Position numbers and translations under genes: made by a program | From: Desulfobulbaceae bacterium | Lineage (GTDB): Bacteria > Desulfobacterota > Desulfobulbia > Desulfobulbales > Desulfocapsaceae | Reading direction: 5' to 3' | Assembly (NCBI GenBank): GCA_003249645.1 | Contig: QKIH01000033.1 | Location: forward strand, 1 to 64,000 | Length of the DNA stretch: 64,000 nucleotides | Notes under the pieces: model-generated | What the model saw: only the letters and a program-made list of their open reading frames with translations | The model's database searches: none | Told to the model about the DNA's origin: nothing | Shown: one piece after another, positions 1-64,000 of the stretch | Numbering within the stretch: the first letter of the stretch is position 1 | How the letters are laid out: each line of letters begins with the position of its first letter

Positions 1-129
1 GCCAAGCAGAAGAGCTGCTGGCGCCCTGAATTGGAAAAATCCGTAAAAGAAACAGAAGGACAGAACTAAAAGCAGTAGCCAGTGCAGCACCGCTTTTTTA
101 TAATTTTTGAACATTGTATTAACAAGATA

Positions 130-324
130 ATGTATCTAAAAACTTTGGAGGTCCTAATAAAACCGGCGAAACTTACCATAGATCTTAGCGATTACCAACA
201 AACTTGCGCAAATATTCTCAAATATACATCGTTTGACGATTTGCTAGAGGATTTTAAGCAACTTGTTCTGGATGCAGAGAATAACAGGAAGCATCTCAAC
301 TCTACCCTCTTACGACTGAGGTAA
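130..324 (+). CDS. Small hypothetical protein, possible integron cassette gene
   Basis: A 64-residue ORF from an ATG at 130; a longer reading from an upstream start at 82 is possible. The product is soluble, with an acidic helical stretch (residues about 29-50) and no domain I recognise. Base composition is AT-richer than in the housekeeping genes to the right. It ends about 40 bp before an attC-like fold on the same strand, which is the order expected of a gene cassette. No convincing ribosome binding site precedes the ATG. The ORF could be real or a remnant, and its function is unknown. Confidence 0.35.
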   Translation: MYLKTLEVLIKPAKLTIDLSDYQQTCANILKYTSFDDLLEDFKQLVLDAENNRKHLNSTLLRLR

Positions 325-365
325 AGATATTCTGTCCATTGAAACAAAAATCTGATTGGAAATAT

Positions 366-421
366 CGTAACGTGCGCTTCAGGCGCGGCCTTTAGCCGTT
401 GCCTGCAAGCGATGGTTAGCG
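366..421 (+). mobile_element. Candidate integron attC recombination site
   Basis: The sequence folds in the attC manner. TAAC (368-371) pairs with GTTA (415-418). A three-base unpaired spacer on each side (372-374 and 412-414) follows. A 10-bp arm, 375-384 with 401-411, has one bulged base, C406, which is an extrahelical G on the bottom strand. Inside is a short CGGC/GCCG stem with a 5-base loop. The R' box reads GTTAGCG, which departs from the GTTRRRY consensus at its last two positions, so the call rests on the fold. No integrase gene is in the window. Confidence 0.5.
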
Positions 422-955
422 TCAATACCTTACTTCATTCACTTTATATATACGATCAGGGTGGCCAAATACCTCGATAACTTGTTGTTCAGTCAGGGGT
501 AGCGTATAGAAATGCTGCCTGTCTGGTGTACCAACACTCGGATCTTCTCTTCCCCCTGCACAATGTGAACAGATGCTAATGAAGATAAGTTGGCCTTCTT
601 TGAACGCAATGTTAAACCCGTTGCCAGCATAAACTTGTTCCTCCTTTGCTTTTAGCTTCCAGGCGTCAGGCCATTGCGGCGGCGGAATGAACGGTGGTAA
701 ATAATTGGCAACAAATTCTGGACGCATTTCGACGAGTGCAATAGGAGGACTGTCAGGCGATAACTTTAGTTGAGAACTCATTATGCGTGAATTGGCAGAC
801 TTCTTAATGTCTATCCGAATTAAATAATAAAGGGGCTCGTTAGAGGCATCGAGCAATTGTCCAAATGCGACCAAAGAGTTTTTTTCGAAACGCGATACAT
901 TCGCGCAAGCCGATAAGATTAAAGCTAACAATGTTAAAATCAAATGCCTGCACAT
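422..955 (-). CDS. Hypothetical lipoprotein
   Basis: A 177-residue protein with a short N-terminal signal and a lipobox, LSAC, with the lipidated cysteine at residue 17. It is therefore expected to be exported and acylated, probably facing the periplasm. The mature part is mixed alpha/beta with a proline-rich segment (LPPFIPPPQWPD) and two cysteines near SICSHCAGG. No known family is recognised. The ATG at 955 has a good ribosome site, GAGGAA, three bases upstream. The stop codon touches the right end of the attC-like fold. The gene may therefore be a cassette gene in reverse orientation, or the chromosomal flank of an array. Confidence 0.7.
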   Translation of the reverse strand: MCRHLILTLLALILSACANVSRFEKNSLVAFGQLLDASNEPLYYLIRIDIKKSANSRIMSSQLKLSPDSPPIALVEMRPEFVANYLPPFIPPPQWPDAWKLKAKEEQVYAGNGFNIAFKEGQLIFISICSHCAGGREDPSVGTPDRQHFYTLPLTEQQVIEVFGHPDRIYKVNEVRY

Positions 956-1392
956 AGATTCCTCGGCTCACATCATAGTTTATTCGCTAGCAAGTAATTA
1001 TACAGAAGACTGACCGAAGCCTCCCATTTAAAACTTAAATATTCCAATGTATTAGATGAATAGGTTATGTTATTCGATGCAAGTCTTTTCTTCCCTTCCC
1101 ATCTTTCTTTTGGGTAATATGATAAAAAAGGTATTACACGTAAATATATTTTAGGATTTGGAGGTTAATATTGGCAAGGTTAAACATTTAAGAAAACCTG
1201 CAAGTTATGATGTTTCCTGATTAGATCATTATGCTAATTGCATTGTGGAACGTAACTCCTATTAACCTTGCCACTACAAATTTCAACAATTTAACAAACC
1301 AACCAAAGTAAAGATTACCTATAACAGTCTTAACTTCTCTGCATTTCAGGCTAACTTCGCATTCCCCCTATCTCTCCAAGAATCCGCTAACA
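956..1392. other. Non-coding, AT-rich interval with one spaced inverted repeat
   Basis: No ORF with a credible start lies here. The only structure seen is a perfect 12-bp inverted repeat, TGGCAAGGTTAA at 1172-1183 and its complement at 1262-1273, enclosing 78 bp. No transposase or target-site duplication was found beside it. Confidence 0.5.
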
Positions 1393-2310
1393 TCAGCGTT
1401 TTTCCCTTAAAATCAAAACCATGGCACCTATCACCACCAGTATACCGGGCAAGACACGCAGCTCCGGCAACCCGTGGCCGAGTGCGTAATCGATTATCAG
1501 TACCATGGCCGGATAGAGATAACTGTAGGCCATGACCCGGGTGGGACCGATATGGAGTATGGCGTATTGGGTGAGGAAAAAGGTGCAGACGGTGCAGAAG
1601 ATTGCCAGATAGGCCGTCCCGCCCAAGACTCCGGCCGGTAGCTGCAGCCAGGCAACCTGCAGCAGATTCCGCCAACCGAACATGGCCAGCCAGCAACAGC
1701 CTGTAACCAGAATCCAGTATGTCATCACAATCATCGGCTCACCGCGATAAAGATATCTGACCAGGACGGTATACAAACCCATACCGAGACAACCGAGAAA
1801 GAATATAAGATCACCTTTATTCCAGTGCATATGCAGCAGAGTCTGCAGATTGCCGTCGAATATTACCCACAAGGCACCGACCAGACCGCACAGTAAGGCC
1901 AGAAATCCTTTTGTGGTCATCCGTTCGCGAAGCAAGAGGTAGGCGTAAATGCCTGCAATGGACGGCACCAGAGTAAAGATTACGGAAATATTCAGAGCCG
2001 TGGTGAAACGAAGTGAATAAAACATCGTCCAGAAAAATGAAACCAGACAGCCGCTGATCACACCGCATCGTAAAAAAAGTGAGACCGAAAATGAGAATCC
2101 GTGAACCGTTACTATGTATGGAGTGAGAGAAAGTGATGCAATTACAAAGCGGGAAAAGGTCAATGCCAGTGGATCAAGCCGCGGAGCAAGGGTGTGACTG
2201 ACGGTAAAGGAAGTTGAAACCAGAAATGCTGATATCAGCATCATCGCATGAACAAATGGCAATGACGTTCTTTTTTCTGCTGCGTAGCTTCTTCTTTTCA
2301 TGATATGCAT
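1393..2310 (-). CDS. EamA/DMT-superfamily transporter
   Basis: A polytopic inner-membrane protein of about 305 residues, with roughly ten hydrophobic helices in two five-helix halves. This is the architecture of the EamA (RhaT/YdcZ-like) drug/metabolite exporters. The end of each half is glycine-rich (LLLRERMTTKGFLALLCGLV and the C-terminal LPGILVVIGAMVLIL), as usual for the family. Members export amino acids, nucleotides or other small metabolites, and the substrate cannot be read from sequence. A GTG at 2337 gives a longer form, but ATGs at 2310 and 2301 sit behind GAGCGGG. It lies alone behind the terminator of the upstream zinc-ribbon gene. Confidence 0.85.
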   Translation of the reverse strand: MHIMKRRSYAAEKRTSLPFVHAMMLISAFLVSTSFTVSHTLAPRLDPLALTFSRFVIASLSLTPYIVTVHGFSFSVSLFLRCGVISGCLVSFFWTMFYSLRFTTALNISVIFTLVPSIAGIYAYLLLRERMTTKGFLALLCGLVGALWVIFDGNLQTLLHMHWNKGDLIFFLGCLGMGLYTVLVRYLYRGEPMIVMTYWILVTGCCWLAMFGWRNLLQVAWLQLPAGVLGGTAYLAIFCTVCTFFLTQYAILHIGPTRVMAYSYLYPAMVLIIDYALGHGLPELRVLPGILVVIGAMVLILREKR

Positions 2311-2350
2311 CCCGCTCAATATTCCTTTCAGCAGCACGCCTTATACCTAA

Positions 2351-2392
2351 AAACAAAAAAGAGAGCCAGCCAATACGGCCGCGCTCTCTTTT
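2351..2392 (-). terminator. Rho-independent terminator of the zinc-ribbon gene
   Basis: On the minus strand a stem formed by 2383-2392 and 2357-2366 (AAAAGAGAGC with GCTCTCTTTT) is followed by a T-rich run. It lies 25 bp past the stop of the 540-residue gene at 2418. Confidence 0.75.
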
Positions 2393-2417
2393 ATTGACGG
2401 AACTATCCAATAACGGG

Positions 2418-4040
<1,623 letters not shown>

Positions 4041-4097
4041 TAAGCTTCCCTCCCAAACAAGCTTAGTCTGGCCATTTATCAGGCAGGTAAAAAGAAG

Positions 4098-4406
4098 TTA
4101 CACTGAGCAGACGGCACAAAGAGGTTCTGCTTCACTGGAGACAAACTGCTCACTGAATGCAAAACCGCACTTGTTACAAACCTTAACACCTTCAGGAACA
4201 ACAGTGCTGGCATTTGATGCCGGCGCGATTGTCCCAATATCTCCGACGGGCACTGACAACATACTGTTTTCCTCAATATTTCCGGCCACAGTCACACTGT
4301 CATCTACCCTAAAAACCTGTTGACACTCCGGGCATCGAACCTTTTTTCCCAACAAAGTATCGTCCGCTGTGCCTTTTAACCCACATTCTGGGCAAATCAT
4401 CTTCAT
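4098..4406 (-). CDS. Small double zinc-ribbon protein
   Basis: A 102-residue soluble protein. An N-terminal MJ0042-like ribbon (CPEC and CPEC) closely matches the start of the 540-residue neighbour. A C-terminal second ribbon has CNKC and CAVC. The middle is a Val/Ser/Ala-rich linker. The ORF can be opened at a TTG at 4412, but AGGAGG at 4414-4419 leaves only one base before it. The ATG at 4406 has a six-base spacing and gives the same MKM start as the paralogue. It probably binds two zinc ions; its partner and function are unknown. Confidence 0.75.
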   Translation of the reverse strand: MKMICPECGLKGTADDTLLGKKVRCPECQQVFRVDDSVTVAGNIEENSMLSVPVGDIGTIAPASNASTVVPEGVKVCNKCGFAFSEQFVSSEAEPLCAVCSV

Positions 4407-4534
4407 CGGCAACCTCCTGGAATAAATTCTAACCCCGTTATCACCATTTGTGATAAAAAATGTATTAAAACATCGTAATATTTAATAGAATGCAAAGATA
4501 TTACAACCTTTTTTTGTGCAAAGGAAAATAAGGC

Positions 4535-5011
4535 ATGGAAATCATACTCATAGCGGCAATGTCATGCAACCGCGTGATAGGAAAAAATGATGCAATCCCC
4601 TGGCATATCCCCGAGGAATTACAGCATTTCAAAACCGTCACCATGGGCTACCCGCTGATCATGGGAAGAAAAACCCATCAGGCGATAGGCTTCCCTCTTC
4701 CCGGTCGAAAAAACATTGTCATTACACGTGACAGGGCAATTACACTTAATGGCTGCACCGTCGTTCACACCATCGATGAAGCCATAAATGCATGCGATAA
4801 TGCTGAGCGGGTTTTTATCCTTGGAGGAGAAGATATTTTCCGACAGACCATGGATATCGCTGACACCATTCTGCTGACAGTTCTTGATCGCATAGTCGAT
4901 GGAGACACCGTATTTCCTGAATTTTCCTCCACCGATTTTCAGGAAACCGACAGGAAACGGGTTGAGGGAAAGGATCCCTTCACTATCTACACCTATAACA
5001 GGGGGAAATAA
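4535..5011 (+). CDS. folA: Dihydrofolate reductase
   Basis: A 158-residue cytoplasmic enzyme that reduces dihydrofolate to tetrahydrofolate with NADPH. All family landmarks are present. The N-terminal strand leads to the VIGKNDAIPWHIPEEL segment, in which Glu28 sits at the place of the catalytic acid (Asp27 of the E. coli enzyme). The MGRKTH and GRKNIVITR motifs contact NADPH, and FILGGEDIF is the second glycine pair of the cofactor site. Length is typical. AAGG sequences precede the ATG. It stands between the zinc-ribbon pair (divergent) and the SLC13 permease, with no thyA beside it. Confidence 0.95.
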   Translation: MEIILIAAMSCNRVIGKNDAIPWHIPEELQHFKTVTMGYPLIMGRKTHQAIGFPLPGRKNIVITRDRAITLNGCTVVHTIDEAINACDNAERVFILGGEDIFRQTMDIADTILLTVLDRIVDGDTVFPEFSSTDFQETDRKRVEGKDPFTIYTYNRGK

Positions 5012-5119
5012 GAATCGGCCATTTTCTCTTGCATTAATCCAACATAGTGCAATATTTGATCTATACGCTGACTCCTGTGATTTTATTTCTGCTTAACAAC
5101 ATCTGGTCAGGATTTTGCC

Positions 5120-6892
5120 ATGGGAATATGGATCATATCTGCCATCCTGGTTGTAACGCTTTACCTGCTTATTTCTGAAGTTATTTCCGTAGACCTTACC
5201 GCCATCGGGATCATTGTCCTTCTGGTCGTCACCGGTCTCCTCAGCCCGAAAGAGGCTGTCTCGGGTTTTGCCAATCCGGCACTGATCACAGTGGCGGCAA
5301 TGTTTGTCGTCAGCAAAGGTCTGATACGAACCGGAGGCATAGAATTCCTGGGACGGAAAATCACCAATGTCGCGAAAACAAATGTCAATGCGGCACTTGC
5401 TCTTATTCTTTTTTCAGTGGCTGTTTCATCCGCCTTTATTAACAACACGCCGGTTGTCATTCTTTTCATTCCGGTGGTGATGACCATGTGCTGTGAACTG
5501 GGGCTGAGTCCGTCAAAATTCCTCATTCCGCTTTCCTATGCCTCTATTCTTGCCGGGACTTGTACCCTGATCGGAACATCCACCAATATTATTATTAGTG
5601 ACCTCAGCAATGAATACGGCTTCGGCTCTCTTTCCATGTTTGAGATTTCTATCATTGGCGTACCCATAGCATTAATCGGCATTGTTTTTATGCTTATTGC
5701 AGCACCCCGCCTGCTGCCAGACCTGGCTAATCCGGTCTGCCGCATAAAAGACAGTGAACATCGCCAATATCTTGCTGAAATCCAACTTAAGGCGAAAAGC
5801 AGATTCCTCGGCATTCATCCCGGCGAAGTAAAAAAACACTACCCAGACCTTGAAGTACTTGAGCTTGTCAGCAATCGTACAATTTATCACCCCGGCAGAG
5901 ATGCCAAACTTGTCTGTGAAGGTGACACCCTGCTGATTAAAGCCTCGCTGAATAGTCTCATTACAATTCTCCAGGAAGATGGTGTGGAACTCCCCTCTTC
6001 CGAAAAGGATCTCGTACTCGGTGCCCAGAAAGACGCACCTATCGTTGTTGAAATGCTTGTTGCCCCCGGCTCTTCAGAAAGGGGCTATAAAGTCAGCCAG
6101 ACTGGTCTGGCCAGGAACCCGGATATCAATATCATTGCCGTAAAGCGGACTACCCGCCACATTGATGAGAGGCAGATTGAAGAAATCCGGCTTCGCACAG
6201 GTGATACCCTGCTGATCTGGTGCCAGGGCAGCACCCTCGAATCGCTTCGCAGCGATAATGACTACCTGATTATAGAAGATGTCTACGAAGAACTGGTTCA
6301 CAAACGCAAGGCCTGGTGGGCCATCATCAATTTCATCGGCATGATCGGCACCGCCTCTCTGGGCATAGCCGATATCATGACCTGTGCACTGACAGCTGCC
6401 TTTCTGATGGTTGTCACCGGCTGTCTGCAGATGCGTGATGCCTACCGCTCCATTCAATGGGATGTTCTGCTGCTTATTGCCGGTACCATCGCCTTAGGCC
6501 TCGGGATGCAGAAAACCGGTGCCAGCGAATTATACGCCAAAAGCTTTCTCAGCCTGCTTCATGGTTTCAGTCCAACCATTATTCTTGGCGGTATGATTCT
6601 GATTACCTCAATCAGCACACAGATTTTAAGCAACAATGCGACGGCTGTTCTGCTGCTGCCGATTGCGATTTCAACAGCAGTGAGCATCGGTGTTGACCCG
6701 AAACCATTTATCATTGGGGTCTGTATCGGTGCAAGCGCATGTTTTGCTACTCCGATGGGCTACCAGACCAATCTTATGGTCTTTGTTCCCGGCGGCTACA
6801 GTTTCAAAGATTATATGCGCCTTGGCGTTCCGCTCAATATCTTTGTGGTGCTGGCTGGAAGCCTGCTGATACCAATGATCTGGAAGTTCTGA
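5120..6892 (+). CDS. SLC13/DASS-family anion permease with TrkA-C (RCK_C) domains
   Basis: A 590-residue inner-membrane protein. Two blocks of hydrophobic helices (residues 1-200 and 395-590) flank a soluble insert (about 210-385) made of two TrkA-C-like domains. This is the arrangement of sodium-coupled SLC13-related sulfate and anion permeases such as SAC1-type proteins. Both halves carry the Asn-Thr/Asn-Asn signature loops of the transport site (FINNTPVVILFIP with GTSTNIIISD, and ILSNNATAVLLLPIA with GYQTNLMVFVPGGY). Sulfate or a related oxyanion is a reasonable substrate guess for an anaerobe, but it cannot be proved from sequence. The inserts probably sense a nucleotide or ligand. Confidence 0.88.
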   Translation: MGIWIISAILVVTLYLLISEVISVDLTAIGIIVLLVVTGLLSPKEAVSGFANPALITVAAMFVVSKGLIRTGGIEFLGRKITNVAKTNVNAALALILFSVAVSSAFINNTPVVILFIPVVMTMCCELGLSPSKFLIPLSYASILAGTCTLIGTSTNIIISDLSNEYGFGSLSMFEISIIGVPIALIGIVFMLIAAPRLLPDLANPVCRIKDSEHRQYLAEIQLKAKSRFLGIHPGEVKKHYPDLEVLELVSNRTIYHPGRDAKLVCEGDTLLIKASLNSLITILQEDGVELPSSEKDLVLGAQKDAPIVVEMLVAPGSSERGYKVSQTGLARNPDINIIAVKRTTRHIDERQIEEIRLRTGDTLLIWCQGSTLESLRSDNDYLIIEDVYEELVHKRKAWWAIINFIGMIGTASLGIADIMTCALTAAFLMVVTGCLQMRDAYRSIQWDVLLLIAGTIALGLGMQKTGASELYAKSFLSLLHGFSPTIILGGMILITSISTQILSNNATAVLLLPIAISTAVSIGVDPKPFIIGVCIGASACFATPMGYQTNLMVFVPGGYSFKDYMRLGVPLNIFVVLAGSLLIPMIWKF

Positions 6893-7081
6893 CTCAACTC
6901 ATGAAACAGCAACATCTGGCTGATTTTCTTCATCTTACAGGAATCCGGGCATCTTTTATGTCAGTCGCTATTGACGTATGCGCGTTATACCGTTTAATTT
7001 TATCTGGTTTTAATTAAATGAAACCCCGTTAAATTATGCTTTATCGACAACCATTTTGTTCACACAACAACAGAAAATAGA

Positions 7082-8542
7082 ATGAAAATATTTTACCAGC
7101 TCTTTTTCGCGCTACTCCTGGGCCTGCTGTTTATCATATCAGTCGACCATTATTTCAGTTACAGTGAGGAAGTCTGGCAGTTTGAAAGAGATCTTGTCAA
7201 AAATTCCATTCAGGATGGACGCAGCATCTCAGGAATGATTCGCCATGTCTGGATTGATAACGGAGAGCAGAAAGCACTGGAACTGCTGGAAGACGCCAGC
7301 ATAGAGGGCAGAATCAAGGCAAGGTGGGTCTGGGCTGATGAACTCGTCAACAGCGAGGTTATCAAGCAGGAGCAAATAGATGTTGCAGCTTCCTTCGAGT
7401 CAAACTCACCATTTTCGGTTAAATTGAACACTTCGGAAAATCCTTCTATCCTTACCTACATCCCCGTCGCACTTCCCCTTAAACGCCATGGGGGACTTGA
7501 AATCGAACAGTCATTGCTGCCGCTTAAATCTTACCAGAAAAAAATGCTTATTCGGTCGATCGTGATCTCCTGTGTCGTCGCCATCGTATTCGGCACAATT
7601 CTCTATCTGTACATCACCCTGAAAATTCGCAGACCCATCGAACAACTGATGGACCATACACGTCGAATCGGCAAAGGTGATTTACGTGTTGCTGAGGCAC
7701 TGCCGAAAGACAATGAACTGGGGCTGCTCTCTGAAACTATTAATGACATGTGTTCAAGGCTATTGATTTCACGTGAAAAAATCAAATTTGAATATGAAGC
7801 GAGACTCCAGACAATCGAAAAGTTACGTCACACCGAACAGCTTTCCAATCTTGGTATCCTGGCCGCTGGCATAGCCCACGAGATCGGCACACCGCTCAAC
7901 GTTATTGAAGGCAGATCCAGGATGATCACTGAAGCCGCAGGAAATCATGAAAGCATATGTCACAACAGTGACATTATTCATAAACAGTGCGAAAAAATTT
8001 CCTATACAATCAGACAGCTTCTCGATTATTCCAGAAGACCGAAACAGCAAGTCGCAAGAGAAAATATCCAGTTCATAGTAAAACAGGTCTTTCAACTCAT
8101 TTATCCTCTTGCCAAGAAACAGGATGTGACCTTGAATATTATCGTCGAAGAGAATATGGAAACATCCATGGAGGTCGATGGAAACCAGCTGCAGCAGGTA
8201 TTTGTCAACCTGCTGATGAACAGTATTCAGGCCATGCCCCACGGTGGTGATGTCACCGTATCCATGACAACACATATTGAAAAATCGCAGGATATCACCA
8301 AACCGGATTCCACTTTCATGCAGATAGAAATCAGTGATGAAGGAGGCGGGATAGAGCCAAAAAACATGAAAGACATATTCACACCGTTCTTTACGACAAA
8401 AGCAATGGGCGCCGGAACAGGGCTTGGACTTTCTATCGCCCATGAAATCATTCAGGAGCATGGCGGCTGGATTAACGTCAGGAATGTAGAAAAAGGAAGT
8501 TGCTTTACCATCTACATGCCAATGGAGGGAATTAAAGCGTGA
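7082..8542 (+). CDS. Membrane sensor histidine kinase (NtrB/AtoS-like)
   Basis: A 486-residue kinase. TM1 is at residues 3-24, followed by a small periplasmic sensor (about 25-155), TM2 (about 158-182) and a HAMP domain (KIRRPIEQLMDHTRRIGKGD). The HisKA domain has the phosphoacceptor His266 in AGIAHEIGTPLN, and the C-terminal HATPase shows NLLMNSIQAM, DEGGGI and GTGLGLSI. It overlaps the next gene by four bases, so it should phosphorylate that sigma-54 response regulator. The periplasmic ligand is unknown. The pair lies directly upstream of the sigma-54 promoter of the hydrogenase-related operon, suggesting that the operon is its target. Confidence 0.92.
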   Translation: MKIFYQLFFALLLGLLFIISVDHYFSYSEEVWQFERDLVKNSIQDGRSISGMIRHVWIDNGEQKALELLEDASIEGRIKARWVWADELVNSEVIKQEQIDVAASFESNSPFSVKLNTSENPSILTYIPVALPLKRHGGLEIEQSLLPLKSYQKKMLIRSIVISCVVAIVFGTILYLYITLKIRRPIEQLMDHTRRIGKGDLRVAEALPKDNELGLLSETINDMCSRLLISREKIKFEYEARLQTIEKLRHTEQLSNLGILAAGIAHEIGTPLNVIEGRSRMITEAAGNHESICHNSDIIHKQCEKISYTIRQLLDYSRRPKQQVARENIQFIVKQVFQLIYPLAKKQDVTLNIIVEENMETSMEVDGNQLQQVFVNLLMNSIQAMPHGGDVTVSMTTHIEKSQDITKPDSTFMQIEISDEGGGIEPKNMKDIFTPFFTTKAMGAGTGLGLSIAHEIIQEHGGWINVRNVEKGSCFTIYMPMEGIKA

Positions 8543-9828
8543 GAGGTGTAATCTGCATCATAGAAGATGAACCTGATATGTGCGAATATCTGGAGGAGAC
8601 TCTTCAGCGACGTGACTTTTCCATCTTCACCTACCATACCGGACAGAGCGGTCTGACCGCCGTCAGCGACAGACCGTTTGATGCGGTGCTTGTCGACATT
8701 AATCTGCCGGATATCAGCGGCCTTCATGTCTGCAATAAAATTATCGAAAATGTTCCTGATGTGCCGGTCATCGTGATGACAGCCTTCGGCAATATGGATA
8801 CAGCCATCTCGGCAATACGGGCCGGAGCATATGATTTTGTAACGAAACCATTGGATATTGATATTCTTTCCATGGCTCTGGACAGGGCTGTTCGCTACAG
8901 GAATCTGCAGAAAACCATAAAGAAGCTCAGCGATACCACCCAAAAACCCGATGTCTTCGGCAATATCATAGGCCAGAGTCAGGTTATGGAGGAGATGTTT
9001 AATCAGCTTAGCCGCATCGCCGACTCTGAAGCAACCCTTCTGATTACCGGAGAAAGCGGCGTCGGTAAAGAAGTGACTGCAAGAGCCGTCCACTCTCATT
9101 CGAGAAGGGTGAACAAACCGCTAATCTCGATAAACTGCGCAGCCATGCCGGGACAGCTTCTGGAAAGTGAACTTTTCGGCTATGTCAAAGGGGCATTTAC
9201 CGATGCAAGATCGGCGAAAAACGGTCTTTTTCAGGAGGCGGACGGAGGCACCCTCTTTCTTGACGAAATAGGAGAAATCCCTCTTGATCTCCAGCCGAAA
9301 CTCCTTCGGGTTCTCGAAGAAAGACGCGTCAGACCACTGGGCGGCGTCAAGGAAATCCCGATAGACGTACGCATTATTGCTGCGACCAACCGTGATCTGG
9401 AAACGGCAGTTGAAGAAGGGTTGTTTCGGGAAGATCTGTTCTACCGATTAAATGTCATTAAAATATCCATCCCTCCGCTGCGCTCCAGAGGAACGGATAT
9501 TCTGCTGCTTGCCAAAAAGTTTATTGAACAATTTGCCAAGAGACAGCAAAGGGATGTTACCGGGATGACCGAAGCCGCTGTACAGAAGCTGCTGGATTAT
9601 TCATGGCCCGGCAACGTCAGAGAACTGAGAAATGCCGTTGAACATGCGGTTGCGCTGACGAGGTTTGAAAAAATCGTGCCAGAAGATCTTCCTGCTAAAA
9701 TCGCAAACTACACAACTGACCAGCTGCTTCTGCCGTCTGAAGACCCTATGGAACTCATCTCTCTTGAAGAAATGGAGAAACGCTATATCCAGCACGTTCT
9801 GAAGTCACGGCAAGAATTCTTCAGATAG
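8539..9828 (+). CDS. Sigma-54-dependent response regulator, C-terminal HTH lost by frameshift
   Basis: An NtrC-family regulator of 429 residues. The receiver domain has Asp53 (VDINLPD). The AAA+ domain shows Walker A GESGVGKE, a GAFTDA variant of the sigma-54 contact loop GAFTGA, Walker B GGTLFLDEIGE and a C-terminal R-finger region. The Fis-type helix-turn-helix should follow RYIQHVLKS. Instead the frame runs into RQEFFR and stops. The missing recognition helix (ARILQIDRKTLYRKL) is present in another frame at 9810-9881. Comparison with the family suggests loss of roughly 22 bases. The protein could still hydrolyse ATP and contact sigma-54, but DNA binding is probably absent unless this is a sequence error. 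Confidence 0.9.
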   Translation: MRGVICIIEDEPDMCEYLEETLQRRDFSIFTYHTGQSGLTAVSDRPFDAVLVDINLPDISGLHVCNKIIENVPDVPVIVMTAFGNMDTAISAIRAGAYDFVTKPLDIDILSMALDRAVRYRNLQKTIKKLSDTTQKPDVFGNIIGQSQVMEEMFNQLSRIADSEATLLITGESGVGKEVTARAVHSHSRRVNKPLISINCAAMPGQLLESELFGYVKGAFTDARSAKNGLFQEADGGTLFLDEIGEIPLDLQPKLLRVLEERRVRPLGGVKEIPIDVRIIAATNRDLETAVEEGLFREDLFYRLNVIKISIPPLRSRGTDILLLAKKFIEQFAKRQQRDVTGMTEAAVQKLLDYSWPGNVRELRNAVEHAVALTRFEKIVPEDLPAKIANYTTDQLLLPSEDPMELISLEEMEKRYIQHVLKSRQEFFR

Positions 9829-9881
9829 ACCGAAAAACACTCTATCGCAAACTGCAGGGCTACGAGAACAATAATAAATAG
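9810..9881 (+). pseudogene. Out-of-frame remnant of the regulator's HTH domain
   Basis: Reading from GCA at 9810 gives ARILQIDRKTLYRKL, then QGYENNNK and a TAG at 9879-9881. This is the normal recognition helix and tail of an NtrC-family regulator. It overlaps the end of the upstream frame and shows that the gene once ended at 9881. Confidence 0.85.
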
Positions 9882-9893
9882 ACAGGCCCGTTA

Positions 9894-9920
9894 GCCCCGC
9901 ATCTGAATACGGGGCATTTT
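9894..9920 (+). terminator. Terminator after the two-component gene pair
   Basis: GCCCCG (9894-9899) pairs with CGGGGC (9910-9915) around a 10-base loop and is followed by ATTTT. It starts 13 bp after the ancestral stop at 9881. A second hairpin, GGGGCA-TTA-TGCCCC at 9929-9943, follows without a T-run. Confidence 0.6.
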
Positions 9921-10190
9921 ACCCACCGGGGGCATTATGCCCCAATCGTCTCATCAAAGTTCTCTGTTGCCCCTCTTTGTCCGCCAGATTCAGGCATAAG
10001 ACCGCTCTTTGCTAAAATTTCAAGACTAAGAGGCTGTAGCATTCTGCCCCATCATTTCATTCCCTGCTGCTATAATTGCCTGATCAAGCCCTTTATTTTA
10101 TCTGCTTTGTCGGTAGAAATCATACTATCAACATTCATATACATATTTTTTTTGCTGTATTTTCAGCTCATTATAAAACGCATCGTTTTC
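9921..10190. other. Intergenic region, candidate enhancer region of the sigma-54 promoter
   Basis: No credible gene lies here. It holds a perfect palindrome (9929-9943) and three TGCCCC motifs at 9938, 9968 and 10045, between about 150 and 255 bp upstream of the -24 element. This is the distance range of enhancer sites for NtrC-type activators. Their role is not shown by sequence alone. Confidence 0.35.
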
Positions 10191-10208
10191 TTGGCACAGC
10201 TCATGCAA
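10191..10208 (+). promoter_or_regulatory. Sigma-54 (-24/-12) promoter
   Basis: TTGGCACAGCTCATGCAA matches TGGCAC-N5-TTGCA, with the invariant GG at 10193-10194 and GC at 10205-10206 separated by the required 10 bases. Transcription would start near 10218, about 50 bp before the ATG of the 76-residue gene. The gene pair just upstream encodes a sigma-54 activator and its kinase. Confidence 0.75.
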
Positions 10209-10266
10209 TCAGGATACTGAAGTATTATTTATATAAAATATTGGTGATTATTGGGAGGATTACCAG

Positions 10267-10497
10267 ATGAATGTCTTTATTGGAATTACACAGCACCCTG
10301 AAAAACTGCAGCAGGCAATTGACGCAAATGCCGGAAGCAGTGATTCACTGATGGAAGTAGGACCTTTCCTCACAAAGGAAGCTGCTTCAGAGTGGAAAAA
10401 CTACCTGACCAGCAAGCTCGGAAAGACTACTGAAATAGATCCAGATCAGGAAAAAGATGCCTATTCACTCTGGTACGGTTTCACCTTTGAAGCATAA
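10267..10497 (+). CDS. Small acidic protein, first gene of the hydrogenase-related operon
   Basis: A 76-residue soluble protein with a strong ribosome site (GGGAGGA, seven bases before the ATG). It has no signal peptide, membrane helix or cysteine. The sequence looks like a small alpha/beta domain (strand MNVFIGIT, helix about 11-20, strand around MEVGPFL, helix EAASEWKNYLTSKLG, final strand SLWYGFTFE). I do not recognise a family. It is the first gene after the sigma-54 promoter and lies 64 bp before the carbonic-anhydrase-like gene, so a regulatory or accessory role in the operon is likely. Confidence 0.8.
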   Translation: MNVFIGITQHPEKLQQAIDANAGSSDSLMEVGPFLTKEAASEWKNYLTSKLGKTTEIDPDQEKDAYSLWYGFTFEA

Positions 10498-10561
10498 GAG
10501 TTGTATTGCTGTATCCACTTAAATTTTCGATATCCGAATAGAATATTTTAGGGAGGACAAA

Positions 10562-11734
10562 ATGCACACGGCACAGGCTAAAGGATTTATTAGAGATATT
10601 GGTCAATTCAAGGTACATGACTACGCCATGCCCTATGTGGAATTTGTCCCGAAACTCTACAACTTTTGTCTCTCTCTCGGCTTCAGTGATGGCTATATGA
10701 TGCCATCAAGAGCTTTTTGTTCTGATGAAAATCAGGGCATGCCGATACTGCTTATCAGCAGACATTTTGGCACATTTCCATTCGATCATGGAATAGTCGG
10801 CGGTATAATGGCAATAGACCGGCATGGTCCTCACTCAACCCATGGTGAGGACGCCGTCATCATTCAGGCCAGCCACGTCGGATATGATCCTCACACAAAA
10901 ACCTACGGCACCTGTAACCGTCCGAAGATGAGGGGCGAGTGCAAATCAAGCAGCTGCGGGAAAATCACCCATGTCATCGAACCGTTTCTCCAGCAGTTCA
11001 AGATGGCCCAGAATCGAATCTTTCTCCACCGTAATGACGGCGGGGAATACCTTATAACCGTTAAAGATTCGTTCATCGATTTTCACACTTCGCCCATCGA
11101 AGACGGCCTGACGCTTCATCTGCAGAATATTGCCAGACGTACTGGTGACGGTGCTATTGTACCGATCGCAACCCATAGTACATCCCATACCTATGAGGTC
11201 TCAGAAGATTTCCGAAGAAGGATAAACGAAACCGGTTACGAATGGCAAGGTGGTGTAGGCAAAGCTATTGGCAATCTGCTTGCCGCAGATCTCTTCTCCT
11301 TCCGCGTGACAAACAAAGGCGGGGGCTCCATGCTGGAGAGAAATCTTATTGAATTCATGCCGTCCATCGTAACCCACAAGAGCCCGCAGCTCAAAGCGGC
11401 CAAGGTGAATGTGCAGAGAGAATTTGCAAGAACCGTCGAATCGATTCACCGCGGAACAGAATATAACGGCAAAAATCTGCTTTACATCGCAGGCTTAAAT
11501 CTCGACATTGCAAGCTATCATGGCCACCCTGAAACCACTTATTTTGTGCCATGGGCTGCCTATATACAACTCAAAGACAGTTGTCCGTCCGAATATATAC
11601 ATCCTCTTGAACAGGACCGGCTTTTTCAGAAACTGTCAGAGCAGTCAACTATCAATCCGAGTCAGATCAGCATAAAGGATGAAATTGACAAAATGCTGCA
11701 TACTCCGCGCTACGATATCTACACACCAAGATAA
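10562..11734 (+). CDS. Predicted zinc protein, possible LCIB-like beta-carbonic anhydrase
   Basis: A 390-residue cytoplasmic protein with a strong ribosome site (GGGAGGA). The N-terminal half carries a metal-site pattern: Cys53-x-Asp55 in AFCSDEN, several histidines (His68, His76, His88, His91, His94), then His105 in ASHVGYD and Cys132 in SSSCGK. The order Cys-x-Asp, His, Cys is that of beta-carbonic anhydrases. The wide His-Cys spacing and the SxxCG ending resemble the LCIB family. The C-terminal half (about 190-390) is extra and unassigned. It sits 140 bp before the membrane-complex genes and behind the same promoter, which suggests it feeds or senses CO2/bicarbonate for that complex. Family assignment is from memory of motifs, not an alignment. 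Confidence 0.55.
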   Translation: MHTAQAKGFIRDIGQFKVHDYAMPYVEFVPKLYNFCLSLGFSDGYMMPSRAFCSDENQGMPILLISRHFGTFPFDHGIVGGIMAIDRHGPHSTHGEDAVIIQASHVGYDPHTKTYGTCNRPKMRGECKSSSCGKITHVIEPFLQQFKMAQNRIFLHRNDGGEYLITVKDSFIDFHTSPIEDGLTLHLQNIARRTGDGAIVPIATHSTSHTYEVSEDFRRRINETGYEWQGGVGKAIGNLLAADLFSFRVTNKGGGSMLERNLIEFMPSIVTHKSPQLKAAKVNVQREFARTVESIHRGTEYNGKNLLYIAGLNLDIASYHGHPETTYFVPWAAYIQLKDSCPSEYIHPLEQDRLFQKLSEQSTINPSQISIKDEIDKMLHTPRYDIYTPR

Positions 11735-11876
11735 TACGAATTTTATAATTTAAGAATATATGAGAATGAACCTAGAAACGATACGGAGGTACTATGATCA
11801 CAGCATGCTGACCAAATGGGTCACGTTGGAAGCGCAACATTCACCATAGTAATCAACTAAAATTAAACGAGGAATG

Positions 11877-13829
11877 ATGGACATCTTTCTATTATCGCTT
11901 TTGATTATTACAATTGGCGGGATTTTTCCTCTGCTGAGCTATCGTCAGTTCAGTTTGATGAAATCCGGTTATATTGCAATAACTGTTGCAGGCTGTGTTA
12001 TTGGCTTATCAGCCATTACAGCTCCTTTGGCAAGTTCACAGATTGAACATTTTTCGCAATCGTGGCTGCATTTTCTTTCTTTTAACCTTACACTTGACTC
12101 ACTCTCCGCATTTTTTCTAGTTCCCATTTTCGCAGTATGTCCTCTGGCAGCACTCTACAGCTTCAAATATTTTCATAAGCCTGAAGAGAGCCTGAGAACA
12201 GCAACAAATTATCTTTTCTTCAATCTGTTGATCGTCACCATGGCTCTTGTCGCCACTGCCGACAACATATTCAGTTTTGCCATTGTCTGGGAGCTCATGT
12301 CTCTCACCTCATTCTTTCTGGTCATGTATGAGTACCAAAAGCAAGAGACCCGCAAAGCAGGCTACATCTATTTTGTCTTTGCCCAGACGGGTGCACTCTG
12401 CATCTTTGCTGCCTTCGCCCTTGCCTACAGCCAGACCGGTTCTCTTGATTTTGCGGCATTCGCATCTATGCCCGCCAACATGAAGTATATTGTTTTTCTC
12501 CTGGCTCTGGCTGGATTCGGCTCTAAGGCAGGTATTTTCCCGCTGCATATCTGGCTTCCCCATGCCCACCCGGCTGCACCAAGTAATATTTCTGCAATCA
12601 TGTCCGGTGTTATGATCAAGATGGGTATCTACGGAATTATCAGGATGTTTTTCGTCCTTGGCGTGGACTCGGTGATATTTGGTCAAACCGTACTCACATT
12701 CGGCATGATTTCAGGAATACTGGGCATTGTCTATGCCCTCGGAAAACAGGATCTGAAAAAGCTTCTTGCCTACAGTAGTGTGGAAAACATTGGTGTTATC
12801 CTGATCGGTGCAGGCGTCGGCATGATGGGTATTGCACACGGCAATAAGGTTATGGCCGGTTTCGGCTTTGCCGGTTGTCTGCTCCATGTGCTCAACCACT
12901 CTATTTTCAAGTCGCTGCTCTTTCTTGGAGCCGGTGTTGTACTCCATGAAACCGGCACCAAGCAGATTGATCAGTTCGGCGGTCTGATGAAGCGGATGCC
13001 GACTACCGGCAAGACCTTCCTGACTGGTGCTCTTTCCATTTCAGGACTGCCCCCGTTCAATGGTTTCATCAGCGAATTTTTAATCTATTACGGTGCCTTC
13101 CAGGGACTTACCCTCAACGCTACCTCTGCTATTTTTTCAAGCCTTGCCATACTTTCTCTGGCCCTGATCGGCGGACTCGCTGTCTCCTGCTTTACCAAGG
13201 TAATAGGAATTGTCTTTTTGGGAGAACCCAGAAGCGAAAAGGCAACAGCTGCTAAGGAAGCCGGTTTTGCAATGACCTTACCGATGATCATCATGGCAGC
13301 AACCTGTCTGGCTATCGGTCTCTTTCCTGCACCGGTTGTCAAGATGGTCATGACAGCTCTGCAGAGCAGCTCAATACCTGTGCCTGAGACCTCACTGGTT
13401 ACAGAGATAACCGGCTATTTAGGTTTTGCAACCAGACTCTTCTTTATCTTCATCATTGTCAGTCTGCTGCTGAGAAAAATCTTCTATCGTAAGAAAGTTG
13501 TCGACTCAAGCACGACCTGGGGCTGCGGTTTTACCAAAGGAACCGTGCGCATCCAGTATACCGGCACATCCTATTCAGGAAATGTGGTGGAATTCTTCAA
13601 ACCATTTCTGATGCTGCACACCACCTATTCAGGAATCAAGAGAATTTTCCCCGGCAAGACAACTTATGAGACCAAGGTTGATGATATCGCTGAAACAACC
13701 CTGCTGGAATATATCATTTCTCCATTTCTTTACCTGCTCAGCAAGTTCAGATGGATCCAGCACGGCCATATTCAGCTCTATATTGCCTACATCATCATAA
13801 CCATCATTGTTCTGCTGATGTTCATATGA
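11877..13829 (+). CDS. Antiporter-like subunit (HyfB/NuoL-type) of an Ehr complex
   Basis: A 650-residue membrane protein of the complex-I antiporter (Mrp/NuoL/HyfB) family, with about 16 helices. Ion-path residues are kept: the helix-5 glutamate near residue 138 (VWELMSLTSFF), the helix-7 lysine near residue 216 (GFGSKAG), the HAHPAAPS loop, and a second lysine in HSIFKSLLFLGAG. The tail (from about 540) ends in a final membrane helix, as in HyfB. ATGs at 11874 and 11877 both follow CGAGG; the second has the better spacing. It is the largest pump subunit of the complex and would move H+ or Na+. Confidence 0.88.
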   Translation: MDIFLLSLLIITIGGIFPLLSYRQFSLMKSGYIAITVAGCVIGLSAITAPLASSQIEHFSQSWLHFLSFNLTLDSLSAFFLVPIFAVCPLAALYSFKYFHKPEESLRTATNYLFFNLLIVTMALVATADNIFSFAIVWELMSLTSFFLVMYEYQKQETRKAGYIYFVFAQTGALCIFAAFALAYSQTGSLDFAAFASMPANMKYIVFLLALAGFGSKAGIFPLHIWLPHAHPAAPSNISAIMSGVMIKMGIYGIIRMFFVLGVDSVIFGQTVLTFGMISGILGIVYALGKQDLKKLLAYSSVENIGVILIGAGVGMMGIAHGNKVMAGFGFAGCLLHVLNHSIFKSLLFLGAGVVLHETGTKQIDQFGGLMKRMPTTGKTFLTGALSISGLPPFNGFISEFLIYYGAFQGLTLNATSAIFSSLAILSLALIGGLAVSCFTKVIGIVFLGEPRSEKATAAKEAGFAMTLPMIIMAATCLAIGLFPAPVVKMVMTALQSSSIPVPETSLVTEITGYLGFATRLFFIFIIVSLLLRKIFYRKKVVDSSTTWGCGFTKGTVRIQYTGTSYSGNVVEFFKPFLMLHTTYSGIKRIFPGKTTYETKVDDIAETTLLEYIISPFLYLLSKFRWIQHGHIQLYIAYIIITIIVLLMFI

Positions 13830-13861
13830 GCAGGATGAACTCAATTTGATAGAGGATAGTA

Positions 13862-14782
13862 ATGGAATCGTTTATATCATTAGCCATAGCTCTTCTGGCT
13901 GCCCCGCTGTTTCCCGGCATCATTCTGAAGGTTAAGGCCTTTTTTGCCGGCAAGCAGGGTCCGCCGCTGCTGATTAAATATTATACGCTGTTCAAGCTGC
14001 TTAAAAAGGGCTCTGTTTACAGCAACAGCACCAGCTTTGTTTTTACCCTCGGCCCGGTTATTTCGTTTGCTTCAGCAGTAATCGTGCTCTTTTTCTTCCC
14101 CTTTGCCGGGAATGCGCCGATTTTTTCTTTCCACAGCGATGTAATCATCCTGTTTTACATCATGGGACTCGGACGCTTTTTCACCGTCATCGCCGCCCTT
14201 GACACCGCCTCACCTTTTGAGGGAATGGGCGCAGCAAGGGAAGTGTTTTTCTCAACCATCGCAGAACTAGCCATATTCACCGTGCTGATCCTGTTCTACA
14301 GGCTCACCGGTTCACTGAGCTTCAGCGAATACTTCATCGGCGAGACCCCGATCTCACTGGTCGGCGTGTCCGGCGCATTGATTGTTTTTGTTGTTGTCTC
14401 TATGTTTATGGTTCTGCTCACGGAAAACTCCAGGGTGCCGGTTGACGACCCTGCAACCCACCTCGAGCTGACCATGATCCATGAGGTTATGATCCTTGAT
14501 CATAGCGGTCCTGATCTGGCGATGATTGAGCTCGGCGCTTTCTACAAGCTCTATTTTTATGCCGCGTTTGTTACCCACCTGATCTTTCCTTTTGTCCCGG
14601 CAAACGGCCCTGTAATGAACACCGTGATTTTTCTTGCAATCATGGCTGCCGTTTATGCAACTATCGGAATAGTGGAATCGATTATGGCGCGTTTTAAGAT
14701 GAACCTTGTTCCAAAGTTCATTTTCACCTCATTTGCCCTGGTATTCTTCGCCGCCATCTTAACAATAGGGGTGATCCAATGA
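13862..14782 (+). CDS. NuoH/HyfC-type membrane subunit of the Ehr complex
   Basis: A 306-residue membrane protein with about eight helices, related to NuoH, HycD and HyfC. The conserved acidic cytoplasmic loop (PVDDPATHLELTMIHEVM) is present. In this family it joins the pump arm to the catalytic arm. It follows the antiporter gene by 32 bp and overlaps the next start codon by four bases (ATGA). In complex I this subunit forms the entry of the quinone channel; in hydrogenase-type relatives it couples the hydrophilic arm to ion pumping. Confidence 0.88.
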   Translation: MESFISLAIALLAAPLFPGIILKVKAFFAGKQGPPLLIKYYTLFKLLKKGSVYSNSTSFVFTLGPVISFASAVIVLFFFPFAGNAPIFSFHSDVIILFYIMGLGRFFTVIAALDTASPFEGMGAAREVFFSTIAELAIFTVLILFYRLTGSLSFSEYFIGETPISLVGVSGALIVFVVVSMFMVLLTENSRVPVDDPATHLELTMIHEVMILDHSGPDLAMIELGAFYKLYFYAAFVTHLIFPFVPANGPVMNTVIFLAIMAAVYATIGIVESIMARFKMNLVPKFIFTSFALVFFAAILTIGVIQ

Positions 14783-15432
14783 TTAATTACACTGAAATTA
14801 CCATAGTTTTCATACTCCTGTCGGTTCTGCTCTCCCTGAGTTCTTCAAGACTGATGACCCTGGTGAAACTCATGGCTCTGCAGGGTGGCGCGGTTTCTCT
14901 TGTACCACTGCTCCTTGAGGGTACCCAGCATCTTCCGATGGGTGAGCTCCTCTTTTTCCAGGTGATGATTCTCATCAAGTGCATCATCATTCCGGGACTG
15001 CTGGTTCTTGCTGTCAAGCGGGTCAGGATAAAAAGAGAAATTGAACCCTTTATCGGCTACCACGCCTCCATCGTTGCAGGACTTGTTATCCTGCTGGTTT
15101 CTGTCTTTGTAACCGGTTACCTGAAACTCTCCCTGCCTGAAGGACACAATTTCGTCCTCGTATCCGCCATTACAACCATGGCCGCAGGGTTCTTTCTGAT
15201 GATGGCGCGTCGTAAAGCTATTACCCAGGTAATAGGATATCTGATGCTTGAAAACGGCATCTACCTGATTGGTACGGCACTGACCAACCCGAGTCATACC
15301 CTGTATGTGGTTGAATTCGGTGTCCTGCTCGACCTGCTGGTCGGCGTTATGATTATGGGTATCATCCTGCACAATATCAACAGTGCATTCGATGATGCGG
15401 ATACAACCTTACTTGGACGATTAAAGGACTGA
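14779..15432 (+). CDS. HyfE-type membrane subunit of the Ehr complex
   Basis: A 217-residue protein with six or seven hydrophobic helices. It resembles HyfE, whose C-terminal half is NuoK-like (GYLMLENGIYLIGTAL carries the glutamate typical of the NuoK fold). Translation is coupled to the NuoH-like gene by an ATGA overlap. It is expected to sit between the antiporter subunits and the NuoH-like subunit. Confidence 0.85.
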   Translation: MINYTEITIVFILLSVLLSLSSSRLMTLVKLMALQGGAVSLVPLLLEGTQHLPMGELLFFQVMILIKCIIIPGLLVLAVKRVRIKREIEPFIGYHASIVAGLVILLVSVFVTGYLKLSLPEGHNFVLVSAITTMAAGFFLMMARRKAITQVIGYLMLENGIYLIGTALTNPSHTLYVVEFGVLLDLLVGVMIMGIILHNINSAFDDADTTLLGRLKD

Positions 15433-15436
15433 TACC

Positions 15437-16864
15437 ATGATAGAATTTGTTTTCCTGCTTCCGATAATTATGGGACTTATCATTTTGGCCCTGCCACCAT
15501 CGGTCGGGAGGCTGCTGCTGCTGATCACATCACTCATGCACCTCCAACTCACCGTGATGACATGGCTTGGCAAATTTACCCCGGCGTTCGCCCAGCTCTT
15601 CAAGGCCACACCGGAAGGTTTATACATCCTACTTATTACATCATTTATATTTTTCTGTATCAGCGTATACGCATTTGCCTACGTTAACGAGACAGACATA
15701 ACCAATAAGCCGGCTTTCAACGGCTGCATGCTGCTTTTCCTCGGCACCATGTCTATGGTTACCCTGTCTGACCACCCGATTATGCTCTGGGTCGCTGTTG
15801 AGGCAACAACCCTGGTCAGTGCTCCGCTGATTTTCATTCACCGCTCCAAAGAGGCTCTCGAGGCCACCTGGAAATACGTGATTATCTGTTCTGTCGGTAT
15901 TGCCCTGGCACTGCTCGGCTGCTTCTTCATGACCCTGTCGCTGGACCTTACCAACATCCGGGTACCACTGTCTTACACCTCGTTATACAAAGTAGCTTCC
16001 AGTCTCGATCCGATCTGGCTCAAAACCGGTTTTATCTTCGTCATTATCGGTTTCGGAACCAAAATGGGTCTGGCGCCTATGCACACCTGGCTGCCCGATG
16101 CACATAGCCAGGCACCGAGCCCCGCTTCTTCACTTTTAAGCGGTGCTCTGTTGAACTGCGCTTTCCTCGGCATATACAAAATGCACATTCTTATGGTTGC
16201 TGCCGGACTCGGTCAGTTCTCTTCGAACCTGCTGATCGGTTTCGGCCTGTTCTCCATGTTTGTCGGTGCCATTTTCATCATCAATCAGCCGGACTACAAG
16301 AGGATGCTGGCCTATTCCAGTATCAAGAATATGGGCATCATCGCTTTCGGTGTCGGTATCGGCGGTTTTGCACTTTACGGTGCTTTCCTGCACATTCTCC
16401 ACCACTCCCTGATCAAGTCTTCTCTGTTCCTTTCTGCCGGAAATATCCTGCTTGGTTTCAACACGAAGAAAGTGAAGAAGATCGGCGGCATGATAAAGTA
16501 CCTGCCAAAAACCTTTGTCTCCTTTATAGCTGGTTTCGTTGCCATATCCGGGCTGCCTCCGTTTGGTATGTTTCTCAGTGAAGTGGTGATCATCATCGGC
16601 GCAATCCAGAGCGGCAAATACCTCGCTGTCACCATGTTCATGCTGGCAGTACTGATCGTATTTGCAGGAATCGGCAAGGCATGTCTTTCCATGTCTTTCG
16701 GCGATGAAGTTGAAAAACTGCAGACCAAGGAAAGGATGCTCCGGGTTATTCCACCGTATGTCCTGCTGGCTGCATCCGTGATTATCACAATCTGGATGCC
16801 GCAACCTGTTTACAACACAATTATCAACTCAATCCAGATCATCGGAGGGAAAATTCATGGATAA
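15437..16864 (+). CDS. Second antiporter-like subunit (HyfF type) of the Ehr complex
   Basis: A 475-residue membrane protein of the NuoL/M/N family. It keeps the helix-5 glutamate (WVAVEATTLVSAPL), the helix-7 lysine (GFGTKMGLAPMHTWLPDAH) and the later lysine (HHSLIKSSLFLSAG), so it should be a working ion channel subunit. It starts four bases after the HyfE-like gene and overlaps the next gene by eight bases. Together with the gene at 11877 it gives the complex two antiporter-type subunits. Confidence 0.88.
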   Translation: MIEFVFLLPIIMGLIILALPPSVGRLLLLITSLMHLQLTVMTWLGKFTPAFAQLFKATPEGLYILLITSFIFFCISVYAFAYVNETDITNKPAFNGCMLLFLGTMSMVTLSDHPIMLWVAVEATTLVSAPLIFIHRSKEALEATWKYVIICSVGIALALLGCFFMTLSLDLTNIRVPLSYTSLYKVASSLDPIWLKTGFIFVIIGFGTKMGLAPMHTWLPDAHSQAPSPASSLLSGALLNCAFLGIYKMHILMVAAGLGQFSSNLLIGFGLFSMFVGAIFIINQPDYKRMLAYSSIKNMGIIAFGVGIGGFALYGAFLHILHHSLIKSSLFLSAGNILLGFNTKKVKKIGGMIKYLPKTFVSFIAGFVAISGLPPFGMFLSEVVIIIGAIQSGKYLAVTMFMLAVLIVFAGIGKACLSMSFGDEVEKLQTKERMLRVIPPYVLLAASVIITIWMPQPVYNTIINSIQIIGGKIHG

Positions 16865-18380
16865 CCTCCTCAAAATTAAAAATGGTGCTGTAGTTGACCG
16901 CAATGCCATTCCAAATGTCTCCAATTCAGTCTTTTTCTCGTCACTTGCTGAATTTGTTAAAAATGACGGATACATCGTCCAGTTTTTCGGCTACATCGAA
17001 AACGGTATCAATCGACTGATAGCGGTTGTCCGCAACCGTGATCTTTACGTCATTGAAACTGAAGTCGGCAGCTCCTTTCAGTCTCTTACCGGCAGCACCA
17101 GCGAAAAGTTTCATCTCTTTGAAAGAGAGATCGCAGAACAGTTCGGTATCATTCCGGAAGGGCACCCATGGCTGAAAATGGTCAGATACCACAAGAACTA
17201 TACCGGTGCCCCGGATGCCTTCGGCAACGATTATGCCAAGGAGCATATCCCCGGGAATTATCACTATTTCCAGGTTGAAGGCGAGTCCATTCACGAGGTT
17301 GGCGTCGGTCCTGTTCACGCCGGTATTATCGAACCGGGTCACTTCAGGTTCCAGTGTGCCGGTGAAGAAGTCCTTCACCTCGAGATCCAGCTTGGTTACC
17401 AGCACCGCGGCATAGAAAAAATGATGCCTTCTGTTCCTCAAAAGAGATGGCCGATCATCTGTGAATCCATCGCCGGAGATACCAGCGTCGGACATAACCT
17501 TTGTTTCAGCCAGGCCGTTGAAGCCTTGGCCAGCCTTAAAGTGGACGACAAATCTTCTATCGTCAGGTCCATTGCTCTTGAACTTGAGAGAATCGCTAAC
17601 CACATCGGTGATCTCGGCGCGCTTAGCGGCGACGTTGCATTCAACCCGCCGGCAGCCTATTTCGGCAGGATAAGAGGTGAATTCCTCAACCTGCTCCAGG
17701 TACTTGGCGGCAACCGCTTCGGCAAAGGACTTGTTCGTCCCGGCGGGGTCACTCATGTTATGGAAGAGGAGCAGATCAAGATCGTTCGCGCCAAGCTGCA
17801 TGAGCTTATTCCTGAAATTGAACATGTCTGCGACCTTCTTTTCTCGGCAACAACCGTTCTGGCCCGCTTTGAAAACACCGGTATTGTTGCCCATGAAATG
17901 GCAAAAGACCTCGGTCTTGTCGGCTATGCCGGCCGGGCATGCGGCATCAGCTATGATGCAAGGGTAGCTTTCCCGACCGAGTATTACGCACATCTTCCGG
18001 CAAATGAGAACAACACCACCGATGGTGATGTAAACAGCCGCGCCTCTGTCAGAAGAGAAGAGATCATGCATTCAATGCAGATCATCCTCCAGCTTCTCGA
18101 AATGTATGAACAGATTGGTGCCACAACCGGGGCCGTCTTCATGAAAGAGCACAGCCTGAAAGCAAATTCTTTTGTCGTGACGATTAACGAGGGATGGCGA
18201 GGAGAACTCTCACACTGCGTTCTCACTGACAATAACGGCAAAGTACAGAGATACAAAATTAAAGATCCTTCTTTCCACAACTGGACAGGCCTGGCCATGT
18301 CTCTCAGGAACCAGGGAATCTCTGATTTTCCTCTGTGTAATAAAAGCTACAATCTCTCTTACTGCGGTTTTGACCTGTAA
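16857..18380 (+). CDS. NuoCD/HyfG-type large subunit lacking NiFe ligands
   Basis: A 507-residue cytoplasmic subunit. Residues about 1-115 are a NuoC (30-kDa) domain (FEREIAEQFGI-x-PEGHPW). The rest is a NuoD/hydrogenase large-subunit domain. Neither NiFe cysteine pair is present. At the first motif the sequence is CESIAGDTSVGH (202-213), with Ala206 and Thr209 where a hydrogenase has Cys. At the C-terminus it reads NLSYCGFDL, with Ser501 and Gly504 in place of the second pair. It cannot hold a normal NiFe centre and belongs with energy-converting-hydrogenase-related (Ehr) proteins. The actual redox partner is unknown. Confidence 0.87.
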   Translation: MDNLLKIKNGAVVDRNAIPNVSNSVFFSSLAEFVKNDGYIVQFFGYIENGINRLIAVVRNRDLYVIETEVGSSFQSLTGSTSEKFHLFEREIAEQFGIIPEGHPWLKMVRYHKNYTGAPDAFGNDYAKEHIPGNYHYFQVEGESIHEVGVGPVHAGIIEPGHFRFQCAGEEVLHLEIQLGYQHRGIEKMMPSVPQKRWPIICESIAGDTSVGHNLCFSQAVEALASLKVDDKSSIVRSIALELERIANHIGDLGALSGDVAFNPPAAYFGRIRGEFLNLLQVLGGNRFGKGLVRPGGVTHVMEEEQIKIVRAKLHELIPEIEHVCDLLFSATTVLARFENTGIVAHEMAKDLGLVGYAGRACGISYDARVAFPTEYYAHLPANENNTTDGDVNSRASVRREEIMHSMQIILQLLEMYEQIGATTGAVFMKEHSLKANSFVVTINEGWRGELSHCVLTDNNGKVQRYKIKDPSFHNWTGLAMSLRNQGISDFPLCNKSYNLSYCGFDL

Positions 18381-18410
18381 TGAGACTCACCGAAAATAAA
18401 GGTCTGAAAT

Positions 18411-19154
18411 ATGCTGAAAGTAATAAAAAATAGAATGGAACAGGGGTGCAAGACCTCTAAATATCCAAAAGAGCCGATTCAATTGTATAAGCGCTTCAGA
18501 GGTATGCCGCGAATTAACGCCTCGTGCAGCCAGTCAGTTATCCAGCAATGTGCCGATATCTGCCCACAGGATTGTATCGATACCAAAAATAAGACTATCG
18601 ACCTTGGCCGCTGCACCTTCTGCGGCCAATGTGAAGTGCAGTCGAAAGGTGAATTTGTTCTATTTTCCGAGAATTTTGAACTCGGCGCCGCCTCAAGGGA
18701 GCACCTGATAACAGGCGGCTCTCTGCCGGCACTTGCTGAACATTCCAAGCAGCATTTCAAGAAACTGTTCGGACGGTCCCTGCAGCTTCGTCAGGTGTCA
18801 GCCGCCGGCTGTAACTCCTGTGAAGCTGATACCAATGTTTTGAACACCCCGTTTTTTGATCTTTCTCGTTTTGGTATTGATTTTGTCGCATCACCTAGAC
18901 ATGCCGACGGAATTCATGTTACCGGCCCGATATCACGCAACATGACCCAGGCTCTGCTTGATACCTACGAGGCGGTGCCGTCACCGAAAGTCGTTATAGC
19001 CAGCGGCTGCTGTTCAATTTCAGGCGGCCCCTTTTACGGCAGTGACGAGGTCGTCGGCGATCTCAATAAACTGATCCCGGTTGATCTGTATATTCCAGGA
19101 TGTCCACCGCACCCGCTGACAACCCTGCATGCCCTGCTGCAGTTTTTTAAATAA
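18411..19154 (+). CDS. Ferredoxin-NuoB fusion subunit (HyfH/HyfI-like)
   Basis: A 247-residue iron-sulfur protein and the last gene of the operon. Residues about 39-75 form a reduced ferredoxin domain. Cys68, Cys71 and Cys74 with Cys51 can bind one 4Fe-4S cluster. The other cluster site is incomplete (Cys39 and Cys47 remain, and the second CP is replaced). Residues about 125-247 are a NuoB/hydrogenase small-subunit domain with the proximal-cluster cysteines Cys134, Cys137, Cys200 or Cys201, and Cys231 (GCPPHP). Fusing the ferredoxin (normally HyfH/NuoI) to the NuoB subunit makes a compact electron arm of two clusters. Confidence 0.85.
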   Translation: MLKVIKNRMEQGCKTSKYPKEPIQLYKRFRGMPRINASCSQSVIQQCADICPQDCIDTKNKTIDLGRCTFCGQCEVQSKGEFVLFSENFELGAASREHLITGGSLPALAEHSKQHFKKLFGRSLQLRQVSAAGCNSCEADTNVLNTPFFDLSRFGIDFVASPRHADGIHVTGPISRNMTQALLDTYEAVPSPKVVIASGCCSISGGPFYGSDEVVGDLNKLIPVDLYIPGCPPHPLTTLHALLQFFK

Positions 19155-19163
19155 GCAGTGATT

Positions 19164-19200
19164 AAACCGGAGAAGAACATTTCTTCTCCGGTTTTTCTTT
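19164..19200 (+). terminator. Terminator of the hydrogenase-related operon
   Basis: A perfect stem, AACCGGAGAAG with its complement around a short AACAT-type loop, is followed by TTTTTCTTT. It begins 10 bp after the last stop codon and marks the end of the operon. Confidence 0.9.
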
Positions 19201-19568
19201 CTGATTCTTCTCATTTTTAAGATCGCCCTTTACAGAAACAGGGTTGTCCTGCCCCTCCGCCTACTCTAAATCTGCCTGCAACTTTACATATTATTTCAGC
19301 CATATATAGCATATGCACGCTCGCCACAACGAAAACCGTGTACACCGATTCAACAGCTGAAAAAAATTTGAAATCAATCGAAGAACAACTCTTTTCAGCA
19401 ATTTCCTTTTTTATCAGGCCTTAGCTGCATATATCGGATATAAAACAGCGGCATGGCAAGCCCTCATCTGCCACACTCGATCAATTTGCAGTAGACTTTC
19501 ACAGCCAAAGTAGACTATGTTTCAGGCTGGTTGAAGTTTTATTAGTACAGAAATATGATGGTAGGATT
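19201..19568. other. Intergenic region without recognised features
   Basis: AT-rich interval of 368 bp. No ORF, tRNA-like fold or clear promoter was recognised apart from a weak GGTAGG ribosome site just before the 19569 ATG. Confidence 0.4.
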
Positions 19569-19868
19569 ATGGTTACAGCAGCAACAATTTTTTCGGCACT
19601 CTTTTCAGCAGTATTCCTTGTTATCTATTGGGTAGCTATCGTTATCGGCTGGTTTATTGCCATCCCGGTTGTCATTCTTTTTGTTACCTGGCTTACAGAC
19701 CTGGCAAGAGGGACACAATACACATCCAGATTTATTGCATTGCTCAAGGATTACATTCCAAAACCGGCAGAAAAAGTCCTTTGCCCGGTATGTGAGCAAA
19801 ATGTGGAAGAGCACCCTGAAGAAGGTCACAATTATTGTTACGCATGTGGAAAAAGCTTAGCCCACTAA
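19569..19868 (+). CDS. Small membrane protein with C-terminal zinc ribbon
   Basis: A 99-residue protein. The first 45 residues are strongly hydrophobic and form one long or two short membrane helices. Residues 70-97 hold CPVC and CYAC, a cytoplasmic zinc ribbon. No family is recognised. It stands alone between the hydrogenase-related operon and the dehydrogenase genes. Confidence 0.7.
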   Translation: MVTAATIFSALFSAVFLVIYWVAIVIGWFIAIPVVILFVTWLTDLARGTQYTSRFIALLKDYIPKPAEKVLCPVCEQNVEEHPEEGHNYCYACGKSLAH

Positions 19869-20335
19869 GCTTTTCGCACATCGAACAAAAGACTTTTCAG
19901 CACCAGGATTTTTTTCTGAGCTTAGTCGCTGACACCTTTGTCAGCTGCATGGAATATTTGCGCTCTTCGTTCTTTCGAATAGATTTTTCCATAACAGTAA
20001 GACCTGCAACAGTCGGTGTTCATCATCATTATACCACTCTCAACCTATCACAATATTCCCCTTTCAACATAACAAGAACCAGCTCAGCCGGCCAATAGTT
20101 TTACAGCTGTCTATATCATAACAAGTGGGATTTATTCCATTTAGCGTAAATACCACCTGTGAGTCACAGCTCAAACAATGACTCTGCACCAGGCATTTGA
20201 TCATTTAAACCTCATCATGGTCATAATCGTTACAACGTATTCTTGCATGGTGCAGGTGATTTTTCTTCACTTGCCAAGGCTTCACTGCAGAGTTACCGTT
20301 TTAGCAACAGGTTGTTTCCTAGAAGGGAGGATTCT
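19869..20335. other. Intergenic region without recognised features
   Basis: A 467-bp interval. A short frame continues past 19869, but its product (Ser/His-rich, no ribosome site) looks accidental. GGGAGG just before 20336 is the ribosome site of the next gene. Nothing else is supported. Confidence 0.4.
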
Positions 20336-20962
20336 ATGAAAGTGCTCATTATCGGCGGAACACGCGGTATCGGCTATGCCCTCACCACTCTGCTTGCCGG
20401 AGAAGGCGATATTACAACGACGGTTCTTGCCAGAAATCCCGAGAAAATTAACGCTGAGTTTACGCAGGTCAGGGTAATTAAGGGTAGTGCCGCGGATGGT
20501 TCAACAATGCAATCCGCCATGAAAGATCAGGATGCGGTCGTATCCTGTATCGGTGTTCCAATCACCTTCAAACCGGTTACACTCTTTTCAACCGCCGCAT
20601 CTCATCTTGTCTCCTATGGAACGCCTGAGCAAAAGATCATCTGTGTCACCGGAATCGGAGCAGGCGACACCAAAAGCCATGGTGGTTTCCTTTATGACAA
20701 AATATTTAAGCCGCTGCTTTTAAAAACTATTTATGAAGATAAAGACCGGGAAGAAGAAATTATCCGGACAAGCAGTCTCAACTGGCAGATCATTCGACCG
20801 GCTGGGCTTACAAACGGCAAGCGTACAGGAAAATACAAGATCATTACTGATCTGGCCGGTATCACCTCAAGATGGATCAGCAGAAGGGATGTGGCCGACT
20901 ATATCCTGAAAGAACTCAGAAATCCGTCACATTTTGGCCAGACACCTCTTCTAACTTATTAG
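20336..20962 (+). CDS. NAD(P)-binding Rossmann protein (atypical SDR, NmrA-like)
   Basis: A 208-residue protein starting at ATG 20336, behind GGGAGG; a longer reading from 20243 lacks a ribosome site. The N-terminal GGTRGIGYAL is a dinucleotide-binding motif. Later strands contain VVSCIGVP and VTGIGAGD, with RPAGLTNG toward the end, the pattern of atypical short-chain dehydrogenases that act as reductases or epimerases (NAD(P)H-binding, PF13460-like). The catalytic Tyr-x3-Lys of classical SDRs is not seen. Substrate unknown. It ends nine bases from gnd, which converges on it. Confidence 0.82.
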   Translation: MKVLIIGGTRGIGYALTTLLAGEGDITTTVLARNPEKINAEFTQVRVIKGSAADGSTMQSAMKDQDAVVSCIGVPITFKPVTLFSTAASHLVSYGTPEQKIICVTGIGAGDTKSHGGFLYDKIFKPLLLKTIYEDKDREEEIIRTSSLNWQIIRPAGLTNGKRTGKYKIITDLAGITSRWISRRDVADYILKELRNPSHFGQTPLLTY

Positions 20963-20971
20963 ACAGAAGTT

Positions 20972-22420
20972 TTACTTCGAATAGGCTGTTGAGGTTGTGT
21001 CTCCGCCTTCACCTGTCCAGTTGGTATGAAACCACTTGCCGCGTGGCTTATCGACTCGCTCATACATGTGAGCACCGAAATAATCGCGCTGAGCCTGAAG
21101 CAGATTTGCCGGCAGAATACTTGTCCGCAAACCGTCATAGTAGGCAAGAGAAGCACTCAGGCAGGGCATCGGAATTCCCAGGATAATCCCCTGACCAAGA
21201 ACATTTCGCAGTCCCTGCTGAGCATGGGTGATCTCTTCTGTAAAATAGGGGTCAAGCAGCAGATTGGGGAGTGCTGCATTACGCTGATAACCTTTTGTAA
21301 TCTCGTCAAGAAAGACAGAACGAATAATACATCCGGCACGCCAGATTCTGGCGATCTCACCCATATTCAGGTTCCATTGCTTGTCGTCTGAAACCGCCTG
21401 CATCAGGCCGAACCCCTGAGTATAGGAAATAAGTTTCGCTGCATACAGTGCCTTCTCAAGATCTGCCAGCATGACATCTTTATCGCCATTAAACTGCCCA
21501 TCAGGACCTTTCAACTGTTTTGAGGCAGTAACACGCAGATCTTTAAAACTGGAAAGACATCTGGCAAAAACTGATTCACTGATCAGTGAGAGCGGCGTCC
21601 CTGCATCAAGAGCATTAATGACTGTCCATTTGCCGGTTCCTTTCTGGCCTGCAGCATCGAGGATTTTATTCAGCAGATAGTCTCCTGCTTCATCTTTATA
21701 ACCGGTTATCTCTGCAGTGATTTCTATAAGATAGCTGGATAATTTACCCTGATTCCATTTTGTGAAAGCGTCATGAATTTCTTCCGGTATAAGGCCTATA
21801 CCGGAACGCATAAGATGATAGATTTCGCAGATAATCTGCATGTCACCATACTCAATACCGTTATGAACCATTTTAACAAAATGTCCTGCCCCGGCTGGTC
21901 CCATCCAGGTACAGCATTTCTGGCCGTCCGCTGCCTCGGCCGCTGCCGCCAGAAAGATCGGCTTTACATGCTCCCAGGCAGCAACTGAACCACCAGGCAT
22001 GATGGAAGGCCCTTTCAAAGCACCCTCTTCTCCGCCAGAAACCCCGGTACCAATATAGAGCATGCCTTTTGATTCAAGGTATTCAAATCGCCTGATGGTA
22101 TCATGATAATCAGAGTTGCCGCCATCTATTACGATGTCGCCCTTATCAAGATAAGGCAGCAGCTGCTCGATAAACTGATCTACCGGCTCACCGGCCTTAA
22201 CCATCATCATAATCTTTCTCGGCGACTCAAGACTGTTGACAAAGTCTTCCACCTGCTCGAAACCGACTATCTTTTTCCCTAGCGCACGGCCACCCAAAAA
22301 CAGCTCGGTTTTCTCATAGGTTCGGTTAAATACCGAGACTGAAAAACCTCTCGATTCTATGTTGAGTACAAGGTTTTCACCCATGACCGCCAGACCGGCG
22401 ACACCAAATTGCTGTTTCAT
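20972..22420 (-). CDS. gnd: 6-phosphogluconate dehydrogenase, decarboxylating
   Basis: A 482-residue enzyme of the full-length type. It oxidises 6-phosphogluconate to ribulose-5-phosphate and CO2 with NADP+, in the oxidative pentose phosphate pathway. Recognised features are the N-terminal GLAVMGENL cofactor motif, VIDGGNSDYHDT, the substrate signature GTGVSGGEEGALKGPS-x-MPGG, the catalytic lysine in HFVKMVHNGIEYGDMQ, and the C-terminal NWTGEGGDTTS tail. No zwf lies next to it. A 41-codon ORF ends 10 bp before its start. Confidence 0.96.
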   Translation of the reverse strand: MKQQFGVAGLAVMGENLVLNIESRGFSVSVFNRTYEKTELFLGGRALGKKIVGFEQVEDFVNSLESPRKIMMMVKAGEPVDQFIEQLLPYLDKGDIVIDGGNSDYHDTIRRFEYLESKGMLYIGTGVSGGEEGALKGPSIMPGGSVAAWEHVKPIFLAAAAEAADGQKCCTWMGPAGAGHFVKMVHNGIEYGDMQIICEIYHLMRSGIGLIPEEIHDAFTKWNQGKLSSYLIEITAEITGYKDEAGDYLLNKILDAAGQKGTGKWTVINALDAGTPLSLISESVFARCLSSFKDLRVTASKQLKGPDGQFNGDKDVMLADLEKALYAAKLISYTQGFGLMQAVSDDKQWNLNMGEIARIWRAGCIIRSVFLDEITKGYQRNAALPNLLLDPYFTEEITHAQQGLRNVLGQGIILGIPMPCLSASLAYYDGLRTSILPANLLQAQRDYFGAHMYERVDKPRGKWFHTNWTGEGGDTTSTAYSK

Positions 22421-22430
22421 ACTCTCTCCG

Positions 22431-22556
22431 CTACTGGTTGAGCTGCTCTAGGATTTTTGCAATGATTTCCTCTGTCGTACCGCCAATACCGAAAATAATG
22501 CCGGTTTGTGAATCTTCAAGTGTATTGAGCAGACTGTCTGTCAGTGATTTGCTCAT
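22431..22556 (-). CDS. Candidate 41-residue leader or small protein upstream of gnd
   Basis: An ATG at 22556 opens a 41-codon frame ending in TAG at 22431, only 10 bp before the gnd ATG, so translation could be coupled. The product has a regular pattern (SLLNTLEDSQTGIIFGIGG followed by TTEEIIAKILEQLNQ) and looks protein-like. No strong ribosome site precedes it and no homologue is known to me. Confidence 0.4.
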   Translation of the reverse strand: MSKSLTDSLLNTLEDSQTGIIFGIGGTTEEIIAKILEQLNQ

Positions 22557-22849
22557 ATTTTGTGAGTCATTGATACAAAAACGTGAATCAGAACCACCAT
22601 GAAGAACAGAATAATCAGCAATAGATTGACATCAAGGCAAAGAAAGGCCTTAAATTATGAAACATCTTCTGCTAGATTAAACACCAGCCTTGCAGTAACC
22701 AGTACAACCTGTGCTATTTGAATGTTTATGTGACTGCCTCTTTCTTCATTTGCATGAGATACACGGCATTACAGATGTAAAATCCTGCAGAATCTTAGTG
22801 ACCGGTGTAATTCATGTTAACTATCAAAATATATAACTGCTAAAAGCCA

Positions 22850-23611
22850 ATGAGTAGCCTGTACCAATTTAACCCAGATATCTGGATCAACGATATCAAG
22901 CTTGACGATTATGACGTTCGGAATGTGTTAATCACCGATCAAAAAAATGCTGTCATATGGGATACACAATCACATCCTGAAGATATTAACTGTTTCCTGC
23001 CTCATATTAAGGATAAAAAAATTACGGTCATTTACAGTCATGCTGACTGGGATCACATATGGGGAACAACTGCACTCCCTTATAAAGATGCCAGAATAAT
23101 TGGACACGATCTTTGCTTAAGCCGTTTTTCAAGCGATGCGCCGGTAAAATTGTCCGAAATGCAAAGATCAAATCCTCATCGATTCGAAAATATTCACCTG
23201 CTGTCGCCAACAGACACTTTCAGCAGCGACCTAACTCTTAATTTTGATAAATTTTCATTAGAGCTTCATCATTTGCCCGGACATACTCTAGATTCTATCG
23301 CAGCATTTCTGCCTGATAAAGGAATTCTGTTAATCGGCGATGCAATTGAAACCCCTTTTCCTTTTGTTCCACCTGATTGCCCGCTAAGTCGTTGGATAGA
23401 AGAACTTAAAAGGTGGCAGGCTGATCATCGAATACAAACGGTAATCCCCTCTCATGGGCCAATTGGCGGGCGGGAGCAAATTAAAAATACCATTGACTAT
23501 CTAGAAAACCTAAAAACAGGAATTGAAAACAAACTTCCTGCCGATGTGACTGATTTTTATTATAAAACGCATGAAGAAAATTTACGAAATGTTCAAAACT
23601 TGACGCACTAA
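22850..23611 (+). CDS. MBL-fold metallo-hydrolase
   Basis: A 253-residue protein of the metallo-beta-lactamase fold. Metal motifs are in order: SHADWDHIWG (HxxxDH type), PGHTLDS, LIGDAIE and PSHGPIGG. These four give a di-metal hydrolase active site. The closest style is the general hydrolase group that includes glyoxalase II-like and flavoprotein-free enzymes. Substrate unknown. The ribosome site is weak. It begins a run of small AT-richer genes on the plus strand. Confidence 0.85.
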   Translation: MSSLYQFNPDIWINDIKLDDYDVRNVLITDQKNAVIWDTQSHPEDINCFLPHIKDKKITVIYSHADWDHIWGTTALPYKDARIIGHDLCLSRFSSDAPVKLSEMQRSNPHRFENIHLLSPTDTFSSDLTLNFDKFSLELHHLPGHTLDSIAAFLPDKGILLIGDAIETPFPFVPPDCPLSRWIEELKRWQADHRIQTVIPSHGPIGGREQIKNTIDYLENLKTGIENKLPADVTDFYYKTHEENLRNVQNLTH

Positions 23612-23658
23612 TTGTGAACAGATAGAACAAGACAAACCCTAAAAGAATAGAAGATGAC

Positions 23659-24138
23659 ATGGAAATAGTAATCGCTGAATCAAAAGACTGTGAACTTCTT
23701 TCTTCGATTGTCAGTCTAAGCAACAAAGATGTTGCTGACTTATTTTCGCTCAATTTCGAGAATGCGCCTAAACATCCATCTTTTTGCAATCCAGACTGGA
23801 TACTCTCCGATTTAGAAAGAGGGCAGCAATATTTTATTTCATTAGAAGATGGTATATCAACAGGGTGCGTTGCTTTTGAGCAACCAGATAATAACACGGC
23901 ATATTTAAACAGATTATCAGTTTTGCCAAAGTTTCGAAACAGGGGCACAGGCTCAAAGCTGGTGAACCATATAATCGATTATTCAAAAGAAAAAGACATA
24001 ACGACAATCAGTATCGGGATTATAGCCGAGCATATCAAACTGAAAGAGTGGTATGTAAAACTTGGCTTTATCGAAGGTGGGACAAAAAAGTTCAGTCATC
24101 TCCCTTTTAATGTGCTGTATATGAATTATAAACTATAA
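23659..24138 (+). CDS. GNAT-family N-acetyltransferase
   Basis: A 159-residue protein with the acetyl-CoA fold. The strand ending LNRLSVLPKFRNRGTGSKLV contains the R/Q-x-x-G-x-G/A pyrophosphate loop (RNRGTG). The following strand TTISIGIIAEHIKLKEWYVKLGF is the usual motif B with the late tyrosine. Acceptor unknown. It lies 47 bp after the MBL gene. Confidence 0.85.
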   Translation: MEIVIAESKDCELLSSIVSLSNKDVADLFSLNFENAPKHPSFCNPDWILSDLERGQQYFISLEDGISTGCVAFEQPDNNTAYLNRLSVLPKFRNRGTGSKLVNHIIDYSKEKDITTISIGIIAEHIKLKEWYVKLGFIEGGTKKFSHLPFNVLYMNYKL

Positions 24139-24205
24139 AACTGCTGGAAATGTGCATTCAGGTTTCAGGATGAAATTCGGTTTACCTACCATTATACGAT
24201 GAAAA

Positions 24206-24514
24206 ATGAACCCTCAAAAAGTTGTCCGGAGCAAGGTTAACCTGCTTACCGACTTACCAAATATCGGCAAGGAAATGGAAAAAGATCTTAAACTGATCGG
24301 AATTCATGATCCTGAACAGTTAAAAGGGAAATCTCCATATGACCTGTATAATTTATTGTGCAGGAAAACAGGTAAAATACATGATGTCTGCGTAATAGAT
24401 GTCTTTCTTTCCATAACACGATTCATGAATGGGGAAGAACCGCAACCGTGGTGGAAATACACCCAGGAAAGAAAAGAATATCTAGAAAATAACAACTATC
24501 GCTCTTTCGGTTAA
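24206..24514 (+). CDS. Cdd1-like (pathogenicity locus) helix-hairpin-helix protein
   Basis: A 102-residue protein resembling the Cdd1 (PF11731) family. A helix-hairpin-helix segment (LLTDLPNIGKEMEKDLKLIG, residues about 13-32) is followed by the conserved HDPEQLKGKSPYDLYNLLC region and the tail FMNGEEPQPWWKYTQ. The fold suggests nucleic-acid binding, but the function of the family is not established. It sits between GNAT and MerR genes on the same strand. Confidence 0.75.
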   Translation: MNPQKVVRSKVNLLTDLPNIGKEMEKDLKLIGIHDPEQLKGKSPYDLYNLLCRKTGKIHDVCVIDVFLSITRFMNGEEPQPWWKYTQERKEYLENNNYRSFG

Positions 24515-24560
24515 GCGTGCTGGCTGAAAGCTCCTCTCATTGCTTCCACCTCATCATTTC

Positions 24561-24920
24561 ATGAATATCAGAAAATTTTCAGAGCTTACAGGCATGACAG
24601 CTCACACCATAAGATATTATGAAAAAATCGGTTTATTTAAGAAGATAAACCGCAATGACAGCGGCCATCGTGATTTTAGTCTCGAAGATGTGACATGGGC
24701 AGAATTCATAAAAAGATTAAAAGACACCGGCATGCCCTTAGATCAGATTCTTGAATATGCAAACTTACGTGAACAAGGACAACATACCGCAGGTTCTCGT
24801 ATGGCTCTCCTGGAAGAACATGCCATGGCTCTTGAGAGAAAAATCGCGACAGAACAGCATAACCTAAATAAATTAAAAGATAAAATCAGATACTACGAGA
24901 CTCTCAAAGATATCTCTTGA
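24561..24920 (+). CDS. MerR-family transcriptional regulator
   Basis: A 119-residue regulator from the ATG at 24561; an upstream TTG at 24540 is less likely. The N-terminal winged helix reads ELTGMTAHTIRYYEKIGLF, the standard MerR DNA-binding motif. A long C-terminal coiled coil (about 80-119) serves dimerisation. No metal-binding cysteines are present, so it is of the small-molecule or stress-sensing type (AdhR/NmlR-like). Its stop codon lies inside the -35 box of the next promoter, which has the 19-bp spacer that MerR proteins act on. Confidence 0.88.
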   Translation: MNIRKFSELTGMTAHTIRYYEKIGLFKKINRNDSGHRDFSLEDVTWAEFIKRLKDTGMPLDQILEYANLREQGQHTAGSRMALLEEHAMALERKIATEQHNLNKLKDKIRYYETLKDIS

Positions 24921-24947
24921 CTTAGAGTTCACTCTAACTTGTATGCT
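24917..24947 (+). promoter_or_regulatory. MerR-type promoter with 19-bp spacer and palindromic operator
   Basis: TTGACT (24917-24922) and TATGCT (24942-24947) are separated by 19 bp, too long for unaided RNA polymerase and typical of MerR-controlled promoters. The spacer holds the palindrome TTAGAGT-TC-ACTCTAA (24922-24937). The MerR gene ends within this site; the CMD-family and LysE genes follow. Confidence 0.8.
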
Positions 24948-24986
24948 TGATCAAAATTAACCATTACAACTTATGAGGAGGGAACC

Positions 24987-25373
24987 ATGGAAAATTCAAG
25001 ATTTTCAGAGGGACTGAAAAAATTAAAGGAAATTGACGGAACAGCTGGTCAAAAAGTAATCGATAGCCTTCAGGTAATTGCTCCGGACCTTGCAAAGTAC
25101 ACCATTGAATTTCCCTTTGGTGACATTTATCAAAGAAAAGGATTGGATTTAAAGAGCAGGGAAATTGCTACAATTGCTGCTCTGACCGCATTAGGCCATT
25201 GCCTGCCGCAGTTGAATGTACACATAAATGGTGCTTTGAATGTAGGCTGCAAGCCGGAGGAAATTGTCGAAACAATCATTCAGATGGCTGTATATGCAGG
25301 ATTCCCCGCAGCACTAAACGGGATGTTTGTTGCTAAAGAAGTATTTATAGAAAGAGGAATAATAAAGGCCTAA
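24987..25373 (+). CDS. Carboxymuconolactone decarboxylase-family protein
   Basis: A 128-residue protein of the CMD/AhpD-like fold, with a strong ribosome site (GAGGAGGG). The family core is clear: KSREIATIAALTALGHCLPQ, then HINGALNVGC and EEIVETIIQMAVYAGFP. It lacks the CxxC of AhpD peroxidase partners; single cysteines lie near LGHC and VGC. It may act as a lactone decarboxylase-like or stress enzyme. It is the first gene after the MerR-type promoter. Confidence 0.87.
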   Translation: MENSRFSEGLKKLKEIDGTAGQKVIDSLQVIAPDLAKYTIEFPFGDIYQRKGLDLKSREIATIAALTALGHCLPQLNVHINGALNVGCKPEEIVETIIQMAVYAGFPAALNGMFVAKEVFIERGIIKA

Positions 25374-25470
25374 GCATACAAAATGTCCTTTGACGATATC
25401 ACCTAGGGCCATTCAACATACCGTTAAATGACACAAAATAACAAAACAATATAATCAGGGGTGAAAATTG

Positions 25471-26085
25471 ATGATCAGCACAGAATTTTTTATAACTTCA
25501 TTGGTTGTAATCTTAATTCCTGGAACAGGTGTGATTTATACCATATCAAACGGCCTGTTTGCAGGTTGGCAAGCCAGCATCGCTGCTGCTTTCGGCTGTA
25601 CTGCTGGTATCATTCCCCATTTGATTGCAAGCATTCTCGGGCTATCAGCAATACTGCATACAAGTGCACTTGCTTTCCAATGTGTTAAATATGCAGGTGT
25701 GACCTATCTTTTCTACCTTTCATGGACGATGTGGAGAGAAACAGGTGCGCTGAAACTTGGCTCAGATCAGTCGCCCAAAGGATTGTGGCAAATCATTAGA
25801 AGAGGCTTTCTGATTAACATTCTCAATCCAAAGCTCTCAATATTTTTTCTCGCATTCCTTCCACTTTTCGTCTCTGCAGATTCAGCCTCGCCAACATCAC
25901 AAATGGTCATTCTCAGCATCATCTTTATGGTGATGACGTTTATCATATTCGTGCTTTACGGACTTTCGGCAAACAGGGCAAGCAGGTATCTTTTACATTC
26001 ACCCCGATATATAGCACGGCTGCAACGGTCATTTGCTGCAATCTTTGCGATCCTTGGAGCAAAACTGGCAATGACTGAGCAATAA
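25471..26085 (+). CDS. LysE/RhtB-family exporter
   Basis: A 204-residue inner-membrane protein with six hydrophobic helices. The early segment LIPGTGVIYTISNGLFAGW carries the P-G-P-like motif of the LysE/RhtB amino-acid exporters, and GFLINILNPKLSIFFLAFLP is the second family signature. The ATG at 25471 is preferred over the TTG one codon earlier. It lies about 95 bp after the CMD gene and probably shares the MerR-controlled promoter, so it may export a toxic metabolite. Confidence 0.88.
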   Translation: MISTEFFITSLVVILIPGTGVIYTISNGLFAGWQASIAAAFGCTAGIIPHLIASILGLSAILHTSALAFQCVKYAGVTYLFYLSWTMWRETGALKLGSDQSPKGLWQIIRRGFLINILNPKLSIFFLAFLPLFVSADSASPTSQMVILSIIFMVMTFIIFVLYGLSANRASRYLLHSPRYIARLQRSFAAIFAILGAKLAMTEQ

Positions 26086-26094
26086 AGAAAACTC

Positions 26095-26130
26095 TGAGGA
26101 TGGTGGAAAAACATCTTCCATCCATCCTCA
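26095..26130. terminator. Hairpin terminator between convergent genes
   Basis: TGAGGATGG-TGGAA pairs with TTCCA-T-CCATCCTCA (one bulge) around a 7-base loop. On the minus strand it is followed by a T-rich stretch, so it should end the outer-membrane protein transcript, and perhaps the LysE transcript too. Confidence 0.7.
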
Positions 26131-26142
26131 CGTTAGGAATAA

Positions 26143-26637
26143 TTAGAATCCGATCCGGACTGCAGTACCTAAGAAGACCGTGTCTGTGTCGATATCTGTC
26201 CGATCATTATCCAGTTCCGCTTTATCATTGAAACGGTACAGTCCATATATATCGAGATAAATTGATGGAAGCAGTTCAAGATTCAGTCCTGCTCGCAGTG
26301 CAAAAAACGGTTCGTCAGCAAAAGAGCCGTCCCTATATTCTATACCAATTCCGGCACCTGCATAGATGCCGCTGCCAACAAGTATCCAGACCTGTGGATC
26401 GATTGCATCCTCGCCGTATTTATCAGGAAGAAATTCAACATCAGCTTCTATACCAATAAGGGACATCCAGTACTGATAGGAAGCGTACAGTGAATAGCCG
26501 TCCTCATCCACATTATCCACATCGATATCATCAATGGTTGTCCAGTAATTTGCGCCGACACCGAGTCTTGGTTCGCCGGCAAACGCACTAAACGGCAGGA
26601 CAAGAAGCATCAACAACATTACTCCCGCTTTTTTCAT
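26143..26637 (-). CDS. Outer-membrane beta-barrel protein
   Basis: A 164-residue protein with a clear signal peptide (KKAGVMLLMLLVLPFSAFA, cleaved before GEPRLG). The mature part alternates polar and hydrophobic residues in about eight strands and ends in a hydrophobic strand closing with Phe (VFLGTAVRIGF), the BAM recognition pattern. It is an OmpW/OmpA-barrel-sized porin-like protein with no further assignment. Two adjacent ATGs follow AGGAG, and the second (26637) has the best spacing. Confidence 0.8.
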   Translation of the reverse strand: MKKAGVMLLMLLVLPFSAFAGEPRLGVGANYWTTIDDIDVDNVDEDGYSLYASYQYWMSLIGIEADVEFLPDKYGEDAIDPQVWILVGSGIYAGAGIGIEYRDGSFADEPFFALRAGLNLELLPSIYLDIYGLYRFNDKAELDNDRTDIDTDTVFLGTAVRIGF

Positions 26638-26771
26638 CATTCTCTCCTGTATCATTTAATAAATTTTGGCAGTGACAATAAAAATCTGCTATTCCCCAAT
26701 CCAACTGACTACCAATAGTACTAGTATAGAAAGAGAATAACAATAACTGTCTTGCGGTAACTATAGAGGAC

Positions 26772-26813
26772 AAAAGAGAAAAGGCCGCGCCCCGGGTGAG
26801 GACACAGCCTTTT
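26772..26813 (-). terminator. Terminator of apbE
   Basis: AAAAGGC (26779-26785) and GCCTTTT (26807-26813) form the outer stem with a GC-rich interior, followed on the minus strand by TCTCTTTTG. It lies 23 bp after the apbE stop codon. Confidence 0.7.
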
Positions 26814-26835
26814 GGAATTCAAAGCAGGATATTTT

Positions 26836-27867
26836 TTATACACGCCAATTGGCGGACCCTTTTTTCTCACCATCTCTAGTGATGACCAGACATTCACAAT
26901 TTTTCTGTGAATTAATGAAACGAACACCTTCCACCGGCCCCATGACAAAGACAGAGGTAGAAAGAGCATCAGCATCCATAACCGTTGGGGCACTCACTGT
27001 TACACTGGATGACAGATCAGGCGAATGGCCGGTTTTTCCGTTGACGATATGGTGAAACAGTTTCTCCTTATCATAATACACTTCGTAGTTGCCCGAAGTT
27101 GCTACCGCACCGTTGTGCATCTTGATAATATCAGGAAAATGGCCCTTTTTGGCAGGATCCTGAACGGCTATAGTCCATGGTTTTGCATTGGCTCCATTAC
27201 CTGAGGTTTTTATATCGCCACCGGCATTGATCATGTGATTTGTTATGCCCTTGGCCGTCAGCAGAGCAGACGCCTGATCGACAATATAGCCTTTAGCGAT
27301 GCCATCCAGAGTGATTCCCATTTTCGGCCCGGCAAACTGAATACCGTTACCCTGAATCTGCAGTTTATCGCTGCCGATTGTATCAAGAAGAGCAAGTATA
27401 TCTTTCTCACCCGGCTGATGACTCTGGGCAAAACTTTCCTGATAAAGGTCCAGCAGCGGTTTCACGGTAATATCAAAGGCTCCGCCGGTCCGCTGATAAT
27501 AGTAAAGAGATTTTGAGACAAGCTCTGCCATTTCCGGAGCTAGGTATTCTACTTTACCCTGATCATTGAGCTCGGCAACCGGAGAGCTATTTCCAAATCT
27601 GGTCAGCAGCAGGTTAAGACGCTCAATCTCCTCAAGAGTCTCTCCAATGGCCTGCTCTGCCTGGTCCCTACTGTTATGAAGAACGGTGATTGTCACATAG
27701 GTACCCATTGTCAGATGGGTTTTGGTAACCTTGTACTCATTTCTACCGAACAAGACAGCCTCTGCTTTTGCCGCAGGAAGGACAACACCGGAGGCAAGCC
27801 CCAGACCAAGTAAACCGGAGAGTTTCAGAAAAGAACGTCTTTTTCGATCAAATTCCAAGTTTTTCAT
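26836..27867 (-). CDS. apbE: FAD:protein FMN transferase (ApbE family), Tat-exported
   Basis: A 343-residue enzyme that transfers FMN from FAD to threonine residues of exported flavoproteins such as Rnf and Nqr subunits. A twin-arginine signal (DRKRRSFLKLSG, residues 7-18) precedes a hydrophobic segment and an AKA cleavage region, so it acts in the periplasm. Family landmarks are MGTYVTITV, FDITVKPLLDLY, the MGITLDGIAKGYIVDQ motif, NAGGDI and the late metal-site segment VMDADALSTSVFVMG. A start 16 codons upstream is possible. No rnf/nqr genes are in the window. Confidence 0.9.
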   Translation of the reverse strand: MKNLEFDRKRRSFLKLSGLLGLGLASGVVLPAAKAEAVLFGRNEYKVTKTHLTMGTYVTITVLHNSRDQAEQAIGETLEEIERLNLLLTRFGNSSPVAELNDQGKVEYLAPEMAELVSKSLYYYQRTGGAFDITVKPLLDLYQESFAQSHQPGEKDILALLDTIGSDKLQIQGNGIQFAGPKMGITLDGIAKGYIVDQASALLTAKGITNHMINAGGDIKTSGNGANAKPWTIAVQDPAKKGHFPDIIKMHNGAVATSGNYEVYYDKEKLFHHIVNGKTGHSPDLSSSVTVSAPTVMDADALSTSVFVMGPVEGVRFINSQKNCECLVITRDGEKKGSANWRV

Positions 27868-28070
27868 AGTGCTACCCAGAAGTAGAAGATATGGGATACC
27901 ATCGTTGTTATTCATTACTTTCTCACCATAATCACAAAGCTGTCAATGAAAAGATTTTTTTCGGATAAGAAAGCAGAATAGCAGAAGAAATATGTGGCGC
28001 CATTCTAATTGATGATGGTTTTTCGTCATTCTTGATGTAAAAGAAACGTATTAAAAGGAGATTTTGCCCT

Positions 28071-28964
28071 ATGTTGCAGCAGCTCAGCAACCGCCCTGTG
28101 GCGGCAGTTTTATTCGGTGCTTTTCTGATCAGTTTTTCAGCGATCTGGGTGAAGATTTCCGGTCTTTCACCGACTGCTGCCGCCTTTTACAGAGTCTTTA
28201 TCGGCGCAATGTGCTTACTGCTTCCCTCTATTCAATCCGGGGACTTCCCCAAGCTCACCCAAAAGCGCTTCAATCTTCTGATGCTCTGTGCGGCTTTTTT
28301 TGCACTTGACCTCGTCTTCTGGCATGGGGCCATTCATTTTATCGGGCCCGGTCTTGCAACCATGATCGGCAATTTTCAGGTCTTTGTCATGGCCGCTGTC
28401 GCCGTTTTTTACTTCAAAGAACCGCTAAGACTCCGTCTTATTCTTTCTCTGCCAATTGCAGCAGGAGGTTTATACCTTATCGTCGGACCCGATTGGCAAC
28501 TGCTTGATGCTGGCTACAAAACAGGCCTTATGCTTGGCCTTCTCACGGCCTTCTGCTACAGCGGTTTTTTACTCAGTCTTAGAAAGATACAGGCTGAAAC
28601 AACTATGTCTTTCTACAATTCGCTGATGCTCATGTCAGCCTTTTGTGCTGGTCTTCTTGCCATCTACATGGTTATCAAAGGAGAGAGTTTTGCCTTTCCT
28701 ACCCTGCAGGCCTTCATTTCAATGCTTCTCCTGGGCCTTTTCAGTCAGGCCTTAGGCTGGCTGATGATCACCAATGCCATGCCTAAAATCAGTCCCGCCC
28801 TTACTGGTCTTGTTCTGCTGCTGCAGCCCTCTCTTTCTTTTATCTGGGATGTCGTCATTTTCCGCCGCCCTACCGATCTGATAAACTGGATTGGGGTTCT
28901 CATCACCATTGGAGCAATATATATGGGTATCTCAAAAAATGGCCCATCAGCTAAGAATAATTGA
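28071..28964 (+). CDS. EamA/DMT-superfamily transporter
   Basis: A 297-residue membrane protein with ten predicted helices in two EamA repeats. The first begins AVLFGAFLISFSAIWVKISG and the second around GLLTAFCYSGFLLSLRKI. The C-terminal segment LLLQPSLSFIWDVVIFRRP with GVLITIGAIYMGI matches the family end. The export substrate is unknown. AGGAGA stands 10 bp before the ATG. It is a distant paralogue of the transporter at 1393. Confidence 0.88.
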   Translation: MLQQLSNRPVAAVLFGAFLISFSAIWVKISGLSPTAAAFYRVFIGAMCLLLPSIQSGDFPKLTQKRFNLLMLCAAFFALDLVFWHGAIHFIGPGLATMIGNFQVFVMAAVAVFYFKEPLRLRLILSLPIAAGGLYLIVGPDWQLLDAGYKTGLMLGLLTAFCYSGFLLSLRKIQAETTMSFYNSLMLMSAFCAGLLAIYMVIKGESFAFPTLQAFISMLLLGLFSQALGWLMITNAMPKISPALTGLVLLLQPSLSFIWDVVIFRRPTDLINWIGVLITIGAIYMGISKNGPSAKNN

Positions 28965-29019
28965 TAATTTCATTCAATCTGTTACAGTATCATGACAATT
29001 CACTGCTTTCCAAAATATC

Positions 29020-29062
29020 CTCTTTTATGATAAAAGGAAAGTACGCCACCGTAAGCGGTGAC
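29020..29062 (+). promoter_or_regulatory. Structured leader of the PilB/GspE-like gene
   Basis: Two adjacent hairpins precede the gene: an AT-rich one around 29020-29036 (CTTTTAT/ATAAAAG) and CACCG-TAAG-CGGTG at 29047-29060, followed by CTCTGGGGC. I could not match the region to a known riboswitch, including the GEMM-I c-di-GMP core. Confidence 0.3.
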
Positions 29063-29109
29063 TCTGGGGCTTTAGGTTTATTATGTCAATTTTATGTTGA
29101 GAAATACCC

Positions 29110-31407
29110 ATGGCATCAGAACACGCGGGCTCTTCACAGCTCACCTATAACGAACATTTCAAAAAACTCGTCAACGAGATCCACTCAGCGGCCACCCCAA
29201 ATGCAATTATGGTCGGCCTGCGCAACAAAATTCTCAAAATATATCAGGTAGAAATGGCCACCATATTCCTGGTGGACGCGAAAAATCACAACCTCGTTTC
29301 GTGGGTACTGCTGCCTGGAGATTCCATTCGAAAGATTCGTAAAAACATCAATCGCAGTTCGATTATCGGTTATGTAGCTGAAACCAAAAAGATGCTCAAT
29401 ATCTCCGATGTATATGATCAAAACGAACTGCATTCAATTGACCAATCCCTTACTTTTGACTCTTCCTGGGATGCGAAAGGCGGTGCCAGAACCAGACAGG
29501 TTCTGGTCTGTCCCATCATTTATCGCGGCAATCTGATGGGAGTCATCCAGCTTATTAACAAGAAGGATCACTCTGTATTTGATGCAACAGATGAAAAACG
29601 AACCACCGAACTCTCCGAAACTCTTGCCATAGCGCTATTCAATCATTACAAGAGCGGCAAAAAAATCCCGATGCGTTATGAAGAGCTGGTCAACCGCGAG
29701 ATCATTTCCGCTCAGGAAATGGAACGGGCCATGGTAATTGCTACTCAGCAGGAGGAAGAGGTCGAGAAAATTTTGATGGAAAATTTTCTTGTCGCAAAAC
29801 CTGATCTGGGAGAAACACTAGCCTTTGTTTATAAGACCAGGTTTATCGATCTAGCTAAGGACAGAAGAAACGCCTTAGAACTAATCAACAAGATCGATCC
29901 GGCCATCCTGCATCAGCATGACATCGTTCCACTCGGCATGAAAGGAACTGATCTGCTCATGGCCGCCAAAAATCCTGCCAATCGGGGCGGCATACTCCAG
30001 GTAAAGGCAGCATTCAATGCAGAACGTATCAGCGTTTTGTTTGCTTTCGGTCATGAAATCAAAGCATTGCTCGATGAAGCGGCTCCTCTGAAAGAGTCCT
30101 CAGAGGAACAGGAAAGTCCCCATCAGGCTGAAGAAGAACCGGAAGAAGAACAGTACGATGCCAGCATCTATGCCAAACCTGAAGAGGCACCGCTCGATGT
30201 AGAAATAGCCTCAACACCGGCAGTTCAACTGGTTAACAAGATTATTGAAGATGCCTTTTATGCCGGAGCATCTGATATTCACATCGAGCCGTACGGAAAA
30301 CAGCGTGATGCTGAAGTTCGATTCAGGGTTGACGGGGCATGCTCCAATATTCTCAATATTTCAAAAGCCAACGTCAACTCCGTCGTAGCAAGGGTAAAAG
30401 TTCTCGCTGATCTCGATATCGCTGAAAGGCGTAAACCGCAGGATGGCAAAATAAAATTCACTACATCCCAGGCAGACAACATCGAACTTCGTGTTGCTAC
30501 TCTTCCCACTGCGGACGGCAACGAAGATGTGGTTTTGAGGATTCTGGCCGACAGCAAACCTATTCCGCTCAATCTCATCGCACCGGAGAGATTGCTGAAA
30601 AGGCTTATTCCGGTCATTCATAAACCTTACGGAATTTTTTTGGTGGTCGGTCCGACAGGCTCCGGTAAAACAACCACCCTTCACTCGATTCTCAACCAGA
30701 TCAACACTCCGGATAAGAAAATCTGGACAGCTGAAGATCCGGTTGAGATTACCCAGTACAGACTTCGCCAGGTGCAGGTTCGGCCTAATATCGGCTATAC
30801 ATTTGCCACCGCCATGCGTGCTTTTCTTCGTGCTGACCCGGATATCATTATGATCGGTGAGATGCGTGACCAGGAAACCACTAAAATGGGTATCGAGGCA
30901 TCTCTGACCGGTCACCTCGTTTTCAGTACTCTGCATACCAACTCGGCAGCAGAAACTGTTATCCGCCTGGTTGATATGGGGATGGATCCGTTTAACTTCT
31001 CAGATGCACTTCTAGGAGTTCTGGCCCAACGCCTTGTTCGTACCCTCTGTGAAGATTGTAAAGAAGCCTATAATCCATCAAAGGCAGAATATGACAATCT
31101 TGTTCACCATTACGGCGTGATGTTTTTCGAACATCTCAACATCCCTTATTCTCCTTCACTCAAACTATACAAAGCAAAAGGGTGTGAAACCTGCAACCAT
31201 ACCGGATACAAAGGTCGGCAGGGGCTCTATGAACTTCTTGTGGCATCCAAACAAGTCAAGGAACTGATCATAAAATCAGCTCCTGCCGAAGATATTAAAG
31301 TTGCAGCCATCGAAGAAGGCATGACTGTTCTGCTGCAGGAAGGAATCCATCTCGTCTTTGACGGCAGAACAGATATGAACCAGGTAACAGCTACCTGTAT
31401 GCTCTAG
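29110..31407 (+). CDS. PilB/GspE-type secretion ATPase with N-terminal GAF domain
   Basis: A 765-residue cytoplasmic ATPase. Residues about 15-180 are a GAF domain. About 190-325 is the MshEN/GspE N-terminal domain, and about 330-350 an acidic Glu/Pro linker. The rest is the type II/IV pilus assembly motor, with GASDIHIEP, Walker A GPTGSGKTTT starting near residue 514, the Asp box EDPVE, Walker B-like IIMIGEMRD and STLHTNSAA. A tetracysteine zinc site (CEDC and CETC) is near the end. No pilin, pilC or pilT gene is nearby, so it is an orphan motor. The GAF part suggests control by a small molecule. Confidence 0.9.
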   Translation: MASEHAGSSQLTYNEHFKKLVNEIHSAATPNAIMVGLRNKILKIYQVEMATIFLVDAKNHNLVSWVLLPGDSIRKIRKNINRSSIIGYVAETKKMLNISDVYDQNELHSIDQSLTFDSSWDAKGGARTRQVLVCPIIYRGNLMGVIQLINKKDHSVFDATDEKRTTELSETLAIALFNHYKSGKKIPMRYEELVNREIISAQEMERAMVIATQQEEEVEKILMENFLVAKPDLGETLAFVYKTRFIDLAKDRRNALELINKIDPAILHQHDIVPLGMKGTDLLMAAKNPANRGGILQVKAAFNAERISVLFAFGHEIKALLDEAAPLKESSEEQESPHQAEEEPEEEQYDASIYAKPEEAPLDVEIASTPAVQLVNKIIEDAFYAGASDIHIEPYGKQRDAEVRFRVDGACSNILNISKANVNSVVARVKVLADLDIAERRKPQDGKIKFTTSQADNIELRVATLPTADGNEDVVLRILADSKPIPLNLIAPERLLKRLIPVIHKPYGIFLVVGPTGSGKTTTLHSILNQINTPDKKIWTAEDPVEITQYRLRQVQVRPNIGYTFATAMRAFLRADPDIIMIGEMRDQETTKMGIEASLTGHLVFSTLHTNSAAETVIRLVDMGMDPFNFSDALLGVLAQRLVRTLCEDCKEAYNPSKAEYDNLVHHYGVMFFEHLNIPYSPSLKLYKAKGCETCNHTGYKGRQGLYELLVASKQVKELIIKSAPAEDIKVAAIEEGMTVLLQEGIHLVFDGRTDMNQVTATCML

Positions 31408-31505
31408 GCAATACTGCTCTATTTGATCCGTTCCAAAATAACGCATAATACGGTATAACAGGCTTGCACTGATTGGTGCATAGACCTCTATACTTAGGAG
31501 AACTA

Positions 31506-31856
31506 ATGAAACACATGCATTACTCAGCCCTTGAGGCCCAGAAATTTGATAACGAGATGGTTAAAGGTGTGACCGGTAGGATTGCCATCGGCAAAAACGA
31601 TGGTGCACCAAACTTCTGCATGCGCATTTTCACCATCGACCCCGGCGGCTGTACACCAAAGCACAGTCATGAATGGGAGCATGAAATCCTCATCCACCAA
31701 GGAGAAGGAAAACTGTTTAAGGATGGCCAGTACGTCGATGTAAAGGCTGGTGATATTATTTTTGTTCCAGGTAACGAAGAGCATCAGTTTAAAAACGAGA
31801 GTGGCGCTCCGCTGACTTTTGCCTGCCTGATTCCAAAGGGAGCGCCGGAACTGTAA
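31506..31856 (+). CDS. Cupin-domain protein
   Basis: A 116-residue single-domain cupin. It starts at the ATG 31506 behind AGGAG; the longer frame from 31473 has no ribosome site. Motif 1 is CTPKHSHEWEHEILIHQGEG, with the His-x-His and Glu/His metal ligands. Motif 2 is GDIIFVPGNEEHQFKN, with the final histidine. It should bind one metal ion. Small cupins of this kind are enzymes or sensors of unknown substrate. Confidence 0.87.
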   Translation: MKHMHYSALEAQKFDNEMVKGVTGRIAIGKNDGAPNFCMRIFTIDPGGCTPKHSHEWEHEILIHQGEGKLFKDGQYVDVKAGDIIFVPGNEEHQFKNESGAPLTFACLIPKGAPEL

Positions 31857-32013
31857 AAAATCTTATTTGGCGTATTTTTTTCTATTGATTGCTGTTTACT
31901 CGTCAGTTTTCATATCAAATTTACTGCTTTAACCTCTATTTTTATGATTTAATGCGCCAACGATTTGAAAAAGTTAAAAAATAATCGAAACTAAGACAAG
32001 ATGGGGGAGAAAA

Positions 32014-33696
32014 ATGTCTGAACAGATTCGAGAAGAAATGGAAGTTGATGTTCTGTTTGTCGGAGCAGGGATAGCAAATCTATCCGCAGCATATGCCCTG
32101 ATGCAGCACATCGAGAAGCACAATGCCGAGGCTGAGTCCACAGGGCTTCAGCCTATTGAAGAACCTGTGATTCTGGTAATAGATAAGGGTTCAAAACCGG
32201 GCAGCCATATCCTTTCCGGTGCCGTTGTCGACCCGAAGGCCTTTCGCGAGCTGTTTCCTGAACTGGCGGTTGAGGAGTTGCCGTTCACCACAGCTGTGAA
32301 AGAAGATTCGGTTCACTACCTTACCGGCAGCGGAGATTTCACCGTTCCGCACAGTTTTCTGCCACAGGAGATGAAATCAAACCATGGCTGTTATCTGGCA
32401 TCTCTTGCCGAAACAACCCAATGGATGGCAGCAAAATGTGAAGAGGCAGGCATTGAGGTCTATACCGAATTCAGCGGGCAGGAACTGTTATACGATGACG
32501 GGAAGGTCATCGGTGTGCGCCTTGGTGATACAGGTCGGGACCATGGCGGCAATGAAGGAGAATCCTTCACACCGGGTATGGATGTTTTTGCCAAAGTGAC
32601 CGTCCTAGGTGAAGGAACCTGCGGTCATCTGAGCCAAAAGCTTATTGAACAGCATCAGCTCGGTTCTGCCACTAACCCGCAGGTTTGGGCACTCGGCATC
32701 AAAGAGATCGTCAGGATCCCCGAAGGACGTGTAGAACCCGGCCAGGTCGTTCACACCTTCGGTTATCCGCTGGCTGCTGACAACTACGGCGGCTCATTCA
32801 TCTACGCCTATGATAAAGATCTTGTCGGTATCGGCCTGGTTATCGGCCTTGATTACACCGATCCGTATCTCAATGTTCATGAGGCCTTTCTCAAGTTCAA
32901 GAGTCATCCGATTGTAGCCAATATCATACAAGACGGCGAAGTAGTTGAATATGGCGCAAAAACACTGCCTGAAGGTGGTTATTTTGCCATTCCGAGACTC
33001 TCTGTCGATGGTGCGATGCTTGTCGGTGACAGCGCCGGTATGTTGAACGCTATGCGCCTTAAGGGCATTCATCTGGCAATGAAATCAGGCATGCTCGCAG
33101 CTGAAAAAATTATCGCCGCAATGGTAAAAGATTCTTTCACCGCAGCAGATCTTGACTATCGCCAGGAGCTTGACGGTTCATGGGCAGGAGAGGAACTGTA
33201 TGCAACCAGAAACTATCGTCAGGGTTTCCACGGGGGCCTCATACCCGGTATGATCAACACCGGTCTCTATATGGTTTCAGGCGGGAAAATACCTGGTGGA
33301 CAGAAGTCGATAGAAGCGGATTACACCCGCATGAAAAAAGCCAGCTCGGCAAAACCTGCTGAAAAGATCAAGACCGACAAAAAACTCTATCTCGATGTCA
33401 TGAGTGACGTGTACCTGAGCGGAACCCTGCACCGGGAAGACGAGCCAAGCCATATCTCTTTCAAAAATCAGGAGAAGATTTTTGAAGACAACAAATTATA
33501 TGATTCGCCGTCAACCAGATTTTGTCCGGCCGATGTCTATGAGAAGAAGACCGATGATGATGGGAAGTTCGACGGTATCCAGATCAACTTTTCAAACTGC
33601 CTGCATTGCAAGACCTGTGTAATCAAAGATCCGCTGCAGAATATCACCTGGGTGCCGCCGGAAGGTGGAGAAGGCCCTAAGTACAAAAAAATGTAG
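32014..33696 (+). CDS. Electron transfer flavoprotein:quinone oxidoreductase
   Basis: A 560-residue membrane-associated enzyme that passes electrons from electron-transfer flavoprotein to the quinone pool. An N-terminal FAD motif (DVLFVGAGIANLSAAYAL), the SHILSGAVVDPKA segment typical of ETF-QO, GDSAGMLNAMRLKGIHLAM, and a C-terminal 4Fe-4S domain (FCPADVYE, then CLHCKTC and IKDP) are all present. The order matches the full-length single-chain ETFDH/FixCX-like type. No etfAB genes adjoin it. It suggests beta-oxidation or another acyl-CoA pathway in this organism. Confidence 0.93.
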   Translation: MSEQIREEMEVDVLFVGAGIANLSAAYALMQHIEKHNAEAESTGLQPIEEPVILVIDKGSKPGSHILSGAVVDPKAFRELFPELAVEELPFTTAVKEDSVHYLTGSGDFTVPHSFLPQEMKSNHGCYLASLAETTQWMAAKCEEAGIEVYTEFSGQELLYDDGKVIGVRLGDTGRDHGGNEGESFTPGMDVFAKVTVLGEGTCGHLSQKLIEQHQLGSATNPQVWALGIKEIVRIPEGRVEPGQVVHTFGYPLAADNYGGSFIYAYDKDLVGIGLVIGLDYTDPYLNVHEAFLKFKSHPIVANIIQDGEVVEYGAKTLPEGGYFAIPRLSVDGAMLVGDSAGMLNAMRLKGIHLAMKSGMLAAEKIIAAMVKDSFTAADLDYRQELDGSWAGEELYATRNYRQGFHGGLIPGMINTGLYMVSGGKIPGGQKSIEADYTRMKKASSAKPAEKIKTDKKLYLDVMSDVYLSGTLHREDEPSHISFKNQEKIFEDNKLYDSPSTRFCPADVYEKKTDDDGKFDGIQINFSNCLHCKTCVIKDPLQNITWVPPEGGEGPKYKKM

Positions 33697-33701
33697 TGAT
33701 T

Positions 33702-33739
33702 ATGACGGTTGAGGTCTTCCTCAACCGTCATTTTTTTTT
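33702..33739. terminator. Bidirectional terminator between ETF-QO and lipoprotein genes
   Basis: ATGACGGTTGAGG and CCTCAACCGTCAT form a perfect 13-bp stem with a TCTT loop, followed by nine Ts on the plus strand. It ends the ETF-QO transcript and lies at the 3' end of the convergent lipoprotein gene. Confidence 0.92.
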
Positions 33740-34193
33740 AGCGATTCTGCAATACCCATCTACCGCTTTCATCACGACAGGCTGTGGTATAAGTAGTCTG
33801 GGGCTGTCCATCAATCACCGCCTGAATCTCTGCTTTTCTGCAAGGCTGTGTGGAATTGGCCGGTGTATAAGCAGGCTGCGGGATCACCTGATAGCTGTTT
33901 CCGGTATCCGGGTTGTTCCAGGTGTTGGCCTGGCCGGAACGCCCTGTTTCATAGACATTATTGAGACGCTGACGGTCATATTTGTCCATCTCGTTTCCGA
34001 CTATATAACCAAGCATAGTACCAACCGCGACACCGATCAACGTTGCCTCGGTATTTCGTCCAATGGCCTGGCCGACAAGCGCTCCACCTGCAGCACCAAG
34101 AACTGCCCCGGTTTGTCCTTTAGTCCCCTCCTGTGTACAGCTTGCAGTAACAAAGGACAGACATAAAAGTAACACGACAACAATGTTCTTCAT
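33738..34193 (-). CDS. Glycine-zipper (2TM/SlyB-like) lipoprotein
   Basis: A 151-residue lipoprotein with signal and lipobox VTASC, the cysteine at residue 19. Residues about 28-70 are a glycine-zipper pair (GAVLGAAGGALVGQAIG and LIGVAVGTMLGYIVGNEMD). A cysteine-containing beta-rich tail has repeated SY/TY residues (SYQVIPQPAYTPANSTQPC) and a second cysteine pair partner near TTAC. Such proteins attach to the outer membrane and are linked with envelope stress; the exact role is unknown. Confidence 0.85.
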   Translation of the reverse strand: MKNIVVVLLLCLSFVTASCTQEGTKGQTGAVLGAAGGALVGQAIGRNTEATLIGVAVGTMLGYIVGNEMDKYDRQRLNNVYETGRSGQANTWNNPDTGNSYQVIPQPAYTPANSTQPCRKAEIQAVIDGQPQTTYTTACRDESGRWVLQNR

Positions 34194-34555
34194 TTTTCAA
34201 CTCTCTTTTCTTCTGAATTAAACTGCCATCAAAGCAAATTCCCCAGCAGCACTTTCATTATTGTACTTTAATTTTTTACAGTAAGAAATCAAGAGACTCA
34301 CACAAAAGGATGAAAGAGTCTGCAAAATCGCTGATAATGCCTTACATGCTCTTTGCTGCGATTTGACAGTAAATCGAAAAATTACCTGATATGTCCCAGA
34401 TATATTACACTCGCTCTAGATAAAACAATCTTACAAAAGTTCTCATATATCACGGATAGATACGTTTTACAGACACATCTCAAAATACTGCTGAAATTGC
34501 TTCATACCCTTTTCTGTTACCGGTGATCAAAATACTTTTCATTTTCCACCATAAC
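34194..34555. other. AT-rich intergenic region upstream of the SOS operon
   Basis: No ORF or RNA fold was recognised over about 360 bp. The control elements of lexA begin at 34556. Confidence 0.4.
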
Positions 34556-34571
34556 AATGTCAATTGACATT
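34556..34571. promoter_or_regulatory. LexA-type operator box 1
   Basis: AATGTCAATTGACATT is a perfect 16-bp palindrome. It overlaps the -35 hexamer TTGACA (34564-34569) of the lexA promoter, so a bound repressor would block polymerase. Confidence 0.8.
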
Positions 34572-34592
34572 ACCTCTATTGTCCGCTAAAAT
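34564..34592 (+). promoter_or_regulatory. Sigma-70 promoter of the lexA-imuB-dnaE2 operon
   Basis: TTGACA (34564-34569), a 17-bp spacer and TAAAAT (34587-34592) make a near-consensus promoter. Transcription should start near 34599, inside the second operator. Confidence 0.75.
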
Positions 34593-34598
34593 CACCTT

Positions 34599-34614
34599 AA
34601 TGTTAATTTACATT
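34599..34614. promoter_or_regulatory. LexA-type operator box 2
   Basis: AATGTTAATTTACATT keeps the AATGT-N6-ACATT arms of box 1. The two centres are 43 bp apart, about four helical turns. It covers the predicted transcription start. Confidence 0.75.
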
Positions 34615-34625
34615 AGGAGAGAATT

Positions 34626-35246
34626 ATGGATCTCACAGAAAAACAGCAATATTTCTTGGATTATCTGAAAAAAAAGATTCACCAGTACGGCAAAGCCCCC
34701 AGCCTGCGTCAGGCTGCCAGTGAATTTGGCATCAGCCATACCGCTGTCTCACAACTGCTGAACCAGCTGGAACGCAAAGGCGTCATTGCCAGAGACGGCC
34801 ATTACAGCCGGACCATCCGCCTCTGTGCCGACGACCATTATTCAAACCAGCACAGCAGCAGAGAAATCCCGGTCATCGGCCAGATTGCCGCCGGTCTTCC
34901 GCTATATGCCCAGCAGGAGTGGGACGGCACTGTTACCGTCGACAGCCGCATGTTTCGGGGAGAAAACCTTTTCTGCCTCAAAATCAAAGGACAGTCAATG
35001 CGGAACGCCGGCATTCTTGATGGCGATTACGTCATTTGTGAGCCGAGACAATATGCAGCAGACGGTGAAATCGTCGTCGCTCTGGTTCACGATGAAGAGG
35101 CTACCGTCAAACGTTTTCAACTGCATAAAGACCACATCACCCTCATGCCGGAAAATGATGATTTTTCCCCCATGGAATATCAGTTCAACGAGGTCATGGT
35201 GCAGGGCAAAGTTGTCGGTGTAATCCGCAACAGGATCGACCTCTAA
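34626..35246 (+). CDS. lexA: LexA repressor (SOS response)
   Basis: A 206-residue LexA. The N-terminal winged helix (about 1-65) includes SLRQAASEFGISHTAVSQLL. The C-terminal self-cleavage domain has the scissile Ala89-Gly90 (QIAAGLPL), catalytic Ser124 (KGQSMRNAG) and Lys162 (EATVKRF). Spacing between Ser and Lys matches the family. Two palindromic boxes of the form AATGT-N6-ACATT lie on its promoter, so it should repress itself and the three genes behind it until RecA filaments trigger cleavage. The box sequence differs from the E. coli CTGT-N8-ACAG type. Confidence 0.93.
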   Translation: MDLTEKQQYFLDYLKKKIHQYGKAPSLRQAASEFGISHTAVSQLLNQLERKGVIARDGHYSRTIRLCADDHYSNQHSSREIPVIGQIAAGLPLYAQQEWDGTVTVDSRMFRGENLFCLKIKGQSMRNAGILDGDYVICEPRQYAADGEIVVALVHDEEATVKRFQLHKDHITLMPENDDFSPMEYQFNEVMVQGKVVGVIRNRIDL

Positions 35247-35247
35247 G

Positions 35248-36072
35248 ATGCAGCCCCATAATCAACCGGCAATACCGGCTATACAATACAATAACTGCTC
35301 GGTAATGATCGGCACCAGCGGCTACTCCTATACCGAATGGATTGATGCCGGATTTTACCCGCCGGCCACCAGAAGCTCTGAGATGCTCTGCCAGTATGCC
35401 CGTCAGTTCCAGGTAGTCGAACTCAACTACACCTGGTATCAGATGGCAAGAGCAGATGCTGTCAGCCGCATGGTCGCCAAGGCACCTGCTCACTTCAGGT
35501 TTTCGGCCAAGCTTACCAGAACACTCACCCACGAACGCGATGAAAACTGGCAGGAACAGCTCACCCTGTTCAAGCGGGGAATCGAACCGCTTCTTCCCCA
35601 GCTGCTTGCGGTGCTGGTCCAGCTGCCACCCGATTTTGAAAGAGATACGGCCAACCGCCGCTACCTAGGAAACCTGCTTGACGGGCTCGAAGAGCTACCG
35701 CTGGCAGTTGAGTTCCGTCACGATTCCTGGGCTGCAGACTCAGTTTTTTCAGAACTTGAACGGCGAAACATCAGTCTGGTCTGTGTCGATGAGCCCAAAC
35801 TTCCTGGCCTGTTTCCGGTCATTGATGTGATAACCAATCCAAACTTGTTTTATGTCCGCTTCCACGGCAGAAACGCAGCCGGTTGGCGTTCCGCCAATAT
35901 CCAGAAAAAATTCGACTATTCTTATACATCTCGTGAACTTGAGCAGTGGTATAGCACCCATCTGCAAAAAATGACAGCCAACGCTTCCGCCGGTGTCATT
36001 TTCTTTAACAACCATGTTCGTGCCCAGGCTCCGCACAACGCACGCCAGCTTGCCGCGTTACTCGCCAGGTAA
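35248..36072 (+). CDS. DUF72 (YecE-like) protein in the SOS operon
   Basis: A 274-residue protein of the DUF72 family, a TIM-barrel-like fold. It shows the N-terminal GTSGYSYTEWIDAGFYPP, VVELNYTWYQM, FSAKLTRTLTHER and the C-terminal YFNNH-like FFNNHVRAQAPHNA. The biochemical function of the family is not established. It starts one base after the lexA stop and is followed 15 bp later by imuB. It therefore occupies the place where imuA is usually found and should be induced by DNA damage. Confidence 0.88.
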   Translation: MQPHNQPAIPAIQYNNCSVMIGTSGYSYTEWIDAGFYPPATRSSEMLCQYARQFQVVELNYTWYQMARADAVSRMVAKAPAHFRFSAKLTRTLTHERDENWQEQLTLFKRGIEPLLPQLLAVLVQLPPDFERDTANRRYLGNLLDGLEELPLAVEFRHDSWAADSVFSELERRNISLVCVDEPKLPGLFPVIDVITNPNLFYVRFHGRNAAGWRSANIQKKFDYSYTSRELEQWYSTHLQKMTANASAGVIFFNNHVRAQAPHNARQLAALLAR

Positions 36073-36087
36073 TCACCGGGTATAAAA

Positions 36088-37284
36088 ATGGATTTCAGAG
36101 ATCGATCCATCGTCCATTTCAATGTCGCCGATTTCTCCGTTGCCGTCGAACGGATCATCGACCCGTCCCTTGCGACTAAAGCGGTGATAATCGGCCACAC
36201 CGGAGCAAGCCGGTCAGTGGTTTATGATATGAGTGATGAAGCATACCGTGATGGGGTTTATAAGGGGATGCCCCTGCGCCAGGCTATCCGGTTATGCCGC
36301 AAAGCAACACTTTTATCGCCGCGTTTTTCAGTCTATCAGAAAGCAATGCTCTCTTTGCTCAAGCAGGTCTATTCATACACCCCTTTAATTGAGCACGGTT
36401 CTGAAGATGGGCATATTTATCTCGATATTACAGGAACTCACCGTCTGTTCGGACCGCCCATTGATGTCGGCTGGCGTATACAGAAGGATGTTCGAAGAAA
36501 TCTGCAACTTCGCCCGATCTGGACTCTTGCAACCAGCAAGATGGTTGCCAAGGTCGCCTCACGGGTAGTTAAACCAGTCGGTGAATACATCGTTTCAGCC
36601 GGCGAGGAAGCAGAGTTTCTCGCTCCCCTTCCGCTCTCTCTCCTGCCGGGACTGGCGACTTCTGAGCAGATTGTCTGCGAGGAGTTCAACCTTACGCAAA
36701 TCGGTCAGCTCGCCGCTTTAACCCATGAACAACTGCGGATCCCTTTCGGCAAACGGGCAAACCTGCTCCATGACATGGCCCATGGAATCGACACCAGCAG
36801 GGTCATAGCTTCAAGAAATCAGAAAAAAAATATTTCTTTTGATCACCTGTTCATCAATGACACCAACGATAAAAAAGAAGTTCACTCCGCCGTTGCCCTT
36901 CTCACGGCACAGGCAGGTAAATATTTACGTGAATCAAAGCTCACGGCAAGACGAATCGGCATAAACCTGGTCTACAGCGACGGCGGGAAAACCACTCGCC
37001 AGGCAACAAGAAAACAGCCCGCAGACAGCGACTTTATCCTTACAGAACTTGCAATGCTTGCCCTTTCCCGCTGCTGGACAAGAAGGACGAGGCTGCGAAG
37101 CTGTACGCTGATCTGCGACCTGTTTCAACCCGCATCAAGACAGCTGACCTTATTTTCTCTGCAGACCAGCCTGGAGAAAAAGAACCAAAGCATACAACTG
37201 GCCATGGATGCAATCCGCAAAAAGCATGGTTTAGCTGCCGTGGCAACAGGTCTCCAGTATCCCGGCACAAAACGCGCCGCCTAG
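36088..37284 (+). CDS. imuB: ImuB-like, catalytically inactive Y-family polymerase protein
   Basis: A 398-residue Y-family protein. The palm motifs are present but without metal ligands. The first motif reads IVHFNVADFSVAVE, with Asn12 and Ala14 where DinB has Asp and Asp. The second reads EDGHIYLDITG, with Gly108 and His109 in place of Asp-Glu. It should therefore not polymerise. This is the hallmark of ImuB, which bridges the sliding clamp and DnaE2 in mutagenic repair. The helix-hairpin-helix region lies near LLPGLATSEQIVCEEFNLTQ. The gene lies between DUF72 and dnaE2. Confidence 0.85.
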   Translation: MDFRDRSIVHFNVADFSVAVERIIDPSLATKAVIIGHTGASRSVVYDMSDEAYRDGVYKGMPLRQAIRLCRKATLLSPRFSVYQKAMLSLLKQVYSYTPLIEHGSEDGHIYLDITGTHRLFGPPIDVGWRIQKDVRRNLQLRPIWTLATSKMVAKVASRVVKPVGEYIVSAGEEAEFLAPLPLSLLPGLATSEQIVCEEFNLTQIGQLAALTHEQLRIPFGKRANLLHDMAHGIDTSRVIASRNQKKNISFDHLFINDTNDKKEVHSAVALLTAQAGKYLRESKLTARRIGINLVYSDGGKTTRQATRKQPADSDFILTELAMLALSRCWTRRTRLRSCTLICDLFQPASRQLTLFSLQTSLEKKNQSIQLAMDAIRKKHGLAAVATGLQYPGTKRAA

Positions 37285-37290
37285 AATCTG

Positions 37291-40200
37291 ATGTTTGCTC
37301 TACGGGTCCGTTCACATTTTTCCCTGTATTGCGGAACGGCTTCACCAAAGAAGCTCTGTCTTCGAGCAAAGGAACTCGGCTATCAAGGTATTGCTTTAAC
37401 CGACAAAGACAACCTCTACGGTCTGCCGGATTTCTTAAAAGAAAGCAAGGCAGCAGGGCTTACCCCGATCATTGGCGCAGAAATCAGTCAGCATACCGGT
37501 AACCACGCTGTTACCTGTCTGGCAAGCTCACAGGAAGGTTTTGCTAATCTATGCAGAATCATCACCAGAAGGCATGCCGAGAAACACTTCACCATTGAAT
37601 CCATCCCACATGATCTTTCAGGAGGTTTGATCTTTCTCTGCTCAGAGCTTCACCATTTACACCATTTCTACCAGCAGAATTTTTTTGTAATCGCAGACCT
37701 TGGCCCACGACCAGGCAGAGAATCTGTAAAACTAAAAAAATTTGCCGACAGCCATAAGATTACATCGATCTGTACCGCAGACAGCAGCCTGCTCACCCCT
37801 GAAGATCAGGGGCTCCATCATCTGCTCAATGTCATAGGTAAAAATGCAACCTTATCCTCGCTGCAAATCCCGGTCGCCAGCCCATTGTTTGGCCCTTCTC
37901 AATATAAAGAAAATTTCGCGATCTGGCCGGAGGTAATTGATAATACAGTAATATTTTGTGAAACAATTACCTATCACGGTCCTTCGTGCAGTCTGGTCAT
38001 GCCGCCATGGAATGAGCAGGGCAATGTTGATCTGGTGCTTCGTGAACAGGCCTATGACGGAGCCGTACGTCGTTACGGTGATGATTTAAGTGAAGCGGTG
38101 GTTGAGCGGCTGGAATATGAACTTAAAATCATTAAAGAGATGCATTTTTCTTCATATTTTCTGGTGGTGCGTAACATTGTTCACGGCGAAGGTAAAGTCG
38201 ACACCAGCAAGAAAAGACGTGTCTGCGGACGCGGCTCAGGGGCAGCATCGCTGGTCGCCTATTGTCTTGAAATAACAAACATCTGTCCGATAAAAAGCAA
38301 TCTCTATTTTGAACGTTTTCTGAATCCTGGCCGTAACGATCCACCAGATATTGATATCGATTTTGCCTGGGACGAACGCGATGAAGTACTCGAAGAGATT
38401 TTCACCGATTATGGCTCTCATGCGGCAATGGTCTGCAACCATGTCTACTTCAAGCCGCGGATGGCAATCAGGGAAACCGCAAAGGCTTATGGTCTGCCGG
38501 GCTATGAGATATCACGACTGACTAAACGGTTGGGGTATCACCATAACCCGGAGAGCCATACGCTTCTTGAAACAATAAAATGCACTTCCAGCTTAAAAGA
38601 TCAGGATCTTGCTGAGCCCTGGCCCGAGATACTTGCCCTGGCAGAACAGCTGATCGGCTGCCCACGGTATCTCTCCGTTCATCCGGGCGGTGTGGTTATA
38701 ACGCCAGGCTCCATCGACAGTTACGCCCCGCTTGAAAGGGCACCAAAAGGGGTGTCGATTATCCAGTGGGAAAAAGACGGCGCAGAGGATATGGGGCTGG
38801 TGAAGATTGATATTCTCGGCAACCGCAGTCTCGGTGTCATCCGGGATTGTATCGCCAATGTCCGGGCCAACGGGATCACTTTCGACGAACAGCTCTGGGA
38901 ACCGGAAGAGGACCCTGCCACCTGTGAAAATGTAGCTCGCGGTAAAACCATGGGTTGTTTTTACATTGAGAGTCCGGCCATGCGGCTACTCCAGAAAAAA
39001 GCCGGAACAGGAGATTTTGAACAGCTTGTCCTGCAGTCTTCCATCATCCGTCCTGCTGCTAATGATTTTGTCCGGGAATATGTCAGAAGACTGCATGGCG
39101 GCAAATGGCAGCATCTCCATGAAAAACTCACCGATGTGCTGGACGAGACTTTCGGACTGATGGTCTACCAGGAAGACGTTTCAAAGGTTGCGGTCTCCTT
39201 GGCTGGCTTCAGTCATGCTCGAGCAGACGGTTTACGCAAAGTGCTGTCCAAAAAAGATCGAGAGGTACGCTTAAAAGATTACAGACAGGAATTTTATGAC
39301 GGCTGCAGGAAAAATGAGATCACTGACGAAATCATCGACCAGCTCTGGCAGATGATGATGAGCTTTGACGGCTATTCATTCTGCAAACCCCATTCGGCTT
39401 CGTACGCCAGAGTATCGTTTCAGGCAGCCTATTGCAAAACCCATTTTCCGGCGGAATTTATGGCTGCTGTGATTTCAAATCAGGGCGGCTTTTACTCCAC
39501 CTTTGCCTATGTTTCCGAAGCCAGACGAATAGGCATAGAAGTACTTCAGCCGGATATCAACCAGAGTCTCCTCAGGTGGAAAGGCAAAGGTAAGCAAATC
39601 CGTCCTGGTTTTCTCTCCGTCCGTTCACTTTCTCTTCGCTGTATCAAGAGACTGTTATCAGAAAGAAACAGACAAGCTTTCAATTCTTTCTACGATTTTC
39701 TCTACCGGGTTCGTCCGGCAGAAGATGAGGCTAAAGCCCTTATCCACGCAGGGGCTGCAGATTCTTTTCCTCAAAATTCCAGCCGCACAACACTACTCTG
39801 GCAACTGGCCCTGTTTAAGGAAGAACAGAATACTAAAAAGGAGGTCTCTCTTTTTACGCCAAAACCAATTGCTGCACCGTCCCTGCCTGACCAGCCGCTC
39901 TCACTGCGCTACCGGTTTGAATATAAAACGCTCGGTTTTCTCTGCGGTCTTCACCCTATCACTTTCTTTGCCAGCCAGACTGCATCAATGGTAAAGGGTA
40001 TTGATCTGCAGCAACATATTCATCACAGGATCACCTTTGCCGGCTGGCTGCTGACCGGCAAGATTGTCTCGACTAAAACCGGTGACGCCATGGAATTTCT
40101 TACCTTTGAAGATGAAACGGCAACGGTCGAGGCAACATTTTTCCCAAAGGTATATCATCGTTATTCGCATCAGCTGAGCAGCGGGAAACCCTACATACTT

Positions 40201-40293
40201 GAAGGTATTGTTGAAGAAGATTTCGGCGCACTTACCCTGACGGTTGACAGGGTGTTTCCGCTTAGGCCTGCCGCCGGTCAGGGAATAAAATGA
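37291..40293 (+). CDS. dnaE2: Error-prone DNA polymerase III alpha subunit DnaE2
   Basis: A 1000-residue polymerase of the C family, near the usual DnaE2 length. An N-terminal PHP domain (RVRSHFSLYCGTASPKKLC) is followed by the palm with PDIDIDFAWDERDE carrying the catalytic Asp pair, and GRGSGAASLVAYCLEITNI. A helix-hairpin-helix part and an OB-fold (ITFAGWLLTGKIV) are near the end. It performs translesion synthesis with ImuB after DNA damage. It starts seven bases after imuB; its 3' end overlaps the convergent OmpA-like gene by 16 bp, so no terminator separates them. Confidence 0.93.
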   Translation: MFALRVRSHFSLYCGTASPKKLCLRAKELGYQGIALTDKDNLYGLPDFLKESKAAGLTPIIGAEISQHTGNHAVTCLASSQEGFANLCRIITRRHAEKHFTIESIPHDLSGGLIFLCSELHHLHHFYQQNFFVIADLGPRPGRESVKLKKFADSHKITSICTADSSLLTPEDQGLHHLLNVIGKNATLSSLQIPVASPLFGPSQYKENFAIWPEVIDNTVIFCETITYHGPSCSLVMPPWNEQGNVDLVLREQAYDGAVRRYGDDLSEAVVERLEYELKIIKEMHFSSYFLVVRNIVHGEGKVDTSKKRRVCGRGSGAASLVAYCLEITNICPIKSNLYFERFLNPGRNDPPDIDIDFAWDERDEVLEEIFTDYGSHAAMVCNHVYFKPRMAIRETAKAYGLPGYEISRLTKRLGYHHNPESHTLLETIKCTSSLKDQDLAEPWPEILALAEQLIGCPRYLSVHPGGVVITPGSIDSYAPLERAPKGVSIIQWEKDGAEDMGLVKIDILGNRSLGVIRDCIANVRANGITFDEQLWEPEEDPATCENVARGKTMGCFYIESPAMRLLQKKAGTGDFEQLVLQSSIIRPAANDFVREYVRRLHGGKWQHLHEKLTDVLDETFGLMVYQEDVSKVAVSLAGFSHARADGLRKVLSKKDREVRLKDYRQEFYDGCRKNEITDEIIDQLWQMMMSFDGYSFCKPHSASYARVSFQAAYCKTHFPAEFMAAVISNQGGFYSTFAYVSEARRIGIEVLQPDINQSLLRWKGKGKQIRPGFLSVRSLSLRCIKRLLSERNRQAFNSFYDFLYRVRPAEDEAKALIHAGAADSFPQNSSRTTLLWQLALFKEEQNTKKEVSLFTPKPIAAPSLPDQPLSLRYRFEYKTLGFLCGLHPITFFASQTASMVKGIDLQQHIHHRITFAGWLLTGKIVSTKTGDAMEFLTFEDETATVEATFFPKVYHRYSHQLSSGKPYILEGIVEEDFGALTLTVDRVFPLRPAAGQGIK

Positions 40294-41234
40294 AGCTCAA
40301 CCCGGCGATTCATCGCCTGAAGACCGGAGGAGTTATTGCTTTCAAAAAAGTTGGCAGCGCCATATCCGTTTGCCCGGATTCGATCGGGTGCAATGCCGCG
40401 ATCGACAAGATACCACCGCACCTGTTCTGCCCATAGGCTCGATAAGGCAATATTATCATCATTACTGCCAACAGCATCAGTATAACCTTGAACATGAAGA
40501 GAAATGCGCTGGTTCTGTTTCATTGTTTCAGCCACGTTTTTCAGCGCCTGGTGCATTCGTTTCGGTACAGTTCTCTCAGTCCGGTTAAAATAAAGATAGA
40601 TCGTCTCTGAGGACCCTTTTAAATACGAAAGCCCTTCTGCTACCTGCGTTTTTCCGGAAGATTTCTGAGACTGTTGTGACCCGGCTGAATTCTGATGATC
40701 GCTATAACTTTTTTCAACCCGTATGGCATGAAGCGTTACAATCTGTTCTTCTTGATCAGCAAGATCTTCTGATCCGACAAAGTTGATAGAAGCATACTTT
40801 TTCATCGTCTTCAGCTCAGCAACGATTGCCTTGTGGATCTCTTCCGACTGTTCTAAACTTGCATATCCTACAACTCCTGTTCGAACACCCACTTCCGAAC
40901 GCAGCTTGCCGAGCCGGTTTATCGTTATTGTGACAGACGTTGTATCTTCTTTATTGCCCTCCATGCTTGCGTTCAGACCAGTGCCCTGTTCTTCAATGAG
41001 CTCAATATTAAGCTTTTCAAAGACCTGATGGCCTGCATCGACAAGATCATCATAATCGGCCTGATATTCCCTGACCAGATTTCCAGAGACGTAGGTGTAG
41101 GCACCAGCCCCTGCTCCGGCAACAAAGAGAGCTGCGCAACCGCTGATAGAAAAAGAAAACAACAGAAGCAAAACCGATATGATGGTCTGATTTGCTCTGA
41201 ATCTTCTGGAATTAATGGTTGTTTTCATTTTCAT
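40278..41234 (-). CDS. OmpA-family lipoprotein with DUF3568-like domain
   Basis: About 318 residues from ATG 41234; a GTG at 41273 gives 13 more. A signal with lipobox SISGC is followed by a glycine/alanine zipper (AALFVAGAGAGAYTYVSG) and a DUF3568-like domain (about 45-145). The C-terminal OmpA peptidoglycan-binding domain has ISLHVQGYTDAVGSNDDN and GYGAANFFESN, the Asp and Arg residues that hold diaminopimelate. It should tether the outer membrane to the cell wall. It begins 17 bp after the stop of the large envelope protein upstream and is probably co-transcribed with it. Confidence 0.85.
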   Translation of the reverse strand: MKMKTTINSRRFRANQTIISVLLLLFSFSISGCAALFVAGAGAGAYTYVSGNLVREYQADYDDLVDAGHQVFEKLNIELIEEQGTGLNASMEGNKEDTTSVTITINRLGKLRSEVGVRTGVVGYASLEQSEEIHKAIVAELKTMKKYASINFVGSEDLADQEEQIVTLHAIRVEKSYSDHQNSAGSQQSQKSSGKTQVAEGLSYLKGSSETIYLYFNRTERTVPKRMHQALKNVAETMKQNQRISLHVQGYTDAVGSNDDNIALSSLWAEQVRWYLVDRGIAPDRIRANGYGAANFFESNNSSGLQAMNRRVELHFIP

Positions 41235-41250
41235 TGGTTCTTTAACTTTT

Positions 41251-43917
41251 TTATTGGGATCCTTCGGAATCACCGTTTAAAGGTATACGTTCAATAGAGT
41301 TGCACTCCCGGTAAGTGACAGCAGCTTTACAGCCATTACAGACAAATTCTCTTGTGTACCATTGTCCAACATTGCGCGTGCCGCACAGTGGGCAGGTTGC
41401 CACAAGCTTTTCCTGCATTCTCTGTTCAACAAAAATCCACTGCCCCGCATTAAATCCCTCTGCACGGAGGGCAAAAAGCTCCTTTTCCCCTGATTCGGTG
41501 AGATAAAGAAGATTGTCCCGTTCCACAACGTAGCCATGCAGCATCGTTTCATTCAGATATTTCCGGCTGATAATTTCCCAGTCCGGAATATTTACCGGCA
41601 GCTGCCCCAGCTCATCGACAGCAAGATGCTGTTCTCCCTCATCAACCAGGTGAAGAAGCAGGCCAATACGATACCTTGCAGCACTTTGGGGCTTATAGGT
41701 TTGCAGCAATCTTGACACCGAATGAACCAGTTTCCCGCTTATCTGTTCGTCCAAAATAGACTGATCCATACTCTGCCAGTCAATGATGGTGGTCATTTCC
41801 ATACTCATGGAGTTTTTCTTTGAAAAGACCTTTTTTACAAACAGAAAATAAACAAACAGAAGCAGGACAAAAAGGGTCAGCACCAGAGAAACAACTAAAG
41901 GAGCAAAGCGGAGAACAACCTCGTAAACCTGGTTCTTGTCGATTTTGTAGAGAAAAGCTGGCCAGGACTCTTTGATCTCGCCAGCAGAATTTTCAGTAAG
42001 TTCGGAGACTACCGGAGTTGGTACCGGGTCTGTGATCTTCTGCTCTTTATCAGTTTCATAATCCCCCTGTATATAAATTCTCGTCAGCGAAAAGATAGTA
42101 GCAAAGTTCTCACCTGAAAAAACAGGGTCTTCCAACAGCTGATCATAAAAAGGATACACTATCCCGGCCAGCTGTTCTCTCTCCTGCACCTTCATAGAGT
42201 CAAGCAGATGCTTGACGCCGTATTCACTCCAGTTTTTTCCTCGATCAAGAGGAATCTGAAACAAAAGCGGCTTTAAACCGGCGGCCGACCGGCCAGCCGC
42301 GGTTATCCTGGGCATGGAAAATGTGGCTATAAGAAATTCATTAAGAGAAGGTCTCATGACAACCATATCGAGATAGGATGCAAGCAAACGACCATCACAG
42401 CCTGATTGCAGTCTCTCTTTTGCATCCTGCAGGGATCTGGCAGGAAGAGTTGCAGACAATAACAGATCCGGCCTGCTAGCCTTTACTGTTTCTCTGGCCG
42501 CTGAAACCAGTTGCTCGATCTGCACGGTCCGCCAGGCAGTCCATGCAGCAAGGTGTTCGGTCAGCAGCTGTTCTGCAGTGTTTCCTCGCTGAACCGTAAT
42601 ATTATTGACCTTTTCAAACTGTTTTACAGCTGCCTGACTATAGTCGTAGTTTAAACCCGGATAGAGTAGATCGGTAAGATGAATACCTGCAACATTATAC
42701 TTTTTTACCAGTGTCTTGAGGTTCTTTATTAACAGCGTTTTTGTCTTTTCAGACGATGGAGAAAGCCATAAATCTGAGACAAGGCCATGCTGATCAACCA
42801 TGGCAGCCTGTTTATTCTTTACAACCGCCTGATGATTGCGCAGGGCAGAGATACTGAGATGCGTCTTTATCCCTGCAGCGGCAAGGCTTTTAAGCAGCAA
42901 TTCAAATCGTGAACAAACCTCAGGCTCAGCCATCGGCTCACCGCCCGAGGCAAAATAGTGATTACCGTCTCGATCCATAACCGGTACAAAGACATCGGTC
43001 ACCCCAAACTCAAGAAGATTGCGAATCATCTCCTTCATGTCGATAGTGATGAGACCGGGATCAACCTGAATCCCCACGCTACGTTCCTGCTGCTGTCCGC
43101 CGCGGGAAAAGAACTGATCAAGACTCAGGCATGCGCCTCCCTGCTGCTTCACATATTTGGCAAAATCCTGCAGCACAGCAGCGTGCTGTACAATAATGGT
43201 CGGGTGCAGAAGCATGACAAAAGGTCGCCCGCTCTCTTTGCGATAAAGATAATTTTCTTTCAAGAGATCAAGAGCCATCTGATCATCAAGACCATAGGTG
43301 ACAAAAAGATCAAAATCGGAAAACAGAATACGATCGGTGGAGTTGGTGGAAATTGGAAATTCGCCCAGAACACTCTGAGAAACCGCCTGTTCAGATTCTG
43401 AGGCATCAAACCGGAAACCGACCTCACCTGCCAGGGAGAAAAGATCTCGATCCACCTGATCTGAAGGGACACGCAACCACACAGGGCACATTCCGGTAAT
43501 CTTCTCAAGAGCGCTCTGTGAAGCTGTAAGATCACCTTTGGCTGCAGATAGACCTTGTGTTTTCAGTAATGAATAAGCCTTTGAAAAAACACCTATGGTT
43601 CCCTGATCGGAGAGTTTTTTAACCGTCTCCGGAAACTTCCCGGCAAACTCTCCTGTGAGAAAAAAAGAAGAAAATTCCTGGAAATTCAATTGAGTCAATG
43701 CGTCATTATCTTCCTGGAGTTCAACATCAAAAAGGAGCAGAAGCGGGGACGCAGCTGTTTCCGCCGCCGCTCTTGACTGCGGAAAAACCGCAAGCAGCAG
43801 GGAAAACAGCAATATAGATAAATAGCTCAAAAGCCGTGTCATGGAGATCTTTGCGGACCAGGGTTTATCTACAGTGGGCACTATATCTTTGCCGACCGGA
43901 ATCAGATTATATTTCAC
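41251..43917 (-). CDS. Membrane-anchored pseudo-deacetylase/glycosidase-like protein with zinc ribbon
   Basis: An 888-residue protein. A signal or anchor helix (about 28-50) leads to a NodB-like domain (about 55-290). Its metal motifs are gone: GVFSKAYS stands where HxxxH belongs, and FDVELQ where TFDD belongs. Next comes a glycoside-hydrolase-like barrel (about 290-640; GIHLTDLLYPGLNYDYS). A transmembrane helix follows (about 668-697). A cytoplasmic part has a winged-helix-like region and a C-terminal zinc ribbon (CPLC and CNGC, from residue 842). The periplasmic half recalls PgaB, which joins a deacetylase to a glycosidase for exopolysaccharide export. The whole architecture is unfamiliar. 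The start may be at 43842. Confidence 0.72.
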   Translation of the reverse strand: MKYNLIPVGKDIVPTVDKPWSAKISMTRLLSYLSILLFSLLLAVFPQSRAAAETAASPLLLLFDVELQEDNDALTQLNFQEFSSFFLTGEFAGKFPETVKKLSDQGTIGVFSKAYSLLKTQGLSAAKGDLTASQSALEKITGMCPVWLRVPSDQVDRDLFSLAGEVGFRFDASESEQAVSQSVLGEFPISTNSTDRILFSDFDLFVTYGLDDQMALDLLKENYLYRKESGRPFVMLLHPTIIVQHAAVLQDFAKYVKQQGGACLSLDQFFSRGGQQQERSVGIQVDPGLITIDMKEMIRNLLEFGVTDVFVPVMDRDGNHYFASGGEPMAEPEVCSRFELLLKSLAAAGIKTHLSISALRNHQAVVKNKQAAMVDQHGLVSDLWLSPSSEKTKTLLIKNLKTLVKKYNVAGIHLTDLLYPGLNYDYSQAAVKQFEKVNNITVQRGNTAEQLLTEHLAAWTAWRTVQIEQLVSAARETVKASRPDLLLSATLPARSLQDAKERLQSGCDGRLLASYLDMVVMRPSLNEFLIATFSMPRITAAGRSAAGLKPLLFQIPLDRGKNWSEYGVKHLLDSMKVQEREQLAGIVYPFYDQLLEDPVFSGENFATIFSLTRIYIQGDYETDKEQKITDPVPTPVVSELTENSAGEIKESWPAFLYKIDKNQVYEVVLRFAPLVVSLVLTLFVLLLFVYFLFVKKVFSKKNSMSMEMTTIIDWQSMDQSILDEQISGKLVHSVSRLLQTYKPQSAARYRIGLLLHLVDEGEQHLAVDELGQLPVNIPDWEIISRKYLNETMLHGYVVERDNLLYLTESGEKELFALRAEGFNAGQWIFVEQRMQEKLVATCPLCGTRNVGQWYTREFVCNGCKAAVTYRECNSIERIPLNGDSEGSQ

Positions 43918-44002
43918 TGTATTATAACAGAAAAATATACCCTTGGCTTCCCGAGATTAAACAAAAAAAAGATTAACCCTGATTCAACATTTCCGCGATT
44001 GA

Positions 44003-45058
44003 TCAGACCACACAAGTCAAGCCAGGTGCTCCATCAGTCACTTCTCCTATGCAGACGGCATCTGCAACGCCTGCCGCATGCATTGCCTTGATGGCCGCAT
44101 CGACTTGCTTCATAGGTAGAGCGAGCAGAAGGCCTCCGGAAGTCTGCGGATCATAAAGCAATTCTTCCGAATGCCTGTCCAGGCTTCCTTCAAGAATAAA
44201 ATCAAACTGGCTCACCATCTTGCGGTTATCCTTATTGCTGCCGGTGGTCTGACCGATCTTGTACATATCAAGAGCATCTGGATAATAGGGCAGATCTTTC
44301 TGGCGAATAATTAACCGGACCCCGCTGCCGACAGCCATCTCCAGCCCATGACCGAGAATGCCGAAACCGGTAATATCAGTACAGGAATGCAGTTCAAACT
44401 GCAAGGCGGCGTTCATCGCCGGACCATTCAGTGATGCAAGGATCGGAAGAGTGTACTGTTCAAGTTCCCTGAACGGATATTTATTGGCCCGGACTGCATT
44501 GAACAGCACCCCGGAACCCATTGGTTTTGTAAGGATCAGCCCATCACCTGGTCTTGCTCCGGCATTGGTTATGATTTTATCCGGATGCACCACTCCGCTG
44601 ACACAGAGACCGTATTTCGGTTCATTATCATCAACGGTGTGACCGCCTGCAAGACAAGCTCCTGACTCAATCACCTTGTCGTTGCCGCCGCGCAGGATTT
44701 CACGCAACACCCCCATATCAAGATGGTTGGAGGGGAACATCACCACATTCAATGCCGTCAACGGTTTACCACCCATGGAATAGACATCTGAAATGGAGTT
44801 AGCGGCGGAGATCTGACCGAACCAGTATGGATCATCAACTGGCGGGGTAATAAAGTCGACGGTATTGATCATTGCAAGTTCATCGGAGAGACGATAGACC
44901 GAGGCATCATCCGAGGTTTCTACCCCTACCAGCAGATTTGGATCATCACTTCTGGTAAGGCCTTTTAGCGCGTCCGACAGATCCGTCGGACCGATTTTAG
45001 CAGCTCAGCCGCATGTTCTGGCAAGTTTGGTAAGTGTTTTTTTTCTAAAGAAACTCAT
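44003..45058 (-). CDS. selD: Selenide, water dikinase SelD, itself a selenoprotein
   Basis: A 351-residue enzyme that makes selenophosphate from selenide and ATP. It is read from ATG 45058 through an in-frame TGA at 45005-45007. The N-terminus is RKKTLTKLARTCG-Sec18-AAKIGPTDLS, the conserved active-site motif (Cys/Sec-x-x-Lys). Downstream are VETSEDASVYRL, AMINTVDFITPPVDDPYWFG, AGGHTVDDNEPKYGL, TGFGILGHGLEM and DPQTSGGLLLALP, all SelD signatures. A SECIS-like stem follows the TGA directly. Conceptual translation that stops at TGA loses the first 62 residues and the active site. The genome should also carry selA, selB and selC. Confidence 0.93.
44972..44991 (-). promoter_or_regulatory. Bacterial SECIS element in selD
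   Basis: On the minus strand GTCCGAC-GGATCT-GTCGGAC forms a perfect 7-bp stem with a 6-base loop starting with GG. The loop begins 20 bases after the TGA (45005), within the distance used by SelB. The stem is coding sequence at the same time. Confidence 0.8.
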
Positions 45059-45118
45059 ATTATTTTCGCAACTCCGTAGAGATTATCTGGATCAGTTTCG
45101 TACTTGACTCAGATAATA

Positions 45119-45155
45119 AGACCATTTGTCAATATAGCCACCAAAGAGATGGTCT
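45119..45155 (-). terminator. Weak terminator after the PhoH-like gene
   Basis: AGACCAT and ATGGTCT pair across a 23-base loop, followed on the minus strand by TATTATCTG. The loop is long and the T-run poor, so this is tentative. Confidence 0.3.
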
Positions 45156-45164
45156 CATCCCGCC

Positions 45165-46502
45165 CTAAAGGATATTACTTGCCAGTTCGGCAAGCTCAGA
45201 GCGTTCTCCTTTTTTAAGGTCGATATGGGCATAGAGTTCCTGTCCCTGCATCTTATCAATCAAGGTGGAAAGCCCGTTGGAGTTGAGGCCAAGATAGGGA
45301 TGATCTATCTGGTTGACATCGCCGGTAAAAATAATCTTCGTTCCTTCTCCGGCCCTGGTGATAATGGTCTTTACTTCATGGGGAGTAAGATTCTGCGCCT
45401 CGTCGACGATCATATACATCTTGACCAGGCTGCGGCCGCGAATATAGGCAAGCGGTTCAATAATCAGTTTTTCGTCTTCAACCATACGCTGCAAGGCTCT
45501 GTACATCTCACTTTTCTCTGAAAACTGATTACGGATAACGCCAAGATTATCATACAAAGGCTGCATATAGGGTTTGATTTTCGACTGGATATCACCGGGC
45601 AGGAAACCGATATCCTTATTGGAAAGCGGTACAACAGGCCGGGTAAGAACAATCTGACGATAGTCTTTTCGTTTTTCCAGAGCCGCAGCAAGTGCCAGCA
45701 GGGTTTTTCCCGTCCCGGCTTTTCCTGAAATTGTAACCAGCTTGATATCATTGTTGATGAGAGCTTCAACGGCAAAAGACTGTTCTGCATTTCTCGGCAC
45801 AATCCCGTATACGGCTTCTTTTTTCACCCGGCGAATCACTCTGCCATTGTCCAGACTGTCACAGACGCAAGTGGCCAGAGCCGATTTATTGCCGTTTTTC
45901 AATACCAGAAATTCGTTGGGGTTGAGCTCGGCAATACCGGTATAGTCATCAGCTTTCAGTTCGCCGTCTGTTACATAAAGCTTTTCAATCAGTTCCGAGG
46001 AAAAATTTTCGACATAACGGTAGCCGGAATACAGCTCGGACGGATTCTTTACATGATCTGTGGTGTAGTCTTCTGCCATCAATCCGATCGATCTGGCCTT
46101 CATACGCAGATTAACATCTTTGCTGACCAGAATCACCGCATGACCCTTCTTCTCCTCTTTAACATGATAGGCAATGTTAAGAATACGATGATCTTCCTTT
46201 TCCACATTGGGGAAGGTTGAGCCAAGATCCTTGTGCATGTCTCTTTCAAGACGTACACCAATCCGGCCCTTATCCGGCCCGAGCGGAACTCCGCCGTTAA
46301 ACAGCTTTTCATGACTCAGCTTATCGAGCTCACGGACAAATTCACGGGCGTGAAAATTTATTACCTGACTGCCTTTTTTGAAGTGATCGAGTTCTTCGAG
46401 AACTGTGATGGGGATGATAATGTCGTGTTCGTTGAAATTGTAAATGCAGGAACTATCGTGAAGAATAACGTTGGTATCAAGGATAAAAACCTTTTTTTTC
46501 AT
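45165..46502 (-). CDS. PIN-PhoH protein (PhoH2-like RNase/helicase)
   Basis: A 445-residue protein. Residues about 3-150 are a PIN nuclease domain with the acidic residues of FILDTNVILHD, VLEELDHFKKG and VILVSKDVNLRMKA. Residues about 245-440 are a PhoH ATPase, with Walker A ISGKAGTGKTLLALA, Walker B YMIVDEAQNLTPHE and the IIFTGDVNQID motif. Fusions of this type unwind and cleave RNA. The gene is on the same strand as selD but 106 bp away. Confidence 0.92.
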   Translation of the reverse strand: MKKKVFILDTNVILHDSSCIYNFNEHDIIIPITVLEELDHFKKGSQVINFHAREFVRELDKLSHEKLFNGGVPLGPDKGRIGVRLERDMHKDLGSTFPNVEKEDHRILNIAYHVKEEKKGHAVILVSKDVNLRMKARSIGLMAEDYTTDHVKNPSELYSGYRYVENFSSELIEKLYVTDGELKADDYTGIAELNPNEFLVLKNGNKSALATCVCDSLDNGRVIRRVKKEAVYGIVPRNAEQSFAVEALINNDIKLVTISGKAGTGKTLLALAAALEKRKDYRQIVLTRPVVPLSNKDIGFLPGDIQSKIKPYMQPLYDNLGVIRNQFSEKSEMYRALQRMVEDEKLIIEPLAYIRGRSLVKMYMIVDEAQNLTPHEVKTIITRAGEGTKIIFTGDVNQIDHPYLGLNSNGLSTLIDKMQGQELYAHIDLKKGERSELAELASNIL

Positions 46503-46617
46503 GTACAGATTTCCTGAAAGTTAAATTAATAAATTCAGCCTTACCGTCAGTTTAGTACCTTAGAAATTTATTTCTTGTTTAAAAAAATTTCGTGAAGGTA
46601 CTTATACTCGAAGAGTA

Positions 46618-48357
46618 TCATGAAGAAATACGGCTCTGTCGCTTTAGTATTGTCTCCTCTATGTAGCGTTTACGTTTTTTGGGTTTCAGTTTCTCTATAT
46701 CTACTATAACTAACCCGTCTATACAATTATTGAAATCCGGATCGACATTAAAATCAAGAAAACTTACACCGCCTCGCTCACAAAGATCGGCATACTGCTT
46801 GTAGAGGGGCGGTACTGCAGTACCTAGATTCTGCAGCAGATTTTTTAGACGCTTGAAATCTTCACTATAATTATCCCCAGTAAATTCCTGGGCAAACCGG
46901 TGGGGAGGGTTGGAGAAAACAAAGGGATGAATAGAAGATGCACTATGGGAATTGTCTGAGAAATAGAGCTTGTAAAAATAGATCAGCAGCTCTTTTGCCA
47001 ATTGCGGCATGGCATTGCTGATGCTCACCGGCCCGAAGAGATAGCGGTATTGCGGATTTTTGGTGAGATAGGCGCCGATGCCGTACCAGAGATAATCAAG
47101 GCTTCTTTTGCCCCAGTAACGCTGCTGGACAAAACTTCTGCCAAGCTCAAGCCCCTGCTGTAAAAATGCGCATTTTGTCTCATCAAGCTCAAACAGGCTG
47201 CCGCTGTAAAGCCCGGAGACACCTTTTTCTTTCACAACTTTGGCTGAATCAACAAAACGGTATGCCCCGGCAATCTCGAGATCATCCTCATCCCACAGTA
47301 CCAGATGTTTATAGTAGGAATCAAAATGATCAACATCTCTTCTTCTGCCGCTTCCTTCGCCGACCGCACGAAAGGCCAGCTCTCTGAGGCGTCCTATCTC
47401 ACGAAAGACAGGAGAAGATTCAACCTGATCAATGAGATAAATCGTTTTACCGTCCGGTGTCTTACCAAGCGAATCAAGATCTTTGAACTGCCTTTTAAGA
47501 TCTGTTTTTCTCTCCGGTCGTGCAATCGCCGCAATTGTCTCGAATAGTGGCTTTTTCCCTGCCCCGACCCGATACAGATGTTTTTTCAGCAGCTTTATTT
47601 TTTCTTTACGATGGATCTTAACACCGGCATACACCTCGTATGGAATGATCCCGCCGATGGTTATTTTGATCTGTTTGCTCCGCTGCTTGAACATCTCTCC
47701 AACTAACATGAATGTTGAGAGAGGTTTGACAAAAGTAGAGGTAAGATAAAACGGAGCAGAGTTTCTCCCGCCGATATGTATCGGCAGAATCGGAGCCTTG
47801 GCACGTTCTGCGATTTTGAGAAAGCCCTGCTGCCAGACACCATCCTTGATACCGCCAGGCTTTATCCTGGATACTTCACCCGCCGGAAAGATGATCACTG
47901 CCTGCTCCTGCTCCAGGGCATAGTGAAGGTTACGCACATTTTCTCTGGTATTGCGCCCGCCCATATTGTTTACAGGCAGAAAGAACCGCTGCAATGGCTT
48001 GACCGTCATGAGCAGGTCATTGGCCACAATCTTGACATCGGAGCGAACCGAATGAACAAGTTTTATAAGCGACATGCCGTCCAGTGATCCGATCGGATGG
48101 TTGGCAACAATCACCACCCTGCCGTAACTTGGAATATTTTCCCGCTGCCTGTCTGAGACGGTATAGCTGAAATGGAAATACTCCATAACCTGTTCGATAA
48201 ACTCGATACCCTGCAGATGCGGATAGGCCTCTGCAAATTCAATGAAAGCACGTTCATGGAAAACCCGCTGCAAAACAGGCTTTATCAGCGGATTGAACAA
48301 CCTGTTCTGAGTTAATGAGGGATAATGGTCGGAAACAACCTGATCTACTGTGAACAT
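46618..48357 (-). CDS. Bifunctional acyltransferase, PlsC-like plus GNAT (OlsF/hemolysin-like)
   Basis: A 579-residue protein. Residues about 60-270 are a lysophospholipid acyltransferase domain, with the variant acid motif NHPIGSLDG (His87) and the later FPAGEVSR and PILPIHIGG motifs. Residues about 310-530 are an OlsB-like GNAT domain (FRAVGEGSGRRRDVDHFD, LYSGSLFELDE, LELGRSFVQQRYWGKRSLDYLW). OlsF proteins of this order make ornithine-type lipids from an amino acid and two acyl chains; the acceptor here is inferred. The ATG at 48357 is the obvious start. Confidence 0.85.
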   Translation of the reverse strand: MFTVDQVVSDHYPSLTQNRLFNPLIKPVLQRVFHERAFIEFAEAYPHLQGIEFIEQVMEYFHFSYTVSDRQRENIPSYGRVVIVANHPIGSLDGMSLIKLVHSVRSDVKIVANDLLMTVKPLQRFFLPVNNMGGRNTRENVRNLHYALEQEQAVIIFPAGEVSRIKPGGIKDGVWQQGFLKIAERAKAPILPIHIGGRNSAPFYLTSTFVKPLSTFMLVGEMFKQRSKQIKITIGGIIPYEVYAGVKIHRKEKIKLLKKHLYRVGAGKKPLFETIAAIARPERKTDLKRQFKDLDSLGKTPDGKTIYLIDQVESSPVFREIGRLRELAFRAVGEGSGRRRDVDHFDSYYKHLVLWDEDDLEIAGAYRFVDSAKVVKEKGVSGLYSGSLFELDETKCAFLQQGLELGRSFVQQRYWGKRSLDYLWYGIGAYLTKNPQYRYLFGPVSISNAMPQLAKELLIYFYKLYFSDNSHSASSIHPFVFSNPPHRFAQEFTGDNYSEDFKRLKNLLQNLGTAVPPLYKQYADLCERGGVSFLDFNVDPDFNNCIDGLVIVDIEKLKPKKRKRYIEETILKRQSRISS

Positions 48358-48595
48358 AATTGCTGGAAATGTTGAATTTAATCATCCCGAGACAACCTTT
48401 TGCAACACCATGGAGCCAGCTTATAAATGTGCAGGAATTACTCGGCCAAACATCGAATCAGCAAATTATGGCACACCCTGATTAGTATACCGATAGGTTA
48501 AGAATAAGGATCGGTTATGATGATCTTGCAGACCAATTTCGACACAGCACCTGCTTAAGGACCATGCAATAGCCCTATGGTAAACATACAGGAAA

Positions 48596-49033
48596 TCAAA
48601 TAAAAACAGGAACTGCTAAGTGGCGTTGAGCTCTCTGTACCCTTTCGCATATTTCCTGGGCCTCAATGCACAGAGTAGCCGTTGGGTTCGCCATTAGCCG
48701 TTTCAAACCGATTTCCTCTCCGGTATGGTCGCAATAGCCATATTCTCCATCGGCTATTTTGCCAAGCGCGGCATCAATCTCTGCCACGGCATCGCCATGA
48801 CGAAGACTTGCATGAAAATCGAGGTAGATATCCGCGTGAGCTGCACCAATGTCAACTGGATCGGCAGCTTTGTACATCGTGTTTTTCAGGTCGTCACGGA
48901 ATGATTTAAGCCCGCTGACCAACTCTTCTCTTCTGCTGAGCAAAAGACTTTTAAAGTAATGAAGCTGTCTGGTATTCATGTATTCCTCGTTTTCTTTCGG
49001 AATATATCCGTTAATCTCTCGCTGAATATTCAC
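48596..49033 (-). CDS. DksA/TraR-family protein without a complete zinc site
   Basis: A 145-residue DksA-like protein starting at a GTG behind GAGGAG. A coiled-coil region (about 22-95) leads to the globular end GEYGYCDHTGEEIGLKRLMA. The four zinc cysteines of DksA are reduced to two. Cys101 is followed by Thr104 (CDHT) and Cys122 by Ala125 (CIEA). This is the pattern of zinc-independent paralogues such as Pseudomonas DksA2, which work with ppGpp on RNA polymerase under zinc shortage. The acidic tip of the coiled coil (DPVDIGAAHADI) may contact the polymerase. Confidence 0.85.
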   Translation of the reverse strand: MNIQREINGYIPKENEEYMNTRQLHYFKSLLLSRREELVSGLKSFRDDLKNTMYKAADPVDIGAAHADIYLDFHASLRHGDAVAEIDAALGKIADGEYGYCDHTGEEIGLKRLMANPTATLCIEAQEICERVQRAQRHLAVPVFI

Positions 49034-49338
49034 AATGAATCTCCTCTGTGGATTTTACCTGTTCAACTGCATTGGCAATACAACGGGATTGTCTCCCATA
49101 CATGTTAGGATCAAGTTATTTACTGATCAGTTTTCTTTTACACGCCAAAGCAAAACCTTAAGTGGAGAAAACTGAAAAAAATTCTTTCAGCAGCCGACAC
49201 CGCTCCTCATCGTTTTTTTATCATTCCTTAATATCCTTTAAACAGAACCAAGATACTATTACGCTGAAACAACTCGTGTACCTGACAAACTATTGTCTGC
49301 CAGGCGCCATAACTATAGAGAGGATCAACAGCTTGATT

Positions 49339-50610
49339 ATGTCAAAATTATCTCCGGTTCTGGGTCTTGTTCGCGGCCGAACCCCGGGCCAACTTATTAT
49401 CCAAATTACCGACAGATGTAACGCAACATGTCCCCAGTGTTCGATGCGGGTGAGCAACAATTTCTCCAGATCGAGCCTGAGCTTCAAAAAGTGCCGTGAT
49501 ATCATCGACCGGGCAGCCAAAAACGGTGTACAAGCCCTTTCCATCACCGGAGGCGAACCGCTGCTCTACCTCGATGATGTATGCGAACTTATGGCCTATG
49601 CCCGATCGGCCGGCATCCAATACACCCGAACCGGAACCAACGGATACTTTCTCAGAAATCCGGATAAACCAGGATTTATCGATCATGTTAAACGCAGTGT
49701 TGAAAAGCTGGCAAACGCAGGAATCAGAAATTTCTGGATCAGCATAGATTCAGCCGTTCCTTCTGTACATGAATCAATGCGTGGTTTTGACGGTGTTATC
49801 AAAGGAATTGAGAAAGCGCTTCCGATCTTTCATCAGGCAGGGCTTTATCCCACAGCCAATATGGGAATCAACCGTAATCTTGGAGGCCTCAATAACAATA
49901 TTTTTACCAGCACACACGTCCCCGCCACTCCAGGGGAGGAGCAGGACTATGTTGCCTGTGTCGAAGAGGGTTTGCGGTCGTTCTTTTCGCTGGTTGCAAA
50001 TCTTGGTTTCACCATAGTCAATTTCTGCTACCCGATGTCTGTCGATACCGACGAGAAAGGGCTTGAAGCTGTCTATCCGGCAAGCTCTGTAGAAAGTGTA
50101 ATCAGATTCAGTAAAAAAGAGAAAAGTCTGCTGTTTAAGGCCTTGCTTAATACTGTGCCCCAATATCGCAGTGCATTAAGAATTTTTTCACCGCTGAGTT
50201 CACTTTACACCCTGCTGCAGGTTTATAACGGGAAGGAAATGGCGCCGTTTCCCTGTCGCGGAGGAATAAACTATTTTTTCATCAACGCAAGCGACGGCCA
50301 AACCTATCCCTGCGGATACAGAGGGATGGATAATCTTGGGTCTTATCGTCAGGGCATCAGCACCACTGTACCTAAAGCCTTCTGCACCAGGTGTGACTGG
50401 GAATGTTTTCGCGATCCTTCAGAACTGTTCGGCCCGATCGTCCATGGTTTCAGAGAGCCCTTGTCACTGCTGAAAAAATATAAGCGTGATGCAACCTATT
50501 ATCGCCTCTGGCGAGACGATCTCAGGTATTATAAACGATGTGATTTTTTCAACGGCAACAGGGCATTTGACCTGAAGAGACTTGAGACCTACAGTCCACC
50601 AGCCCATTAA
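49339..50610 (+). CDS. Radical SAM protein with SPASM-like C-terminus
   Basis: About 423 residues from the ATG at 49339; an upstream GTG at 49162 adds 59 residues without a ribosome site. The radical SAM cluster motif is ITDRCNATCPQCSM (Cys27, Cys31, Cys34), followed by ALSITGGEPLLYLDD for SAM binding. The C-terminal region has further cysteines (FPCRGGINYFF, TYPCGYRG, CTRCDWECFRDPSE), as in SPASM or twitch domains with extra iron-sulfur clusters. Such enzymes modify peptides or cofactors. No precursor peptide gene was recognised nearby. The substrate is unknown. Confidence 0.83.
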   Translation: MSKLSPVLGLVRGRTPGQLIIQITDRCNATCPQCSMRVSNNFSRSSLSFKKCRDIIDRAAKNGVQALSITGGEPLLYLDDVCELMAYARSAGIQYTRTGTNGYFLRNPDKPGFIDHVKRSVEKLANAGIRNFWISIDSAVPSVHESMRGFDGVIKGIEKALPIFHQAGLYPTANMGINRNLGGLNNNIFTSTHVPATPGEEQDYVACVEEGLRSFFSLVANLGFTIVNFCYPMSVDTDEKGLEAVYPASSVESVIRFSKKEKSLLFKALLNTVPQYRSALRIFSPLSSLYTLLQVYNGKEMAPFPCRGGINYFFINASDGQTYPCGYRGMDNLGSYRQGISTTVPKAFCTRCDWECFRDPSELFGPIVHGFREPLSLLKKYKRDATYYRLWRDDLRYYKRCDFFNGNRAFDLKRLETYSPPAH

Positions 50611-50652
50611 TATTGAAGCTCGGAACCCATATTGATATCGCGATGGTTTCTG

Positions 50653-51375
50653 TCAGTCTGTTTTCCTGAAGAGCAGAAGTTCTTTGCCCTGACTGTCAAA
50701 CATGGTCAGGGTTTGTTTCTGTACAGAGTAGGTACTTATCTTTGCCATACTCTTCTGGAATTTATCGGGCAGCTCCATATTCAGACAGGCTTTTCGTGTA
50801 GCGGCAAGCGGTCCTAATTGAATTTTTTCTGAGTCAACAAGCATAATTGAGCCGGTAAAATTATTGCACCCGTCACTGCCGGATACCCGCATATCCTGCA
50901 GGCTTATTTCAAGCTGCGGCTGTCTCCCTCTTCCGCCAGGATCAAACTGCTGTCCATCTATTCCTGCTAATAGCCAGATATCATTTAACAGTATTTTAGG
51001 ATCAAAATTCTTTTCCACTATCTGGCTCAGAGTATACTTCTTCGAGGAACCATCGGCAGGAACCTGATCAGCAGGAATAGACTCTTCCTTTACCACCAGT
51101 TTATACAGGTAGCCTTCCTCATATTGAAAGCCGGCAATCGAATTGTAGAAAAGCGACCAGCCTGAAGGTGAAATTTCATCCGCCTGCTGAACTCGAAGGC
51201 ACTGTTTAAGTGCCACCCCGGAACATGTACTTTTCAGGCTGTCAACCCAGTAAACCCGTTCATTGCTCTGTAATTCAGACTGAATTTTCGCATCACCCAT
51301 CTCACTTTTCTGCACTGCGGCACACCCAAACAACAACACAGAAACCAACAAACCTGTCGACATGATCTTTATCAT
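50653..51375 (-). CDS. Lipoprotein with DUF4377 and META domains
   Basis: A 240-residue lipoprotein. A short signal with lipobox LLFGC is followed by a DUF4377-like domain (about 40-115; YWVDSLKSTCSGVALKQCL, two cysteines that may pair). The META/HslJ-like domain (about 130-235) has the typical VSGSDGCNNFTGSI and LGPLAATRKACLN motifs. META proteins are linked with heat stress and novobiocin or motility phenotypes, with no known activity. It converges on the radical SAM gene. Confidence 0.87.
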   Translation of the reverse strand: MIKIMSTGLLVSVLLFGCAAVQKSEMGDAKIQSELQSNERVYWVDSLKSTCSGVALKQCLRVQQADEISPSGWSLFYNSIAGFQYEEGYLYKLVVKEESIPADQVPADGSSKKYTLSQIVEKNFDPKILLNDIWLLAGIDGQQFDPGGRGRQPQLEISLQDMRVSGSDGCNNFTGSIMLVDSEKIQLGPLAATRKACLNMELPDKFQKSMAKISTYSVQKQTLTMFDSQGKELLLFRKTD

Positions 51376-51411
51376 TCATTCCCCCATCAGAATTCTCTTT
51401 TAAATTGCGTT

Positions 51412-52689
51412 TCATATTACAGGAGGCGATGGCAGTTCCTCTTCAACATCGATATTTTTTGAATAAACCTTCGCCATTTCATTGGCACAACGATTAACGA
51501 TCTGCACAATTTCATCTTTATGTTTTTCGATGACCTCCAGAATTTCCGGGTACAGGATCGGCGACATTTCATCTCTGATCATTTCAATGGCTGTATCCAG
51601 CGGCGAGGCCTCCCTGTATGGACGAGATTCCATTAGAGCTGACAGCATATCGGCATAACTGACTATCTGCGTGCCGAAATCAAGCTCCGCCCCGGATTTT
51701 CTATACGGGTAGCCGCTCCCGTCTGTCTTCTCATGATGATTGGATGACCATTGAACGATTTCTTCAAACCATGCGGCAAGACTCAGCTCATTAAGAATCT
51801 GGTAGGTATAATAGGTATGCAGCTTTACCTGGTTAAATTCTTCCTCGGTTAAAGGCCCTTTCTTTTCAATATACGCAGTATCAATGCCGATCTTGCCGAT
51901 ATCATGAAACAGGCCTGCAAGTTTCAACTTTGTGCAGGTCTCTTCATCCAGACCACTCTTCCAGCCTATGAATGCAGAAAGATGAGCAACTGTACACGAG
52001 TGACTGGCAGTAAAGGAACTGCGAAAATCAATAATTCTTGAGACGACCGTGCCAAACTGCAGTATCTGCTCTATGGAAAGGGTGTAATCATAGTCATAAC
52101 GTATCTTTTTAAGCAGCTGATCCATTGTCATATTGGAGAGTTCAATCCAGAAGATATCGGCCTTTGCGACCTCACTGAAGGCCTGGCAGATTTCCGGATG
52201 AAAGGCTGTTCCGCATTTTTCCAGAATAGCTTCCATCGTTTCTTTCTTCTGATTGAGAATAAACCTGTTCGGATCGATATATATATCTATCCTGTCGGCA
52301 AGGTGGATGATATGACTTTCAAGTGGTGCATCAGGATATCTCTCGCTGTCTTCATAATAGATATGGTGGTGTTTGATGATCCGTGCAATGTTTGAGAACA
52401 GTTGGCAGGAAACAAGCATCTTATATCCCATGATACAATGGGGACGCGGATCAAGAACATCTTTTTGCACCAGCATATCTCTTTCCTGCACTGACAGTGC
52501 CCCGATATCGTGAAGAGCTGCTGCTATAACCAGATCGGCCAGCCTGTTTTCCTCAAGCCGCAGATACCTGCCCAGATAATATGAAATAACCGCAACGCGT
52601 CGATGATGACTTTTCAGGAGAAAATTAAAACTGTCGATGGATTTAATAAGAGGAAATGCCAGCTCTTTTAGTGTTATTTTATCAATCAT
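51412..52689 (-). CDS. Dual HD-domain protein (HD plus HD-GYP)
   Basis: About 425 residues from ATG 52689; earlier starts to 52776 (TTG) are possible. An N-terminal HD domain has ALHDIGALSVQERDM, and a C-terminal HD-GYP domain has LFHDIGKIGIDTAYIEKKG, then HHEKTDGSGYPYRKSG and YADMLSALMESRPYR. The second should bind two or three metals and hydrolyse cyclic di-GMP. The first keeps an HD pair but lacks GYP and may be regulatory. No membrane helix or receiver domain is present. It follows the META lipoprotein promoter region on the same strand. Confidence 0.85.
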   Translation of the reverse strand: MIDKITLKELAFPLIKSIDSFNFLLKSHHRRVAVISYYLGRYLRLEENRLADLVIAAALHDIGALSVQERDMLVQKDVLDPRPHCIMGYKMLVSCQLFSNIARIIKHHHIYYEDSERYPDAPLESHIIHLADRIDIYIDPNRFILNQKKETMEAILEKCGTAFHPEICQAFSEVAKADIFWIELSNMTMDQLLKKIRYDYDYTLSIEQILQFGTVVSRIIDFRSSFTASHSCTVAHLSAFIGWKSGLDEETCTKLKLAGLFHDIGKIGIDTAYIEKKGPLTEEEFNQVKLHTYYTYQILNELSLAAWFEEIVQWSSNHHEKTDGSGYPYRKSGAELDFGTQIVSYADMLSALMESRPYREASPLDTAIEMIRDEMSPILYPEILEVIEKHKDEIVQIVNRCANEMAKVYSKNIDVEEELPSPPVI

Positions 52690-53010
52690 CACAATATGCT
52701 CTGATTTCGTCTCTTTTTGTCTGAATGACAACATTCTCTCTTGTTCCATTAAATGACAGCAGAATACATCCGTCAATTTTTTTCAGCATCCTGTCCTGCT
52801 AATTCCATCATAGCATACTCATGATTGCTCAATTCTCCAGACGTAATGCCCTCTGACATTAAAGCAAAACGAATCGGTAGACATTGCCGATACGCATGCC
52901 ACACTTCATCGATATTTCCGATTTGAAATATCAAATTATCTCAGTTATACAAGTTTTTGTTTAGCGACCTGCGACAGAATAATCATTCGATTCCACGGTA
53001 AAAACAAGTA

Positions 53011-53436
53011 ATGCACGTGAATACCTTATCACTCAGGCTTCTCCCCGGTCAGGATCTGAAAAGGGCACTTGACTCGCTGGTTGAACACCATAACATTGAA
53101 GCAGCATGCGTACTCACCTGCGTGGGCAGTCTTACCACAGCCGTTTTGCGTTATGCCAACCAGGATACAGCCGCCACCCTTACCGGACATTTTGAAATTG
53201 TCAGCCTCACCGGTGTCATGTCAAAGGAGGGTTCTCACTACCATATCTGTATAAGTGACGAACAGGGCCGATGTTACGGCTCACATCTTATGGAAGGCTG
53301 CTTAATCTACACGACGGCTGAAATCATCATCGGCTGTATTCCCGGAGTTTCCTTTCTGCGAACATTCGATCCCCGTACCGGGTATCCCGAACTGGAGATA
53401 GTTTCAACACTACACAACAAGGAGAGTACATCATGA
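53011..53436 (+). CDS. PPC-domain (DUF296) protein, first gene of the ECF operon
   Basis: A 141-residue protein of the PPC/PCC (DUF296) fold. It shows LRLLPGQDLKRALDSLVEHH, VLTCVGSLTTAVLRYANQ and GSHYHICISDEQGRCYGSHL with the conserved H-x-H metal pair, and EIIIGCIPGVSF. In plants the domain pairs with AT-hooks; the bacterial single-domain forms have no known activity. Its stop overlaps the S-component start (ATGA), so it is translationally coupled to the transporter and may be a sensor or chaperone for its substrate. Confidence 0.87.
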   Translation: MHVNTLSLRLLPGQDLKRALDSLVEHHNIEAACVLTCVGSLTTAVLRYANQDTAATLTGHFEIVSLTGVMSKEGSHYHICISDEQGRCYGSHLMEGCLIYTTAEIIIGCIPGVSFLRTFDPRTGYPELEIVSTLHNKESTS

Positions 53437-54035
53437 GTTTTTCACAACGTCTTAAAGAGGATTTTACCACAACAACGATTGTCCTGATCGCCATTGCCAT
53501 CGTCATCAATATGACTGTCGGCCAGGTGGTTTCGATGCTGAAACTGCCGATCTTTCTCGATTCAATCGGCACCGTATTAGTCGGCCTGCTGGCAGGTCCG
53601 ATTGCCGGAGGTTTGACCGGCCTGCTGACCAATCTTATCTGGGGAATGATCACCTCTCCCGTTGCCGCGGCATTTTCACCCGTTGCCCTGGCCATCGGTG
53701 TTGCTGCAGGACTCTGCGCCAGATACGGCCTGTTTAAAACATGGTGGCTGGCCATCATCGCCGGTGTCATCATAACCTTCTTCAATGCCGTCGTTGCAGT
53801 ACCGATCAGACTCTATATGTTCGGCGGAATCACCGGATCCGGCGCCGATTTCATGACATCATACATGCTGGCTCTTGGAAAAGACCTCTTCGGTTCAGTG
53901 GTCGTTACCGTGTTTACGTCTAACCTGATAGACAAGGTTGCAACGGCACTTATTGCCTGGGCTATAGTGAAAGCTCTGCCTGAAAGAACCACCGACAGAA
54001 TGCCGCAGGCAAAATACGTCGTATCAGCTGCCTGA
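53433..54035 (+). CDS. ECF transporter substrate-binding (S) component
   Basis: A 200-residue membrane protein with about six helices. The N-terminal region (VLIAIAIVINMTVGQVVSML) and the first-helix small residues match the AxxxA-like surface by which S components meet the T subunit. LDSIGTVLVGLLAGPIAGGL is a common S-component segment. Substrate is probably a vitamin or metal-related compound but cannot be assigned. It overlaps the PPC gene by four bases; a hairpin lies between it and the T gene. Confidence 0.82.
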   Translation: MSFSQRLKEDFTTTTIVLIAIAIVINMTVGQVVSMLKLPIFLDSIGTVLVGLLAGPIAGGLTGLLTNLIWGMITSPVAAAFSPVALAIGVAAGLCARYGLFKTWWLAIIAGVIITFFNAVVAVPIRLYMFGGITGSGADFMTSYMLALGKDLFGSVVVTVFTSNLIDKVATALIAWAIVKALPERTTDRMPQAKYVVSAA

Positions 54036-54055
54036 TCTGTTTTCTTTTACTCTCT

Positions 54056-54093
54056 CAACGGGCTCAGCTGCACTTTCATGGCAGAGCCCGTTG
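54056..54093 (+). promoter_or_regulatory. Intercistronic hairpin between S and T genes
   Basis: CAACGGGCTC (54056-54065) and GAGCCCGTTG (54084-54093) form a perfect 10-bp stem with an 18-base loop. No T-run follows on either strand, so it is more likely an mRNA-stability or processing element than a terminator. The TTG that would open the T gene earlier lies in the stem; the true ATG is at 54118. Confidence 0.6.
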
Positions 54094-54117
54094 AAAAATT
54101 ACCCATTCGTATCATTC

Positions 54118-54879
54118 ATGCTCTTTATTGACAGGCCCGGCTGGCTCCATAAACTGCACCCTTTTACAAAACTTGTTTTGCTGCTGCTATCAGCAGCACT
54201 GGCCTATTTAACTGGCCTAAGTATTGGTAGCTTAAGTCTGCTCCTTGCAGCCTGTCTGCTTCTGATAATCAGTGGCGGAATTTTCTCCGTATCGGCTAAA
54301 ATGGTGATTCGGATCTTCCTGCCGCTTATTCTTTTTATGGTCCCTATTCACGGCCTGCTCAACCCGGCAAACACTACAGAAATTTTCAGTTTTCACGGTA
54401 TTGTTTTTTATCGGGAAGGGCTTTTTTTTGCACTAAAAACCCTGATGCAGCTAGGTGTTGTGATCTCGGCCTCTTTAGCCTTTGTTTTCACTACCCATCC
54501 AGCCGACCTCATTACTGCTGTAAGTCACGCGAGCGGCTCAATATCAATCGGCTACCTGCTTGGCTTCCCATTGCTTTTGCTCGAATCCATGCGCGAACGG
54601 GTTGTAACCATTCAAAATGCGCAACGTGCCAGAGGCCTTGAAATTGACGGGAACATCTTTCGACGCTTCACTAGCCTTGGTCCACTCCTTTTCCCGCTGC
54701 TCATCGGTTCAATAGTAGGCATCGAACAGCGTTCAATTGCGCTTGAAGTACGCGGGTTCAAGATTCATGGTCCGAAAACTTCACTGCGGCTCGTCCCGGA
54801 CTCCCTGCTGCAGAAATTATCACGACGGCTGATGCTGACATTAGCTGTCATTCTGCCAATGCTCCACTTTTTCAGGTAA
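54118..54879 (+). CDS. ECF transporter transmembrane (T) component
   Basis: About 253 residues with five or six membrane helices. It starts at ATG 54118, after the hairpin. The N-terminal RPGWLHKLHPFTKLV is the common T-component opening. The late cytoplasmic coupling segments are AQRARGLEIDGN and ALEVRGFKIHG, the two Ala-Arg-Gly type motifs that grip the ATPases. It couples the S component to the A1/A2 pair. Confidence 0.88.
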   Translation: MLFIDRPGWLHKLHPFTKLVLLLLSAALAYLTGLSIGSLSLLLAACLLLIISGGIFSVSAKMVIRIFLPLILFMVPIHGLLNPANTTEIFSFHGIVFYREGLFFALKTLMQLGVVISASLAFVFTTHPADLITAVSHASGSISIGYLLGFPLLLLESMRERVVTIQNAQRARGLEIDGNIFRRFTSLGPLLFPLLIGSIVGIEQRSIALEVRGFKIHGPKTSLRLVPDSLLQKLSRRLMLTLAVILPMLHFFR

Positions 54880-54882
54880 GTC

Positions 54883-55752
54883 ATGCCGGTTATAGACATT
54901 ACTCAACTAAGCTATTGCTACAGAGAAAACAATCCGCCAGTTCTGCAGGACGTCTCTCTTCAGATTTACAGCGGGCAATTTGTCGGCATTGCAGGGGCCA
55001 ATAACAGCGGCAAATCAACACTCTGTTACGCAATGTCAGGTGTGGTACCGCATCTTTTTCACGGCAAATTCAGCGGCAATGTAAAGATAAATGGAATAAG
55101 CACGCTCGAACACACTGTTAGCGATATCTCCAATCAGGTTGGCTTAGTGCTTCAGAAACCTGATAACCAGATTTCCGGCATGCGATTCACGGTTTTTGAA
55201 GAAGTTGCGCTAGGACTCGAAAACCGCGGATTTGAAAGAGAGACAATACGAAAAAGAGTTAGCGAGATGCTCAATCTCATGGAGTTGTCCAGTCATGCTG
55301 AACGCTCACCGTTTCATCTTTCTGGTGGACAACAGCAGCGTCTGGCACTGGCATCCGTCCTCGCCGTCGATCCACCTGTACTGATTCTGGATGAACCGAC
55401 TACTTTTCTTGATCCCAGTGGCGCCTTCCATCTCTTTTCGATACTTCAGAAATTGCAGAAAGAAGGCAAGACAATTATCATCACAGAACAGCGGACGGAT
55501 CTGCTGGCCGCCTTTACTGAAAGGGTTATTGTCTTACAGGAAGGAAGAGTCCGTAAAGACGGGTCCCCTCAAAATGTGCTTACAACACCAGATATTGAAA
55601 CAGCAGGAATTGGCCGCACCCGATACACAAAAACGGCAGAGCTTGCCAAAAAAAACAGCTTATGGCAGACAGACCATGCCCTTCCAGCAACCTTGAATGA
55701 AACAATTGCCGGACTTCGCATCAGGAAGAACACAGATGACTATAAGAATTAA
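54883..55752 (+). CDS. ECF transporter ATPase A1
   Basis: A 289-residue ABC ATPase. Walker A is GANNSGKST (38-46), Q-loop LVLQKPDNQ, an intact signature LSGGQQQR (from Leu146) and Walker B VLILDEPTTFLD. The switch histidine is replaced: IITEQRTD has Gln203 where EHRL-type sequences carry His. The C-terminal part (about 225-289) extends beyond the core. It starts three bases after the T gene and overlaps the A2 start by 17 bases. Confidence 0.88.
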   Translation: MPVIDITQLSYCYRENNPPVLQDVSLQIYSGQFVGIAGANNSGKSTLCYAMSGVVPHLFHGKFSGNVKINGISTLEHTVSDISNQVGLVLQKPDNQISGMRFTVFEEVALGLENRGFERETIRKRVSEMLNLMELSSHAERSPFHLSGGQQQRLALASVLAVDPPVLILDEPTTFLDPSGAFHLFSILQKLQKEGKTIIITEQRTDLLAAFTERVIVLQEGRVRKDGSPQNVLTTPDIETAGIGRTRYTKTAELAKKNSLWQTDHALPATLNETIAGLRIRKNTDDYKN

Positions 55753-56533
55753 AAATATTTCATTTAGTTATCCGGATGGATCAAGAGCACTGCATAACCT
55801 TTCGCTTACCATCGAAACAGGAGAATGTGTGGCCATCACCGGGCATAACGGATCAGGCAAAACCACTCTGGTAAAGCATCTCAATGGTCTGCTGAAACCT
55901 GATAACGGCGATGTTTTGGTAAACGACAGCAATACCAAAGCATGTAAGACAGGCCAACTGGCAAGACAGGTTGCCCTGCTTTTCCAGAATCCCGACGACC
56001 AGATATGTAAGCAGACGGTACGAGATGAGATTGCATTCGGCCCTAAAAATTTGGGATTTGAAAAAGATAAAATCAACCTTCTGGTCGAAGTGTCCCTGGC
56101 TCTTTTTGATCTCGTGCAATATAAAAACCACAACCCTCACGATCTCGGCTACAGTGAACGTAAACGAACAGCTATGGCCTCAATTGTTGCCATGGACAGC
56201 CCGGTCCTTATTTTCGACGAGCCCACCGCCGGACTCGATCATCTTGAGATAGAACTCTTATTGAAGGTGTTTGAAAAACTGCAGCGGGAAAACAAAACGA
56301 TCATAGTTATTTCCCATGATGTCGATTTTATTGCAGAGAATATGGATCGGACAATCACTCTTGCCAATGGGGAAAAAATCTTTGATGGTCCGGTCAGAAA
56401 TCTTTTTCAGGATGATTCACTTCTTGCCAGATGCGGCCTGCTCGCTCCGCAAATGGTTCAACTGAGCAAAAGCTGTAAGCTGCCTTCAGCAGCTCTGAGC
56501 CCCCAGGAATTTATTTCTCTCGTTCAAGACTGA
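55736..56533 (+). CDS. ECF transporter ATPase A2 with degenerate signature
   Basis: A 265-residue ABC ATPase starting at ATG 55736, inside the end of A1. Walker A GHNGSGKTT, Q-loop LLFQNPDDQ, Walker B VLIFDEPTAGLD and switch His194 (VISHD) are intact. The ABC signature is not: LGYSERKR (137-144) replaces LSGGQ-x-KR. With A1 it should form one consensus ATP site (A2 Walker motifs with A1 signature) and one degenerate site. It is the last gene of the ECF operon; the downstream gene converges. Confidence 0.88.
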   Translation: MTIRIKNISFSYPDGSRALHNLSLTIETGECVAITGHNGSGKTTLVKHLNGLLKPDNGDVLVNDSNTKACKTGQLARQVALLFQNPDDQICKQTVRDEIAFGPKNLGFEKDKINLLVEVSLALFDLVQYKNHNPHDLGYSERKRTAMASIVAMDSPVLIFDEPTAGLDHLEIELLLKVFEKLQRENKTIIVISHDVDFIAENMDRTITLANGEKIFDGPVRNLFQDDSLLARCGLLAPQMVQLSKSCKLPSAALSPQEFISLVQD

Positions 56534-56608
56534 GGAGGATATCCCAGCATCATTCATTTTATCAGCTGTCGCTACTACTGTTTTTATTTTATCCTTTGCC
56601 GGATCTCC

Positions 56609-57637
56609 TTAAAAGTCCTCTTTATACTCTTCTTTTACCTTCAATATTTCCGGCATGACTTTTAAGAACAGCGGTATCAGATTCGGATCGAAATGCTGCC
56701 CTGATTCTTTCTCCAACAGAGCGATGCTCTCTTCAACCGACCAGGCTCTTTTATACGGTCTTTCCGAGGTAAGGGCATCAAAGACATCGGCAATGGCAAC
56801 AATCCGGCCAGATAACGGAATATCTTCACCGGAAAGGCGGTTTGGATAGCCGCAGCCGTTCCATTTTTCATGGTGGGTCAAAGCTACCTCACTGGCCAGT
56901 TTGAGAAGTTCCGACTCATCCTCACCGATCATCTCCACCCCTATTTGAGGGTGCTCTTTCATGATCGCAAATTCTTCATCCGTGAGTTTCCCCGGTTTTT
57001 TCAGGATATTATCCGGAATGCCAATTTTTCCGACATCGTGCATCGGCGCAGCATTCATGAGCAGTTCGGCATCGCTTTCACTGAGACCGGCTTCACGTCC
57101 AAGAAAATAAGAATATTTGCTCATCCTGATAACATGCAGACCGGTTTCATTATCTTTAAACTCTGCTGCCTTACCCAACCGCTGAATGATCTTGAGGCGC
57201 GTTTTTATTATTTCGTCTGTGCTCTGCCGCACTTTTTTATCCAGTTCGCGATTTTGGTCATAGAGGGCAAGCTGGGTTTTCACCCTTGCCTTGACTATCG
57301 GCGGACTGAGGGGCTTACCGATATAATCAACAGCACCGAGCTCAAACCCTCTTATCTCATCATCCACTTCAATTTTTGCGGTGACAAAAATAATCGGGAT
57401 ATTGCGGGTAACCAGATCGGCCTTTAACCGTCTGCACACCTCATAGCCATCGATTTCCGGCATCATCACGTCAAGCAGTATGATGTCAGGAGGACTCTTT
57501 CTGGCGAGCTCCAGGGCTGTGCTCCCGTTTAATACCGCCTTAACGATATATTCATCTTTTAAGATACCGACTAACACATCGATGTTAGCGGGTGTATCAT
57601 CAACAACGAGAACAGTCTGCTTATTGCTTCCACTCAT
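56609..57637 (-). CDS. Response regulator with HD-GYP output (RpfG-like)
   Basis: A 342-residue protein. The receiver domain (about 8-125) has the phosphoacceptor in DIILLDVMMPEIDG. The HD-GYP domain (about 155-330) has HDVGKIGIPDNILKKPGKL, HHEKWNGCGYPNRLSG and IADVFDALTSERPYK, a complete cyclic di-GMP phosphodiesterase site. The start follows GAGGTGATCA. It lies eight bases after a lone receiver gene, and both follow the giant hybrid kinase on the same strand, so they should receive phosphate from it. Confidence 0.92.
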   Translation of the reverse strand: MSGSNKQTVLVVDDTPANIDVLVGILKDEYIVKAVLNGSTALELARKSPPDIILLDVMMPEIDGYEVCRRLKADLVTRNIPIIFVTAKIEVDDEIRGFELGAVDYIGKPLSPPIVKARVKTQLALYDQNRELDKKVRQSTDEIIKTRLKIIQRLGKAAEFKDNETGLHVIRMSKYSYFLGREAGLSESDAELLMNAAPMHDVGKIGIPDNILKKPGKLTDEEFAIMKEHPQIGVEMIGEDESELLKLASEVALTHHEKWNGCGYPNRLSGEDIPLSGRIVAIADVFDALTSERPYKRAWSVEESIALLEKESGQHFDPNLIPLFLKVMPEILKVKEEYKEDF

Positions 57638-57645
57638 TGATCACC

Positions 57646-58020
57646 TCAATCTTCCGGAAGAAAAATGTCGAGTAAAGAAAATAGGCTGCCGGGGTCAACC
57701 GGTTTTTTCAGATAGGCGGCGCCACCAGCATCCATTGCCTGTTCGGTCTCGGCTTCATCTGCTTTTCCACTAAGAAAGATTACCGGAATATCACTGGTTG
57801 CGGTATCTGCCTTGAGCTTGCGGCAGACTTCAATGCCATTTTCACCAGGCATGACAATATCGAGAAGAATCAGGGCGGGCGCGGGTGTTAAGGATGCTAT
57901 TTTTAAAGCCAGTGTTCCATTAATCGCAGCCTTCACATTGTATCTTTCCTTGAGCAGGCCCACCAGCAGGTCAAGGTTTTCCGGGGCATCGTCTACAACA
58001 AGAACCGTCTTTCTTTCCAT
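57646..58020 (-). CDS. Single-domain response regulator
   Basis: A 124-residue receiver domain: VLVVDDAPENLDLLV carries the acid pocket, LILLDIVMPGENG the phosphoacceptor Asp, and PVIFLSGKAD the Ser/Lys end of the switch. No output domain. It sits between the hybrid kinase and the HD-GYP regulator and may carry phosphate between them or act as a sink. Confidence 0.9.
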   Translation of the reverse strand: MERKTVLVVDDAPENLDLLVGLLKERYNVKAAINGTLALKIASLTPAPALILLDIVMPGENGIEVCRKLKADTATSDIPVIFLSGKADEAETEQAMDAGGAAYLKKPVDPGSLFSLLDIFLPED

Positions 58021-58035
58021 TATCCTGTTTCCTTA

Positions 58036-61000
58036 TCATGATTCATCAATAACAATTACAAGCAGGTCTTTTATTTCATTGGCTTTTTCCGCTGTTTTCT
58101 CAAAATCATATTGTGTCAGCGGGGCCAGTATCTCTTCGTAGGACTTTACAATTCCAGCACTTTCAAAGACCCCTTTATTTTCCTGAAGGTATTCAGCGGT
58201 ATCTGTATCATAACCGGAAGCCATCGATATAAGATGATCAAGGACCTCAAATACCGGACCAAACAACTTGTTGTGAAGCATCTGAAAATACTGCAGTGCC
58301 TGCTGATAATCATACTTCTCAACCGAAGTTTTCATTGCAGCAACAGGGTTTTCCGCCCCAGTCAGCGCTAAATCATAGTTCTGCAGTTCATCGATAAGAT
58401 CTATCGAATCGGTGTCAAAAGACTTAAGTTTATCCGCAAGCTTCTTCAATAGCGGAAGAAATTCAGCACTATCAATTACCGGCAGTACCTGTTTTATCGC
58501 CTTTTCAGGTGTATTCAGGATAGCAAGTGCCTCCAGCACTACATTCAGCTCTTTTTCGCATGCGGCAATATCTGTTTTATCGACCTGCTGTGCTCCGGCC
58601 CCTTTTTCAAGGAACAGGGCGCGTTCCTGCACCTGACGGGCACCGATGTTACCTGCAACCCCTTTTACCGTGTGAGCAAGTCTCTCAGCCAACGACCAGT
58701 CTTCTGCTTCAACGGCAGCCTGGTACTGGCTGATAAAATCTTTTTGCGTCTCTGCAAATTTCCGCAAAAGTTTCATGTAAAGTCCAGTGTTATCCTGGGT
58801 TCGCATGAGCCCGTCTTCAATATCTATTCCATCCAGATCAGGTAGCTCGACCTCAACAGCCTCGGCCTGCTTGACGGGGGCAGCAGGATTTCGCGGACTT
58901 ATCCATTTCGCCATGGTGCCAAACAGTTCATGGACATTGATCGGTTTGGCAATATGATCATTCATCCCCGCTGCCAGCACCTTTTCTCTGTCGCCTGCCA
59001 TGGCATTTGCCGTCATAGCAAGAATCGGCAGGCTGACAAACCTCTCGTCCTGTCGTATTTTTCTTGTCGCCTCATACCCATCAAGCACCGGCATCTGACA
59101 ATCCATCAGTACTCCGTCATATTCCTTTTGTTCAATGGCCGTCATTGCCTCAAGGCCGTTATTCGCCACATCGACAATAATCCCGTGAGACTCCAGTATT
59201 TCCACGGCAAGCTCTTGATTAATCTCATTATCTTCAACAAGAAGAACCATCGCACCTGAAAGTCTTTTCACATCTTCATCTGATGTTGCTTTTTTTCTCT
59301 GCGACCGGGTCAGTATCGGAATGCTTTTCCCCTTTGCAGTCATAATGGAATCAAGCAGGGTCGAAGGAGTAACCGGTTTTGTCAGAAAGGCGCTGATTTC
59401 AACTTTTTCCGCAGCTTTGATCGACGCCTCTTTACCGTAGGCCGTGACCATAAAGATTGTCGGCGTGTTCGTGAGGATGCCGCTTTTCTGTATCGTCTCA
59501 ATTACTTCAACCCCGTTCATTTCCGGCATCTGCCAGTCCATAATGACCAGATCATACGGATTATTCCGGTCCTCTTGTTCAAGCAGAGTCAGGGCCTCCT
59601 TACCGTTGTTGGCAGTGGTAACATGAAACCCGAAATTGTTGAGCAGGGCTTGCAGGATTTCCCTTGAAGTGAGATTATCATCAACAACAAGGATTCGACA
59701 GTCACCTATCTCATTGAAAATGTTAGGACGATATACCTGGACTTCAGTCTGTTTTTTCAATTTTACAGTAAAATAAAAACAGCTTCCCTTGCCGGTCTCA
59801 CTCTCTACCCAGATTTCACCTCCCATCATCTCCACAAGATTTTTGCAGATGGCAAGGCCAAGTCCGGTTCCACCGTATTGCCTGGTTGTCGAGGTATCCG
59901 CCTGAGAAAACGATTTGAAGAGTTTGCCCTGCTGTTCTTTACTGAGCCCGATACCGGTATCCCGAACGGAAAACTTGAGTTCGACATTATTCTCATCTTC
60001 AGCCAGCACAACACTTGAGATAACAATTTCTCCTTTTTCAGTGAATTTAACAGCATTATTCCCCAGGTTGGTGAGTATCTGCCCAAGACGTAAAGGGTCT
60101 CCGATCAGGGCGGTAGGCAGCTCTGAGGAAAAGTCAAACATCAGCTCGAGCCCTTTTTCCTCCGTCTTCAACCCGACGAGATTGGCCAAGTTTTCAAAGA
60201 CATCTTCCAACCTGAACGGAATTGATTCAATATCGAGCTTACCGGCTTCGATTTTAGAGAAATCCAGGATATCATTTATTATTCCAAGCAGGGAATTTGC
60301 TGAAAGATCGATTTTTTCCAAATAATTTCGCTGCTTTTTATCAAGATCTGTCTGCAGGGCCAAGTGGGACATGCCGATAATAGCGTTCATCGGCGTCCTT
60401 ATCTCATGGCTCATGTTGGCAAGAAAATCGGATTTTGCCTTCGTTGCTTCTTCGGCTTTTTCCTTCGCCTCGATAACGGCACGTTCCGCTTCTTTCATAT
60501 CACTGATATCCGTCAACCAGCCGAGAATACCGTGTTTCCCTTCGTATTCAATGGGCAGAAAACTCAATAAAACATCTTTGATTTCACCTTCTCTGCCGTA
60601 CATCTGCACTTCGTAATTCTCAACGATGCCCTGCTCCCTGGTCTGCACAACCAGATGAGTTCTTTCTTCCTGATCCACATAGATATCTGTTGACCTCGTC
60701 CCGATATCGGCGCCAAACAGCTCTTTAAATTTCGGGTTGACAAAATGCAGGATATTATCGGTCGAAATCGCCACACCGATGGGACTCGTATCAAGGATAT
60801 ATTCCAACTGCTCCTTGGATTTCTTCAACGCCTCTTCTGCGAGTTTTCTATCTGAAATATCCTCCACAGTACAGATTACTTCGGAGGGTGACTGACCAGG
60901 ATTAACAGGGTTACACATAAATCTCAGAAACGCAGTTCTGCCGCCTATCACAGAAGTATACTCACCTTCATGGCTAGAAGAATCACCATGAAGTGCGGCG

Positions 61001-64000
61001 ATCAGCACTGAAACGACATCTTTATCCGGCAGATTAGCCAAGGTATCGAATCCGATAAAGGCATCGACTGAGGCACCGAAGATGTCTGCCACCTTGGGGT
61101 TACAGTTGATAATTTTGCCGTCAGTTCCGAGATGGATCATGCCAAGCGGAGATTTATCAAATATGGTCCGGAGCTGTTCCATGCTTTCTGCAAGAGCAGC
61201 CTCGGCTCTTTTTCGCTCAGTGATATCCTGCTTAACTGCCAGATAACGGTCAATCTTCCCTCTACTGTTGAAAAGCGGAGTAATAGATGCATTTTCCCAG
61301 TAGAGCTCTCCGCTCTTCCTTTTGTTAATCAGTTCACCGTTCCATATTTCGCCACGTTTGATGGTTTGCCACATCCCGGCATAAAATTCATCGTTATGTT
61401 CTCCTGACTTCAATATATTCGGCCTGTTACCGATCACTTCTTCTGGTGCAAAACCGCTAACTTTTATAAAAGCCGGGTTGACATACTCGATTACCCCTCG
61501 AGTATTAGTGATAAGAATAGCAGCAGGACTTTGTTCAACAGCTTTTGAAAGTGTTCGAAGCTCTGCTTCGGCCTTTCTCCGCTCCGTAATATCTCTTATA
61601 GTTCCAACAACATACATGTCATCTTTTACTTTAAAAGAGGAGACCGCCACCTCAACCGGAAACTCCGAGCGGTCTTTGCGCAGGGCGATAAGTTCCTCAA
61701 CTTTCCCTATAAGTCCGCCTGGGCTCCTTTCACCTAACTTTTTAAATCCCTCTCTGGCAGAATCGTGGTATTCATCGGCAATATATCCATAAACACTGCT
61801 TCCGATGGCATCTTCCGATGGAACACCGAAGAGCGTCTCGGCAGCATGATTCCAATATTGAATTATTCCTTTAGAATCAGTCATAAAGAGACCGTCATGC
61901 ATTGCCAGACTCATCGCCCTGATCCGGTTTTCACTGGCCTCGAGTAGATCCTGAGTCTTCTTTCTTACAGCAATTTCTCTGGCAAGTTTCCTGTTCCAGA
62001 ACAGGATCACGATTCCAAAAAGAATTGCGCCGATTATTATTTTGAGAGCAAGTGAATAATCTCTTCCTTTCTCGAACCTTACTGTCAGCCATTTTTGGGA
62101 AATCGCGCGCTGATCTTCTTCACTGATTGAGGCAAGAACCTTATTGATAATTGAGACAGCTTCTGGGAACCTGGGATCAATTCCGAAACGGTGCTCGAAC
62201 TGATATTCGGTTTCACCGGCAATTTTCAGGTTTTTGAAACCAAGCCGTTGAACTGCATCGACTGTAACTGCAAGATGCCCGACAAAAGCATCAACCTCTG
62301 CATTCGCCACAAGAATGAGAGCTTCCTGCACATTTTTCGCTTCACGCAATTTGATAGCCGGGTAATTGGAACTCAGGAAGTGATAGCTTGTATAGCCCTT
62401 TTCAACAGCGACATTCAGACCATTCAGGTCGTCGGTTGTTTTGATATTATGAATGCTGTCTCTGGTGACTATAACCAATGGAAATGTTACAAACGGCTCT
62501 GAGTAAATGATCTTCCGTTTCACAGAATCATCTTTATTTATAGCCGGTACAACGTCAATTTCAGCCTGTTCATATCTTTCCAGAACATCAGCCCAGGTTG
62601 CAACCGGCTGGTACTGAAATTTCAATCCGCTTCTATCCGAAATAAGCTTCATATAATCTGCGATCAGCCCATCATACTGCTTGGGATCATCGGTAATTGA
62701 AAGCGGCTCCCACGAAAATGCGCTGAATATCAACGGCTCGTGCCGTGCAATAAACTGTCTTTCACGTGCTGTAAGGTGTGCTCTTAATTCTTCAGCGATA
62801 TTCTGGCGTTCCAGACCAACCCATTTACTGAGAACTTCTCGTTTCTGCTCGAGATTGAATTTATTGAGGGACTTATTAAGAATGGAGGCAAGAATCGGCT
62901 CATCTTTTCTTGTACCAATGGAAAAGGCAGAAGCCGGCTTACTCAGTTTTCCCTGAATCTGTAGATCTGTTAACAGCTGATGGATGATGATATAACCGGC
63001 AACAGCTCTGTTTCCTGCATAGGCATCAACCTCGCTGTCAGAAACGCCCCGTAGACAGGAAGGTGTATCTGGATAGAGCTTAATCTGTATCTCAGGATAG
63101 TTTTTCTTGAAATAGTCTACAGTATCAAAGCCTTCTTCAAGAGCAATGGTTTTCCCTTTCAGATTTGCTTCCGAACTGAAAAATGGTCCATTTTTCGGGG
63201 CAACAATAGTATCCGGAATGGTGAGATAGGTTTTTGTGAAATTGAGATACGCTTCTTTTCCAGCATCGGGTACGACATCCAAGATCCCGTCTGCTTCCTT
63301 ATTTTTTACTGCATTCAGATTTTCCAGATACGTACCGGGAACCATTTCAATGGACAGCCCGGAATATTTTTCGATATAACCGATCATTTCCTCACCAATA
63401 CCGGAAATTTTTCCTTCCGGAGTAACAAAATTGATCGGCGGCCAGGCTGACAGTGACCGGACTGTTATTTTTGGGTGAGAATCAATCCATGCCTGTTCTT
63501 CCGGAGAAAATTCAGCCTGATTGTCTTCTATTGCTTCGTTACCTACAAAACGACTCGATGTCCAGGTATGCTGAATCTTCAGTTTTTGTTCAAACGAAAC
63601 AGCTTTAAGCGCCTTGTCGAGAATGGGTACAAACTCCGGCCAATCTTTGCGAACACCCATTGATAACTGCTGAACCCCTCCGGGAAGCTGAAAGTCAATT
63701 GTCAGGTTTTCAATTTGTAATTCGTTTATCTGATAGATCGTTGCTGCAAGATTACCGATAAAGACATCTATCTCACTATTTGAAAGAGCAAACAGAGCGT
63801 CAGGCGCCGTAGGATACAGTATCGGCTGAAAAACAGTATTTTCCTTGATCCATCCATGATGGGAACTGTCCATCTGAACGCCAAGCAGTTTGCCCTCCAG
63901 ATCTGCCATAGCATTCGGTTTTTTCATCCCTTTTCGCGAAACAGCAACCCGTGGAAAGGAGAGATATGAATCGGTAAAGTTTAAAAATTCAGATCTTTCT
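58036..64000 (-). CDS. Giant hybrid histidine kinase with periplasmic SBP domains (5' end outside window)
   Basis: At least 1987 residues; the frame is still open at the right edge, so the true start lies beyond 64000. In order there are three tandem bacterial solute-binding (SBP_bac_3-like) domains, the first incomplete, over about the first 620 residues. A membrane helix follows ([16 protein letters not shown]), then four PAS domains. Next are a HisKA domain (phosphoacceptor His in [13 protein letters not shown]) and an HATPase ([20 protein letters not shown]). Two receivers ([14 protein letters not shown] and [13 protein letters not shown]) and an HPt domain ([14 protein letters not shown]) end the recognisable part. 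It senses small solutes in the periplasm and runs a multistep phosphorelay feeding the two regulators downstream. Confidence 0.92.

Follow-up and report, generated by a model that had tools for sequence, protein, structure and literature searches.

Genes and features at the locus

The window (the whole 64,000-nt stretch of DNA that was analysed) comes from a sulfur-cycling bacterium. What appears to be a single operon holds a gene for a 390-aa carbonic-anhydrase-like protein, here called LCI, and the genes for a membrane complex of the Ehr type. The features are as follows.

7082..8542, + strand: sensor histidine kinase with HAMP, HisKA and HATPase_c domains (Pfam)
8539..9828, + strand: NtrC-type response regulator with receiver and sigma-54 AAA+ domains (Pfam)
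9807..9881, + strand: out-of-frame remnant of the helix-turn-helix of the regulator, TARILQIDRKTLYRKLQGYE (sequence comparison)
10192..10207, + strand: sigma-54 -24/-12 promoter element TGGCACAGCTCATGCA, 75 nt 5' of the gene for the 76-aa protein
10267..10497, + strand: 76-aa protein, p76 (ORF call)
10562..11734, + strand: LCI, predicted LCIB-fold carbonic-anhydrase-like protein (Pfam, AlphaFold, Foldseek, conservation)
10718..10726, + strand: LCI C53-S54-D55 codons, motif AFCSDENQG, first predicted Zn ligand and Asp (invariant in 39/39)
10874..10876, + strand: LCI H105 codon, motif ASHVGYD, second predicted Zn ligand (alignment, conservation)
10955..10957, + strand: LCI C132 codon, motif SCGK, third predicted Zn ligand (alignment, conservation)
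11874-19154, + strand: six complex-I-like genes (ORF calls), namely:
11874..13829, + strand: HyfB-like antiporter-type membrane subunit (Proton_antipo_M, E=9e-56)
13862..14782, + strand: NuoH/HyfC-like membrane subunit (PF00146)
14779..15432, + strand: HyfE-like (NuoK-type) membrane subunit (Pfam, NCBIfam)
15437..16864, + strand: HyfF-like antiporter-type membrane subunit (Pfam, NCBIfam)
16857..18380, + strand: NuoC-NuoD fusion, hydrogenase-large-subunit-like, NiFe cysteines lost (Pfam, HycE alignment)
18411..19154, + strand: HyfH/NuoI-NuoB fusion, ferredoxin-type domain and small subunit with proximal [4Fe-4S] cysteines (Pfam, NCBIfam, alignment)
19164-19194, + strand: intrinsic terminator, 14-pair hairpin and T tract, after the last complex-I-like gene

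As originally predicted, ORF calls gave a set of eight genes, every one on the + strand (p76, LCI and the six complex-I-like genes), with the terminator hairpin behind it. LCI is preceded by a gap of 64 nt and followed by one of 139 nt. We found no intergenic terminator within the operon, and it is plausible that the eight genes form one transcript from a single promoter. The 76-aa protein had no match in Pfam or NCBIfam. In many relatives its gene is conserved at the head of the Ehr operon, including operons that have no LCIB-like gene.

A candidate sigma-54 promoter and its regulators

The sigma-54 site claimed upstream of the operon is present. It matches 10 of 11 fixed positions, and equally good sites appeared in 1% of shuffles. 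A site with at least 9 of 11 positions was found 5' of the 76-aa gene in 13 of 15 loci with an adjacent NtrC-type regulator vs 1 of 42 others (Fisher p=6e-10). Of 59 loci tested, 16 kept the element, and almost every one of these has the NtrC regulator adjacent. These associations support the prediction that the Ehr operon is under sigma-54/NtrC control in this clade. The histidine kinase is also kept beside the operon (L032, L045/L099, L053-L055, L057-L061, L182-L184 and L186-L187).

The frame of the NtrC-type regulator in the window ends early. Comparison with L183, L187 and L032 revealed a 22-nt deletion that shifts the C-terminal frame. Relatives of this regulator have 445-456 codons and a Fis-type helix-turn-helix.

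LCI is predicted to have the LCIB fold

LCI was originally described as having the ligand order of a beta-carbonic anhydrase, and the alignment bore this out. The predicted zinc ligands are C53, H105 and C132, with D55 and H91 as further residues of note, and C53-x-D55, H105 and C132 are invariant in 39 of 39 aligned relatives. LCI lacks some canonical features: its motif is CSDEN without the Arg of CxDxR (N57 stands where CxDxR carbonic anhydrases have their dyad Arg), and there was no match to Pro_CA (PF00484).

We compared the predicted structure with known folds, using an AlphaFold model made from 39 sequences (pLDDT 86.9, pTM 0.86); an earlier model from 19 sequences had left the zinc segment unresolved. 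In a Foldseek search of the PDB, the sole matches at E<=0.001 were eight chains of the LCIB family (LCIB/LCIC/PtLCIB4-type), led by 6kfs (1.3e-8) and PtLCIB4 5b5y (3.4e-8; TM 0.78 by target). The model thus supports an LCIB fold for LCI, the comparison that the original prediction had proposed.

Sequence searches gave a fainter signal. The LCIB family profile PF18599 scored 19 bits on LCI (E=9e-4), below the curated cut-off of 25, and matched 19 of 19 members of alignment A1 (best E=1.2e-7). The A1 profile had a weak match to PtLCIB4 5b5y in the PDB (E=0.53). The A2 profile failed to pick up LCIB at the sequence level, a single-sequence PDB search with LCI gave chance matches only, and a plasmid search with the 390-aa protein gave no match.

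LCI shares its modelled fold with LCIB, LCIC and PtLCIB4 (PF18599, LCIB_C_CA; PDB 5k5w, 5b5x, 5b5y, 6kfs) and has their Cys-x-Asp, His, Cys order. The CSDE motif of PtLCIB4 is identical in LCI, and PtLCIB4 H88 aligned with LCI H91. However, identity is only about 10-13%, the matched chains have 198-248 resolved residues vs 390 aa in LCI, and LCI differs in its sub-threshold Pfam score and its bacterial operon partner.

The six complex-I-like genes encode an Ehr complex, as judged from sequence

The HyfB-like subunit scored 587 bits against the model for hydrogenase 4 subunit B, below the cut-off of 667. When the NuoC-NuoD fusion was aligned with HycE (7z0s_E), CGIC fell opposite AGDT and DPC opposite NLS; that is, there are no NiFe cysteines. 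The closest PDB matches of the hydrogenase-like subunits were HycE/HycG of formate hydrogenlyase and MbhL/MbhJ, in keeping with the earlier description of the complex as hydrogenase-derived. Judged from sequence, the six-subunit set is an Ehr complex: group-4-hydrogenase-like and NiFe-less, with iron-sulfur and antiporter-like subunits. It shares with other Ehr complexes the hydrogenase-like set without Ni-Fe ligands and the antiporter-type subunits, but the operon differs by its NuoI-NuoB and NuoC-NuoD fusions and its LCIB-type gene. Some Ehr complexes were earlier proposed to go with formate dehydrogenase (PMC6349859). None of the papers that we found ties Ehr to CO2 hydration or links LCIB with Ehr.

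LCI is an apparently optional partner of Ehr

The expected co-occurrence of LCI homologues with Ehr genes proved to be strongly conserved. Of 96 non-redundant LCI loci, 45 have LCI on the same strand as HyfB and within 1 kb 5' of it; in at least five others LCI lies on the 3' side of the Ehr set. No other neighbour of LCI recurs as widely. Across 93 family genomes the presence of LCI and Ehr was correlated (36/8/16/33, p=2.6e-6). Distances of LCI and NuoCD were also correlated (r=0.91 when two outliers are left out, 0.66 when they are included), as are those of subunits within the complex.

Could the pairing be a frozen accident of vertical descent, with no functional meaning? A single order supplies most of the linked loci, and loci with the label group together on the NuoCD tree. 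However, flanking genes are shuffled between loci while the LCI-Ehr pair is retained, both gene orders exist (L103, L105, L106 and L109 vs the rest), and LCI also lies beside an Ehr that has diverged strongly (35-46% identical, in L094). We consider this explanation very unlikely.

The pairing is not obligatory. The nearest Ehr operons (L182-L187, NuoIB 79-84% identical) have no LCI, most of them retain p76, and a search for LCI in the genomes of L182-L187 did not find it. LCI as an obligate Ehr subunit was therefore ruled out. Several LCI genes are sited away from Ehr, and several members of genus g11 have, in the operon slot, a version of LCI that lacks D55, both Cys ligands (C53 and C132) and most of segment 57-90. 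Based on the sister operons without LCI and the zinc-less g11 version, we conclude that LCI is, as judged from its distribution, an accessory and optional Ehr module.

The g11 versions keep a conserved C-terminal half (AGLxIDx, FVPW) and hold their place in the operon, as might be expected if LCI were a bicarbonate/CO2 sensor, or an assembly or regulatory subunit of Ehr, in which catalysis is dispensable. Yet every other relative in the alignment, whether from Desulfobacterota or Gammaproteobacteria, has the zinc ligands and AFCSDENQG unchanged, indicating selection on the metal site. A sensor or regulatory subunit seems to us improbable.

Neighbours of LCI point to inorganic carbon

In Gammaproteobacteria, LCI homologues lie beside DabA and DabB-like genes (L143, L146, L207) or beside a BicA-like SulP (L218, L219; BicA 616 and 602 bits vs sulP 291). 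Mrp/MBH-type antiporters adjoin LCI in L144 and L218 (Gammaproteobacteria) and L091 (Desulfobacterales). A canonical beta-CA gene follows the Ehr genes in five genomes (L043, L068/L098, L083, L191, L199), and in Desulfofustis (L099) the order is beta-CA, SulP, histidine kinase, response regulator, p76, LCI, Ehr. Together, the DabA, BicA-like, Mrp-type and beta-CA neighbours point to inorganic carbon.

BicA-like neighbours were confined to the gammaproteobacterial loci. A bicarbonate carrier role for the SulP neighbour in Desulfobacterota was unsupported; the two tested resemble generic sulfate permeases rather than BicA, their closest matches being plant sulfate transporter 4.1 and the generic sulP model. 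DabA (PF10070) is absent from the window and from the organism's own genome, where a genome search ruled out a hidden copy, and is present in 1 of 93 genomes of the family.

COS and CS2 are substrates of other beta-CA relatives, and LCI might act on such a small molecule. The hosts are sulfur-cycling lineages and the canonical Asp-Arg dyad is altered in LCI. Against this, the genes beside LCI are those of inorganic carbon (DabA, BicA-like, beta-CA), and Methylophaga has LCI too (L144). Of the readings that we weighed, this one appears the least probable.

The original prediction was that the complex may couple CO2 hydration or bicarbonate uptake to an ion gradient, or may use bicarbonate as a signal. 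This was borne out in part. The DabA, BicA-like and beta-CA neighbours lend further support to a link with inorganic carbon; the nearest Ehr operons without LCI and the zinc-less g11 versions speak against an obligate coupled enzyme.

A possible vectorial carbonic anhydrase

We put the chances at about even that the operon is an inorganic-carbon unit, in which an LCIB-type carbonic-anhydrase-like zinc protein serves an ion-translocating Ehr complex. We infer that CO2 hydration may be coupled to an ion gradient. Soluble LCI would interconvert CO2 and bicarbonate on the cytoplasmic side. With a low-potential donor (ferredoxin, for example) or the ion gradient as its energy source, Ehr would carry the proton (or an ion) to the other side of the membrane. 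Hydration would thereby be pulled towards bicarbonate and pH balanced.

There are two precedents for a vectorial carbonic anhydrase, NDH-1MS (PMC6981117) and DAB2 (PMC13144422). Like the proposed LCI-Ehr unit, NDH-1MS joins a zinc CO2-hydration module to a complex-I-type machine that has a ferredoxin-type entry and lacks the NADH module. Ehr differs in having no evident quinone site and no light reaction. The CupA fold is alpha-helical and unrelated to the LCIB fold of LCI (PMC6981117), and no operon protein had a CupA/B-type Pfam match. DAB/DAC (DabA-DabB; MpsAB) shares with the operon what is predicted here to be a beta-CA-fold zinc protein beside a complex-I-type antiporter subunit, and LCI homologues adjoin DabA operons in Gammaproteobacteria. 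However, LCI is half the size of DabA and unrelated to PF10070 by Pfam, and DabB stands alone there whereas the operon has a whole redox-type Ehr complex. LCI-Ehr thus resembles these systems by analogy and belongs to neither. It is possible, if somewhat doubtful, that LCI-Ehr is a third, independently assembled vectorial carbonic anhydrase of anaerobic sulfur-cycling bacteria, in which an LCIB-type enzyme coupled to a redox-driven NiFe-less Ehr would use ferredoxin or the ion gradient to turn CO2 into bicarbonate or to run that reaction backwards.

It is also possible, though on the unlikely side, that LCI is simply a soluble carbonic anhydrase that shares its regulation and a task in pH/CO2 homeostasis with a separate Ehr ion pump, the two having no physical or mechanistic coupling. 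LCI would give H+ and HCO3-, and Ehr (elsewhere DAB, Mrp or BicA) would move ions. Ehr operons without LCI and LCI without Ehr both occur, LCI is paired with several unrelated ion transporters, and a canonical beta-CA can adjoin the same operon. Nevertheless, the persistent operon order and the co-divergence of LCI and NuoCD suggest more than shared regulation, with shared ancestry explaining part.

Implications

Many lineages have Ehr complexes, for which, to our knowledge, no substrate has been agreed on. The LCI-Ehr pairing, found in dozens of relatives, is the first concrete lead to CO2/bicarbonate handling by such an orphan complex, and gives one Ehr clade a testable substrate, inorganic carbon. 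LCIB-type proteins are known mainly from algal CO2 concentration. Here such a protein recurs in the neighbourhood of four modules that transport ions or bicarbonate (Ehr, DAB, Mrp-type and BicA-like), and LCIB proteins may therefore be general partners of such pumps. Nearly all genomes of the family (80 of 93) encode acetyl-CoA synthase. If LCI and Ehr are coupled, these anaerobes would have a machine for vectorial CO2 hydration, far from RuBisCO-based carbon concentration.

Gene organization and control of the LCI-Ehr operon

The region from 10191 to 19154 had been predicted to be an operon that joins a carbonic-anhydrase-like protein to a hydrogenase-derived membrane complex, and that description was correct. 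It contains ORFs for a 76-aa protein (p76) and for the 390-aa protein LCI, followed by six complex-I-like genes; the whole set lies on the + strand and ends at a terminator. The relevant features are:

7082-8542, histidine kinase, directly upstream of the operon
8539-9828, NtrC-type regulator, directly upstream of the operon
10192-10207, + strand, sigma-54 element, TGGCACAGCTCATGCA
10267-10497, + strand, p76
10562-11734, + strand, LCI
11874-19154, + strand, six complex-I-like genes
19164-19194, terminator, 14-pair hairpin

Because the gaps between p76 and LCI (64 nt) and between LCI and HyfB (139 nt) have no predicted terminator, it is plausible that p76, LCI, and HyfB are on a single transcript.

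Comparison across related operons indicates that the predicted sigma-54 site is real. Upstream of the first gene, 16 of 59 related operons had a site in which 9 or more of the 11 fixed positions matched. It tracks the adjacent NtrC regulator: 13 of the 15 loci that retain the regulator have the site versus 1 of 42 others (Fisher p=6e-10; two loci with a cut-off regulator were excluded).

Compared with intact relatives (in loci L183, L187, and L032), the window's own NtrC-type regulator (8539-9881) lacks 22 nt close to its 3' end, a deletion that puts the helix-turn-helix out of frame and that reflects either a genuine lesion or a mistake in the assembly. p76 had no match in Pfam or NCBIfam, and its gene is in tandem duplicate before the Ehr operon in two loci (L032:7067-7615 and L185:9065-9648). 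A CitMHS/Na-sulfate-symporter-type carrier with a TrkA_C domain (5120-6892) is directly upstream of the kinase gene, and an ORF of 1963 aa is on the - strand at 58036-63927.

LCI has a predicted LCIB fold and conserved metal ligands

We compared LCI to the LCIB-type beta-carbonic anhydrases. LCI itself had only a sub-threshold match to Pfam LCIB_C_CA (19 bits, E=9e-4); all 19 members of our first LCI alignment matched this family (best E=1.2e-7). An AlphaFold model built from 39 relatives (pLDDT 86.9, pTM 0.86) matched eight PDB chains at E<=0.001, and all eight were from the LCIB family (6kfs, wild-type and mutant PtLCIB4, LCIB, and LCIC). In a profile alignment to PtLCIB4, C53/S54/D55/E56 fall on the CSDE motif, H105 on the SHVG motif, and H91 on a histidine that we deduce, from inferred numbering, to be the mutated H88. 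C53, D55, H105, and C132 were invariant in 39 of 39 LCI sequences from Desulfobacterota and Gammaproteobacteria. DabA2 carries the Arg of a CxDxR dyad (PMC13144422); in contrast, LCI has N57 at that place, and PtLCIB4, like LCI, has no Arg there. We ruled out membership in the canonical beta-carbonic anhydrases and file LCI as an LCIB-fold protein with putative carbonic anhydrase activity.

The membrane complex is of the Ehr type

The six subunits are HyfB-like, NuoH-like, HyfE-like, HyfF-like, a NuoC-NuoD fusion (the large subunit), and a HyfH/NuoI-NuoB fusion. The nearest PDB structures are HycE (formate hydrogenlyase) and MbhL for the large subunit, and MbhJ and HycG for the small subunit. 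The four Ni-Fe ligand cysteines are missing from the large subunit (CGIC in HycE versus AGDT; DPC versus NLS), with the final residues, past the end of the alignment, read by eye. The small subunit retains the proximal [4Fe-4S] motifs GCNSC, GCC, and PGCPP. Energy-converting hydrogenase-related (Ehr) complexes lack Ni/Fe-coordinating residues and are suspected of coupling a redox reaction to charge translocation (PMC6349859). By its sequence motifs, the window's complex is an Ehr complex as defined there.

Several genomes of the family have a second, divergent Ehr-type set (L201, which is a full gene set; G043:C42:115092; G085:C18:1454), in some cases alongside the first copy. Its NuoIB is 51-54% identical to that of the window.

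LCI and Ehr genes co-occur

LCI homologues were present in 44 of 93 genomes of the window's family, and a close Ehr small subunit in 52 of 93. Thirty-six genomes had both, 8 LCI only, 16 Ehr only, and 33 neither (p=2.6e-6). In the better assemblies the numbers, in the same order, were 24, 3, 11, and 16 (p=4e-4); both sets of counts ignore phylogeny. In 45 of 96 non-redundant LCI loci, LCI and HyfB share a strand, with LCI within 1 kb on the 5' side; in at least five others (L103, L105, L106, L109, and L127), LCI is found on the 3' side of the Ehr set. Many of the loci outside both arrangements are at contig ends or in Gammaproteobacteria. Among all neighboring gene clusters, only Ehr genes recurred broadly beside LCI. 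The proposed association is conserved. Among the hosts are Desulfoprunum benzoelyticum, Desulfofustis glycolicus, Desulfocapsa, Candidatus Electrothrix, and Desulfurivibrio. In the open-access papers searched we came across no account of the pair, an absence that is not proof of novelty.

Distances for LCI and NuoCD were correlated, with r=0.91 without the divergent loci L094 and L127, comparable to pairs inside the complex, and r=0.66 with both. Vertical inheritance contributes to this correlation. One locus (L092:5311-8368) has a tandem pair of LCI genes ahead of a single Ehr set.

Ehr without LCI, and LCI without zinc ligands

The closest relatives of the window operon (L182-L187; NuoIB 79-84% identical) keep p76 and the kinase/NtrC pair, with gaps in single loci. 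None has LCI ahead of HyfB, and no LCI homologue was found in their genomes. When 56 operons were placed on a NuoCD tree, that of the window fell among operons lacking LCI, and LCI presence or absence requires at least five changes. Since LCI is missing from the closest relatives and the tree requires these changes, the Ehr complex works without LCI, which has probably been lost several times.

In one genus (g11), the operon slot of LCI is filled by a protein 27-36% identical that lacks C53, D55, C132, and most of residues 57-90 and retains the C-terminal AGLxIDx and FVPW motifs. Two g11 genomes (G056 and G058) also have a zinc-type LCI elsewhere. Homologues that have neither the metal site nor much of the 57-90 segment occur in L053-L061 (g11, same slot) and L062-L063; these are candidate pseudo-carbonic-anhydrases. 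Such zinc-less versions leave room for a less likely alternative, in which LCI would be a sensor or have a role in assembly. The genome that contains the window also encodes another, distantly related zinc-type LCI (33%, L002/L052) without Ehr.

Inorganic-carbon genes near LCI and Ehr

Gammaproteobacterial LCI homologues are about 41-48% identical to that of the window. They adjoin a DabA operon that includes DabB-like genes in L143, L146, and L207; in L144 and L218 their neighbors are Mrp/MBH-type antiporter genes (as in L091, from Desulfobacterales). SulP carriers adjoin LCI in L211, L218, and L219. The two tested (L218 and L219) scored 616 and 602 bits with the BicA model, short of its strict cut-off of 880, versus 291 with the model for sulfate permeases. 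Adjacencies of this kind are not expected by chance, by a coarse estimate with about 27 loci and rough assumed gene numbers. In L207 (4525-13628), next to the DabA operon, the LCIB-like gene shares its strand with the last gene.

In five Desulfobulbales genomes, a canonical beta-carbonic anhydrase gene is about 0.3-0.6 kb 3' of the Ehr genes, on the same strand (L043, 16638-17228; L068/L098; L083; L191; L199). The order in Desulfofustis glycolicus (L099) is beta-carbonic anhydrase, SulP (these two in 3517-6355), histidine kinase, response regulator, p76, LCI, Ehr. We discounted as evidence the SulP neighbors tested in Desulfobacterota, which resemble generic sulfate permeases.

A possible role in CO2 hydration

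The original prediction that this unit may act on CO2 or bicarbonate is strengthened; we infer every mechanistic step that goes beyond the LCIB fold, its conserved ligands, and the adjacency to Ehr. The main alternative is that LCI is a soluble enzyme that shares the operon merely for pH/CO2 balance. Membership in DAB or NDH-1MS was ruled out, as the defining subunits are absent. Both are nevertheless known precedents. In NDH-1MS, a ferredoxin-driven complex I bears a zinc carbonic anhydrase module (PMC6981117). In DAB2, a beta-carbonic-anhydrase-fold subunit works with a single antiporter subunit of the complex-I type, and the proton-motive force drives the process (PMC13144422). The window's unit has the parts for the same scheme, in this case an LCIB-type protein and a complex derived from hydrogenases. 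In a coupled mechanism, CO2 would react at the cytoplasmic face to give bicarbonate and H+, and H+ (or another ion) would be moved by HyfB, HyfF, and NuoH, with energy perhaps coming from a low-potential donor via the iron-sulfur relay or from an ion gradient.
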